Source: Brachypodium distachyon (taxonomy: Eukaryota > Streptophyta > Magnoliopsida > Poales > Poaceae). Taken from it: 64,000 nt of DNA. Below the pieces are notes generated by a model, which saw only the letters and a program-made list of their open reading frames with translations, was not told the DNA's origin and made no database searches. Shown here in pieces: positions 1 through 64,000 of the stretch (its first letter is position 1; every line of letters starts with the position of its first letter). The stretch covers positions 186,001 through 250,000 of the forward strand of contig NC_016133.3 in assembly GCF_000005505.3 (NCBI RefSeq), written 5' to 3'. The position numbers and the translations under genes are program-made.

Positions 1-455
1 AAGCATCTTCAGCTCCGCAGCAACTCCACTGGCGGTGGCATTTGCGACACCTTGCTGTTCTGCCCCAAACAACGAAGGGGAATCAACTTTCGGCAATGCC
101 CAGCTGCTCAAATCCACCCCTTCGAACTGTAGCTTCTCGACGTACGCATCCAACCAAGAGAAGTAGCTGCATTTCTTCTAGATCTGGAGGGGGAAGGGGG
201 CGAACCCTAATCGTGAACGGAACGGAAATGCCAAATTCGAGCCAAAAAAGCATGTTAGATGCAAAATCTAACCTTTCCTGGCTTCGGCCGGCTCTCGCAC
301 TTCACAAATTCGCGCCCATAGTTCCCGGTGTCCACCTTCTTGCATGTCAGCCGCACGAGCTGCTCCTCCCGCGGGCATTCGGTACAGCGGGTAAGGGGAA
401 CTGGACCGTATTGAGGCCAGGCGTGGGATGGAGAAGACGAGCTACCACGTGACAT
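1..455 (-). CDS. GRF zinc-finger protein with C-terminal membrane anchor, copy 1 (3' end cut by window)
   Basis: Two exons are visible on the minus strand: 273-455, from an ATG in the context of residues MSRGSSSS, and 1-177, continuing past the window edge. The junction is a GT donor at 272-271 and an AG acceptor at 179-178, phase 0. The first exon carries CTEC followed by GREFVKCES, and the second opens with KKCSYFSWLDAYVEKL. Together these are the cysteine and Trp-rich pattern of the plant GRF zinc finger, a domain linked to single-stranded DNA or RNA binding in other proteins. The visible part is identical to the complete copy at 30433-31004, which shows the missing end: a hydrophobic tail. 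The function of such small grass GRF proteins is unknown. Confidence 0.72.
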
Positions 456-1377
456 GGTTCTGGTCAACAAACGGCGCAGCCGCCGTGCAAGTCGTCCTCG
501 TCGTCGCCGGAGAAGAGGGGGACGGAAAATAACGGGAAAAGAACAGGGGAAACAGTCACGCGAGTACGGTGTTGTTCCGGTCACGCTCATTCTTATGGGG
601 CCAAGCGCCACGTGGAAATTATTTGGGGTCCTACCTGTAAGGGTTATTTCGTGCTCATCGTGCTGACCTGGATAAGTTGTCAGGCCCACCTGTCAGGTAT
701 CTGTTCTTTTCCTAAGCGGGGAGCTGTTGGACCCACCTGTCAGGTATCTGTTTTTTTCATAGCTGTCGTGGATAAGTTGTGAGCCCCACCCACATAATCA
801 AACTCATACTCAATGAGCACAGGTAACGGCCCACCATCAATTTGCCCTTCCGCATCAAGGTCCAAAAGTGCTTCTCAGATATTTTCTCGCGCACGTTGTA
901 GGCAGGATCCATTCACAGCGAAAGGAGCCTCGCGGGAGCGAATTCGCCTTTAAGGGATGGCCGAGGAGCTATTTTGCCGAGTGGATTTGCTCCATGTGCC
1001 CACAATTCCCCGACTGCCGTGCCGCCGCACAAGAGAAGTGCCTCCGCCGCCAACACGATACGCCTCCGCTGATACACGAATCGAGCCGCCAAGCTGGGAT
1101 TTCACAAATCACGAAGAGCCCGTGACCCGCTCGCTGGCTGCCCAATTTGTATCCGAACAAATCGTGTCGCCTGCGCCGCCAAGCTCACCACAGATGCAGG
1201 TGACACTCTTCGCCGCCGCCAGTGGAACACGCTGATGGAATTTTATGAGTGAGCCCAACCACCAACGCCTCAACACCCGGAATCGCCGCCAGCAACCGTC
1301 AGACAACAGCCGTCGTCTGCCAAACTCGGGAGAGAGAGAGATCGGCAGATTTTTTTCTCGAGATGAGAAATCAACCT
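456..1377. other. upstream region of GRF gene copy 1, no gene recognised
   Basis: The first 350 bases lie upstream of the minus-strand GRF gene and would include its promoter. No clear TATA element was picked out. A short motif (CCCACCTGTCAGGTATCTG) occurs twice at about 690-752. The rest, about 870-1377, has short overlapping frames on both strands with no recognisable domain. Since it adjoins a tRNA-primer-like site, it may be the leader of a minus-oriented LTR retrotransposon. Confidence 0.3.
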
Positions 1378-1620
1378 GGCTCTGATACCATGTGACACTC
1401 GATCCTCCACTACTCGATTGATATGTTACGGATCTGATACAGAGGGAGAATGTTCTTTGGGACCATGGTCCTGGTGCACCAGGGGCTCGATGACTGACAT
1501 GTGGCACATGTGGATGCGTGCTAAAACCAGCCCGGCGCTAATCATCCAGCATTAGGGTTAACCATGGTACAAGATGCGGCTTGTACCATTATTCTCCGGG
1601 CAGCATGGAATCTGCTTTTG
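1378..1620 (-). mobile_element. LTR-retrotransposon fragment with initiator-tRNA primer site
   Basis: Read on the minus strand, 1390-1378 is TGGTATCAGAGCC, the usual primer-binding site complementary to plant initiator methionine tRNA and typical of Copia-type elements. It directly abuts a sequence ending in ...TGTCACA, as an LTR end should. No gag, protease, integrase or reverse transcriptase frame is seen beside it, so this is a relic. The far LTR boundary is not resolved. An identical copy lies 30549 bases to the right. Confidence 0.5.
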
Positions 1621-1770
1621 CTAGGGGGAATAGAATAATAGACCGCGCGGCCAGCGAGGCTGACTCATTTTTGACGCTGTAATTTTGTTAGACCGACATC
1701 GATGGTATTTTTTACTTCCACGGTCCGGAAATAACTGACATAACATTGCACGTGTCTAGACATATTTTAG

Positions 1771-2061
1771 TACTCCTTCCGTCCAATATTACTTGTCTCA
1801 AATTTGCCTAAATATGGATGTATTTATGTTTAAAAAGCGTCTAGATACATGTAATATTTCGAGAAGTAATTCTGAAAGGAGGAAGTATATAAATACATCC
1901 ATATTTAGACAAAGTTGACTCACTTAATATGGGACGGAGAGAGTACAATTTCTTGCAAAATAGGTTGAGTTTTTACTGATAGTATATAGATAGTAGATAC
2001 GTCCATATTTAAACAAAGTTGAAAGTTGAGTCACTTAATATGTGACGTGACGGAGGGAGTA
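1771..2061. mobile_element. nested Stowaway-like MITE cluster
   Basis: The stretch opens with TACTCCTTCCGTCC and contains the inverted terminal motif three times (GGAGGAAGTA near 1888, GGACGGAGAGAGTAC near 1944, GACGGAGGGAGTAC at 2061). This is the TA-flanked CTCCNTCCGT terminus of Stowaway (Tc1/mariner) MITEs of grasses. The repeated internal text (AAATATGGATGTATTTAT and variants) suggests two or three elements inserted into each other. The same cluster appears inverted at about 25380-25700 and directly at 32320-32610. Confidence 0.6.
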
Positions 2062-2290
2062 CAGTTTCTTGCAAAATAGGTTGAGTTTTTACCGATCATA
2101 ATAGCCATACTGTTTTCGTCAATAAAAGATAATAGCCATACGCAAGGGGGGATAAAAGGTGATAAAAGAACAAGTGGGCTAGCAGCGTGTGTCAGCAGTG
2201 AGAGGCCAGGAATTCAAAAATTATTCTGTACCCGCCCATCGCGGTTTGCTAAACAGAGCGCTAAGCACCAGTGCTAATTGATGCAGCACA

Positions 2291-5200
2291 TATCGCAAGG
2301 TGTCAGAGGTTTGTCCGGGATTCAAAAGGAACGGCGGATGGGGGGTGGTGCAGCGGAACCATGGTCCCAAAAGAAGGCTCTCGATACAGAGTCCTCAGCG
2401 TCACGCCGAGATGCAAGAATCCTTGGATCTAAAGTCCTTGGAGGAGAAAGGGAAAGGTATTCAGCTAAGCTGTTACAAATTAGGCTGAATCTTCTCTTTG
2501 GCGGCCCACTGAGCTCGCGCCAGCCTTCTAGCTTTCTTCTTCTCCAATCTTGCAACACCCTGCGTCCTTCTCCTCTGCTCAGCGTCCATGAATATCGTGA
2601 CAAGGGTCGTTCAGGCGGACGCGAAGCCCGAAGATTCCTTCGCCGCATGGGTATGGCCTCCTTCTGCCTCATCCACTCCCGTGGCCAGCGCGCGGCGGCG
2701 GAGGAAAGGCCGGGACCTCCGTCCGGCGAGCTCCGTGGCGGCGAGCGCGATAAGGCCGGTGTTGTTTCGTAGTAGTGAGGCAGGCGAGGACATCCTGCAG
2801 CTTGTCCGGGGCGAGCCACTGTCGCGCCGCTCCATCCGGGTCCTGCCGGCGAGACACTACGCGAGCGCGAGCGGAGGCAGGCGAGGACCTACTCGACGGA
2901 GCGGCACTACACGCAAGACATCTAGGTTGCCGGCTGATTACTACCAGCGACCTATATCAGCACGGACACTGCGCAGTTCCGCCGCATGGTGCACGGGCCG
3001 ACGACCTCGACCCCCTCTTCCTATTCCCCTTTTTTGCTTTTTTTTCTTATATCTTTTCAAATTTATCTCCAGGAGATGTGGAATGGATCTGTAGCGATGC
3101 AGGCTCTTGATTGGGATGTGTCTGCAAACATTTCGTGCTTGCAGTGCGGTTCCTCTACAAAGACTGGGATTCTGGTTTTTTTTTTTCTATCTGGTAAGTT
3201 TTTCTTGGATGAATCCTTCAATGATTTACTTCTTTCTCCTAGATTTGATCTCTGTCATCGGAGCAGAACAATGGAGTCTGAATCTTTATTTCGTTAATTA
3301 ACTTTTGATGCCTCAGATGACAGTTACTGGAGTTTGTGCATCCATCGTTGTTCATCTTTGATAGAAGCTATAATTATCTGTACCATGTCTTATTTGGGTA
3401 TTTTCATTTGTATATTAACACCTAACCTGGCATTGTAGTACTATTTGGTTGCTAGGTAATTTGTAATTGCTTGATTCAGCATCTAGAAACTGCAATGTAT
3501 TATGCTTGGCATTTGAGGTTATTTTATTTATAGTATAATAAGAACAGAAGTAAAATTTTGCTAGTTTACCTCTACATGCAACCATGTGTTTGGATTTTGG
3601 ATATGGCTATGTTACAGCTTAGTTTTCTGAACTTGAGATGGAGACAATGGGCTTACTCTGATATAAATTCACAAAGAAGCAAGATGGGAAGTAAAAATGG
3701 GCTTAGTTTACAGCTTAGTTACCTTGAATGTTGGTTCAGCTTCCTTTTGTCTTCTAACTTAAACTTAAGGCACCATTTAACATAAGGGAAAAATACAGCA
3801 TTTCAAATATTCAACCCTATTATTCTTAAACTAATGCCCCTGCTGCTAATTCTTTGAAAACAATGAACATTGCCATACTAAATTTTACTTTTCACCTGAT
3901 CACCTCAGAATTATTTTCTACAGAGAATTGGTGGAACTCACTCAAGGAAGGCCCCAAACTGTCTTTACTTGTTACTGAAATGTATAAATACAATAATTTG
4001 ATTTGTTAAATATACGACAGTATCACATGTTTCTTATGTGCCTCAGATTGTGCATTGTACTGAGATCGCATCTCCTTTTTCAGCCAAGGTGCTCCAAGAA
4101 AGAGATATTCTTCCTTGCCAAGGAGCAAGTACAGAGCACGTTCAAGGACAGAGGAACCCTTTTATGAGAACCCATTTCCTGACTGCATTTGCTTGTCTGG
4201 GAAACATTTATGCGTTGCTGTATAGGTATGCACTGGCCTCTTGTGCTATGATACTAGACTAATTTGTTTGGAGTTACAATGCAGTGAATATTGTTTGAGT
4301 CCTGTAAATCTGTCATTTTGTGGATCACTTTTCTTCAATCATTGCTCTGGTGAACTACAGCAAAAGTAGGTGATGCATGTACATCTTATAGCTGAATAGT
4401 GTACAGTGTTATTATTTAGATCAGATTTAAACTAAATACTGAAGCTCCTAAAGAGTTACTCGTCCAAACGTGCCTTGAGATCAAAATTTTAAGATATTGG
4501 GAAGGGAAACTCCTACTTATCATAGAGTAAACTTATTTGGCCCAGCTTGCCTGTGAATATTGATTTAACCCCACTGCTTTCAGCAACTGTAGCATAGTGC
4601 ATGTATATTGAGAATCATCTTGATGCCTTAACATGTGTCCTTTTTAGTTGTACTGTATGGACAATTGATCTTCGGCTACCACCGATAGACTGAACTTATT
4701 TTGTCCAGCTTGCCTATGAATATTGATCTAACCCTATTGCTTTCAGCAACTGTAGCATAGTGCATGAATATTGAGAACATCTTCATGCCTTACATGTCTC
4801 CTTTTAATTTTACTGTATGGAGAATTGATATTTGGCTGCTGCAGTATCTAATTGTCAGTTTGAATTATCAATTTGTTCTGTTAATTGAAAACTATTTTGC
4901 AGACTCTTTGTAATCTGATCTCGCAGTGTTTGTTATCTGCACAGGCCGAGGAAATGCTCATTGACTATCGAGATAGAGATGGAAGAGGAAGACCCATGAA
5001 GCCTTTGCTTTTATTTATGATTAACTAGTTTTTCTGTATTTTTTTTGCTGTATATATGATTTGACACCTTGGTGTCCCCTTTTCGGTATAATTGGGAGAT
5101 TCTAGTATATCATGTTTCGTTATGGCTGTGATCCCTATTTGGATGGGATTGTAAGAGTGAATGGCGGATTGTTAATAATATATGTGTTGCATCAATTTTT
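2291..5200. other. long low-coding stretch, possibly transcribed; no gene recognised
   Basis: The left part (2500-3050) is GC-rich with overlapping short frames on both strands. The right part is AT-rich with splice-like signals, for example a plus-strand AG near 3071 followed by GTAAGT near 3192, and an AG near 4944. A related 100-base passage recurs internally near 4545-4640 and 4705-4800. No frame longer than about 170 codons resembles a known protein. I read it as the inside of a non-autonomous element (see the CACTA end at 5946) or a non-coding transcript unit. Confidence 0.3.
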
Positions 5201-5214
5201 GTTGTTCTAAAATT

Positions 5215-5946
5215 CTGTTGCATTATACCAATTTAATAACCATAGAAAATATTATTGCAATAACCACAAAACAACGTTTCTAATTCGGTGTGATGTTACT
5301 GCCACGGTTGCAATAACCAGAAAAGCAACGTTTCTAATTCGGTGTGATGTAACTATTGCCACGATCATTAGCTGATGCTGCATGTGATTGTGACAACGTT
5401 ATATATTCCGTTGTGATAACCTTGAGCCAATAGCAACGTCATATATTTCATTGCGATATCCTTGAGCCTACAGCGATGTCACATCTTTTGTTGGGATATC
5501 CCATGACCCTATAGCGACTTGACGTCTTTGGTTGCCCTATGCTATCGCAAAGAAATATATATTTCCTTGCAAGATCCTCCTCGCCTATAGCTAGGTCTCA
5601 CCGTTTTGGTTGCCCTATCCTATCGCGATGAAATATATTTTCTTGCCAATAACCATGTTTGCAACCAGCATACGTTGTTGCAGTTGCCGTTATAGCAACG
5701 GCACAAAACCCTTATGCAAGGCCAATGATGGTTGCTTCTACACACTATTTCAACGCCACCTTGGTTGCGAAAGGGCGTACGTTCTTGCATCGCCCGACAA
5801 AAAAGAGTTGAGATAACCTATCTCCTCGCAACCTTTACCTACGCCTCCCAACACTCGCGTTTTGTTGCGAGTGCTGACTATCACAACAAAAATGGGCTTA
5901 TAGCAACGATTTTTCCCCGTGGCCCTAGGCGGAAAAATTAGTAGTG
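5215..5946. mobile_element. CACTA transposon terminus with subterminal repeats
   Basis: The stretch ends at 5946 in GGAAAAATTAGTAGTG, whose reverse complement starts CACTACTAATTTTTCC, a canonical CACTA terminus. Upstream are degenerate repeats of about 55 bases built on TTGCGATATCC, CAACGTTTCTAATTCGG and TATAGCAACG, as expected of subterminal transposase-binding arrays. No matching left terminus was found in the preceding 6 kb, so the element is truncated or starts outside the window. No transposase frame was seen. An identical copy ends at 36495. Confidence 0.55.
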
Positions 5947-6290
5947 TAATCATGAGTATCTTCCAATACAAAAACAGTAGTACCAGTTTTATTTGCACAT
6001 GAATTATATATCAATGGACTAATCGTTGGCAATGGCTTCGGCCGCTTTGCCAAAGGAAACAAATATAAACCATGCTATTTTCAGTTATAATATAAATATC
6101 TATTGCTGACAGCATAAAGCATTTGATAAAGCTATTTTCAGTTATAATTTTCAAACAATTTCATTACAACACACTATAAAGCATGCCCCGTGCTAGTTAT
6201 TAGCAAAAATACAAACACACTGATAAGAAATCTGCAACGTGAACCAAATCCAACTCTACCCTGAATAATTGGAGGTGCAGAATTGTCTTG

Positions 6291-9200
6291 CTATTCTTGT
6301 TTCTTTTTAATTTTCAGGCTTTTCTTTGGAGGTTCAGAACTGGATTGCGATGCTTGTTCCTTTTCCATTGGAGGTGCAGAATTGGCTTGCGATGCCGGTT
6401 TGTTTTTCTCCGCTTTGATTTTCATGTCTAGGAACTTCTTTAATTGGCTACTAACCATCTCGGCGTCGCATGCCCCCAATTTCTAATCACCAAAAATAGA
6501 CAGTTCAAATACTAGGATTTAATTAAATTTTTTAATTAAAATAACTAAGAACTAATATTGGAGCCTTACGACGGGAAACCCCTCCTTGTTGGCCAAAGTC
6601 CATTCGGCGATTAACAACATGTTATGGCATGCATAGTAACCACATTTCACAGTGTCCGTTTCCGTTTGTTGGTCACAATCGAAGCCGAAGTGGTGGGACA
6701 ATTTAGGGCCATCAGCATGATCGAGGGCCCATGCCCTATGTGATTTTTCATAGAGTTATGCGGAGTTAGAAAGATTGAAGGGAAGAATTTAGCAATCGAA
6801 CAAACTTTATGAAGAATTTGAATTGTACAGAGTAACTTACTGGTCGATGAACTTCTGCATTTTCTCCCAGTTGCGTACCTTTTTCTTGGAATCAAGGTAA
6901 TAAACCTCGCTCGAGGACGGAATAATCGCGATTGTGATCCAATGATAGTAGTCGTTGTGTGCAAAAATTATGAACCGTTTGTCCTGTTGAACAACCAGCG
7001 CATCGGCCAGATAACGCAAGACTCGTACTTTAGCCCGTTCAGTCTCTTCTGATTGATTTTCCTTAGAACCGCCCTCAATTGTTTGATAAGACATCACATG
7101 TGGGTCCAAGAAGCCAATTTCAATTTGTTCTTTGCGGCATTTTTCGATGAGGTGCCTGGTGAAAGGAAATAAATGTGTTAATTAGATGTTGCATTTAGCG
7201 GTAAGTAGTTGGAATCATGACAAAGGTTCTTAATACTTACACTGTCCAGCATCTCATAAGAGAGGCGTCGAGCACCTTGAGGTTGTTTAAATTACACAAG
7301 TCCGACCGAAACACCGTGATGTCAATACCTTTGTCACTATGATCGAAACCTAGGTGCTCTGTAGAGAAGGCTATATCCTCTTCTGGGATTCTGTACGAGT
7401 CATCCTCTGTTTCTTTATCCAGTGCTGGTGGTGCGTCATTCTTGTCCTCCGCGAAACTGTTCTTGAACTTAGCATAGTTGCTACTAAATTTTCCATTTCC
7501 CCTTTCCGACTTATTTGGGGAGAAGTCAGGAGTTGATCCAAAAGAACGTGGCGCATGCATGGCATCCAATTCATCCATGAAGAAGTCACACAATTGGTTT
7601 CTAATCTCCTTCATGTCACAGTTCCCCGACATCTTATCGACAAAAGTAGACACTTTAGAGACTAGGATTTTATGACAAAATGAATTAAAATAATTAAGAA
7701 CTAATATTAGAGCCTCACCTGGCCAAGGTTTTTCCAAGGCAAATTACATTCGACGAATGACAACATCTTATGGCATGCATAGTAACCACATTCCACCAAG
7801 ACCTGTTCTCCGGAACAGATATAATCAAAGGAGTGGGACAATTTACAGTTTTTGGATTTTAGTCCTTTCTCATCACGAGCGAGTGACCATGCCCTACATG
7901 TTTTTTCACGGGATTGACCGGAGTTAGAAAGTGTGAACGGAATTTAGCAATAATCGAACAAACTTCAGAACAAATTGAATTGTGTGGAGTAACTTACTCA
8001 TCAATGAACTCGGTGAGTTTCTTCCAATCTTGACCCTTTATGCAATCAAAGTAAGTAACTCTGCTACGAAACGGAGAAAGGGCGATTGTGATCCAATGAC
8101 TGTACTCAACACTGTAGTGTGCAACAAGTATGATATCTTTTTCCCAGTGAGCCACCAGTGCATTGACCACATAATTCTTGATCTTCTGATCAGCCTCAAT
8201 TGATTGACCAGACATCAAATCTGGGTCCATGAAGCCAATTGGAATTCCTTCATCCTCGCATTTTCTGAAGAGGTGCCTAGTGAAAGGAAATGATGTGTCA
8301 ATTAGATATTGCATTTAGCGGCAAGTAGTTCGAACCATCGTCACAAAGATTCTCAATACTTACAATGTCCAGCATCTCATGAGGGAGGCATTGAGCTCCT
8401 TGAAGCTGTATAAATTCCACAAGTCCGACCAAGGCACCATGATCTGAAGATCACCATCACTAAGATTGAAATGGTGGTGCTTGATGGACAAGTTTATACC
8501 TGGCTGACTCCGGAACACTCGCAGACAGTAAGAATGTAGTTTCTGGCAAGGCCAACTTATATTCTTGATCTCATCTTCTGTTAGGAACGGCTCTACAGGG
8601 TTGTATTTCCGTTTTGGTGCCCAACTCTTGTCCTTGGCTGGCAGTTTTCTTGAATGTAGTTTTGGCTTCACTGGTTTCCTTTTGGCCTTCCATCTGCCCT
8701 TTTCCGATGACTTCTTTGGGGAGGAGAACAGAGTTGATGCAGGAGAATGCAGCGCAGCCATGTCAGCCAATTCTTTCACGAGGGACGCGAGAGTACAACC
8801 TTCAAGCTTCGATGTGAATTCAGAGTTGCTGGTGGCGCAGCGGAAAACCATGGAGTAGTCAAGATCCCTCATCTTGGTGGAAGCAGCGGAGAGTTCCACT
8901 ATGAAGCTGTTAATGCCCTCTTTTTGGACAAACCTGAAGGTGCCGCTGTGCCTCATCAATGATATGAGCAGCTTACTGATAACCTTGAAGAGTACCAGGT
9001 TTTGGACCGTGGGGTGGTTATGGCTTAGTGTTGTTTTTACTACCATCTCCTTGAGCTTGTTTTGGTGGGCAACCTCGAGCCAATGAAGACCCAAGTCGGT
9101 GACGAACGTGTCATAGATTGTGCCATAAAGGGAAAACAAGGATGATAGCAAGGTCGTTGCTGGTCTAACTGGTTGCAGCAGGACGGCTCTGGGTACGTTT

Positions 9201-12200
9201 TGCTCGTGGTTGTTTGGTGGATGAGATGTGGGTAAACAAGAATTTATTTGTTCAGTCACCTGCAATGAATTTAGCAAATTAATATTAATTGGTACAGTCT
9301 GGAAGAGGTTATAGTTTAAGTACAAAGAATAAAACAAATGCGAAGGTTCATTAGTAGTAATACGTAGCTATACTAAGTATATCGATCTGACAAGGATTAA
9401 TTACCATGGGCATGGCATCGGTCATTGTTTTCTTTAGCTTTGCATGGTATCGGCCATCATCCTTGGTGCAATGAGTACATAGATGCTCGAGGATTTCAGC
9501 CGCGTGTTGTCTGCATGTCTTGTTTTCGTCAGGTCGGACAAGTACTTGAACGAGACCACGAACCTCCTGAATATGAACAACTTCACCACGGGAAGAGAGC
9601 AGAGACAGTCCTTCTCCTGCATATGCTCTCATGGAGCTGCTATACTTGCCAGCGTGAGTGAAGATACTCACCAGCATTCTCACAAAACCATATCTGCTGC
9701 TGTTGCTGCTTTGTTTTTGGGTTACATCATCTCTTCTGCTGCTTTGTTTTTTGGTATCCATGCACAGTCGTGTGAGAATGTGAATGGCGCGTCCCTTGAG
9801 CTCTTCTTTGCATGCATTACAGTTGAGGATCATCCAGAGAGTGCTGATTGCTTGTTTGCAGCTGGAGATTTCATCCCGTAGCTTGATACTGATTTCTCCC
9901 AGATCATCGGCCGTGAATAACAACTGGGCCATCACTTGCATTGATCCATCTACTATGTCGGACCATACTACACCATGCCGAAGGGTGGTGTTGTGGAGGA
10001 GGTCTGAGGCAACAGGCGCCATGATCTTGGTGAGAAGACCTGGGGTGTCGCTCATAACTCTACAGTTGTTCCCGTCAGCTGCAAGCCTCCGGAGGATACG
10101 CAGGCCACACAGCAAGAGCTCCTTGTAGTCCTTCTTCACAGGTTTGCTGGCTGCTGAAGGACCAAGCTCTAGTATCCAGTGTTTCTCAAATTCATCGTAT
10201 AGACAGTCTCGGACGTATGGCTCGGCTATACTGTATTCTTCTAGCGTCCCGATGAGGGAAGATATGTGTTGGATCCCCATGGGGAACTGCTCCAAACTGA
10301 TGCTGCATGCAAGGCGCTCCACGATCTTGGCTGCCTGGTTCCTCGTCTCACGGTCATGTGCACCTCTTGGATTCAGAGTCTCCAGCAGTTTCTGGAGTAC
10401 TTGTTCGGAGGAGGATGCAGACACAACCAGATGTTTCAGCAGCATATGTTGCCCTCTGGCAATGTCCCGTTGCTCGCGGTAGTCCTCACTCTCCTTGCCA
10501 CCATCTTCTTCCTCCGCCTTGTGGTTCTTCTCTGCGATGCATATGGCCGTGTACAAGGTCTGCACCCCCTGAATGCAGTCAGCAGGTGAGTCGGAACCGA
10601 TCATGTCCACTGCATGTGTGATGAGGTTCCTTCCTTGCACAAATGTTGGGTCCTTCTCGCACCCCCTCTTTGTTTCACTCATGTACTTGTAAACTAGTTG
10701 GATTTCCGAGTCGTCACGATCATCAGTGGCGACTCGCTTAGCCAATGTCTTCCTGGAGCAACGCAGTATCCACCTAAAGCAGAAGATGAAACATTGTACC
10801 AGGGCAATGCAGTACAAGGTATTCAGCGACGGCACCAGGTTTGCTTCTCTATCGTTACTGGACATGTCCTGGAAATCCTGCTGTATCAGACGCCACAGTG
10901 AAAGCAGTCCGGATATGAGTATCCCAGCCAAGTAGACAAGCGCCAGAGGGAGCAACATTACGCCAAACAACACCCCTTGAACTGCCACCAGAACAGCTGC
11001 CAACCAAAAGCGTGGCATTGAATTCCGAGCACGTCCGCCAACCACGCACGAACAAACGCCCATAACCAAGCCAGTGCCTGCTTTCTTCATATATCTTAGT
11101 TTTTCATTCGTACTAACATCGAAGATCCTGTTGGACATTTCATTAATTTCCAGTTAGATTGATTAACGGAAATATATGCACGCGCGTCACAATTGAATTG
11201 CATTCGTAAGAAGTTTCAAGCTAGCTAAGCCATCACTTCTTCCATGCACCCTATACCTATCTGTCCATCTATGTGACGACGAACCGAAAGGGAGGGAGGA
11301 ACAGCTGGTAGTACACTCTCTCATCACCTGCTGTACATTCTCTTGGGTTGCGTAAGTATGGGAGCAATTATAACGACAGAACGCTTGCACGTGCATGTTT
11401 GAATTAATTAATAGATCGGCCAGTGCGGCAAGAGGTTTGGCCCCGCACGCGACTGAGGGTATCTCGTCGTCTGAGATCTCAGGCACAAAGGCGTTCCTAA
11501 TGGTATTTAGTTTTTTCCGATAATAAATACCAAAAAACTCTTCCACGCTCGTCCGCGCGGTGCGGACAATTTCCGACCGCGCATGCAGTTTCGCTCGCTT
11601 TCTCAGGGCAACTCCAGCGGGGAGATCCATTTTGTATCCGTTTGGCCAAACGGATTCCCCAATCCACTTTTGGGTCTGCCACTGCCCCAGCAAGGCCACT
11701 TATTTGGTTTGCTTTATTACTCATGGACATGCGGGCCAGTGGAGGAAAAAGGTGGCAGGCGCGGACAAACTCACTGCAAAAACGACCGTTCGCCACGATC
11801 CAAGCAAAAAATGGGTCGCCCCGCTAGAGATGGCCTCACAAGGACGGAGACGGGGGGAGGGGGGGAGGCGATGCTTTACTTAATAGATCACTTAAAGATA
11901 GGTGAAGTCTTTAATTTCGAAACCCCCCCTCACCCCCACACCAATTTCAACTCGCCTCCCAATTTCAATTCGCCTTCCTCGTGTCGAATTACTTGCTCCG
12001 TACCTGTGGCCTCAATTCCTTGCTTTTCAAACCCGCACATGGGTGGACCACAGCGCGCCGGACGTTGGGAGCGACAGCTGCTCCACGGATTGAAAAAAGA
12101 AGCAATGGCATGCACATTGAAAGCGACAGCCCTGCTGCATGTCTATTTTTCTTTTGCTGAGACGCCCTGCTGCATGTTGAAAGTGACATTTGTCCTACCA

Positions 12201-14961
12201 TAAGCCATACCTGTTGCTAAATTAATTGGCCGGTCGATCACGGCTTCATCTTTTGCGCAAAAATAAATGCTCATCCAAATTTTTGTCCGGAATTTTGCAC
12301 TGGAGTTTTGAACTCTTTGTCGAAAGTTTTAGAAGTTCTTTTAGAGAATTTTGAAGGTTCATCTAGAAAAACAAAGTCCGTTCCAAAATGTTAAAAGGTT
12401 CGTCTATAAAATTTAAAAGTTTCTCTAGAGATTTTGAAAGTTTGTCTATTTTCTAAAAGTTCTTTGGGAAAATTTGAAATGATTCTCTCATAAAGTTTTG
12501 AAAGTTAGTTTAGAAGTTTTTGAAAGTTCACCTAGAAAAACTTAAAAGTCCGTTCGAAAATGTTAAAAGATCTGTATAGAAAATTTAAAAGTTTGTCTAG
12601 AAATTTTTAAAGTTCATCTATTTATTTAATAGTTCTCTGGGCTCACGAGCTTCTCATAGAACTAAAAATTGAAATTTCTATGTCTAGATTTTAAAAGTTT
12701 GTAAAAAACTTTAGCCTTTAAAATTTTAATATCTGTCATGAAGGACATAAAAAGTTTGTTATAGGACTTTGAAAACCTCACCGATATGATTTGAAAGCGT
12801 GTAGCATTTTCGATTGAAAGTGGTGCCACCCGTGTAATCCTTGAAAACCAGTCTCCCAAAAAGGGAAAAAAAAACTAAATCCCAACAGCAGAACATTTCT
12901 GTAGTACAAAAGAAAGAAAAAAAGGAAAAAGAGAGGAAAGGCCCGACTAGGCCTGTTAGTCATTGGGCTGCCAGTCTGGTACGAGGCTGAGCGCGGTAGA
13001 GGCCGGGCGTCGGACGAGAGAGAGCGCGGGACAAGAAAGACAGACAAAAAGGGGAAATAGGAATGAAACGGAGCGTCACGCGGCAGATTTGCCAGTTCGG
13101 ACAGCTCCTGGTCGGAATCGACCGCCCAAACGCGCGTGGGCGGTCGTCCGCCGACTAGCTCCTTAATAGTTCCTCTATTCCATAAAGATTACCGTGGTTT
13201 TGAACTAGTTTTAGTTCAAAGACGCATCAATTTTTATGGAACGGGGAGTAGATAGGTATTCCTATATATAAATAAATGATATTTCCTACGTTCCATAATA
13301 GGAGTACAAGGATTTATAAACCTTTGTTAAAAAAGCTAGGTTTTGACCAAAAATACTCTATTAATTCATACTACATGACTTACAAGATATGAAATCACTG
13401 TTATATGTAAGTCTGAAAATGAATCCGGTAATACAAACATCATGACATATAAACAACATATTATTAAAGTGAAGGTTCAAGATTTTGATGATTTTTTTCG
13501 GTGAAATAGTTCAGTTTGACTGCTATCTGAGGCCAACACAAAAATAGCTCATGTAAACTTGCTTTATCCTAAAATCCAATATAAATATAGATGTCATTTT
13601 CCTTTTTATTTTGAGAACTGAGTAATTAAGTTGTGTAACTTGTGCTAGAGAAATTTATGTTCGGATACAATTTTTATTAAAGTTCTAAAACGGTGGGTAT
13701 CGAAGTTTCATAAAATACTAGAATATTTTTTTTAGTAAAGTATTTCTTGGTCAAATTTTGTTTTACCGAAACCTTATACTATAGCTAACATAATCAATTG
13801 ACCACCATTTTACTTGCTAGGAAGCTATGCACATGATAAACCTCCGATAAAACATAGACCCAGCTAGCTAATCAAAATAATAATTAAGGAACATACGTAT
13901 ACGGAGTTGATAAAATAATTCTTGGTTAAAGTCTTATTTAACAAAACCCTATATATCTAACCTGGGATATGTAAACAACATCGTTTTGTCATGGGTCATG
14001 TGCTTACATTCCAACATGCTCTCTCCTCTGGGAGTAGATGAGGCCCTTTTACTCTACTTTTCCGCTGCAGCTTCATGATACATTGTTGTCATGGTTTTGA
14101 ACATTATTTGTTTATGCTGGCCCAAGAGGTCATGCAAGTTTGTAAGTACAATTTAAGTTCTGGATGATACGATGTAATAAAGTACTTTTGACCTTTGTAT
14201 CTTGGTATTACATCTTGAACTGTGTGTGCTAGTGAGTCGATCCAGGGACTAGCACAAGTAAGCACAGACATCGAACCCTTGTGAAGGGGGATCGCTTCAA
14301 TATACGGAGCAGTATAAGATCTAGACAGTACTATATATAAAGATATGAATTCAATGTTGGAAATATACAATACTAACCCCGCTGTCTGGGAAAGGGTGAT
14401 GAATGTCAAAGACCAAAAGTCCTTCTTGCTCAGTTTAGAGACGAAGCCACCCAGAAGTACGACGGTAGTCCAAGTAAGCACCAGGAAACCTGAGCCCTTG
14501 ATGGCCATGGATAGGTAGCCCATAAACACACCATAGGTGTTGATATAATCAACCTCCTTCCATTCGCCGTCGGCAAGTAGTTTCTTGCGATCCGCCATTA
14601 ATTTCCCGCCCCCCTGAAGATTGAGTCAAGCTTGAGTCAATTAGGGTCAACCTCCAATGTGACTATTAATTAACCACCATCTTACAAACCGAAGAGTAGT
14701 CTAGTATGTATATGGATACACACGTACTCTCCGTTCCATATACAGGAGGCTAGTTTAGTTTTGTCGTAAGTCAAATCTAAAGAAAGGATTGAAGTTTCGA
14801 ATTTTGACATACATACCTTCTTACTTCCGGGTTAATTTTGACTTAGAATAAAACTAAAAAGCCCTTCTTCATGGAAAGGCTTATAGATGTTTATATACAT
14901 TAATTACCTTCTCCAAATCGTGCCCATGAAGTGGTTTCTGGGCCTTCCAGTGATCCGTCAT
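6291..14961 (-). CDS. BLE2-like membrane/ARM protein fused to two Ulp1-like protease domains, copy 1
   Basis: Ten minus-strand exons join in one frame of 1475 codons: 14908-14961, 14378-14613, 9405-11127, 8364-9259, 7998-8276, 7719-7893, 7241-7632, 6841-7155, 6570-6735, 6291-6482. All junctions are GT-AG. I start at 14961, the first ATG after the leader exon; 14598 is the fallback. Residues about 60-76 ([16 protein letters not shown]), 137-173 and 195-219 are membrane segments, followed by a helical ARM-like region to about 760. This resembles the grass BLE2 (brassinolide-enhanced) family, from memory. Two Ulp1/C48-like domains follow. Domain 1 has His near 1030 (YSHWITIAL), Asp near 1047 (TYFDC) and Cys near 1098 (ECGYYAC). 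Domain 2 has His near 1323 (YYHWITIAI), Asp near 1340 and Cys near 1388 (KCGYYAC). The tail is Lys-rich (KIKKKQE). A role in removing ubiquitin-like proteins at a membrane is inference. Confidence 0.75.
11600..11840. repeat. MITE-like insertion in intron of fusion gene
   Basis: The segment is bounded by AACTCCAGCGGGG at the left and CCCCGCTAGAGATGGCC at the right, an imperfect terminal inverted repeat common in small grass elements. It lies in the 3.2-kb intron between the second and third coding exons. Small antisense frames across it show no domain. The family was not named. Confidence 0.35.
12290..12790. repeat. degenerate AT-rich tandem array
   Basis: About 500 bases are built from variants of a unit of roughly 25-35 bases centred on GTTTGTCTAGAAATTTT and GAAAGTTCATCTAGAAAAA, all in one orientation, with no open frame. 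It sits in a large intron of the fusion gene and is repeated identically at 42839-43339. It looks like an old, decayed minisatellite. Confidence 0.5.
13169..13250. mobile_element. short Stowaway-like MITE
   Basis: An 82-base segment begins TTCCTCTATTCCATAAAGAT and ends TTTTTATGGAACGGGGAGTA. The ends are near-perfect inverted repeats of the CTCCNTTCCATAAA type found on Stowaway MITEs. It is intronic in the fusion gene and duplicated identically 30549 bases downstream. Confidence 0.5.
13988..14301. mobile_element. LTR-type fragment inside intron of fusion gene copy 1 only
   Basis: This 314-base piece is the reverse complement of about 54228-54530 and is absent from the matching place in copy 2. 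It contains GTGCTAGTGAGTCGATCCAG and ends in GGGGGATCGCTTCAA. It starts at the exact base where the perfect 14-kb identity between the two units stops. It carries no coding signal; a minus-strand frame running into it from the neighbouring exon is read-through. Its style is that of cereal LTR sequences, but the family is not identified. Confidence 0.45.
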
Positions 14962-15093
14962 TAATTCCCCGGGTCCCTTTAGAGTCAATCATATCCGACC
15001 GGTCAATTTTCAATGCGAATATATAAGTAATATAAGCATTTTACAAAATGAAAAGAAATGCGTACGCATATTTAGTATATGCATGGATAGTTA

Positions 15094-15420
15094 GGGCATG
15101 TACAATGGGCTGACGTCGACCTTTTCTTAACAATGCCACGTAGGATAATTGCTGACATGGAAGAGAGAGGAACGAAGAAAGAGATGGACATTCTCTTAAT
15201 TAAGAGATGATCTCTTCACAATAATGATAAGGCAATTTTCTCATTGTAGTAGATTTCACCTTTTCTTAACATTTATTTCATTAATTTTATTCATCCAAAC
15301 ATTAATTGTAATATATGTCACTAAGAGATGACTTATTGTATAACATGTTGCGTTGTCTTGTCTAAATGACATGTAACACATAAAAAAAAATAGGCTTATC
15401 AACCATTGTACATAAGAAAA
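15094..15420. mobile_element. MITE with GTACAATGG termini
   Basis: The segment starts GGGCATGTACAATGGG and ends AACCATTGTACATAAG, an inverted terminal pair. The interior is AT-rich with CTTTTCTTAACA repeated. It lies between the second exon and the leader exon of the fusion gene. The unit-2 copy at 45634-45970 differs by point changes and a short insertion. No coding capacity was seen. Confidence 0.45.
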
Positions 15421-15807
15421 GGCATCAGCAATAGTGGAGTTTAGGATCGACGAGAAAATAATACATACAATAGGATGTGTGCTATAAATGACATGTTAGC
15501 ATTAAATGCGGTGATGTACAATGGTGACTAGGTAGACTCTTAGCTGACTACACTTAGTCGATTCTTGCCTTAAGAGTCTGGCTTTTTACAAAAAGTCAGT
15601 TCTATTCTCTCTCATATTTCTCTTTTCCTCCGCATCTGCAAATAGGAGTCGACGTCTAAGAGCCTTTGCGGATACCTTTGTACTACTCCAAACTACTTCT
15701 AGCTAGACCATGCATTAATATATAGAGTCCGCGCTGGTATCGTGTGCAAGAAAAATTAAAGAAGAAGCTATAGTAGAGAAAAATGCATATGGATTAACTG
15801 ATCTCAC

Positions 15808-16060
15808 CTGGCCAGAAGACGTGTGCTGTTTGCTCAAACTGTTGCCAAAGAGGAGCTAGCTCGAGTGATTTTTTGGACGGAACGAGAGAGGCAGGGCAGG
15901 AATCTAGGCTAGCTAGCTAGCTCTATAAGTAGTATCAGACGACCTAGATCTCGTCGGGCGCGGAAGAAATTAACTAAGGGACATGGGAATGTCGTCGGAC
16001 ATTTAATTCGTGGAAAAAGGAAGTGTGCTACGTACGTGTAGCGCGTGCCCAGCCCATACT
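15808..16060 (-). promoter_or_regulatory. leader exon and upstream promoter module of fusion gene copy 1
   Basis: On the minus strand a leader exon ends ...CTTCTGGCCAG with donor GTGAGATCAG at 15807. It has no ATG, so the first start codon falls in the next exon at 14961. The exon and about 100 bases upstream (GACGAGATCTAGGTCGTCTGA) closely match the plus-strand module at 20540-20663 in front of the single-domain Ulp1 gene. The transcription start is not defined and no strong TATA element is visible. The exon call rests on conservation of the leader and its donor between two divergent genes. Confidence 0.5.
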
Positions 16061-16099
16061 TATATGCGTATGCTTATTTTATGTGTAGACTGTAGGGCG

Positions 16100-16905
16100 T
16101 CAGAAAATACTTGAGCATATGTCGCCAGCCTTTTCAGCTCAGCACGGAGAATCATACATAAAATAACACGCCATCTAGGGCTCGCCGGACGCTTTACAGT
16201 CAGCTAGCTAGCTGGTAGCGAGCATAGGGACGCTTTACAGAAAATACTTTCTGACTGATGCACGCGTCCATGCATTGCTGAGCGTGCAATTAACATTCCA
16301 CTATGAGCAATGCGTGGAAGCTGCCGGACGGATGGACCATGCATGCTTATCACTGTGGTACGTATTTGAGCCGTTTCTGCCCAAGTTGAGGGAGAGAGAT
16401 TTCTGGCTAATATAAAACACATTTTAACATAGTAATTTGTGATCGAAGCTTTGTCTTAATGAAAACTAATATGCCTTCTTTCAAGGAACGGAGGAAGTAT
16501 AGGCTAGCTGCGTGTTGGTTCAGAAATCAAGGTCACTTTCACCTCTGTGTCCAGCAGCGGAGCCAACCAATTTGTGAAGCCTGGCCAAAGTCTAAACGCT
16601 CCTTTCTAAGTTAACATGTGCCAATAAATTTGTACTAATTTAAGCATCACATCTACTTTAGTCTACATTGTCTTAAGAAGGAATTCAACTGGGAGCCTGG
16701 GCAACGCTGCCTGGGGTGGCCGGGCAGTGGCTCCGCTCATGTCTGTGTCCAAACGGGAAAGTCTAGGGCTTTCCCCCTGCATAGAACCCAAATGATGGAG
16801 CAGGAGAAGCTAGTACATGAGCCGACGAACGAATCTATGAGCGTTTACCAGCAGCGGCGGAATCAGCAAGCGGAGAAGGGGAGAGGGACCTTAAATCCTT
16901 AAGGC
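16100..16905. other. intergenic, end of diverged paralogy with unit 2
   Basis: Similarity to unit 2 ends near 16229, within TGGTAGCGAGCATAGGG. The rest has short frames without domains and a retro- or MITE-like passage at 16540-16740. No gene is supported. Confidence 0.3.
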
Positions 16906-16910
16906 CTCAT

Positions 16911-17189
16911 TGGGTTGTGGCATTAACTGCAGGGATTGAGAGGGATCGGAGGGAATTTGACCTAAAATCTCATCAATCCCTCTCAATCCCCACCGGGAAG
17001 GGAGTAACCGAACTGGGCCTAACGTGTTTACTGAGGTTTAGGGAAGGGGGATGAGAGTTTAATCCCAATTCTCTTTCCCTCTCCCGCAATTATTAGGTTC
17101 CACCCACGGAATAGAAATTGGGAAGTCTCACAACCTAATTTCCTTTTGCCCTTCCCCTCTAAACTCCCAATATGCCAACCAAACAATAG
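16911..17189. mobile_element. MITE-like element
   Basis: The ends TGGGTTGTGGCAT and ATGCCAACCAAACAA form an imperfect inverted pair of the kind seen on Tourist/Harbinger-type or hAT-type MITEs of grasses. The interior repeats GGGATTGAGAGGGAT and its complement. There is no coding capacity. Confidence 0.4.
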
Positions 17190-17689
17190 ATTAAATTTTT
17201 TATCTCCTTTAATTCTCATTCCCTGTCTTTAATTACTCACAAAACGAGCTGTATAGTCAACTTAATCCCCCTAATAACGAATCAATCCAGTTTCTGACAA
17301 ATCCCGATCTGCAGCATGACTTGTCGTTATCTTGCCAATCGAGAGAAAAAGAGGAGGCCATGAGAGTGAGGGAACGGGTGGGATCAATCGATGGAGGGCC
17401 AGGAAAGTGAGGAAGACGATGACGCAACCTGGATGATCTCACCTCGCAGCTTGGCGTAGGATTTAGCGATGGTTTCTCCGATTCAGTTGGGTTAATTCCT
17501 CACGTATATATCTTATAAAAATACGGTGTGTGTGTGACTATATCTTGGTCGCCTGATTTTTAAGCAAAAGACTTAAGTCTAAGTTGACAAATCAGAGATT
17601 AAGTTAGCTTAAGTCACCTTTCTTAGGTCCTCAGTGTACAATTTTTTTTTTATCTAATCGAATGACGGCAATCGACTGTCGTGGCCCTA

Positions 17690-18145
17690 AAAAAAATCCA
17701 TCCACGAAAGAATCTATGGGGCCGAAAAATATCTATATCCACCGGGTATCTATGGAGATCCATGGATACCCAATTACACATTTTGATAACCTAAAGTAAG
17801 AGGGTTCGAGAGATGCAGATCGGGGGTGAATCAGAGGAGGGGTGGCTTCTCGTGATGAATGGGACAGAGGAACAGAGGGAGAGAGTTAGGGTTAGGGTTG
17901 CGGAGTAACTATTTATATGATTCATATGGTTAAATAATGGACCCACATATCAATAATTTATTTATTTAAATACTGGGTATCCATGAATATTCATGGATCA
18001 ATGGGTGCTATCCACACCTGCTCCGCGAGCTGGCGGATATCCACATGTGGATATCCATGTAATAAGATCGCACTCCATACCGCGATCCATGCATGAGCTG
18101 GATATCCATGAATATCTGTTTCCGAGTATCCATTGTGATCACCTT
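17690..18145. repeat. GGATATCCATG-rich palindromic stretch
   Basis: The words TGGATATCCATG, CATGAATATTCATGG and GGATATCCACATGTGG recur at least eight times in about 450 bases, giving many overlapping inverted repeats on both strands. It is probably a foldback or MITE relic. No coding frame is credible here. Confidence 0.35.
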
Positions 18146-18317
18146 GAATGGCAACTTTGGGAGACCCCAACTGCATGCCAACTCTGGGAGGTTTTTCCGC
18201 TCGATCGTGTGCCTACGCGCAAGAAAAATGAAGGAAGAAGCTAGAGAAAAATGGATAACTAGATATATCATGGGGAAATAAGAGGGAAAGAGGCGGGCCG
18301 GCCAGCGAGCAAGCGGA

Positions 18318-18412
18318 GAGCAACTCCCACGAGGTTTCGCATCCTTATGGTCAATGGCGGCCGGCGAAGTGAGCCAGCTAGCAAGTGCAGGGCAACTCCC
18401 ACGAGGCTTCCC
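18318..18412 (+). repeat. two copies of the GCAACTCCCACGAGG motif
   Basis: Copies lie at 18318-18340 and 18390-18412. Further single copies lie at 19901-19922 and 20374-20395, and three inverted copies lie in unit 2 at 46729-46926. In two cases (18390 and 20374) the motif is followed by CTGTAGCTAC and then ACTGGAA(A)GCGCG, so a longer block has been copied. All copies occur in the promoter-proximal region of this gene cluster. Whether it is regulatory or a fragment of a mobile repeat cannot be told here. Confidence 0.5.
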
Positions 18413-18901
18413 TGTAGCTACACATGACTGGAAGCGCGTCTGGCGAGCTTTTTTTAGCTGAAAAGGCTAGCGACATAATAAACGTTTGATGTTTTCTAAG
18501 GAAATTAATGATTTTGCAGAAAAGCCCCTCCATTCCTCCATCCTTCTCCATGTAATATATGCATGTTTCTTCTCTTTTCAATAAAGTTGGTCAAATCTAA
18601 AAAAAACCGACTGTTAATGGGTATTCATATGGGTATACCGTTAGAGCTGATTTTTTTTGGCAAAATAACCATATTAATGGTTTTTGGTATCTATTCGAAA
18701 TATAAGTATGCCATGCATTGAAGACTTTCTCATTTTTTTATTTTTTTTAAGACCGCGGAATTGATGGTCTATACGTACGTTGTATTTGCATATCATATTT
18801 GTTTGGTATTTGACGGTAGTCTTAGCTAGCTAGAGTAGTATTTCTTCATTTTTATAAGATTATTAATTATTCATACAGAACGACTGACCCCTGATTGACT
18901 C

Positions 18902-18985
18902 GTCAGGGGAGGGGCGGCTGGCCGGGGAATCAACGGTGAGTCGCCGGAAACTAGTACTTCGTAACGGCGATTTGGAGGAGGTGCG
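18902..18985 (+). pseudogene. decayed copy of the family's 5' LEK-type exon
   Basis: The sequence TGACTCGTCAGGGG, then CCGGGGAATCAACGG, then GGCGATTTGGAGGAG with a GTGCGT donor parallels the exon that starts the single-domain Ulp1 gene (20869-20940). The start codon is missing (ACGG in place of ATGG). It looks like a dead first exon. An inverted copy lies near 51980-52075. Confidence 0.4.
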
Positions 18986-20563
18986 TAGATTATATCAAAA
19001 CACATACGCATTACCATCTACAAGTTCATTAGCAATCAAATCAAAGATACTGTCCATATATAAGGCTGCATAGACCAACCAAGATGGAATAATTTAAACG
19101 TTAATATACTGTTGCAACCTTTAAAAATCTAAATGGTTGTTGATTTAAGCACTCGTAATCCCACAGAGAACCCATCAAACAACTCCCTTCTGTAGATGGG
19201 GTATCAAACCAACAGAAATTCTTTTTACTAAACATGGCATGTTGAAACAGTAAGCAAAAAGACACCAGCAGATGGTTGCAGGTTTCATATGATATGGCTA
19301 GAATTATGCCAAACTTTGACCAAAAATTTCATTGGTAATATGAGATTATTGCGGCACAAAAGATATATTGTTGGATTCGTATTGAATTATTCTTTTTCTA
19401 ATGATATAATTTTTATATACATATACTAAATGTAATTTGAATAATTGTTGGTTAAAACGTGGCACTAACTTCAATCAATATAGCAGCCTTATAAATCTAA
19501 ACGGAGCGAGTAAGAGACTTGCATCGAGAGAAACCCAGAACAACTATTTTTATTAATTGAAAAAATTTATGCCACTCCCAAAGTGCGAAATCACATGATC
19601 TACGTACAACACTCGTACGCATCCTGCAAACGCGTCGGCAGCGCATCGACACCCCTTTTTTTTCTTCCAGCCGGACTATTCCGCCCCTTTCCGTCCACTC
19701 AAACGGAAATAGCCAGTTCTTACAAGAACAGCAGGAGAGAGGGGAAAGCGGGTTGACTGATTGGGAACCACAGTAGCTACAGTGGGAAACCGATCGAGAC
19801 CAGATAGCCAGAAAGCACGCGGCGAGCAGGCCAATTAAGTGAACGAGCAGCTAAAGGAGGAGAGCTGCTAGCTTTCCTACGGGGAGCAGCTAAAGGAGGA
19901 GAGCAACTCCCACGAGACTTCCCTGTGCTCGCTACCTATCAGGTTTTTATTTATTTATTTATTTGCGAGAACTCGTTACCTACCTAACGCCGACGGATCC
20001 ATGTCGCCGGCAGAAAGCTAAGGTTTCGTGGGGTGTGTGGTATAGTAGGGTGGGGAAACGGGGTCGATTCGGTCCCATTAAAAAGGACCGGAGGTGGTTT
20101 GTTGGATCGCTGCCGGATGGCTTCGGGAATAAGAAAAGGGTTGATGCGTTCTACCCTGAGCGGACGAGCGGACCGCGCGGCGCTCCGTTTTTCTGTCCGT
20201 GGGATGAAGTCTGACGCAGAATGCGTCTTCACGGACCAAAAAACGGACGTGGAAACAAATACGTCATCCTGCTGGACCGTGTTTTTGTCCGTTTAGACCT
20301 GAACGAACTACGCCGGTCCAGATGGATCGCCCCGCCAGAGTTGGCCTAACAACCGGCCGGCTCCATCGATGGAGAGCAACTCCCACGAGGCTTCCACCAA
20401 GCTGCTGTAGCTACCTGACTGGAAAGCGCGCGTCTCCACATGCTTTAAGTATTTTCTGACGCTCTGTCTATCTACATATAATAAGCGTACGCATAGTATA
20501 TGGGCACGCGCTATACATGCACACTATAGCTAGCTAGCCTGACGAGATCTAGGCCGTCTGATA

Positions 20564-20663
20564 GTATATAAGCGTACGCATATATAGTATGGCCTCTCCT
20601 CGTTAGATCACTCTAGCTCCTCCTTGGCAACACTTTGAGCAAGAGCACACTTCTTCTGGCCAG
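20564..20663 (+). promoter_or_regulatory. TATA element and leader exon of single-domain Ulp1-like gene
   Basis: TATATAAG at 20565-20572 is a good TATA candidate. About 90 bases downstream the leader ends at 20663 (CTTCTTCTGGCCAG) with donor GTGAGAGATCAG. The intron runs to the acceptor CTCTTCAG at 20868, and the coding exon opens 15 bases later at 20884. Both leader and donor match the module upstream of the fusion gene (15808 onward, minus strand). Confidence 0.55.
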
Positions 20664-20883
20664 GTGAGAGATCAGTTAATTAATTAATCCATATGCAATT
20701 TTCTCTAAGTACTGTCGATTAATGCATGGTCTAGCTAGTATTAGTTTGGAGTAGCACTAAGTATCCATGCATATAACTACTTAAGTATTTCCTTTCATTT
20801 TGTAAGCTGCTTATTTACTTATTCGCATTGATACTAAATTGACTGGTTCAGATCGAGTGACTCTTCAGGGGCCCGGGGAATTA

Positions 20884-22189
20884 ATGGCGCCCTGGTGGAC
20901 GAATCTCAAGAAACTGTTTCGTGAGCACGACTTAGAGAAGGTAATGTATATCGACATCTTATGGAGTGTACAGTAGTACTCGCTCGATCCTTTCCCTAAA
21001 GAAGGGCATTTTAGTTTTATTCTAAAAACTAAACAAGCCTCGTGTGTATAGAATGGAGAGTACGTCCCTGGAGAGCCGTTCCTAACAGAATATGAGCTCA
21101 AGAATGTAAGTCCACGTTGCCGGGATCTACATTCTTACTATCTGCAAGTGTTCCAACGTCAACAGGGTATAAATCTGTCCATCGAGCACCACCACTTCCA
21201 TCATAGTGATGGTGCTCTTAGCATCACGGTGCCTTGGTCGGATTTGTGGAATTTATACAACCTCAAGGAGCTCAACGCCTCGCTTATGAGATGCTGGACA
21301 TTGTAAGTATTGAGAATATTTGTCATTAGTTCAAACTACTTGCCGCTAAATAAAGCATCAAATTAACACATTTGTTTTCTTTCACTAGGCACCTCATCAA
21401 AATTTTCGAGGAAGAAGAATTTCCAATTGGGTTCATGGACCCACATTGGATGTCTGGTCAATCAATTGAGGCCGATCGGAATAAGAGCAGGAATTATGTG
21501 GCCGATGCACTGGCGGCACATACTCAACGGGGGAAAGAGATGATAATTGTTGCATACTACAGTGTTGAGTACGATCATTGTATCATGATCGCTATTTTTC
21601 CGTCCGAGAACAGTGTTAGTTACCTTGATTCCACGCAGGGTAACAACTGGAGCAATGTGGCGGAGTTCATAGATGAGTAAGTTACTCCGTACAATTCAAC
21701 TTCTCTTCTTAAGTTTGTTCGCTTGCTAAACCCCTTCAAACATTCCAACTCCTGGCAATTAATTCTGTCAAAAATAACGTAGGGCATGGTCTCTCGCTCG
21801 TGATAAGAAAGGATTGGAATCCGGAAACCCCAAACTGTCCCACGACTTCGAGGGCATGTGTCTCCGAAAACAGGTATTGGTGGAATGTGGTTTCTCTGTA
21901 TGCCATAAGATGTTGTCATTTGTCGAAAATATATTCGCTGAAGAAAAGATCACCAAGGTAAAGCTCTAATATTAGTTCTTAATTATTTTAGTTCATTTTC
22001 GCATAAAATCCTAGTCTCTCTGATTGTCTGATTAATTTTGACGACAAGACGATGTTGGTGGAGTGCGACATGAAGAAGATTAGGAACCAATTATGTGACT
22101 TCCTCATGGAAGAATTGGATGCCAGCAGTTCAGAACTCGTCACATCGAAGCTTGAAGAGTGTAGTCTCGCGTCCTCAATGAGCGAATAG
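20884..22189 (+). CDS. single-domain Ulp1-like (C48) cysteine protease homologue
   Basis: Five exons (20884-20940, 21052-21302, 21389-21676, 21783-21957, 22049-22189) join in one frame of 303 codons plus stop, all GT-AG. The start is the first ATG after the leader acceptor. Residues about 20-270 match the Ulp1-like domains of the neighbouring fusion gene: [20 protein letters not shown], then GFMDPHWMSGQSIE. His is near 166 (EYDHCIMIAI), Asp near 183 (SYLDS) and Cys near 234 (ECGFSVC). The Trp that normally follows the His is Cys here, which may weaken activity. Intron phases (2, 2, 0) equal those of the fusion-gene modules. The tail (SELVTSKLEECSLAS) resembles the linker before domain 1 of the fusion protein. 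A deSUMOylase or deubiquitinase-like role is a family inference only. Confidence 0.68.
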
Positions 22190-22199
22190 GATGGCGCAC

Positions 22200-22640
22200 C
22201 AACAGCCTGGCACGAGGCTCCGCGGAAGCGTTCTTTCCTATAAGGGGATCTCTATGTGGTGCCTTCTGTTGCAAATAAAATTGTACGTCGCGGCCCAGCT
22301 GGTGTGATGCTGCCGCGGCAGCATGCATTTCGTTGTTTTTTGTTTCCTGCATTTCAATTTCTGCCATGGTTGTTATGCGGCGGATCTTTTACTTTCACGA
22401 GAGCACGAATGTTGTGTGTGCCGTGCATGTAGAACTCGATTGCTCGCACGATTCGCCGTGGGATGGCACGGCCAGTCCGGATCGTGAGACGGGTTCTCTT
22501 GCTTATGAATAAATGAGAAACAACCCTCAAATGCAGCTAACAGTTCGCTGCGCCAAAACTCTCTTGTGTCCACTGTGAATCGCGCTGAGTTTTCTGTGTG
22601 AGTTCGCGAATTGGAGCTAACGAGTGTTATCAGAGCCACG
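22200..22640 (+). mobile_element. LTR-end relic with primer-site-like sequence
   Basis: TGTTATCAGAGCC at 22625-22637 is one base away from the standard initiator-tRNA primer site TGGTATCAGAGCC and follows a stretch that could be an LTR end. No retroelement protein follows. The opposite-strand 75-codon frame (22140-22367) overlaps the last exon of the Ulp1-like gene and has no recognisable domain. An inverted copy lies at about 50478-50930. Confidence 0.35.
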
Positions 22641-24958
22641 GTTTTCTGATGACAGTGCCTGCACGAAGAATGACCTTTGTAAGCTAGTGAACAAAATTAC
22701 AATGGGACACATCATGTCACATCAACGATTCAATTCACCTCCTGTGGGATTAGCAATATATATCATCCAGGTATTGACTCTTTCGACTCTCCAAAACAAG
22801 GGTTACGCCCAAACAACCTGGCGCATTTCCAAGCCGAACCCTCTTGGCTAATCTTGCGCAGGATGGCCAAGGCATCCGGAGATGCCCGGCCCATCAAACA
22901 CGATGGCGTTCTTGTGTTTCCGGATACACTAGCCGGATGTGTACGTGTGTGACTTGTACAAGACTAGATAAACTCAGCTGAAGCGTGTGCATTGTGAATG
23001 CCGTGTGAGACGGATGTCACCGTGTGAGATGGTGCTGCACGCGAGCTGAAGAGAAGCCAAAACTGTCTGCACATCCAAGTCACCAAGTCCTTGATTCAGT
23101 TATACCTTGCCGATTGATTTGGTCAGGTTTGCTTATTAGTGGCTGCATGCATTAGAGTTAGTGGTGTGTGTGGCATAAGCTAGTCGACCCGGGCAGTTTG
23201 TTGCTCCGCGTCTAGGTGCGTAATAGCTATTCCCCGATACAAATTAATTGTCGCAGCTTTGTCTAAATACGATGTTTGACACGAAAAAATATAAAACATA
23301 TATTTCTTTGTCGCACCGAGGAAATAGAATAATTGCGGGCGTGGCAGTATACATTCGTATACAAATAAATAAATGAGACAGTAAAACATAGGGAAAATAT
23401 TTATTAATTCTCTTTTGAATTAAAAAAGTAAAATTGCCCACATGATTACAAATCTTATGCCATTGAGAATCATCTGACTTGAATCGGCGATTGCAGAGTT
23501 GCAATTTCCCGGGGACTCGCAAGTACAACCCGGTTAATTACATCTGCAGGATCAAGTCTGCAGAACACCTCCGATTAAGCTGCGATGATGGTCATCATGT
23601 GAAGTCAAGATGTTCTCCAGACATGTATGGGCGGCAAGAGTAGTCATGTAATGTGCCAAAGCCTTGACGGTCTTTTAGTGTGGAATATCCGGCTTGATAG
23701 CGGCGGAATTCATACAAGTCTCAAAGTGGTGATGAGGAGGGAGTAGTCCCCTCTGGACCTTGGGTCCATGGAAGTATCTTGATCTCTCTCTCTCTCTCAT
23801 GACCCTAAACCATAAAATCACATGAGTTGCCGAACATGGTTATGATCACAGTTGTTATTTGTATTGGTGTAATCTTTGTCATGGTTTGATGTTATGAATT
23901 GCTTATTCTCATATTTGTCTCTTGATATTATTAATAGATACACATGTTTACCTTTCCTTGTTCCCTATGTTGCTTGGATATTAATATGGTGATGTGTGTA
24001 TTAGGGAATCCGGCGGACGATTAGGTGGAAGTCTTGTACTTTGAATATCCTCTGTCTTTATAATGCTTGTATTTATTGCTTATGCCACTAGGGGTAAAAA
24101 GAATTGAAACTCCTCCCTTACCAAGTGACTAGATGGTACCCTTTGTGTGAGGTTGTGAATTTTAAACATCATGTTTCTTAAGTGCGTAATGTTGTGAATT
24201 TTACCAAGTTCGATCTCTTATCATGGAATATTGGTAGAATTTTAAACTAGGCGGACGGTTAGGTGGAAGTCCGTTGCCAAGTGCTTATGCCACTAGGGGT
24301 AAAAAGCTTGTCTAATACTCATACGCCTTGAATATTAGAGAGTAGTGTAAAAGCACTCTACCTACGAAACATGATGCCCATGTTAGTTTTATTCATAGTT
24401 AAAATCATTTCTAAGAAGTGCTAAGTATAACTGTCTTCTATGCTATTTTAGTGCCACCAAAATTATTAGAGAGTAGACAAGTGAACCCATGAACCCCGGG
24501 ACCTCTTTAATCATTGTTATCAATCACTTTTATATTTATTTAGTATTTATTACCTTGCTGTCCGGATTTTACAATTATCCAAAGACCCAAATTAAAAATC
24601 CTTTCTAATTTATTACTTGCTTATTAGCTTCCCTATTACTTTAGTTATTGAGTGTATACTTTACTTTAATTTCAGTTTTTAGTTTATTTTTATTATTTAT
24701 TTTGTGTCATATCATTGTGACCGACAACCACTTTGATATCTTGCTGGGGACACGAGATAGTTCCGTGACTGGACCTAGGAGGGCGAAGTTTGATTTCTTC
24801 ACAAATCTTCCCAAGAATTCGATAATAAACCCCGAGTCACCTTTGTGGGAAAATACTGCTACTAGCTGCACACTCTGCGCTTGGAGTCGCAGCTATCAAC
24901 GGCCCGCTCGGCAGCCCCAACAGATCTTGCCGTCTACATCCGGAAGGCGCTACCGGGT
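22641..24958. repeat. non-coding repeat DNA, present twice in the window in opposite orientation
   Basis: There are no long frames. The phrase GCCACTAGGGGTAAAAAG occurs twice (near 24085 and 24288), as does the GGTGGAAGTC neighbourhood. A (TC)n run lies near 23783. The whole stretch reappears inverted at about 48160-50500 at high similarity. It is probably the non-coding interior of an LTR element, family not identified. Confidence 0.4.
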
Positions 24959-26087
24959 GCCGCGGTCGATCGAGGTCATACATTAACCAAGCGACAGATC
25001 GTGAGAAAATGACTAATTTACCCCTCCAAAGTGGGGGCCAGTATTCCCATGGATCTCTTATCATGGAATATTGGTAGAATTTGTCTTCTATTAAAGATAC
25101 TCTCAAAAGCACAGATCATCCTCTTCTCGGTGCATTGATCGGATTAAAATAACTCCCGCGAAACAAACAAAAAAGTATGTGCTGCATCAATTAGCACGGG
25201 TGCTTAGCGCTCTGTTTAGCAAACCGCGATGGGCGGGTACAGAATAATTTTTGAATTCCTGGCCTCTCACTGCTGACACACGCTGCTAGCCCACTTGTTC
25301 TTTATCACCTTTTATCCCCCCTTGCGTATGGCTATTATCTTTTATTGACGAAAACAGTATGGCTATTATGACCGGTAAAAACTCAACCTATTTTGCAAGA
25401 AACTGTACTCCCTCCGTCACGTCACATATTAACTGACTCAACTTTCAACTTTGTCTAAATATGGACGTATCTACTATCTATATACTATCGGTAAAAACTC
25501 AACCTATTTTGTAAGAAATTGTACTCTCTCCGTCCCATATGAAGTGAGTCAATTTTGTCTAAATATGGATGTATTTATATACTTCCTCCTTTCGGAATTA
25601 CTTCTCGAAATATTACATATATCTAGACGCTTTTTAAACATAAATACATCCATATTTAGGCAAATTTGAGACAAGTAATATTGGACGGAGAGAGTACTAA
25701 AATATGTCTAGACACATGTAATGTTATTTCACTTATTTCCGGACCGTGGAAGTAAAAAATACCATCTAACAAAATTACAGCGTCAAAAATGAGTCAGCCT
25801 CGCTGGCCGCGCCGTCTATTATTCTATTCCGCCTAGCAAAAGCAGATTCCATGCTGCCCGGAGAATAATGGTACAAGCCGCGGTCGATCGAGGTCATACA
25901 TTAACCAAGCAACAGATCATGAGAAAATGACTAATTTACCCCTCCAAAGTGGGGGCCAGTATTCCCATGGATCTCTTATCATGGAATATTGGTAGAATTT
26001 GTCTTCTATTAAAGATACTCTCAAAAGCACAGATCATCCTCTTCTCGGTGCATTGATCGGATTAAAATAACTCCCGCGAAACAAACA
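24959..26087. repeat. 211-base direct repeat flanking an inverted copy of 1575-2292
   Basis: 24959-25169 and 25877-26087 are the same sequence with about two mismatches (offset 918). Between them, 25176 to about 25887 is the reverse complement of about 1575-2292, including the MITE cluster. The right junction overlaps by GCCGC, a 5-base microhomology. No gene is present. The arrangement reads as a copy-and-paste rearrangement. Confidence 0.65.
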
Positions 26088-26206
26088 GTCGTTCGTCGTC
26101 CTTGGGTATTTGCCGCTACCGATTTCATGTAATCTGAAATATATCTGAATTATATATATATATATAGAAGAGATAGATGGAAAGATACTTGCATGTCCAA
26201 GACATT
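26088..26206. repeat. fragment copied from the SEND1-like gene
   Basis: This matches 59882-60026 in the same orientation, the end of exon 1, the short AT-rich intron and the start of exon 2 of the flap-endonuclease homologue, with a shorter AT run. It has no coding value here and marks one step of the patchwork rearrangement. Confidence 0.7.
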
Positions 26207-26299
26207 GGAGAACAGTTTCTCACTCGATAATACAAATACACTGATCACCAAATTTGCAACGTCCTGGTTACACGGACATGATCGAACCAAATCCAACTT

Positions 26300-26485
26300 G
26301 ACGTTGTATAATTAGCAGCTTGGAGGTGCAGAGTCGGCTTGCCAAGCTTGTTCCTTTTCCATTTCCGGGTTTTCCTTTGGAGGTGTGGAATCGGATTGCG
26401 ATCCATGCTTGGTCCTTTTCCGTTTCCAGGCTTTCCTTTGGAGGTGCGGAATCGGGTTGCGACCAGGAAGTCGATTAATTGTCTT
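26300..26485 (-). pseudogene. relic of the Lys-rich terminal exon of the Ulp1-like family
   Basis: Minus-strand text reading SQPDSAPPKKSLETEKDQ in one frame parallels the tail exon of the fusion gene ([18 protein letters not shown]). The similarity is interrupted by frame changes, and a repeated segment gives two tandem half-copies. No catalytic exon adjoins it. A near-identical relic lies at 61737-61922. Confidence 0.5.
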
Positions 26486-26488
26486 CTA

Positions 26489-27379
26489 AGAACATTTTCA
26501 GCAAGACCCCTAAACAAGATCCCTATCCCGTTTTAGGGCCGGAAGCAAAAAAACTTCTTCAACAGGACCTCTATTTGATCCCCTAAAATAGGGAGGCCCC
26601 TAGAATCCACTCTCAAGCCCCCGTTCCCAGGGGCTCTCCAAGGAAGCCCCTATTTTTGCCACGTCAGCCCAGCTCCTCCTCTTCTCTCCTCCTCACTCCT
26701 GTCTCTGTCCCTGCGCCACGACTGCCGCCGGCTACCTCCCAGGCCGTCACCGCCCGTCCCCCGCGCCCCCCGCCTTGCCTCCCCTGCGCTCGGCGGCGCT
26801 GGTGGCCGGCTCCTCCACTGCCTCCACCTCCCTCGACGCCGCCGGTCCACTCCCATGCCTCCACCCCACTGTCGTCGCGCCCTTCCCTGCCTCCACCCAC
26901 TGTCGCTGCCTCCCTCGGCGCCGTGACGCCCCTCCCTGCCTTCACCCCCGTCGCCGCGCCCGTCCCCTGCCTCTGTTTGCGCCGCCGCCCTCAACGTTGC
27001 CACGCCCCTCTCCCTCCTCCGCCCCGACCATCCCCCGGCGGCATCGCAACCACAACCGCCTCGCTGCGCGTGGCAGAGCGTGCCTGCGCCTTGGCCGCCG
27101 CCGGACCGCCTGCCCGCCGTGCAGCTGGTCGGTCGTCGCCCGACCGCCGCGTCCTACTACCTCGGCCGACTACTACCTCAGGAAGAAGAAGATGAGAGGA
27201 GAAAATGACCCACTGACACACGGGTCCCACTAATCAGTGTAATACTAAGAATAAATAGGGGCAGATATTTAGGAGCTACTGCTGAAGATTGACCTGAAAT
27301 AAGGGCTCAAAAATTTAGAGAAAAATCCCTAAACAAAATTTAGGGGTCTTGATTTAAGTGCTACTGCCGAAGATGCTCT
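26489..27379. mobile_element. non-autonomous DNA transposon with GC-rich cargo
   Basis: The ends read AGAACATTTTCAGCAAG and GCCGAAGATGCTCT, an imperfect inverted pair, with AT-rich CCCCTAAA-type subterminal text on both sides. The interior, about 26650-27230, is strongly GC-rich, Pro/Arg-like in all frames, and resembles a captured first exon or 5' leader. That would fit a Pack-MULE-like or hAT-like element. The superfamily is not settled. The second copy is at 61926-62769. Confidence 0.45.
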
Positions 27380-27389
27380 AACCGTCTCG

Positions 27390-27995
27390 ACGTGGCACAC
27401 TCGCACTTATCCAACAATGCCTTATTGTAAGAAAAAAGAAGACTGTTCAAAGGCTAGGAGTGTGCCGTTTGTGGGCTGTACCATGTTGGGCTGCGGGAGT
27501 GGAGGTGCTATTCTGGGCCTGGATGGATGGGCTAGGCCGTTAGTAAACAATTACGTGGTCTGAATGAGTAATATACTCTGTATTATTTAGATGGGCCGGA
27601 CCCGTGCTACAGCCCGGGCGCCCTTGCGCGTGCGAGCGTTGTTTTAAAGAAAAAATTGTTGGAAGATGATACTACGACTACTCGTATAATCTTCCAGGAG
27701 AACCAGGGACTTTGCTCGTCTAGCAAGCAAAGGAGGACGTCCCAAAGAAAAGAAAAGAAAAGCAACCAAAATGCGTGACAAAGAGAAAACATAAAGAAGG
27801 TTCTAGATGCTTCCCGGTCCAACGTGATGGAACACCGTTGACTGACAGTGACAGCAGCTAGGCTGATCCCACCTGTCAGCCACCAACAACTACCTGCCCC
27901 GTCCGTCCCCTTTGTCTCCTTCACTCATTCGTTGCTGGGTCCCTTTTTTGATTATTTATATTTATATAAGAGAAGAACTAACCCAAACCGAATCC
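27390..27995 (+). promoter_or_regulatory. duplicated promoter stretch with TATA element
   Basis: TATTTATATAAG at about 27956-27970 lies 25-30 bases before the point where similarity to the right-edge gene's promoter (62790-63388) ends. After that point this copy continues into unrelated sequence, so the promoter has been cut from its own gene. It might drive transcription into 28000-28500. No start site is proven. Confidence 0.4.
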
Positions 27996-28523
27996 GGTGC
28001 CTATCCTACCCCTCCTACCTCTGTCAGGCCGCTCCCCTACCTCATCTTCGTTCCGTCCATTCAAATGGCGCTGGGGCACCATCAAAGCATTTTCAACTAA
28101 GAAATATACGTGACAACCGTAGCCGAGTAAGAGCTACCAACCGGTTAATGGCGCCTTTACGACACCCGTCTTCCTCATGTCAGCTATGTCCATTCAAATA
28201 GCGCTGGTACACCATCTTCACTTTTTTCAACTCAGAAGGACGTGTTAACCAGTGCCGAGTAATGGCACTGCTGCACCGAGAAACAAGCCAAGGCTGGCGG
28301 GCATGCGTGCCGGTTCCCCATGCACCCTGCACTGCAACACGCCGCCGTGCACGCAGCGGCAAGGGATTCAATCCGCGTCCAATTGCCCACCCATGCATGC
28401 AAACCGATCCCTAGTTCTTCCCCTGCGTTATTTAAACCGATTATGGCCAGTTAACTTTGCCGCACCACTCTTACTACATCTACTTCATCTTACACGGCCA
28501 CAACAAGCGATGCCACCATTGCA

Positions 28524-29007
28524 ATGGCGTACAACGGCACGACGTGGATACCACCGCACACCACTCTGAAGCCCCTCTACCCCGCCGGCGTCCAGGTGCA
28601 GAGGACGCTGCGCGTGTGGACGATCTCACGCTGGAGAAACCCGTTCGAGTTTGCCAGGTTGTTCCTCCTGGCCGGCTTCAGGCACTTGGGCGCGGATGCC
28701 GCCCCCAACATGTTCCAACTGCAGCAGCTTCAGAACGCCGCCGGCATTAACACCGCTGTCATCGTCACCTTCGAGAACCCCTACGACGCGGCGTTCCTGC
28801 TTGGCCGTGTCTACTGGTGTGGGTGCAGAGTTCATCGCATTCACCCTCTACAACGTCTACACCGACAACGAGTTACACCGTGGCTGGCCAGATCCGGGCC
28901 ACCAGCGCACTCTGGCTTACGCCGAGCCCCCGGCGGCGGCGCCCCAGCAGCCGGAGGAGCGGGAGCAGGATGCCCCGGTGGTGATCGAGTTCGATGGCGA
29001 CGACTGA
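28524..29007 (+). pseudogene. uncharacterised reading frame with one frameshift
   Basis: A frame starting MAYNGTTWIPPH at 28524 runs to about 28815 and includes VWTISRWRNPFEFARLFLLA and VIVTFENPYDAAFLLGRVY. The natural continuation, EFIAFTLYNVYTDNELHRGW to the stop after VIEFDGDD at about 29007, is in another frame, one base out. Third-position GC bias continues across the break. I do not recognise the family. A TATA-like TTATTTAAA at about 28429 and a CA-rich leader precede it. It is either a recent pseudogene or a sequencing slip in a live gene of about 160 residues. Confidence 0.45.
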
Positions 29008-29499
29008 TCGGCTACGTCATCTTGCATGCACTTCATGGCGTCCTACAAGGATGCATCTGTGTGTCCAAATGTGGCCCTATCATGGCATATCTACGAGTGC
29101 TAGAACTGTTCTGTTTCTGAATGCTTGCGATGCTTCTATACTTCTGTCTCGGCCCAGTTTGAGTGTTTCTTTTGTCTTCTTCATTTCATCTTAAATGAAC
29201 AGGGCCCACTCTCTTTTCCGTTGCTTCCTCTCATGGCTATAAGCACATCATCTGCCTCAATCTACGCGGCAGCCCAAAACCTAGCCGTTCTTCTCCCCCT
29301 TCCCCAAACAAAAATGTGAAAGTACTTCCATTGCTCCGAAGGCAGTTCTTCCCCGGGCGGATCACCCGTCCGCCGTTCAGGGCGCCGTTCCCCTCTCTGC
29401 GGCGGGCGAGGCGGGAGTGGCGGTCACGGGGGACGTGGCAGCGCGTCCCCCGCCGGAGCCGGCGTAGGGAAAGGCACGGCCGGCGACAGCGGCCAAGGC

Positions 29500-29802
29500 A
29501 TGAGCGGTGCCTCGGCAGACGATGACGCAGCCCGCCGACTTGCCCTCTCGGAGAGGGGGCGGAAGCGCGGGCTCCGCCGCCTTACGAACTGCAGGGGCCT
29601 CATCGGCCACAACGACGACTACATTGCCATCGACTCGGATCTGGACCAGATCGTCGAGGCGTCGAAGCTCACCGAGGTGGACGACGACATACGTCGTTAC
29701 CGCAAAGATGACGTCAACCTCGACAACGCCACCAGTCGCTCAATCTCCGGCATCGATGACGTTGCCAAGGGCATCATCAACATCTCCAGTGACGATGAGT
29801 AG
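29500..29802 (+). CDS. small hypothetical acidic protein
   Basis: A 100-codon frame begins MSGASADDDAARR and has basic text (RGRKRGLRRL) followed by a polar acidic C-terminal half rich in Asp and Ile (IDSDLDQIVEASK, DDVNLD) ending INISSDDE. It has no membrane segment and no recognised domain. The frame is GC-rich at third positions and is followed by AT-rich sequence, which favours real coding. The true start could lie upstream through an intron. Confidence 0.4.
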   Translation: MSGASADDDAARRLALSERGRKRGLRRLTNCRGLIGHNDDYIAIDSDLDQIVEASKLTEVDDDIRRYRKDDVNLDNATSRSISGIDDVAKGIINISSDDE

Positions 29803-30079
29803 GAGTTCTGCGAAGGCCTCATTATTAGTATTAGTTTCTAGTCGCGCTAGATCCGAGTCCCGTATGAACTAGCTCTTTACGAACATGCTCTTCTACTATT
29901 CTTAGATCCTGTGTGTTAATGGAAGATGGGTTTTCTACTAATGAACTGTGGTATTTTAACACCTGTTAGTGAACGGGAGGATTGCGCGTCATCATATTAC
30001 GTGTTCTGTGTAAAAACACGTTTTCTGAAATATACGCTTTAACTTGACCTGTTCTCCAGCTTCGAAGGCCGGATTTTCT

Positions 30080-30384
30080 CATATACGCTTCATATGAATA
30101 CGCCTTCATTGTCCTACGGTACATTGTTGTCCTACGGAAGGCGGTTTTTCAGAACTCGCTTCTTAGGAATACGCCTTCGGTTTGTGTGTCCTACGGTACA
30201 TTGTTGGTGGCTTTCCTGAAAACTGCTTCTTAGGATTACGCCTTCGGTGGCATGTCCTACTATACAGTTCAATACAACTTTCATTAGAACAAATCATAAT
30301 CATTGCCCCGCATCAATTGCAAATCCATCCTCTGCTCAGCCCCCTAAATTAAGTGAACTGCTGAGCCCCCTAAATTAAGTGAAC
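30080..30384. repeat. short degenerate tandem repeats
   Basis: A unit of about 65-75 bases built on CGCTTCTTAGGAATACGCCT, then TGTCCTACGGTACATTGTTG, is present about three times between 30080 and 30260. After it, CCCCCTAAATTAAGTGAA occurs twice with a period of 26 bases (30334-30383). Both lie just downstream of the minus-strand GRF gene and could fall in its 3' region. Confidence 0.5.
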
Positions 30385-30432
30385 CCTCATCAATTCAGTA
30401 CAAATTGATAGATTTATGATCGAACTGAAGAA

Positions 30433-31004
30433 TCACATCCCCTTAAGGACAAAGAAAATCAACATCACTACAACGACACACACATAGAAGGCATCACGCA
30501 TCATCATTTCCTGCTGCTTAAGCTTCACCAAGTTGCGCAGATTTGAATTAAGCATCTTCAGCTCCGCAGCAACTCCACTGGCGGTGGCATTTGCGACACC
30601 TTGCTGTTCTGCCCCAAACAACGAAGGGGAATCAACTTTCGGCAATGCCCAGCTGCTCAAATCCACCCCTTCGAACTGTAGCTTCTCGACGTACGCATCC
30701 AACCAAGAGAAGTAGCTGCATTTCTTCTAGATCTGGAGGGGGAAGGGGGCGAACCCTAATCGTGAACGGAACGGAAATGCCAAATTCGAGCCAAAAAAGC
30801 ATGTTAGATGCAAAATCTAACCTTTCCTGGCTTCGGCCGGCTCTCGCACTTCACAAATTCGCGCCCATAGTTCCCGGTGTCCACCTTCTTGCATGTCAGC
30901 CGCACGAGCTGCTCCTCCCGCGGGCATTCGGTACAGCGGGTAAGGGGAACTGGACCGTATTGAGGCCAGGCGTGGGATGGAGAAGACGAGCTACCACGTG
31001 ACAT
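30433..31004 (-). CDS. GRF zinc-finger protein with C-terminal membrane anchor, copy 2 (complete)
   Basis: Two exons, 30822-31004 and 30433-30726, join in phase 0 to 158 codons. The GRF zinc finger occupies residues about 15-75: CTEC, GREFVKCES, KKCSYFSWLDAYVEKL. Residues about 100-130 form a helix rich in Leu, Lys and Gln. The last 20 residues (FYVCVVVVMLIFFVLKG) are a single hydrophobic segment at the extreme C-terminus, so the protein looks tail-anchored with the zinc finger facing the cytosol or nucleus. The start is the first ATG before the finger; an upstream in-frame ATG at 31238 would add a low-complexity Arg-rich extension that I consider leader. Nucleic-acid binding is a family expectation, not shown. 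Confidence 0.75.
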
Positions 31005-31926
31005 GGTTCTGGTCAACAAACGGCGCAGCCGCCGTGCAAGTCGTCCTCGTCGTCGCCGGAGAAGAGGGGGACGGAAAATAACGGGAAAAGAACAGGGGAA
31101 ACAGTCACGCGAGTACGGTGTTGTTCCGGTCACGCTCATTCTTATGGGGCCAAGCGCCACGTGGAAATTATTTGGGGTCCTACCTGTAAGGGTTATTTCG
31201 TGCTCATCGTGCTGACCTGGATAAGTTGTCAGGCCCACCTGTCAGGTATCTGTTCTTTTCCTAAGCGGGGAGCTGTTGGACCCACCTGTCAGGTATCTGT
31301 TTTTTTCATAGCTGTCGTGGATAAGTTGTGAGCCCCACCCACATAATCAAACTCATACTCAATGAGCACAGGTAACGGCCCACCATCAATTTGCCCTTCC
31401 GCATCAAGGTCCAAAAGTGCTTCTCAGATATTTTCTCGCGCACGTTGTAGGCAGGATCCATTCACAGCGAAAGGAGCCTCGCGGGAGCGAATTCGCCTTT
31501 AAGGGATGGCCGAGGAGCTATTTTGCCGAGTGGATTTGCTCCATGTGCCCACAATTCCCCGACTGCCGTGCCGCCGCACAAGAGAAGTGCCTCCGCCGCC
31601 AACACGATACGCCTCCGCTGATACACGAATCGAGCCGCCAAGCTGGGATTTCACAAATCACGAAGAGCCCGTGACCCGCTCGCTGGCTGCCCAATTTGTA
31701 TCCGAACAAATCGTGTCGCCTGCGCCGCCAAGCTCACCACAGATGCAGGTGACACTCTTCGCCGCCGCCAGTGGAACACGCTGATGGAATTTTATGAGTG
31801 AGCCCAACCACCAACGCCTCAACACCCGGAATCGCCGCCAGCAACCGTCAGACAACAGCCGTCGTCTGCCAAACTCGGGAGAGAGAGAGATCGGCAGATT
31901 TTTTTCTCGAGATGAGAAATCAACCT

Positions 31927-32610
31927 GGCTCTGATACCATGTGACACTCGATCCTCCACTACTCGATTGATATGTTACGGATCTGATACAGAGGGAGAAT
32001 GTTCTTTGGGACCATGGTCCTGGTGCACCAGGGGCTCGATGACTGACATGTGGCACATGTGGATGCGTGCTAAAACCAGCCCGGCGCTAATCATCCAGCA
32101 TTAGGGTTAACCATGGTACAAGATGCGGCTTGTACCATTATTCTCCGGGCAGCATGGAATCTGCTTTTGCTAGGGGGAATAGAATAATAGACCGCGCGGC
32201 CAGCGAGGCTGACTCATTTTTGACGCTGTAATTTTGTTAGACCGACATCGATGGTATTTTTTACTTCCACGGTCCGGAAATAACTGACATAACATTGCAC
32301 GTGTCTAGACATATTTTAGTACTCCTTCCGTCCAATATTACTTGTCTCAAATTTGCCTAAATATGGATGTATTTATGTTTAAAAAGCGTCTAGATACATG
32401 TAATATTTCGAGAAGTAATTCTGAAAGGAGGAAGTATATAAATACATCCATATTTAGACAAAGTTGACTCACTTAATATGGGACGGAGAGAGTACAATTT
32501 CTTGCAAAATAGGTTGAGTTTTTACTGATAGTATATAGATAGTAGATACGTCCATATTTAAACAAAGTTGAAAGTTGAGTCACTTAATATGTGACGTGAC
32601 GGAGGGAGTA
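31927..32610. mobile_element. copy of LTR relic and Stowaway MITE cluster
   Basis: The primer-site-like sequence at 31927-31939 and the nested MITE termini at 32320-32610 repeat 1378-1390 and 1771-2061 exactly. Nothing distinguishes them from copy 1. Confidence 0.5.
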
Positions 32611-32839
32611 CAGTTTCTTGCAAAATAGGTTGAGTTTTTACCGATCATAATAGCCATACTGTTTTCGTCAATAAAAGATAATAGCCATACGCAAGGGGGG
32701 ATAAAAGGTGATAAAAGAACAAGTGGGCTAGCAGCGTGTGTCAGCAGTGAGAGGCCAGGAATTCAAAAATTATTCTGTACCCGCCCATCGCGGTTTGCTA
32801 AACAGAGCGCTAAGCACCAGTGCTAATTGATGCAGCACA

Positions 32840-35800
32840 TATCGCAAGGTGTCAGAGGTTTGTCCGGGATTCAAAAGGAACGGCGGATGGGGGGTGGTGC
32901 AGCGGAACCATGGTCCCAAAAGAAGGCTCTCGATACAGAGTCCTCAGCGTCACGCCGAGATGCAAGAATCCTTGGATCTAAAGTCCTTGGAGGAGAAAGG
33001 GAAAGGTATTCAGCTAAGCTGTTACAAATTAGGCTGAATCTTCTCTTTGGCGGCCCACTGAGCTCGCGCCAGCCTTCTAGCTTTCTTCTTCTCCAATCTT
33101 GCAACACCCTGCGTCCTTCTCCTCTGCTCAGCGTCCATGAATATCGTGACAAGGGTCGTTCAGGCGGACGCGAAGCCCGAAGATTCCTTCGCCGCATGGG
33201 TATGGCCTCCTTCTGCCTCATCCACTCCCGTGGCCAGCGCGCGGCGGCGGAGGAAAGGCCGGGACCTCCGTCCGGCGAGCTCCGTGGCGGCGAGCGCGAT
33301 AAGGCCGGTGTTGTTTCGTAGTAGTGAGGCAGGCGAGGACATCCTGCAGCTTGTCCGGGGCGAGCCACTGTCGCGCCGCTCCATCCGGGTCCTGCCGGCG
33401 AGACACTACGCGAGCGCGAGCGGAGGCAGGCGAGGACCTACTCGACGGAGCGGCACTACACGCAAGACATCTAGGTTGCCGGCTGATTACTACCAGCGAC
33501 CTATATCAGCACGGACACTGCGCAGTTCCGCCGCATGGTGCACGGGCCGACGACCTCGACCCCCTCTTCCTATTCCCCTTTTTTGCTTTTTTTTCTTATA
33601 TCTTTTCAAATTTATCTCCAGGAGATGTGGAATGGATCTGTAGCGATGCAGGCTCTTGATTGGGATGTGTCTGCAAACATTTCGTGCTTGCAGTGCGGTT
33701 CCTCTACAAAGACTGGGATTCTGGTTTTTTTTTTTCTATCTGGTAAGTTTTTCTTGGATGAATCCTTCAATGATTTACTTCTTTCTCCTAGATTTGATCT
33801 CTGTCATCGGAGCAGAACAATGGAGTCTGAATCTTTATTTCGTTAATTAACTTTTGATGCCTCAGATGACAGTTACTGGAGTTTGTGCATCCATCGTTGT
33901 TCATCTTTGATAGAAGCTATAATTATCTGTACCATGTCTTATTTGGGTATTTTCATTTGTATATTAACACCTAACCTGGCATTGTAGTACTATTTGGTTG
34001 CTAGGTAATTTGTAATTGCTTGATTCAGCATCTAGAAACTGCAATGTATTATGCTTGGCATTTGAGGTTATTTTATTTATAGTATAATAAGAACAGAAGT
34101 AAAATTTTGCTAGTTTACCTCTACATGCAACCATGTGTTTGGATTTTGGATATGGCTATGTTACAGCTTAGTTTTCTGAACTTGAGATGGAGACAATGGG
34201 CTTACTCTGATATAAATTCACAAAGAAGCAAGATGGGAAGTAAAAATGGGCTTAGTTTACAGCTTAGTTACCTTGAATGTTGGTTCAGCTTCCTTTTGTC
34301 TTCTAACTTAAACTTAAGGCACCATTTAACATAAGGGAAAAATACAGCATTTCAAATATTCAACCCTATTATTCTTAAACTAATGCCCCTGCTGCTAATT
34401 CTTTGAAAACAATGAACATTGCCATACTAAATTTTACTTTTCACCTGATCACCTCAGAATTATTTTCTACAGAGAATTGGTGGAACTCACTCAAGGAAGG
34501 CCCCAAACTGTCTTTACTTGTTACTGAAATGTATAAATACAATAATTTGATTTGTTAAATATACGACAGTATCACATGTTTCTTATGTGCCTCAGATTGT
34601 GCATTGTACTGAGATCGCATCTCCTTTTTCAGCCAAGGTGCTCCAAGAAAGAGATATTCTTCCTTGCCAAGGAGCAAGTACAGAGCACGTTCAAGGACAG
34701 AGGAACCCTTTTATGAGAACCCATTTCCTGACTGCATTTGCTTGTCTGGGAAACATTTATGCGTTGCTGTATAGGTATGCACTGGCCTCTTGTGCTATGA
34801 TACTAGACTAATTTGTTTGGAGTTACAATGCAGTGAATATTGTTTGAGTCCTGTAAATCTGTCATTTTGTGGATCACTTTTCTTCAATCATTGCTCTGGT
34901 GAACTACAGCAAAAGTAGGTGATGCATGTACATCTTATAGCTGAATAGTGTACAGTGTTATTATTTAGATCAGATTTAAACTAAATACTGAAGCTCCTAA
35001 AGAGTTACTCGTCCAAACGTGCCTTGAGATCAAAATTTTAAGATATTGGGAAGGGAAACTCCTACTTATCATAGAGTAAACTTATTTGGCCCAGCTTGCC
35101 TGTGAATATTGATTTAACCCCACTGCTTTCAGCAACTGTAGCATAGTGCATGTATATTGAGAATCATCTTGATGCCTTAACATGTGTCCTTTTTAGTTGT
35201 ACTGTATGGACAATTGATCTTCGGCTACCACCGATAGACTGAACTTATTTTGTCCAGCTTGCCTATGAATATTGATCTAACCCTATTGCTTTCAGCAACT
35301 GTAGCATAGTGCATGAATATTGAGAACATCTTCATGCCTTACATGTCTCCTTTTAATTTTACTGTATGGAGAATTGATATTTGGCTGCTGCAGTATCTAA
35401 TTGTCAGTTTGAATTATCAATTTGTTCTGTTAATTGAAAACTATTTTGCAGACTCTTTGTAATCTGATCTCGCAGTGTTTGTTATCTGCACAGGCCGAGG
35501 AAATGCTCATTGACTATCGAGATAGAGATGGAAGAGGAAGACCCATGAAGCCTTTGCTTTTATTTATGATTAACTAGTTTTTCTGTATTTTTTTTGCTGT
35601 ATATATGATTTGACACCTTGGTGTCCCCTTTTCGGTATAATTGGGAGATTCTAGTATATCATGTTTCGTTATGGCTGTGATCCCTATTTGGATGGGATTG
35701 TAAGAGTGAATGGCGGATTGTTAATAATATATGTGTTGCATCAATTTTTGTTGTTCTAAAATTCTGTTGCATTATACCAATTTAATAACCATAGAAAATA

Positions 35801-36495
35801 TTATTGCAATAACCACAAAACAACGTTTCTAATTCGGTGTGATGTTACTGCCACGGTTGCAATAACCAGAAAAGCAACGTTTCTAATTCGGTGTGATGTA
35901 ACTATTGCCACGATCATTAGCTGATGCTGCATGTGATTGTGACAACGTTATATATTCCGTTGTGATAACCTTGAGCCAATAGCAACGTCATATATTTCAT
36001 TGCGATATCCTTGAGCCTACAGCGATGTCACATCTTTTGTTGGGATATCCCATGACCCTATAGCGACTTGACGTCTTTGGTTGCCCTATGCTATCGCAAA
36101 GAAATATATATTTCCTTGCAAGATCCTCCTCGCCTATAGCTAGGTCTCACCGTTTTGGTTGCCCTATCCTATCGCGATGAAATATATTTTCTTGCCAATA
36201 ACCATGTTTGCAACCAGCATACGTTGTTGCAGTTGCCGTTATAGCAACGGCACAAAACCCTTATGCAAGGCCAATGATGGTTGCTTCTACACACTATTTC
36301 AACGCCACCTTGGTTGCGAAAGGGCGTACGTTCTTGCATCGCCCGACAAAAAAGAGTTGAGATAACCTATCTCCTCGCAACCTTTACCTACGCCTCCCAA
36401 CACTCGCGTTTTGTTGCGAGTGCTGACTATCACAACAAAAATGGGCTTATAGCAACGATTTTTCCCCGTGGCCCTAGGCGGAAAAATTAGTAGTG
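32840..36495. mobile_element. copy of the low-coding stretch and CACTA terminus
   Basis: Exact repeat of 2291-5946. It ends at 36495 in TTAGTAGTG, the CACTA terminus, with the same subterminal array from about 35764. No additional gene is visible. Confidence 0.45.
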
Positions 36496-36839
36496 TAATC
36501 ATGAGTATCTTCCAATACAAAAACAGTAGTACCAGTTTTATTTGCACATGAATTATATATCAATGGACTAATCGTTGGCAATGGCTTCGGCCGCTTTGCC
36601 AAAGGAAACAAATATAAACCATGCTATTTTCAGTTATAATATAAATATCTATTGCTGACAGCATAAAGCATTTGATAAAGCTATTTTCAGTTATAATTTT
36701 CAAACAATTTCATTACAACACACTATAAAGCATGCCCCGTGCTAGTTATTAGCAAAAATACAAACACACTGATAAGAAATCTGCAACGTGAACCAAATCC
36801 AACTCTACCCTGAATAATTGGAGGTGCAGAATTGTCTTG

Positions 36840-39800
36840 CTATTCTTGTTTCTTTTTAATTTTCAGGCTTTTCTTTGGAGGTTCAGAACTGGATTGCGAT
36901 GCTTGTTCCTTTTCCATTGGAGGTGCAGAATTGGCTTGCGATGCCGGTTTGTTTTTCTCCGCTTTGATTTTCATGTCTAGGAACTTCTTTAATTGGCTAC
37001 TAACCATCTCGGCGTCGCATGCCCCCAATTTCTAATCACCAAAAATAGACAGTTCAAATACTAGGATTTAATTAAATTTTTTAATTAAAATAACTAAGAA
37101 CTAATATTGGAGCCTTACGACGGGAAACCCCTCCTTGTTGGCCAAAGTCCATTCGGCGATTAACAACATGTTATGGCATGCATAGTAACCACATTTCACA
37201 GTGTCCGTTTCCGTTTGTTGGTCACAATCGAAGCCGAAGTGGTGGGACAATTTAGGGCCATCAGCATGATCGAGGGCCCATGCCCTATGTGATTTTTCAT
37301 AGAGTTATGCGGAGTTAGAAAGATTGAAGGGAAGAATTTAGCAATCGAACAAACTTTATGAAGAATTTGAATTGTACAGAGTAACTTACTGGTCGATGAA
37401 CTTCTGCATTTTCTCCCAGTTGCGTACCTTTTTCTTGGAATCAAGGTAATAAACCTCGCTCGAGGACGGAATAATCGCGATTGTGATCCAATGATAGTAG
37501 TCGTTGTGTGCAAAAATTATGAACCGTTTGTCCTGTTGAACAACCAGCGCATCGGCCAGATAACGCAAGACTCGTACTTTAGCCCGTTCAGTCTCTTCTG
37601 ATTGATTTTCCTTAGAACCGCCCTCAATTGTTTGATAAGACATCACATGTGGGTCCAAGAAGCCAATTTCAATTTGTTCTTTGCGGCATTTTTCGATGAG
37701 GTGCCTGGTGAAAGGAAATAAATGTGTTAATTAGATGTTGCATTTAGCGGTAAGTAGTTGGAATCATGACAAAGGTTCTTAATACTTACACTGTCCAGCA
37801 TCTCATAAGAGAGGCGTCGAGCACCTTGAGGTTGTTTAAATTACACAAGTCCGACCGAAACACCGTGATGTCAATACCTTTGTCACTATGATCGAAACCT
37901 AGGTGCTCTGTAGAGAAGGCTATATCCTCTTCTGGGATTCTGTACGAGTCATCCTCTGTTTCTTTATCCAGTGCTGGTGGTGCGTCATTCTTGTCCTCCG
38001 CGAAACTGTTCTTGAACTTAGCATAGTTGCTACTAAATTTTCCATTTCCCCTTTCCGACTTATTTGGGGAGAAGTCAGGAGTTGATCCAAAAGAACGTGG
38101 CGCATGCATGGCATCCAATTCATCCATGAAGAAGTCACACAATTGGTTTCTAATCTCCTTCATGTCACAGTTCCCCGACATCTTATCGACAAAAGTAGAC
38201 ACTTTAGAGACTAGGATTTTATGACAAAATGAATTAAAATAATTAAGAACTAATATTAGAGCCTCACCTGGCCAAGGTTTTTCCAAGGCAAATTACATTC
38301 GACGAATGACAACATCTTATGGCATGCATAGTAACCACATTCCACCAAGACCTGTTCTCCGGAACAGATATAATCAAAGGAGTGGGACAATTTACAGTTT
38401 TTGGATTTTAGTCCTTTCTCATCACGAGCGAGTGACCATGCCCTACATGTTTTTTCACGGGATTGACCGGAGTTAGAAAGTGTGAACGGAATTTAGCAAT
38501 AATCGAACAAACTTCAGAACAAATTGAATTGTGTGGAGTAACTTACTCATCAATGAACTCGGTGAGTTTCTTCCAATCTTGACCCTTTATGCAATCAAAG
38601 TAAGTAACTCTGCTACGAAACGGAGAAAGGGCGATTGTGATCCAATGACTGTACTCAACACTGTAGTGTGCAACAAGTATGATATCTTTTTCCCAGTGAG
38701 CCACCAGTGCATTGACCACATAATTCTTGATCTTCTGATCAGCCTCAATTGATTGACCAGACATCAAATCTGGGTCCATGAAGCCAATTGGAATTCCTTC
38801 ATCCTCGCATTTTCTGAAGAGGTGCCTAGTGAAAGGAAATGATGTGTCAATTAGATATTGCATTTAGCGGCAAGTAGTTCGAACCATCGTCACAAAGATT
38901 CTCAATACTTACAATGTCCAGCATCTCATGAGGGAGGCATTGAGCTCCTTGAAGCTGTATAAATTCCACAAGTCCGACCAAGGCACCATGATCTGAAGAT
39001 CACCATCACTAAGATTGAAATGGTGGTGCTTGATGGACAAGTTTATACCTGGCTGACTCCGGAACACTCGCAGACAGTAAGAATGTAGTTTCTGGCAAGG
39101 CCAACTTATATTCTTGATCTCATCTTCTGTTAGGAACGGCTCTACAGGGTTGTATTTCCGTTTTGGTGCCCAACTCTTGTCCTTGGCTGGCAGTTTTCTT
39201 GAATGTAGTTTTGGCTTCACTGGTTTCCTTTTGGCCTTCCATCTGCCCTTTTCCGATGACTTCTTTGGGGAGGAGAACAGAGTTGATGCAGGAGAATGCA
39301 GCGCAGCCATGTCAGCCAATTCTTTCACGAGGGACGCGAGAGTACAACCTTCAAGCTTCGATGTGAATTCAGAGTTGCTGGTGGCGCAGCGGAAAACCAT
39401 GGAGTAGTCAAGATCCCTCATCTTGGTGGAAGCAGCGGAGAGTTCCACTATGAAGCTGTTAATGCCCTCTTTTTGGACAAACCTGAAGGTGCCGCTGTGC
39501 CTCATCAATGATATGAGCAGCTTACTGATAACCTTGAAGAGTACCAGGTTTTGGACCGTGGGGTGGTTATGGCTTAGTGTTGTTTTTACTACCATCTCCT
39601 TGAGCTTGTTTTGGTGGGCAACCTCGAGCCAATGAAGACCCAAGTCGGTGACGAACGTGTCATAGATTGTGCCATAAAGGGAAAACAAGGATGATAGCAA
39701 GGTCGTTGCTGGTCTAACTGGTTGCAGCAGGACGGCTCTGGGTACGTTTTGCTCGTGGTTGTTTGGTGGATGAGATGTGGGTAAACAAGAATTTATTTGT

Positions 39801-42800
39801 TCAGTCACCTGCAATGAATTTAGCAAATTAATATTAATTGGTACAGTCTGGAAGAGGTTATAGTTTAAGTACAAAGAATAAAACAAATGCGAAGGTTCAT
39901 TAGTAGTAATACGTAGCTATACTAAGTATATCGATCTGACAAGGATTAATTACCATGGGCATGGCATCGGTCATTGTTTTCTTTAGCTTTGCATGGTATC
40001 GGCCATCATCCTTGGTGCAATGAGTACATAGATGCTCGAGGATTTCAGCCGCGTGTTGTCTGCATGTCTTGTTTTCGTCAGGTCGGACAAGTACTTGAAC
40101 GAGACCACGAACCTCCTGAATATGAACAACTTCACCACGGGAAGAGAGCAGAGACAGTCCTTCTCCTGCATATGCTCTCATGGAGCTGCTATACTTGCCA
40201 GCGTGAGTGAAGATACTCACCAGCATTCTCACAAAACCATATCTGCTGCTGTTGCTGCTTTGTTTTTGGGTTACATCATCTCTTCTGCTGCTTTGTTTTT
40301 TGGTATCCATGCACAGTCGTGTGAGAATGTGAATGGCGCGTCCCTTGAGCTCTTCTTTGCATGCATTACAGTTGAGGATCATCCAGAGAGTGCTGATTGC
40401 TTGTTTGCAGCTGGAGATTTCATCCCGTAGCTTGATACTGATTTCTCCCAGATCATCGGCCGTGAATAACAACTGGGCCATCACTTGCATTGATCCATCT
40501 ACTATGTCGGACCATACTACACCATGCCGAAGGGTGGTGTTGTGGAGGAGGTCTGAGGCAACAGGCGCCATGATCTTGGTGAGAAGACCTGGGGTGTCGC
40601 TCATAACTCTACAGTTGTTCCCGTCAGCTGCAAGCCTCCGGAGGATACGCAGGCCACACAGCAAGAGCTCCTTGTAGTCCTTCTTCACAGGTTTGCTGGC
40701 TGCTGAAGGACCAAGCTCTAGTATCCAGTGTTTCTCAAATTCATCGTATAGACAGTCTCGGACGTATGGCTCGGCTATACTGTATTCTTCTAGCGTCCCG
40801 ATGAGGGAAGATATGTGTTGGATCCCCATGGGGAACTGCTCCAAACTGATGCTGCATGCAAGGCGCTCCACGATCTTGGCTGCCTGGTTCCTCGTCTCAC
40901 GGTCATGTGCACCTCTTGGATTCAGAGTCTCCAGCAGTTTCTGGAGTACTTGTTCGGAGGAGGATGCAGACACAACCAGATGTTTCAGCAGCATATGTTG
41001 CCCTCTGGCAATGTCCCGTTGCTCGCGGTAGTCCTCACTCTCCTTGCCACCATCTTCTTCCTCCGCCTTGTGGTTCTTCTCTGCGATGCATATGGCCGTG
41101 TACAAGGTCTGCACCCCCTGAATGCAGTCAGCAGGTGAGTCGGAACCGATCATGTCCACTGCATGTGTGATGAGGTTCCTTCCTTGCACAAATGTTGGGT
41201 CCTTCTCGCACCCCCTCTTTGTTTCACTCATGTACTTGTAAACTAGTTGGATTTCCGAGTCGTCACGATCATCAGTGGCGACTCGCTTAGCCAATGTCTT
41301 CCTGGAGCAACGCAGTATCCACCTAAAGCAGAAGATGAAACATTGTACCAGGGCAATGCAGTACAAGGTATTCAGCGACGGCACCAGGTTTGCTTCTCTA
41401 TCGTTACTGGACATGTCCTGGAAATCCTGCTGTATCAGACGCCACAGTGAAAGCAGTCCGGATATGAGTATCCCAGCCAAGTAGACAAGCGCCAGAGGGA
41501 GCAACATTACGCCAAACAACACCCCTTGAACTGCCACCAGAACAGCTGCCAACCAAAAGCGTGGCATTGAATTCCGAGCACGTCCGCCAACCACGCACGA
41601 ACAAACGCCCATAACCAAGCCAGTGCCTGCTTTCTTCATATATCTTAGTTTTTCATTCGTACTAACATCGAAGATCCTGTTGGACATTTCATTAATTTCC
41701 AGTTAGATTGATTAACGGAAATATATGCACGCGCGTCACAATTGAATTGCATTCGTAAGAAGTTTCAAGCTAGCTAAGCCATCACTTCTTCCATGCACCC
41801 TATACCTATCTGTCCATCTATGTGACGACGAACCGAAAGGGAGGGAGGAACAGCTGGTAGTACACTCTCTCATCACCTGCTGTACATTCTCTTGGGTTGC
41901 GTAAGTATGGGAGCAATTATAACGACAGAACGCTTGCACGTGCATGTTTGAATTAATTAATAGATCGGCCAGTGCGGCAAGAGGTTTGGCCCCGCACGCG
42001 ACTGAGGGTATCTCGTCGTCTGAGATCTCAGGCACAAAGGCGTTCCTAATGGTATTTAGTTTTTTCCGATAATAAATACCAAAAAACTCTTCCACGCTCG
42101 TCCGCGCGGTGCGGACAATTTCCGACCGCGCATGCAGTTTCGCTCGCTTTCTCAGGGCAACTCCAGCGGGGAGATCCATTTTGTATCCGTTTGGCCAAAC
42201 GGATTCCCCAATCCACTTTTGGGTCTGCCACTGCCCCAGCAAGGCCACTTATTTGGTTTGCTTTATTACTCATGGACATGCGGGCCAGTGGAGGAAAAAG
42301 GTGGCAGGCGCGGACAAACTCACTGCAAAAACGACCGTTCGCCACGATCCAAGCAAAAAATGGGTCGCCCCGCTAGAGATGGCCTCACAAGGACGGAGAC
42401 GGGGGGAGGGGGGGAGGCGATGCTTTACTTAATAGATCACTTAAAGATAGGTGAAGTCTTTAATTTCGAAACCCCCCCTCACCCCCACACCAATTTCAAC
42501 TCGCCTCCCAATTTCAATTCGCCTTCCTCGTGTCGAATTACTTGCTCCGTACCTGTGGCCTCAATTCCTTGCTTTTCAAACCCGCACATGGGTGGACCAC
42601 AGCGCGCCGGACGTTGGGAGCGACAGCTGCTCCACGGATTGAAAAAAGAAGCAATGGCATGCACATTGAAAGCGACAGCCCTGCTGCATGTCTATTTTTC
42701 TTTTGCTGAGACGCCCTGCTGCATGTTGAAAGTGACATTTGTCCTACCATAAGCCATACCTGTTGCTAAATTAATTGGCCGGTCGATCACGGCTTCATCT

Positions 42801-45501
42801 TTTGCGCAAAAATAAATGCTCATCCAAATTTTTGTCCGGAATTTTGCACTGGAGTTTTGAACTCTTTGTCGAAAGTTTTAGAAGTTCTTTTAGAGAATTT
42901 TGAAGGTTCATCTAGAAAAACAAAGTCCGTTCCAAAATGTTAAAAGGTTCGTCTATAAAATTTAAAAGTTTCTCTAGAGATTTTGAAAGTTTGTCTATTT
43001 TCTAAAAGTTCTTTGGGAAAATTTGAAATGATTCTCTCATAAAGTTTTGAAAGTTAGTTTAGAAGTTTTTGAAAGTTCACCTAGAAAAACTTAAAAGTCC
43101 GTTCGAAAATGTTAAAAGATCTGTATAGAAAATTTAAAAGTTTGTCTAGAAATTTTTAAAGTTCATCTATTTATTTAATAGTTCTCTGGGCTCACGAGCT
43201 TCTCATAGAACTAAAAATTGAAATTTCTATGTCTAGATTTTAAAAGTTTGTAAAAAACTTTAGCCTTTAAAATTTTAATATCTGTCATGAAGGACATAAA
43301 AAGTTTGTTATAGGACTTTGAAAACCTCACCGATATGATTTGAAAGCGTGTAGCATTTTCGATTGAAAGTGGTGCCACCCGTGTAATCCTTGAAAACCAG
43401 TCTCCCAAAAAGGGAAAAAAAAACTAAATCCCAACAGCAGAACATTTCTGTAGTACAAAAGAAAGAAAAAAAGGAAAAAGAGAGGAAAGGCCCGACTAGG
43501 CCTGTTAGTCATTGGGCTGCCAGTCTGGTACGAGGCTGAGCGCGGTAGAGGCCGGGCGTCGGACGAGAGAGAGCGCGGGACAAGAAAGACAGACAAAAAG
43601 GGGAAATAGGAATGAAACGGAGCGTCACGCGGCAGATTTGCCAGTTCGGACAGCTCCTGGTCGGAATCGACCGCCCAAACGCGCGTGGGCGGTCGTCCGC
43701 CGACTAGCTCCTTAATAGTTCCTCTATTCCATAAAGATTACCGTGGTTTTGAACTAGTTTTAGTTCAAAGACGCATCAATTTTTATGGAACGGGGAGTAG
43801 ATAGGTATTCCTATATATAAATAAATGATATTTCCTACGTTCCATAATAGGAGTACAAGGATTTATAAACCTTTGTTAAAAAAGCTAGGTTTTGACCAAA
43901 AATACTCTATTAATTCATACTACATGACTTACAAGATATGAAATCACTGTTATATGTAAGTCTGAAAATGAATCCGGTAATACAAACATCATGACATATA
44001 AACAACATATTATTAAAGTGAAGGTTCAAGATTTTGATGATTTTTTTCGGTGAAATAGTTCAGTTTGACTGCTATCTGAGGCCAACACAAAAATAGCTCA
44101 TGTAAACTTGCTTTATCCTAAAATCCAATATAAATATAGATGTCATTTTCCTTTTTATTTTGAGAACTGAGTAATTAAGTTGTGTAACTTGTGCTAGAGA
44201 AATTTATGTTCGGATACAATTTTTATTAAAGTTCTAAAACGGTGGGTATCGAAGTTTCATAAAATACTAGAATATTTTTTTTAGTAAAGTATTTCTTGGT
44301 CAAATTTTGTTTTACCGAAACCTTATACTATAGCTAACATAATCAATTGACCACCATTTTACTTGCTAGGAAGCTATGCACATGATAAACCTCCGATAAA
44401 ACATAGACCCAGCTAGCTAATCAAAATAATAATTAAGGAACATACGTATACGGAGTTGATAAAATAATTCTTGGTTAAAGTCTTATTTAACAAAACCCTA
44501 TATATCTAACCTGGGATATGTAAACAACATCGTTTTAGTAAAGTATTTCTTGGTCAAGTTTTGTTTTACCGAAACCTTATACTATATCTAACATGAGATA
44601 TCTAACATAATCAATTGATCACCATTTTACTTGCTAGGAAGCTATGTACATAATAAACCTCCGATAAAACATAGACACAGCTAGCTAATCAAAATAATAA
44701 TTAAGGAACATACGTATACGGAGTTGATAAAATAATTCTTGGTTAAATTCTTATTTAACAAAACCCTATATATCTAACCTGGGATATGTAAACAACATCG
44801 ACTGAGCTAACTAATCAAAATAATAATTAAGAAACATACATATACGGAGCAGTATAAGATCTAGACAGTACTGTATATAAAGATATGAATTCAATGTTGG
44901 AAATATACAATACTAACCCCCCTGTCTGGGAAAGGGCGATGAATGCCAAAGACCAAAAGTCCTTCTTGCTCAGTTTAGAGACGAAGCCACCCAGAAGTAC
45001 GACGGTAGTCCAAGTAAGCACCAGGAAACCTGAGCCCTTGATGGCCATGGATAGGTAGACCATAAACACACCATAGGTGTTGATATAATCAACCTCCTTC
45101 CATTCGCCGTCGGCAAGTAGTTTCTTGCGATCCGCCATTAATTTCCCGCCCCCCTGAAGATTGAGTCAACCTTGAGTCAATTAGGGTCAACCTCCAATGT
45201 GACTATTAATTAACCACCATCTTACAAACCGAAGAGTAGTCTAGTATGTATATGGATACACACGTACTCTCCGTTCCATATACAGGAGGCTAGTTTAGTT
45301 TTGTCGTAAGTCAAATCTAACGAAAGGATTGAAGTTTCGAATTTTGACATACGTACCTTCTTGGTTCCGGGTTAATTTTGACTTAGAATAAAACTAAAAA
45401 GCCCTTCTTCATGGAAAGGCTTATAGATGTTGATATACATTAATTACCTTCTCCAAATCGTGCCCATGAAGTGGTTTCTGGGCCTTCCAGTGATCCATCA
45501 T
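36840..45501 (-). CDS. BLE2-like membrane/ARM protein fused to two Ulp1-like protease domains, copy 2
   Basis: Exons: 45448-45501, 44918-45153, 39954-41676, 38913-39808, 38547-38825, 38268-38442, 37790-38181, 37390-37704, 37119-37284, 36840-37031. The frame stays open for 1475 codons as in copy 1. The eight exons downstream of the large intron are identical to copy 1. The first two exons lie outside the perfect block and differ: the second exon reads [19 protein letters not shown] against FMGYLS, WSLTFITLSQTAG, and the first begins MMDHW against MTDHW. Both protease domains keep His, Asp and Cys. The large intron lacks the LTR fragment of copy 1 and has a local 254-base duplication instead. 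If the assembly is right, both copies could be expressed from separate but related promoters. Confidence 0.72.
44284..44800. repeat. local tandem duplication in intron of fusion gene copy 2
   Basis: AGTAAAGTATTTCTTGGTCA at about 44284 recurs at 44537, and the following 250 bases match with several substitutions and a short insertion (GAGATATCTAAC). The second unit takes the place held by the LTR fragment in copy 1. The first unit belongs to the perfectly identical block, the second does not. Confidence 0.7.
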
Positions 45502-45633
45502 TAATTCCCTGGGTCCCTTTAGAGTCAATCATATCCGACCGGTCAATTTTCAATGCGAATATATAAGTAATATAAGCATCTTACAAAATGAAAAGAAATG
45601 CGTACGCATATTTAGTATATGCACGGATAGTTA

Positions 45634-45970
45634 GGGCATGTACAATGGGCTGACGTCGACCTTTTCTTAACAATGCCACGTAGGATAATTGCTGACATGG
45701 AAGAGAGAGGAACGAAGAAAGAGATGGACATTCTCTTAATTAAGAGATGATCTCTTCACAAGAATGATAAGGCAAAGATAAGTCAATTTTCTCATTGTAG
45801 TAGATTTCACCTTTTCTTAACATTTATTTCATTAATTTTATTCATTCAAACATTAATTGTAATATATGTCACTAAGAGATGACTTATTGTATAATATGTT
45901 GCGTTGTCTTGTCTAAATGACATGTAACACATAAAAAAAGACAGGTTTATCAACCATTGTACATAAGAAA
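45634..45970. mobile_element. unit-2 copy of MITE with GTACAATGG termini
   Basis: Counterpart of 15094-15420, with substitutions and a 15-base insertion containing GATAAGTCAATTTT. It supports true divergence of this part of the two units. Confidence 0.4.
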
Positions 45971-46358
45971 AGGCATCAGCAATAGTGGAGTTTAGGGTCG
46001 ACGAGAAAATAATACATACAATAGGATGTGTGCTATAAATGACATGTTAGCATTAAATGCGGTGATGTACAATGGTAACTAGGTAGACTCTTAGCTGACT
46101 ACATTTGTCGATTCTTGTCTTAAGAGTCTGACTTTTTACGAAAAAGTCAGTTCTCTTGTCTCTCGTATTTCTCTTTTCCTCCGCATCAGCAAATAGTAGT
46201 CGACGTCTAAGAGCCTTTGCGGATACCCTTGTACTACTCCAAACTACTTCTAGCTGGACCATGCATTAACATATAGAGTCCGCGCTGGTATCGTGTGCAA
46301 GAAAAATTAAAGAAGAAGCTATAGTAGAGAAAAATGCATATGGATTAACTGATCTCAC

Positions 46359-46600
46359 CTGGCCAGAAGACGTGTGCTGTTTGCTCAAACTGTTGCCAAA
46401 GAGGAGCTAGCTCGAGTGATTTTTTGGACGGAACGAGGAGAGGCAGGGCAGGAATCTAGGCTAGCTAGCTAGCTCTATAAGTAGTATCAGACGACCTAGA
46501 TCTCGTCGGGCGCGGAAGAAATTAACTAAGGGACATGGGAATGTCGTCGGACATTTAATACGTACGTGTAGCGCGTGCCCAGTCCATACTTATATGCGTA
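46359..46600 (-). promoter_or_regulatory. leader exon and upstream module of fusion gene copy 2
   Basis: This matches 15808-16060 with indels; a 27-base segment near 16005 of copy 1 is missing near 46558. The leader donor GTGAGATCAG after TTCTGGCCAG is kept. Confidence 0.45.
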
Positions 46601-46728
46601 TGCTTATTTTATTTGTAGACTGCAGGGCGTCAGAAAATACTTGAGCATAGAATCATACATAAAATAACACGCCATCTAGGGCTCGCCGGACGCTTTACAA
46701 TCAGCTAGCTACCTGGTAGCGAGCATAG

Positions 46729-46926
46729 GGAAGCCTCGTGGGAGTTGCTCGATCTGGATCGATCTATCCAGGGACGCCGGACGCTTTCCGGTCAGGTAGC
46801 TTGGTGGAAGCCTCGTGGGAGTTGCTCTCCATCGATCCGATCCGGTTGCTCTCTCTAGCAACGCTGGTTCACTTCGGCTCCATAGCATGCCCGTAGAAAA
46901 GCTAGCGAAGCCTCCTGGGGGTTGCT
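46729..46926 (-). repeat. three copies of the GCAACTCCCACGAGG motif
   Basis: On the minus strand the motif occurs at 46750-46729 and 46827-46806 intact, and at 46926-46905 with changes. The spacing is about 77 and 99 bases. The intervening text (CGCCGGACGCTTT, CTCCATCGAT) is also partly repeated. The cluster begins exactly where paralogy with unit 1 stops (GCGAGCATAGGG). Confidence 0.55.
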
Positions 46927-47079
46927 AGCTCACCTGGCCGGCTTAGGCTTCTCGTCCGGTTTCTCGGCCGGCAGGCTGTCGATCGATGCGGACGCGTCTA
47001 GCTAGCTGCATGGCATGGGACGACACGTACGTACGGGACTTCGCGCTTACGTCCAATCCAAAAAAAAAAAAAAAAAATG

Positions 47080-47260
47080 AGAACGTCTTCAATGCATGGC
47101 ATACTTATATTTCGAATAGATACCCAAAAATCATTAATATGGTTATTTTGCCCAAAAATATCAGCTCTAACAGTATACCCATATGAATACCCATTAACAG
47201 TTGATTTTTTTTAGATTTGACCAACTTTATTGAAAAGAGAAGAAACATGCATATATTACA
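47080..47260. repeat. inverted copy of about 18540-18745
   Basis: The sequence from ATGAGAACGTCTTCAATGCATG to AAACATGCATATATTA is the reverse complement of about 18540-18745. It is the outermost recognised piece of the inverted half of unit 2. The neighbouring 47260-47945 has no match seen in the window and no supported gene. Confidence 0.6.
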
Positions 47261-47944
47261 TCAAATTGGTATATTATGAAACTGCATTTGAAAACGGATC
47301 TAATGATAATAAATTTAGTGCCATAAATGTTGATACGTTTTTCAATAAAATCTGTCAAACTTTTAATATCTTTGACTTCGAACAAAATCTAGAAATACAC
47401 TTATTCGTGGACGGACTCAGGACTCAAATTTTAAACCAACTCATACTGGTATTGCTACCGGACTGTAAGTAACGAACCAAATTGTACGGATGCAAGATTA
47501 TTAGCTCGTAGTTATCCTCAAGTAAAGCTGCATGCAATTAACACCTCCTAGTACACCTTGCGGGGCTGTTTCACGAGCAATGCGTGGAGCACGTGCGGTA
47601 GCTAGAAAGGTGTGACAAGTTGTTCTACGCGCGTGTGCATCGCACGTGCACCTACGAATGTAGTATACAGTCGCTCGGGTGTAACAGACCTCAACGAGTG
47701 ATAAACATTTTAAAATGGCAACTTTATTGAGAAAAGTAGCAACACGAGTAACACGAGAGACATCAAATGGTTGTATTATGAAATTAAGTTTCAAAACAGA
47801 TCTAAATGATATTAATTTAAGTGTCATGAATGTTGCTATTTTTTTCAATATAATCGACAAACTTCAATATATTGGGCTTTAAGACAAAACCTAAAAATAT
47901 ACTTATTTGTGATAAGGGAATAACACTTTTATTTTCATACTTTT

Positions 47945-50900
47945 ATTTTGTTTCGCAGGAGTTAGTTTAATCCGATCAATGCACCGAGAAGAGGATCGAG
48001 ATCTGTGCTTTTGAGAGTATCTTTAATAGAAGACAAATTCTACCAATATTCCATGATAAGAGATCGAAGGGAATACTGGCCCCCACTTTGGAGGGGTAAA
48101 TTAGTCATTTTCTCATGATCTGTCGCTTGGTTAATGTATGACCTCGATCGACCGCGGCACCCGGTAGCGCCTTCCGGATGTAGACGGCAAGATCTGTTGG
48201 GGCTGCCGAGCGGGCCGTTGATAGCTGCGACTCCAAGCGCAGAGTGTGCAGCTAGTAGCAGTATTTTCCCACAAAGGTGACTCAGGGTTTATTATCGAAT
48301 TCTTGGGGAGATGTGTGAAGAAATCACTTCGCCCTCCTAGGTCCAGTCACCGAACTATCTCGTGTCCCCAGCAAGATATCAAAGTGGTTGTCAGTCACAA
48401 TGATATGACACAAAATAAATAATAAAAGTAAACTAAAAACTGAAATTAAACTAAAGTATACACTCAATAACTAAAGTAATAGGGAAGCTAATAAACAAGT
48501 AATAAATTAGAAAGGATTTTTAATTTGGGTCTTTGGATCATTGTAAAATCTGGACAGCAAGGTAATAAATACTAAATAAATTTAAAAGTGATTGATAACA
48601 ATGATTAAAGAGGTCCCGGGGTTCATGGGTTCACTTGTCTACTCTCTAATAATTTTGGTGGCACTAAAATAGCATAGAAGACAGTTATACTTAGCACTTC
48701 TTAGAAATGATTTTAACTTTGAATAAAACTAACATGGGCATCATGTTTCGTAGGTAGAGTGCTTTTACACTACTCTCTAACATTCAAGGTGTATGAGTAT
48801 TAGACAAGCTTTTTACCCCTAGTGGCATAAGCACTTGGCAACGGACTTCCACCTAACCGTCCGCCTAGTTTAAAATTCTACCAATATTCCATGATAAGAG
48901 ATCGAACTTGGTAAAATTCACAACATTACGCACTTAAGAAACATGATGTTTAAAATTCACAACCTCACACAAAGGGTACCATCTAGTCACTTGGTAAGGG
49001 AGGAGTTTCAATTCTTTTTACCCCTAGTGGCATAAGCAATAAATACAAGCTTTATAAAGACAGAGGATATTCAAAGTACAAGACTTCCACCTAATCGTCC
49101 GCCGGATTCCATAATACACACATCACCATATTATTCCAAGCAACATAGGTAACAAGGAGAGGTAAACATGTGTATCTATTAATAATATCAAGAGACAAAT
49201 ATGAGAATAAGCAATTCATAACATCAAACCATGACAAAGATTACACCAATACAAATAACAACTGTGATCATAACCATGTTCGGCAACTCATGTGATTTTA
49301 TGGTTTAGGGTCATGAGAGAGAGAGAGATATAGATCAAGATACTTCCATGGACCCAAGGTCCAGAGGGGACTACTCCCTCCTCATCACCACTTTGAGACT
49401 TGTATGAATTCCGCCACTATCAAGCCGGATATTCCACACTAAAAGACCGTCAAGGCTTTGGCACATTACATGACTACTCTTGCCGCCCATACATTTCTGG
49501 AGAACATCTTGACTTCACATGATGACCATCATCGCAGCTTAATCGGAGGTGTTCTGCAGACTTGATCCTGCAGATGTAATTAACCGGGTTGTACTTGCGA
49601 GTCCCCGGGAAATTGCAACTCTGCAATTGCCGATTCAAGTCAGATGATTCTCAATGGCGCAAGATTTGTAATCATGTGGGCAATTTTACTTTTTTAATTC
49701 AAAAGAGAATTAATAAATATTTTTTCCCTATGTTTTACTGTCATTTATTTATTTGTATACGAATGTATACTGCCACGCCCGCAATTATTCTATTTCCTCG
49801 GTGCGACAAAGAAATATATGTTTTATATTTTTTCGTGTCAAACATCGTATTTAGACAAACCTGCGACAATTAATTTGTATTGGGGAATAGCTATTACGCA
49901 CCTAGACGGGGAGCAACAAACTGCCCGGGTCGACTAGCTTATGCCACACACACCACTAACTCTAATGCATGCAGCCACTAATAAGCAAACCTGACCAAAT
50001 CAATCGGCAAGTTATAACTAAATCAAGGACTTGGTGACTTGGATGTGCAGACAGTTTTGGCTTCTCTTCAGCTCGCGTGCAGCACCATCTCACACGGTGA
50101 CATCCGTCTCACACGGCATTCACAATGCACACGCTTCAGCTGAATTTATCTAGTCTTATACCAGTCACACACGTACACATCCGGCTAGTGTATCCGGAAA
50201 CACAAGAACGCCATCGTGTTTGATGGGCCGGGCATCTCCGGATGCCTTGGCCATCCTGCGCAAGATTAGCCAAGAGGGTTCGGCTTGGAAATGCGCCAGG
50301 TTGTTTGGGCGTAACCCTTGTTTTGGAGAGTCGAAAGAGTCAATACCTGGATGATATATATTGCTAATCCCACAGGAGGTGAATTGAATCGTTGATGTGA
50401 CATGATGTGTCCCATTGTAATTTTGTTCACTAGCTTACAAAGGTCATTCTTCGTGCAGGCACTGTCATCAGAAAACCGTGGCTCTGATAACACTCGTTAG
50501 CTCCAACTCGCGAACTCACCCAGAAAACTCAGCGCGATTCACAGTGGACACAAGAGAGTTTTGGCGCAGCGAACTGTTAGCTGCATTTGAGGGTTGTTTC
50601 TCATTTATTCATAAGCAAGAGAACCCGTCTCACGATCCCGACTGGCCGTGCCATCCCACGGCGAATCGTGCGAGCAATCGAGTTCTACATGCACGGCACA
50701 CACAACGTTCGTGCTCTCGTGAAAGTAAAAGATCCGCCGCATAACAACCATGGCAGAAATTGAAATGCAGGAAACAAAAAACAACGAAATGCATGCTGCC
50801 GCGGAAGCATCACACCAGCTGGGCCGCGACGTACAATTTTATTTGCAACAGAAGGCACCACATAGAGATCCCCTTATAGGAAAGAACGCTTCCGCGGAGC

Positions 50901-52110
50901 CTCGTGCCAGGCTGTTGGTGCGCCATCCTATTCGCTCATTGAGGACGCGAGACTACACTCTTCAAGCTTCGATGTGACGAGTTCTGAACTGCTGGCATCC
51001 AATTCTTCCATGAGGAAGTCACATAATTGGTTCCTAATCTTCTTCATGTCGCACTCCACCAACATCGTCTTGTCGTCAAAATTAAGCAAACAGTCAGAGA
51101 GACTAGGATTTTATGCCAAAATGAACTAATTAAGAACTACTATTAGAGCGTTACCTTGGTGATCTTTTCTTCAGCGAATATATTTTCGACAAATGACAAC
51201 ATCTTATGGCATACAGAGAAACCACACTATTCCACCAATACCTGTTTTTGGAGACACATGCCCTCGAAGTCGTGGGACAGATTGGAATAGTCCGGCTGGA
51301 AAAGAAAAAGGGGGTGTCGATGCGCTGCCGACGCGTTTGCAGGATGCGTACGAGTGTTGTACGTAGATCATGTGATTTTGCACTTTGGGAGTGGCATAAA
51401 TTTTTTCAATTAATTCAAATAGTTGTTTTGGGTTTCTCCCAATGCAAGTCTCTTACTCACTCCGTTTAGGTTTATAAGGCTGCTATATTGATTGAAGTTC
51501 GTGCCACAGTTTAACCAACAATTATTCAAATTACATTTAGTATATGTATATAAAAGTTATATCATTAAAAAAAAATTCAATACGAATCTAACAATATATC
51601 TTTTGTGCCGCAATAATCTCATATTACCAATGAAATTTTTGGTCAAAGTTTGGCATAATTCTAGCCATATCATATGAAACCTGCAACCATCTGCTGGTGT
51701 CTTTTTGCTTATTGTTTCAACATGCCATGTTTAGTAAAAAGAATTTCTGATGGTTTGATACCCCATCTACAGAAGGGAGTTGTTTGATGGGTTCTCTGTG
51801 GGATTACGAGTGCTTAAATCAACAACCATTTAGATTTTTAAAGGTTGCAACAGTATATTAACGTTTAAATTATTCCATCTTGGTTGGTCTATGCAGCCTT
51901 ATATATGGACAGTATCTTTGATTTGATTGCTAATGAACTTGTAGATGGTAATGCGTATGTGTTTTGATATAATCTACGCACCTCCTCCAAATCGCCGTTA
52001 CGAAGTACTAGTTTCCGGCGACTCACCATTGATTCCCCGGCCAGCCGCCCCTCCCCTGAAGAGTCAATCAGGGGTCAGTCGTTCTGTATGAATAATTAAT
52101 CATCTTATCA
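47945..52110. repeat. inverted copy of about 18890-25165 with a 2.15-kb deletion
   Basis: Read on the minus strand, 52110-51279 matches about 18890-19677, and 51278-47945 matches about 21826-25165. The junction at 51278/51279 joins GAAGTCGTGGGACAG to the GTCCGGCTGG side. The missing stretch (19678-21825) removes the promoter, leader and first three coding exons of the single-domain Ulp1-like gene. Whether it is a deletion here or a gain in unit 1 is not decided; a deletion is likelier because a broken gene is left behind. Confidence 0.7.
50928..51278 (-). pseudogene. truncated relic of the single-domain Ulp1-like gene
   Basis: This holds the counterpart of the last two exons of the 20884-22189 gene. 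In the catalytic exon a 3-base insertion puts an in-frame TAG just before the active-site Cys codon (GTGGAA, then TAG, then TGTGGT). The terminal exon with RNQLCDFLMEELDASSSE is intact and ends at 50928. Everything upstream is deleted, so no protease can be made. Confidence 0.65.
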
Positions 52111-52295
52111 AAATGAAGAAATACTACTCTAGCTAGCTAAGACTACCGTCAAATACCAAACAAATATGATATGCAAATACAACGTACGTATAGACCATCA
52201 ATTCCGCGGTCTTACTAGCAAGAAAAAAGAAAGAAATAAGCTATAGAGAAAATAAATGGATGCATAACGTACTCTGGAGGATTGATATCACTCAC

Positions 52296-52395
52296 CTGGA
52301 AGAAGTGAAGCTAGCAGCTCTACACTCCTAGAAACTCCCAACTGTTGCCAAAGAAGACTAGAGAGAGGAATCTTTTGGATGGAATGAGGAATGTA
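52296..52395 (-). promoter_or_regulatory. further copy of the family leader exon
   Basis: On the minus strand, text with TTCTTTGGCAACAGTTGG and ending ACTTCTTCCAG with donor GTGAGTGATATC parallels the leaders at 15808 and 20663. It precedes, in transcription direction, the decayed LEK-type exon near 52075. Downstream coding exons are the relic at 50928-51278. Confidence 0.4.
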
Positions 52396-52433
52396 GCTAC
52401 TCCCTCCATCCCCAAAAGACCGTAAGCACTACT

Positions 52434-54227
52434 ACAGAAAACCCCATCCATGATCCCCCTCCAGTGGCGGTTAAAACGGACCAAAAAACACACCGCCACT
52501 GGAGGCCTCTCGAGGCATCCATGAGGGCCACCAGTGGCGGTGATAATCACCACCACTGCTGCCTGACCACCAGTGGCGGTGAATATTGTCCCGAAACAAG
52601 TCACCGCCACTGGTGACGGTGTTTGTCACCGCCACTGGTAATGGCCATGAAAACCCTAACAACCAGCAATGGCGGCCGTAAAAAAGACCCGCCACTGGTA
52701 GACCACCCGATACATGATGGTACTACTCAGTCTCAGTGCCCTTTCCTGAACCCCTTAACACTACTCCAAAAAACCCCTCTAGTGGCGGTGTGGCGGTGAT
52801 CACGCCCACCACCAACTCTGCATCACTGCAGATTTTGGCACCGGTGGCAGGTGAAATACCCGCCACTGCTGCTCCGAGATCACCAATGGCGGGTAAAATA
52901 CCCGCCACCGAAGACCCACAAACCGCCACTGTAAATCCCTCCGGTACCAACCGAAAAGTGCGTGGAGTACATCAGTGCCAGGCGACGAACCCGCCACTGC
53001 ACATTTTCCAGTGGTGGTCTATGGCCACCGCCACTAGAACCTTTTCCAGTGGCGGTGGTGTCTAACCGCCACTGCTATGTGTTCGGTGGCGGTGGCTTTT
53101 AACCGCCACTGGTACTATTTTTTCCAAAAGAAATAAATGTATTATTTATAAAATTGAATATTCCTGTAACACAGAAATAGCAGGAATACAACACAGCATA
53201 GATAATACCAGAAATACAGCAGCACAATATACAACACCAAAGAAACAGAAATAGCAGCAAATATATTGGTTTCGGCGTTGGCCAGAAACCAATTCCTCAC
53301 TTCTTCGGTCTTCTTCCCCTTCGGCTTGAAGTCGTTGATCATCTGCTGAATAGTGTGCGCGCAGTAGTAACCGCAGTAGACGGATCCTTCAGGCTGTTAC
53401 TCGTAGGGGAAGTTGAAATTGTGCCTGAGGGGAGCGTCGGGATTGCGGCTGAAGCCAGTCATCCCGTACCATTTCACCGCGTCGCGATAGGCTGAGTCGA
53501 TGACATATTTGATGGGCCCAAAGTCGCGTTGTGGTTCATTCCCCTTGCGTCTTAGTGGATCAAAATATGTGACCCCTCCCATATTGAGGCAGATGGCGAT
53601 TGTCACCCAATGGCTGCTGTTTCACAAAAAGACACACATTGTATTAGCCAAATAATATAACAAGCAAGTCTTCCGACGGAAAAAGATTTATGTATTCACG
53701 CGAATTGAAAACAACTTACTGTAGATGGTACAATATCAATACGAAATGGCGGTCTCTGTGCTTCAAGATGAATTGAGTGAGGTATTCAATCGCCAACCTT
53801 CTACTTTCGGCCAACAATGGGTCTGGACCAAGCAAAGTGGCATTGAAGAGTAGGGGGTCGGCGACGGCCATCCCATATTGCTTCACCCTATAGGCCTCCC
53901 TCATGTAGTGTACACACCACAGTCTTAATATGGTGTTGTCGAGGCACTTGCGGTTGAAGAGGTGAAACAAGTCGAGGAAGTCAATGCCGAAGGTAACGTC
54001 GTTTTCCTTCTGGATTTCCCTCGTATTGGAGTCGAAGAAGCCATAATGCTTTGATGATGCCACACACTCGAACCCTGATTTCCAGATTCTGGAGGTCTAC
54101 GTCTGATGATGCCACATTCATGTATTTATCATGGAGCTCTTGCATCTTCCGTGGCAGGCGATACAGGTCATCCTGGGTCACCATCGGTTGTCCGGGGTGG
54201 AACAACAAAAATTGGGAGAATCGCCTT
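52434..54227. mobile_element. CACTA element end(s), nested, with CCGCCACTGG subterminal array
   Basis: CACTACTACAGAAAACCCC at 52434 and CACTACTCCAAAAAACCCC near 52759 are two CACTA termini of the same type. CCGCCACTGG or its complement occurs more than a dozen times between 52455 and 53115 in both orientations, the expected subterminal array. A Ulp1-like minus-strand ORF follows, reading toward the terminus. The other end is lost at about 54228, where LTR-type DNA begins. No transposase core was seen. Confidence 0.6.
53240..54190 (-). pseudogene. transposon-type Ulp1-like protease ORF, broken
   Basis: The first exon (to a GTAAGT donor near 53720) has IDFLDLFHLFNRKCLDN and FILKHRDRHFVLILYHL. 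The next exon starts near 53619 with SHWVTIAICL (catalytic His-Trp), TYFDPLRRKG (Asp) and, after an in-frame TAA, QPEGSVYCGYYCAHTI (Gln and Cys). The stop sits just ahead of the active-site Cys. An upstream part (VTQDDLYRLPRKMQELHDKY) is in another frame. This is the C-terminal protease domain commonly found on grass CACTA elements. It resembles the domains of the BLE2 fusion but has different intron positions. Confidence 0.6.
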
Positions 54228-56330
54228 GAAGCGATCCCCCCCTTCACAAGGGTTCGATCTCTGTGCTTATTTGTGCTAGTCCCTGGATCGACTCACTAGC
54301 ACACACAGTTCAAGATGTAATACCAAGATATAATAGTCAAATATACTTTATTACATCGTATCATCCAGAACTTAATTGTACTTACAAACTTGCATGACCC
54401 ATTGGGCCAGCATAAACAAATATTGTTTCAAAACCATGATAACATCGTATCATAAAACTGTAGCGGAAAAGTAGAGCAAATGGGCCTCATCTACGCCCAG
54501 AGGAGAGAGCATGTTGGAATGTAAGCACATGACCCATAGAACATCGACGAACCTCACTTTTCGTCAGATTCACCTGCATTATCGATTGCAGCCACTATGT
54601 GGTCAATACATTAAATGTATTGGCAAATTCACCTGGAAGTTATAACAGATCCTACCAAGTATATGCATTTGAGGTATAGTGGGGTTCAGGCTTTTATGGC
54701 GTGGTAGCAAAACATAGTTTATCTTACTACAAAGAAAGATACATTATGGTTAACTAATGGACACGGGGTAGAAACACCCATGCTCCTATTAACCTAGAGC
54801 ACATCGAGTAGAAACATCAAGTGCCCCTACCCTGTTCACCATCGACTTCAAGAATTTTCAGAACATATTCCTCCAGACCACCTGAGGGACCCGCGTTCCC
54901 ACCTACACAACTACCTCAGTACAATCCCTCGGATCTGGGTTCATATTTCTTACTCCATCCAGCCAGAGCCCATTTAGCTTGTGGTTGTACTGGAAGCTAC
55001 TAAACAAGAAACTAGTCCAGTCTCTGATACCCCAGGTGTCATTTCACATTTGCGACGCAAGCGCTTCCCGAATCCACGGAAGAGACGTCCATGGACGATC
55101 CATCTCCGAATCCACGGAGACTCGACTCAGAGGGACCCATAGAAATGGACCTGACGTCGCATAACATCTCAAAATCTCAAAGCAGTCCACCCAGGATGGT
55201 TCATTAGGGTTGTTTTGCCAAGTTTCTAAAATCACTCGACACCGTCATTTCACAGTGATTGAGATTCCCTCCCACGTTTACTAACATAGCATGGCTAAGC
55301 AACACTAATCACGATGGCTATTGGTGGAGGTTTCATGCCAAAGGTAATCCCTATAGCTAATAGGTCAAATCATAGCTAGCATAAGTACGAGTAATAGTCC
55401 TATCAATGCATTTCTACAAGCAACACTAATGCATAATAATTTAAAAACATTTAATAATAATAGGTTAATGATCAAAGTGAACTTGCCTTGGTAGCAGTTG
55501 GAGTTCAAACACTCGTCACAATCACAAGGTTCGCTCTCGAAGAAAACTATTCAAATACAAACAATATACACACACATAAACACACAATTCAAATCATGAC
55601 AAAAATAAAATATGCTATGATGCGATGCAAAGCATGCGACATGACTTGGGTTTTATTTTATTTGGATGATCAACTGATCCTAAGCATTAGCAATTAAAAG
55701 AAAATGCATTAGGTTTTTTAAACAAAGGTAAAAACAATTTATTAAAACCATAAATAAGGTTCTATTGGCATCGGTCAAATAATTTAATTCAAAATATTTG
55801 TTGTTCTGTCCCATTGGACAGAGGATAATAAAACCAATTTTTGGTCACCGGTTTCAATTAAAAAGGACTTCTAAATAATTAGTTATGAACTAAATGGCAT
55901 TGAACTCTATTCTGTAATTTGAATGTGGTTCAAAAATTCAAATTTAAAATTGGACAGTGCCAAAAAATTCTAAATTTCCTAAGGAATCCAAAAAGGTGTG
56001 GATCATCAAATTTGGCCAAACAGATTTAAAGATGTGATCATTTGAAGTTACAGGGGCTTTTCTGCAAAACTGCCATTTAATTAAATCGGGGTTTATATTT
56101 TCATTTTAACAGGGGCCACGTGGCGCGCTATGATTGGCCAGTACCGGTTCGGGTTGGGATTTAATCTCAGCCGTTGGATCTCCTTAACATAACACGTGCG
56201 GCCGAGATCTAAGCGTACCCGTTCGATTAAGATGATCTAATCTCGTCTGTCGGAGGAGATCTAACGGTCACGGTCGCTTCCGCGTCTCCGATAGTTAGGG
56301 TTAGGGTTCCGACGAGTCCTTCTCACCGGC
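54228..56330. mobile_element. LTR-type non-coding retrotransposon sequence
   Basis: The first 300 bases are the reverse complement of 13988-14301. The rest has long AT-rich stretches with no frames and text typical of cereal LTRs (TGATGCGATGCAAAGCATG near 55617, CCACGTGGCGCGC near 56115). No gag-pol is present. Boundaries and family are unresolved. Confidence 0.4.
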
Positions 56331-57130
56331 GAACTCCACGGGAATGGCGGCGCGGGCGCTCCTGTGCGTTCTAGGCGATGCGGCAAAGGGGGAAAAGAAG
56401 AGGAGGCAAAACAGGGTCGTTCTCGTACCTCTTGGATGGCGGAAGATCAACGACGGCGTGCGGTGGTCTTCGGGTGAGCTCGTTGGCGGCGTGGAGCTTC
56501 GGGCGTGCGTCAGCTGCGAGCTACGGCGCCCCAGAAGGAAAATGGCGCGTGTCAGAAGATGCGCAAGGGTGTGGGGATCAAGAAAAACGCCACGAGGTCG
56601 ACGATGTCTCACCTGGTTGCCGGCGGCGCGCTCGGGACGGCGGCGAGAAATTTTGGACTGGGGAAGCAAGGGGGAAGAAGAGAATTGATTGTGTGAGATG
56701 TGGCCAGGCGGCAGGCAAGTAGGCAGCTACCTGATGCTAGTGGCGGTGGTGATGGTTTATGCGACGCAGCAGCCATACAGGCTCAGGTACTGCAGCGAGC
56801 CGCAAGCCCAGGTCCGCTTCTTGCCTGATGATGTACACGCTGTCAGGCGATCTCGTGGCCCGGCCAGGGAGGAGACTGCGGCGTGGGATCGGGATGAGGG
56901 CAAGCCTCACAGGGAACTTGCCTTCCGCCGGCTAGCTTTGGATCGGGATGAGGATGGCTGGATCTTGGAGGCGCTGTCACATCCACCGACGGTCCACGGG
57001 CGCTACGCGAGTGAGTTTTGTATCGGGAGGAGAAGGATTGCGCCGGGTGATTTTTTTTCCGTGTGCGTTAGCAAAGAACGGGCGCGCGGTGGCAGGTAGC
57101 GGTAATAATGTTTTGGATCGAGCCACCAAC
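56331..57130 (+). other. GC-rich stretch with small frames, no gene recognised
   Basis: Overlapping frames on both strands (for example 56689-57099, opening MCEMWPGGRQVGSYLMLVAV) have no recognised domain. The base composition, not a conserved protein, explains their openness. The stretch may be leader DNA of the adjoining element. Confidence 0.25.
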
Positions 57131-57700
57131 TGCAATTTAATATATAAACTAGCAAAAAGCACCGTGCGTTGCTACGGAAGAAAAGAAATTAAAAAACATG
57201 CTAGCAGTTTTTAAAAGTGGTGTCTTTTGCACGTAGCTACGTATTGAGAGCAAGTTTAGCAGTTACCGAAATTTCTGATCGAAAAAACGTTAATTCAGTC
57301 TGCCGAAAACGCTTTTTCCGATATAATTTCATATTTTATAATTTTTAGTCCATATGAAAATTATGTTAGCCCCGACGAGATGCTGCTCTCCCTTCGCTCC
57401 ATCACGCATCTATGCGATGCCATGCCACATATATTGGGCATGTTTCAACCATCATCGATTAGTCAAATGATCAAGTCCAATCGGGTCAAAAAATAGATTC
57501 AGGAAAATGGTAAAACTAAAATCATATACGGAGGGAAATTAAATCAATGGGATTTTCAGAGCAGATCCATGTCCTAATTATATTTAGAAAGCATGGTTTG
57601 CATGTACCATCAATTAGGCCAAGATTTTAGCAAAAATAAAGAAAAAATAGAGAAAAGCGTCGGTAATAGCATCGCTAGAACGCCCGCTCGGGAGCAGCTG
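57131..57700. mobile_element. DNA-transposon terminus and AT-rich flank
   Basis: AATATATAAACTAGCAAAAA, then GTGCGTTGCTACGG, at about 57139-57180 is the terminal text of a very common grass DNA-transposon/MITE group. A related terminus (CTAGCAGGTGTGCCCGCGCG) begins at about 58783 in the same direction. Nothing else supportable lies up to 57700. Confidence 0.4.
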
Positions 57701-58780
57701 CTACTGCGGCGTCACTGGAGGAAGGCGCCCGCGCTACCCCCATGCCCATCTCCGCCACCATGCATCGGATCCGCAGCCGCGGCGCGCTGACGACCAGCTA
57801 AGGAGGCGCCCAACCGATCCGCCGAGGAGCGGGCGCCGCGAAGGATCTTGACGACGCAGGCCGGACGAAGGAGCGGCACTGTTGTCTTCCCCACGCGGAT
57901 CCTCATCACTGGGATCTGGCCTTCAACGGGACCCGAGCGCTTCGCAACTGGCAGCGTGTCGTCCTACGCCTCCACCTAGTCGTCGAACGCCACCCGGCCT
58001 CTCCCGATCTTCTGCAACACTGTCATCACGCCTCCGTCTTTAGACTGCAGCGCCGCTGCCAAGCTCCGCCTACCTCGCTCGCGGCTCGCCCCGCCTCTAC
58101 CAGAACACACTGTCGATCTCCTCCACAGACTACAGCCACCCGTCCAGATAGATGAAGAGGGAAGGGGGCAGGGGCTCGGTGTCCTTGGTCCAGATCGGGA
58201 GCGCCGGAGGAGCGAAGAGGGCAGGGGGCTCTGGGCCGCCAGATGCCCAGATCGAGTCTCCTCGGGACTTGGGAGGAGGAGACGGGGCAGGGGATGAGGA
58301 GACGGGAGTGGTCGCGCGGGCCAGATCGGTAGTAGAGAGACCGGAGAAGGACTGGAGAGAGGGCGGCGCGGCGGGGGAGAGCAGTGGCGGCGGCGGCATG
58401 GAGATGGAGAACGAGCGAGGATGGCGATGAAGGGAGGAGGCGGATCGAGCGGTGCGAGGAAGAAGAGTTCGGGAGGGATGAACCGAGGGGATAGGGGCGA
58501 GAGGGAAGGGGACAGGGGTCGGGCTGCGCGCCCGCGTGAGAGGGAAGGGAGGAGTCGGACTTCGTGGAGGAGGCGGATCGAGCGGTGCAAGGAAGAAGAG
58601 TTCGGGGGGGATGAATCGAGGGGATAGGTGCGAGAGGGAAGGGGGCAGGGGTCGGGCTACGTGCCCGCGTGAGAGGGTCGTGCGGAAAGTATCGAGGACG
58701 TACCTTGGTGGTTAGAATCAATCGGATAAAAAAACGCTTCGGGATTAAAAGTGATGACAGCGGTGGCAAACTCGTAATTT
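57701..58780. repeat. GC-rich region with a 131-base tandem duplication
   Basis: GGAGGAGGCGGATCGAGCGG near 58433 recurs near 58566, and the following 100 bases (GAAGAAGAGTTCGG, GGGGATAGG, GGCAGGGGTCGGGCT) match. The minus-strand frames of 204 and 247 codons across it are Pro/Ser/Arg-rich, overlap each other and have no domain, so I treat the region as non-coding or captured leader DNA. Confidence 0.45.
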
Positions 58781-58782
58781 TG

Positions 58783-59055
58783 GTCTAGCAGGTGTGCCCG
58801 CGCGTTGCTACGGGTCAACAAAATCACAAACTATTTATTTTTATTTTCCATGTAGGCAACTCATGGCGCGTCGAGGTCGGTATGTGGGTGTGGTGGCGTC
58901 GGTCGTAAGACGGAGTAGGAGAAATCATGAAAAAAAACTAGAGGAAAATAATATAATAGGCAATGGCATATTGGTTGTAATTTTAACGAAGTTAATCTAC
59001 GAGACGACGACCGTACCATCACCACCAACTCCAATTTAATAGATAGTAATAGAAT
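58783..59055. mobile_element. short DNA-transposon (MITE) copy
   Basis: It begins with CTAGCAGGTGTGCCCGCGCG, then TTGCTACGG, and ends near AATTTAATAGATAGTAATAGAA, the two ends usual for this grass element group. It inserts just downstream of the SEND1-like gene. Confidence 0.4.
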
Positions 59056-59237
59056 ATTGGTATAGATACGCCGTGCTAGCTAGCTAGAGATGGTTGAATT
59101 GATATACTAGTATGTTAATTTGTCTTAAAATATATACAGGGCTGACTGCAAAATAACACTGATTCAGTTTTCAGTTGAGTCGAAATTTTGATCTCATCTC
59201 CAGCCTGCTGCTGCTGCTATTAATCTTTGCCTGCAGG

Positions 59238-60639
59238 TTAATTCGGCTTGCGTTTCTTCCCTAGTGGTCTTGATTTCTCTTCTCTCAGCCGCCTCTGCAA
59301 ACCAATAAAACGTACGTACGTGTTGATGTTATTGTTCAACAGAAAATATATGTACCTACTGGTCGATCACTTGCTGGTGGGGCACAAGAAAATGAGTTGA
59401 GCATGCAACAGGCCAGATATATACATACCTGAAACCGTCGCGCTTGGTCAGGAAATGCAGCAGTCACGAGCTAGATATCTTCCTCGGTCACAAGAAACAT
59501 GCTGCCATCATCGTCGTCCCCGGCCCTCTTGATGATCCATCTGACGAGGTAACAAGGGCGGCCATGGCGGACCTTGATCCGTTGAATCGAGTGGAATTCA
59601 CACCGGTCACAGAGAAGCAAGTTTTGACCACATGGAGGAGACGAAGAAGCCAGCCGGCGTAGATATATGGTTGACAGCATCGGAAGCATGTGTCTCCGGA
59701 CGTAAGACGGCGGCCAGTCCTGCGTGTAGCCCAAGAAATCCACCAGGGCGTCGACATCAGGGTCGTCCCACCTCAGAGCCTCTGCATCCAGATGGTGATG
59801 GCTGCACAAGTAGAGCTTGATTATGTCGTCGTTGGGGAAGTTGGGCTCGGCGGCTAGTCTCTTGCAGACGTTGGCTTGCCAGTCGTTCGTCGTCCTTGGG
59901 TATTTGCCGCTACCGATTTCATGTAATCTGAAATATATCTGAATAAATAAATATATATATATATATATATATATAATGGCAAAAAAGAAGAGATAGATGG
60001 AAAGATACTTGCATGTCCAAGACATTATTGTGCTGGTGCAAGGAGTTGAGGAAGCGGAGCGCGGTGGCCCGGCCGACGCCGCGCACGCCATGGCGGTCGT
60101 GGTCGCAGCCGACGAGCAGCGCCATGGCCACCATGTGGTTGCGCGTGAGGCCGAGCGTGGACTGGATGTCGGCCATGTGGTAGCACTCGATTGCGTTTGG
60201 GCGGAGCGCCCTGATGACGGTGGTGGTGTCGGCGGTGAGGCATGCGTGGATGTGGCCGTCTCGGTTGAGCTGCGCGCACAGCGCCTCCGCCTCGCCGGAC
60301 GCGCACAGCACCGGCATCCCCAGGTGGCGGAGGAGGTCGACGCACTCGGAGATGTACTTGGTGAAGGCGGCGTTTCTGCTCTTGGCCGGCGCCGGAGACG
60401 AGGAAGAGGAGAAGAAGCGCGACTTGAGGGGCGAGGGCGGGCCGTCGAGGACGAAGACGGGGGAGGGAGAGCGTGCGGAAGAAGGTGGTGCGGAGGTGGG
60501 GGCGGCGCGCGGGGACTCTGAGGGAGGAGATGACCCACACGGAGAGGTCAACGGCCACGCGACGCCCGCGGAGGTAGTCGCCGCCCTCGTGACGTGCGCA
60601 CGGCTTCAAGACGTCCCAGAAACTGCCCCCAACGCCCAT
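59238..60639 (-). pseudogene. SEND1/GEN-like flap endonuclease homologue, inactivated
   Basis: Three exons: 60009-60639, 59429-59938, 59238-59294. The N-terminus MGVGGSFWDVLKPCARHEGG, the XPG-type GEAEALCAQL, the helix-hairpin text GCDHDRHGVRGVG and the later NDWQANVCKRLAAEPNFPND and LPMLSTIYLRRLAS identify the plant SEND1/GEN-like 2 family (XPG/Rad2 nucleases of DNA repair and Holliday-junction processing). Three defects are visible. A one-base frameshift lies near 60460, between FFRTLSLP and VFVLDGPPSPLK, where about eight family residues are also absent. An in-frame TAG at 59473-59471 follows FLVTEEDI. The usual acidic run after ACLTAD is shortened, removing an expected catalytic Asp. The last exon ends in the basic text GKKRKPN. 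Splice sites look intact. The family comparison is from memory, without alignment. Confidence 0.7.
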
Positions 60640-61642
60640 CTTCCTTTGTCTTGAATTCTTCTTCGTCTTGGCCGGCCGCCGGCGCCGGTTAAATGGAAGC
60701 TGTAAAAAGTAGAAGCGGCAGATGAAACGTCTCGCGTCTCTTGGCGGTTGATTGATTGATTGCCCGAGCAACCGATCCAAGGAATTGAATTGAAGCGGTT
60801 TCAGCATCGAAACAAATCCCCTTACGCAGTATACCTATAATCGTTGCAACATAGTATGCTTGTGTACGTAGCAACACAAATACATACTCGTAGCATCTAG
60901 AAACAACGTTTGCAACATCTAAATAAAATAAAATGCATTTACCTCTTCTTCTTCTTCGGCCCCAACGGCTCCCGTGACGGCCGGGCATGACGAGAGCGGC
61001 AACTCCAACGGAGGAAGGGCATGCATCACGAAGACGACGGTAGGAGACGTTGTGGTTGCAGCGACAGGTCACAGTGGCGGTCAACAGCGTCCAACTCCAA
61101 GCTGCTGCAGGCCAAAGCTGTTGTGCTAAGATGCCCCCGACAGATGATTTCTTAATCCGATCTGGTACGTACGATGGCAGGAATCGCACGGCTGTCGAAC
61201 CGGCCGACGCCTAGCGCGCCCCGAGTAGTTATGCTTGGTTTGCTATGATGCTGCCTTACAATCCGTTTCATTCCGCGACTACTTGAAAGTTGAGATTAAG
61301 AATCTTTTTTTTAATATAGCATAACAGACTTCTAGAGAGCTGTGGGTCATGTGATCCTACTCTCTTACTGTATGCACTCCACACGAGAACACACGCAACT
61401 GGTCTGAGTACCGGAAATAAGTGGCTGGAATTGTATAATAATCTATACAAATCCAAATCATTTATTTTGAGATGGATGAAGTACTATAGTCACAACCTAA
61501 ACTTAGAAAAAACATGAGCAACAACATATGAACGTCAAAGCTGCAGCGAGAAACAATTAATCGCATCTGCTCGATCGACAAATACTACACACCAACGTAC
61601 CTTGAGTAACTCTTAAATCTCAAGTTCCAGAGACACAAACAG
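60640..61642. other. upstream flank of the SEND1-like gene, no gene recognised
   Basis: The promoter region of the minus-strand SEND1-like gene would lie here. The rest has a 166-codon minus-strand frame (60689-61189) without domain similarity, made partly of AT-rich repeat text (GCAACATCTAAATAAAATAA). I do not support a gene. Confidence 0.3.
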
Positions 61643-61736
61643 TGGAGAACAGTTTCTCACTCGATAATACAAATACACTGATCACCAAATTTGCAACGTC
61701 CTGGTTACACGGACATGATCGAACCAAATCCAACTT

Positions 61737-61922
61737 GACGTTGTATAATTAGCAGCTTGGAGGTGCAGAGTCGGCTTGCCAAGCTTGTTCCTTTTCCATT
61801 TCCGGGTTTTCCTTTGGAGGTGTGGAATCGGATTGCGATGCATGCTTGGTCCTTTTCCGTTTCCAGGCTTTTCTTTGGAGGTGCGGAATCGGGTTGCGAC
61901 CAGGAAGTCGATTAATTGTCTT
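61737..61922 (-). pseudogene. second relic of the Lys-rich terminal exon of the Ulp1-like family
   Basis: Same content as 26300-26485 with a few substitutions. It has the PPKK and KRNK words of the fusion gene's tail exon but no continuous matching frame. Nothing upstream on this strand resembles a catalytic domain. Confidence 0.45.
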
Positions 61923-61925
61923 CTA

Positions 61926-62769
61926 AGAGCATTTTCAGCAGGACCCCTAAACAAGATCCCTATCCCGTTTTAGAGCCGGAAGTAAAAAAACTTCTTCAAC
62001 AGGACCTCTATTTGATCCTCTAAAATAGGGAGGCCCCTAGAATCCACTCTCAAGCCCCCGTTCCCAGGGGCTCTCCAAGGAAGCCCCTATTTTTGCCACG
62101 TCAGCCCAGCTCCTCCTCTTCTCTCCTCCTCACTCCCTGCGCCCACGACCACCGCCGCCTACCTCCCAGGCCGTCACCGCCCGTCCCCCGCGCCCCCCGC
62201 CTTGCCTCCCCCGCGCTCGGCGGCGCTGGTGGCCGGCTCCTCCACTGCCTCCACCCCACTGCCGTCGCGCCCTTCCCTGCCTCCACCCCACTGCCACCGC
62301 CTCCCTTGGCGCCGTGACGCCCCTCCTTGCCTTCACCCCCGCCGCCGCGCCCATCCCCTGCCTCTGTTTGCGCCGCCGCCCTCAACGTTGCCACGCCCCT
62401 CTCCCTCCTCCGCCCCAACCATCCCCCGGCGGCATCGCAACCACGACCGCCTCGCTGCGCGTGGCAGAGCGTGCCTGCGCCTTGGCCGCCGCCGGACCGC
62501 CTGCCCGCCGTGCCGCTGGTCGGTCGTCGCCCGACCGCCGCGTCCTACTACCTCGGCCGACTACTACCTCAGGAAGAAGAAGATGAGAGGAGAAAATGAC
62601 CCACTGACACACGGGTCACACTAATCAGTGTAATACTAAGAATAAATAGGAGCAGATATTTAGGAGCTACCGCTGAAGATTGACCTGAAATAAGGGCTCA
62701 AAAATTAGAAAAAAACCCCTAAACAACATTTAGGGGTCTTGATTTAAGTGCTGCTGCCGAAGATGCTCT
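61926..62769. mobile_element. second copy of the GC-rich-cargo DNA transposon
   Basis: It has the terminal text AGAGCATTTTCAGCAGG and GCCGAAGATGCTCT. The left end fits the inverted pair better than the copy at 26489. Its frames are compositional and not considered genes. Confidence 0.45.
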
Positions 62770-63348
62770 AACCATCTCGACGTCGCACACTCGCACTTAT
62801 CCAACAATGCCTTATTGTAAGAAAAAAGAAGACTGTTCAAAGGCTAGGTGTGTGCCGTTTGTGGGCTGTACCATGTTGGGCTGCGGGAGTGGAGGTGCTA
62901 TTCTGGGCCTGGATGGATGGGCTAGGCCGTTAGTAAACAATTACGTGGTCTGAATGAGTAATATACTCTGTATTATTTAGATGGGCCGGACCCGTGCTAC
63001 AGCCCGGGCGCCCTTGCGCGTGCGAGCGTTGTTTTAAAAAAAAAATTGTTGGAAGATGATACTACGACTACTCGTATAATCTTCCAGGAGAACCAGGGAC
63101 TTTGCTCGTCTAGCAAGCAAAGGAGGACGTCCCAAAGAAAAGAAAAGAAAAGCAAAGCAACCAAAATGCGTGACAAAGAGAAAACATAAAGAAGGTTCTA
63201 GATGCTTCCCGGTCCAACGTGATGGAACACCGTTGACTGACAGTGACAGCAGCTAGTCTGATCCCACCTGTCAGCCACCAACAACTACCTGCCCGTCCGT
63301 CCCCTTTGTCTCCTTCATTCATTCGTTGCTGGGTCCCTTTTTTGATTA

Positions 63349-63470
63349 TTTATATTTATATAAGAGAAGAACTAACCCAAACCGAATCGGAGAAACCATT
63401 GCTAAACCCTAAGCCAAAAGCTGCGAGACGAGATCGTCGGAGCCGCGCCGTCGTCTTCCTCCTCCTCCAG
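63349..63470 (+). promoter_or_regulatory. TATA element and first (leader) exon of a gene leaving the window
   Basis: TATTTATATAAGAG at about 63353-63366 is followed by a leader with AAACCCTAAGCC and GAGACGAGATCGTCGG, ending in TCCTCCTCCAG at 63470 with donor GTATCC at 63471. This layout is common at the start of grass housekeeping genes. No ATG is seen in the leader, so coding exons must lie beyond 64000 or in an unrecognised part of the intron. The gene cannot be named. Confidence 0.5.
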
Positions 63471-64000
63471 GTATCCATCCATCGATTCATCCCCAGCGTC
63501 CTCCTTCCCTCTCTGTTAATTTGCTCCTGGCCGATCGGCAAGACAGCGACAGGCCATGGCGCGGATCGGGATTTGTCAGACAGACGCTGGATTGATTCGT
63601 TCGTGATTAGGGGATTATTAAGTTGACTATCAAGGTCCCTCTCCGCTTCTTCATCCCGCCGCTGCTGCTGCTGGTAAACGCTCCTAGATTTGTCCGCCGG
63701 CTCGTATGCTGCTCTATCCTGTGGGTTCTTCTATTCAGTGCAGAGGGTGGGGAGGGGAGTCCCCAGGGCTCATACGGCTGATTTGTTCTGGGCAGTTGCA
63801 ATTAGACGTCCTACTAGCTACTAGCTTGATGTCGGACACCAGGTCTTAGTTAGTTCCTGTCACGATGTCGAGCTAGTGACAGATCGCGCTAGTTCCGAAA
63901 TAGCACACGGCCAAGCAAAAATGCACGGGACCACTGATTTACACAGCGTAGACTGTCTGCTGCGTAAATGTAGAGGAGTTACTCTGTTTCTACTCTGTTT
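63471..64000 (+). other. presumed first intron of the right-edge gene
   Basis: Plus-strand sequence after the leader donor has no convincing frame and no recognised element up to the window end. Confidence 0.35.

Follow-up and report, generated by a model that had tools for sequence, protein, structure and literature searches.

The window, a stretch of 64,000 nucleotides from Brachypodium distachyon, harbors a ten-exon fusion gene on its minus strand (gene A, 14961-6291), in which a membrane/helical protein continues into two Ulp1-like domains. The spliced exons comprise 4428 bases, i.e. 1475 codons and a TAG, without an internal stop, and each inner exon border has an AG before and a GT after the exon. 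The uninterrupted frame over ten GT-AG exons given in a preliminary description of the locus was thus reproduced to the base. Residue numbers refer to this 1475-codon frame. All exons are located on the minus strand. Exon 1 (14961-14908) encodes residues 1-18, offers an optional coding start and resembles exon 1 of two paralogous loci, B and D. Exon 2 (14613-14378) carries Met24 (14598-14596), where proteins of the family usually start, and the first membrane segment. Exon 3 (11127-9405) encodes two hydrophobic stretches (residues 135-178 and 194-221) and a putative helical-repeat body, assigned on the basis of the open frame, the relatives, hydropathy and a structural model. Exon 4 (9259-8364) comprises the membrane/helical C-terminus (to about residue 855, position 8710), a Lys-rich linker and the start of Ulp1-like domain 1 (residue 894, position 8593). 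The His-Trp and Asp motifs of this domain are encoded by exon 5 (8276-7998), its CGYYAC cysteine by exon 6 (7893-7719). Exon 7 (7632-7241) contains the tail of domain 1, a linker akin to that of exon 4 and the start of Ulp1-like domain 2, followed by the His-Trp and Asp in exon 8 (7155-6841) and the CGYYAC cysteine in exon 9 (6735-6570). Exon 10 (6482-6291) encodes the end of domain 2, the stop codon and, as described before, a Lys-rich tail (9 K/R in 39 residues). A probable 5′ non-coding exon at 15808-15860, with a donor at 15807 and an undefined start, was recognized by alignment to the sequence that precedes paralogs B and D, where the same donor occurs.

The public gene model BRADI_3g00465v3 (P0001, 1382 aa) corresponds to exons 3-10 of gene A and is identical from residue 98 on. 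It starts within intron 2 (MSNRIF...) and is devoid of exons 1 and 2, hence of the first membrane segment. Exons 1-4 align with grass relatives in a way that spans introns 2 and 3. Together with the identity to P0001, this alignment argues against a chance frame. As exons 1 and 2 belong to the gene according to the relatives, the ten-exon model is the better one at the N-terminus. The true translation start may be Met24 of exon 2. The family usually starts at this residue, and exon 1 seems to repeat part of the exon 2 start, equipped with an in-frame start codon of its own, so residues 1-23 are uncertain.

Residues 24 to about 855 make up an entire protein of a grass membrane-protein family. 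The protein searches scored candidates that had exact words in common with the query and 0.55-1.75 times its length, a procedure which distant or short relatives can escape. With residues 24-863 as query (E 0.001, best 7993 candidates scored), 52 matches were obtained, P0001 among them, leaving 51 relatives; the named ones all stem from grasses. Among the 7993 candidates, the best match other than P0001 had an E of 3e-212 at 98% coverage. The closest relatives of the membrane/helical part share 49-54% identity. Triticum urartu LOC125540516 and Aegilops geniculata ACQJBY_039384 resemble gene A in a near full-length alignment, in the membrane stretches and in a C-terminal LASLVKE motif. Alignments took 11 or 28 of the 51 relatives, the shorter and more distant ones being excluded. 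Of 84 near-invariant residues, defined as common to at least 90% of the other aligned sequences, 76 are kept by gene A (0.90); the 28 relatives range from 0.76 to 1.00. The C-terminal end falls at residues 840-864 of gene A in 25 of the 28 near-full-length relatives. In the other three (P0010, P0012 and P0027), the last residue was placed at 893, which is the end of the aligned piece of gene A. The last residues of the relatives (e.g. SLVREVKELHAMVPSTSFSG) align with a 22-residue stretch at which gene A continues without a stop. Unlike the grass relatives, which stop there, gene A adds about 620 residues, which hold the two Ulp1-like domains. The passage of the membrane/helical part into the first Ulp1-like domain inside exon 4, as described earlier, agrees with both the frame and this alignment. 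A profile search over the 53 returned proteins, in which P0001 and P0002 (the public model of paralog B) match, found no significant Ulp1-like unit in any of the 51 relatives, the best E being 0.67.

Hydropathy alone places hydrophobic stretches at residues 58-79, 135-178 and 194-221, with a similar pattern in the three relatives examined; after residue 250 of gene A, no stretch rises above the threshold. The exon 3 body, modelled together with 28 relatives, consists of helices throughout (pLDDT 75.8, pTM 0.71), in keeping with an ARM/HEAT-type body. HEAT-type Pfam matches were weak and occurred in some of the 11 aligned relatives (the importin-beta N-terminal domain matched 4 of 12 members, with a best E of 0.002); gene A itself gave none. 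The ARM-like body of the preliminary description is supported in so far as the model is helical throughout and some relatives give weak HEAT-type matches, but not by a profile match in gene A. The label BLE2-like for the family is used loosely here, since none of the proteins returned by the residues 24-863 search is named BLE2. BLE2 is described as a nine-transmembrane protein (PMC6094092), whereas gene A displays three hydrophobic stretches, none past residue 250. The earlier assignment as a BLE2-like membrane protein thus stands as far as whole membership in a grass membrane-protein family is concerned, but not for the nine segments of BLE2.

Both Ulp1-like domains contain the His-Trp, Asp and CGYYAC motifs, all located where the preliminary description had claimed them. 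The triads are H1030/D1047/C1098 in domain 1 and H1323/D1340/C1388 in domain 2. His and Asp are 17 residues apart in both domains, Asp and Cys 51 in domain 1 and 48 in domain 2; order and spacing are Ulp1-like, with the yeast Ulp1 triad as comparison. In Ulp1-type proteases, the oxyanion-hole Gln is located six residues before the Cys. A Gln precedes the Cys at -5 in domain 1 and at -8/-9 in domain 2, so position -6 is not matched. The profile Peptidase_C48 (PF02902) scored 15.2 bits on the whole protein, below the Pfam cut-off of 20.7. Applied to separate units, it matched one of three (E 5e-4) and not unit 1. A sequence search of solved structures with two profiles yielded no match. For a model of the Ulp1-like domain with a low pLDDT of 43, the top 18 Foldseek rows, which represent about six distinct proteins, are Ulp1/SENP- or ChlaDUB-type proteases, as are the first 8 VIA rows. 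Within the limits of so low a model confidence, the fold evidence favours Ulp1/SENP. The domains share with the SUMO proteases of this type (Peptidase_C48, clan CE) the His-Trp, Asp and Cys-Gly motifs, the His-Asp distance of 17 and the top fold matches; they differ in scores below the Pfam cut-off, a shifted Gln and a membrane-protein partner. The earlier term Ulp1-type cysteine protease is therefore retained with moderate support from motifs and model: triads and fold ranking speak for it, the low profile score and the nearly unconstrained amino acids against it. Several further matches were taken as chance, i.e. a leucine-rich repeat in the solved structures (E 0.51), a CRISPR-associated NCBIfam family (E 0.005, one of three members) and, under the Pfam cut-off, DUF3810 (E 7e-4), YjbR, Corona_5a, UDPG_MGDP_dh_C and DUF7558.

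A second copy of the whole gene, copy C (45501-36840, minus strand), is open over 1475 codons and identical to gene A in exons 3-10. Five amino-acid changes and zero silent ones distinguish exons 1 and 2. Positions 1-13987 and 30550-44536 are 100% identical over 13,987 bases, and about 96% alike beyond. Such identity would result from either recent gene conversion or an assembly error. Further blocks are 95-98% alike, namely 18550-25179 and 47261-52214 (inverted) as well as 26198-27994 and 61636-63388, and the layout of the window resembles a segmental duplication whose middle part is inverted. Paralog B (BRADI_3g00460v3, P0002; 20884-22189, plus strand) consists of exon 1, one Ulp1-like unit and a remnant of the membrane/helical C-terminus, without the membrane/helical body. 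The public model P0002 omits a stretch with a CGFSVC cysteine, which an open splicing of the same DNA includes. Locus D (52214-50990, minus strand) is a broken copy of B. None of nine other open frames matched Pfam above the cut-off, and a search of the 64,000-nt window against Rfam gave zero matches.

The DNA of the locus retains traces of its history. In exon 7, the sequence between the two units resembles the family tail and linker of exon 4 (score 64, reached by 0 of 2000 shuffles), and in paralog B, family-tail DNA follows the Ulp1-like unit (score 59, 0 of 2000). The DNA behind the stop of paralog B resembles exon 7 weakly (score 26, reached by 7 of 2000 shuffles). Introns 4-6 have counterparts of identical position and phase in unit 2 and in B. 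The recurrence of tail and linker DNA in exon 7 and in B suggests that the fusion preceded the domain duplication. In the simplest order, loss of the stop would have been the fusion itself; a unit of tail, linker and Ulp1-like domain would then have been duplicated in tandem, and further copies would have followed, B losing the body and D being broken. Synonymous divergence is 0.44 between units 1 and 2 and 0.30 between unit 1 and B; the introns diverged by 0.23 and 0.22, respectively. With a rate of 6.5e-9 per site per year, on which all ages depend, the duplications date to about 17-34 million years, namely 34 (units 1-2) and 23 (unit 1-B) from synonymous sites, and 18 and 17 from introns.

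The ratio dN/dS is 1.06 (0.74-1.54) for units 1-2, 0.70 (0.47-1.07) for unit 1-B and 1.16 (0.82-1.69) for unit 2-B. Another alignment gave 0.99, 0.70 and 1.06, respectively. By part, values of 0.51-0.75 were obtained for the domain start, 0.99-1.39 for the His/Asp part, 0.71-1.09 for the Cys part and 0.36-1.05 for the short tail. Ratios of 0.7-1.2 indicate a weak amino-acid constraint on the Ulp1-like units. Domain 2 is the most diverged. The nonsynonymous divergence amounts to 0.98-2.02 times the intron divergence, with a significant excess for units 1-2 (p 1e-5). In the same pair, synonymous sites exceed the introns as well (p 0.005, against 0.17 and 0.29 in the other two pairs); the nonsynonymous excess therefore does not prove positive selection, which is not claimed. 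Gap lengths in the exons are divisible by three; the one exception, a 73/4 pair at the unalignable start, nets 69. In a neutral simulation, which started from present-day sequences, was free of insertions and deletions and concerned units picked up because they were open, a unit stayed free of stops with a chance of 0.023, 0.049 and 0.038 when the intron rate was applied, and of 0.003-0.005 with the synonymous rate. Frames open against neutral odds at a dN/dS of 0.7-1.2 mean that the frame was kept while residues changed freely. This fits fast adaptive change or weak constraint and does not choose between them.

A real lineage-specific fusion, formed by read-through and tandem duplication, with membrane-held Ulp1-like domains that bind and perhaps cut tagged proteins, is the favoured reading, and its chances are put at about even. 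A complete grass membrane-protein gene would have lost its stop codon, with read-through via the Lys-rich linker into an Ulp1-like unit that was probably transposon-borne in origin. Tandem duplication of the fused unit would have led to two Ulp1-like domains. The membrane-seated first part would hold both on the cytosolic side, where they may bind, and perhaps cut, proteins bearing a ubiquitin-like tag. One open frame, an intact first part, a fusion within a single exon, two triad-bearing units and an old duplication with frames still open were computed; a full-length transcript, the side of the membrane, the protease fold, the origin of the Ulp1-like unit and the order of events are inferred. 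Gene A probably tethers an Ulp1-like protease or binding domain to a membrane, and the earlier idea of a protease placed on a membrane is plausible. Transcripts that end past the membrane/helical part or begin before the Ulp1-like part would make two or more separate genes out of the locus. The lack of exons 1 and 2 in the public model would suit them, as would the immediate stop (ttg taa) met on retention of intron 4. Both parts, however, share one exon with no in-frame stop between them, the stop of the relatives is absent, the family-tail sequence repeats between the Ulp1-like units and in B, and the public gene model joins both parts too, though maybe by prediction alone; separate genes are considered improbable.

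Among the rival readings, a drifting chimera is the likeliest, if doubtful, account. Here, the fused frame may be transcribed, and a useless, transposon-derived Ulp1-like part would have stayed open by luck and by recent homogenisation of the copies. The dN/dS near 1 in all three comparisons speaks for it, and nonsynonymous divergence at or above that of the introns, the reduced B, the broken D, the duplicated surroundings and the N-terminally incomplete public model point the same way. Three units are open nevertheless, each with a chance of 0.02-0.05 or less under drift, the gaps in the aligned exon part are multiples of three, and triad residues and splice sites have been retained. Rapid amino-acid change in open frames, the strongest divergence in domain 2 and the duplicated cluster would also suit an integrated decoy or sensor, whose Ulp1-like domains bait pathogen proteins acting on SUMO/ubiquitin systems, albeit in a non-NLR membrane protein. 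The precedent is soybean Rpp1, a ULP1-NBS-LRR protein (PMC9528084), which likewise joins a ULP1 domain to a host protein. Rpp1 is an NLR, whereas gene A has two C-terminal units and no NLR domain (no Pfam match to NB-ARC or LRR at E up to 1), and the excess over introns in units 1-2 is no clean sign of positive selection, with synonymous sites elevated as well; a decoy appears rather unlikely. A related view is held at a similarly low level: a membrane-anchored non-NLR protein, having retained its pair of Ulp1-like domains over tens of millions of years with residues changing at about the pace of silent sites, might serve as a fast-evolving bait or enzyme in ubiquitin-like signalling at a membrane. 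If true, it would stretch the integrated-domain idea past NLR receptors.

Gene A combines two familiar domain types in a new architecture. Among the proteins searched, their union was found in one alone; no other candidate scored in the protein searches had the membrane/helical plus Ulp1-like architecture. The literature search found no paper on the gene names, on 'BLE2 protein' or on the fusion wording. The earlier remark that neither domain type was known in this combination holds for the other scored candidates, but public annotation contains most of the protein under an automatic name. Gene fusions are not rare in grasses; for four species of Oryza, 310 were reported, more than 44% of them expressed (PMC9199173). 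A product that is made and active would represent a membrane-tethered Ulp1-type protease and illustrate clearly how read-through and tandem duplication build a new protein. With open frames and near-neutral amino-acid change, use and drift are directly testable against each other in other Brachypodium species.

Within the window, no transposon carrying the Ulp1-like units of gene A was found. Transposon-type Ulp1 sequences may nevertheless lie near the gene. A separate, distant Ulp1-like remnant (54097-53290, minus strand) with an in-frame stop is followed, 0.8-1.7 kb apart, by repeats of the CAGTGGCGGT type and an end reading CACTACTACAGAAAA at 52427-52441, which is tentatively taken to be CACTA-transposon-like. 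A search with its own letters, as read from the sequence, did not find a matching opposite end. Plant Ulp1-like domains have been multiplied by transposons, Kaonashi/KIU and others (PMC13317346, PMC6117577). The presence of an Ulp1-like remnant in the window is a point in common with these systems, whereas the Ulp1-like domains of gene A are intron-bearing and joined to a host membrane protein. Intron 2 of gene A (13991-14300) and the region upstream of the Ulp1-like remnant (54226-54537) share a repeat of about 310 bases.
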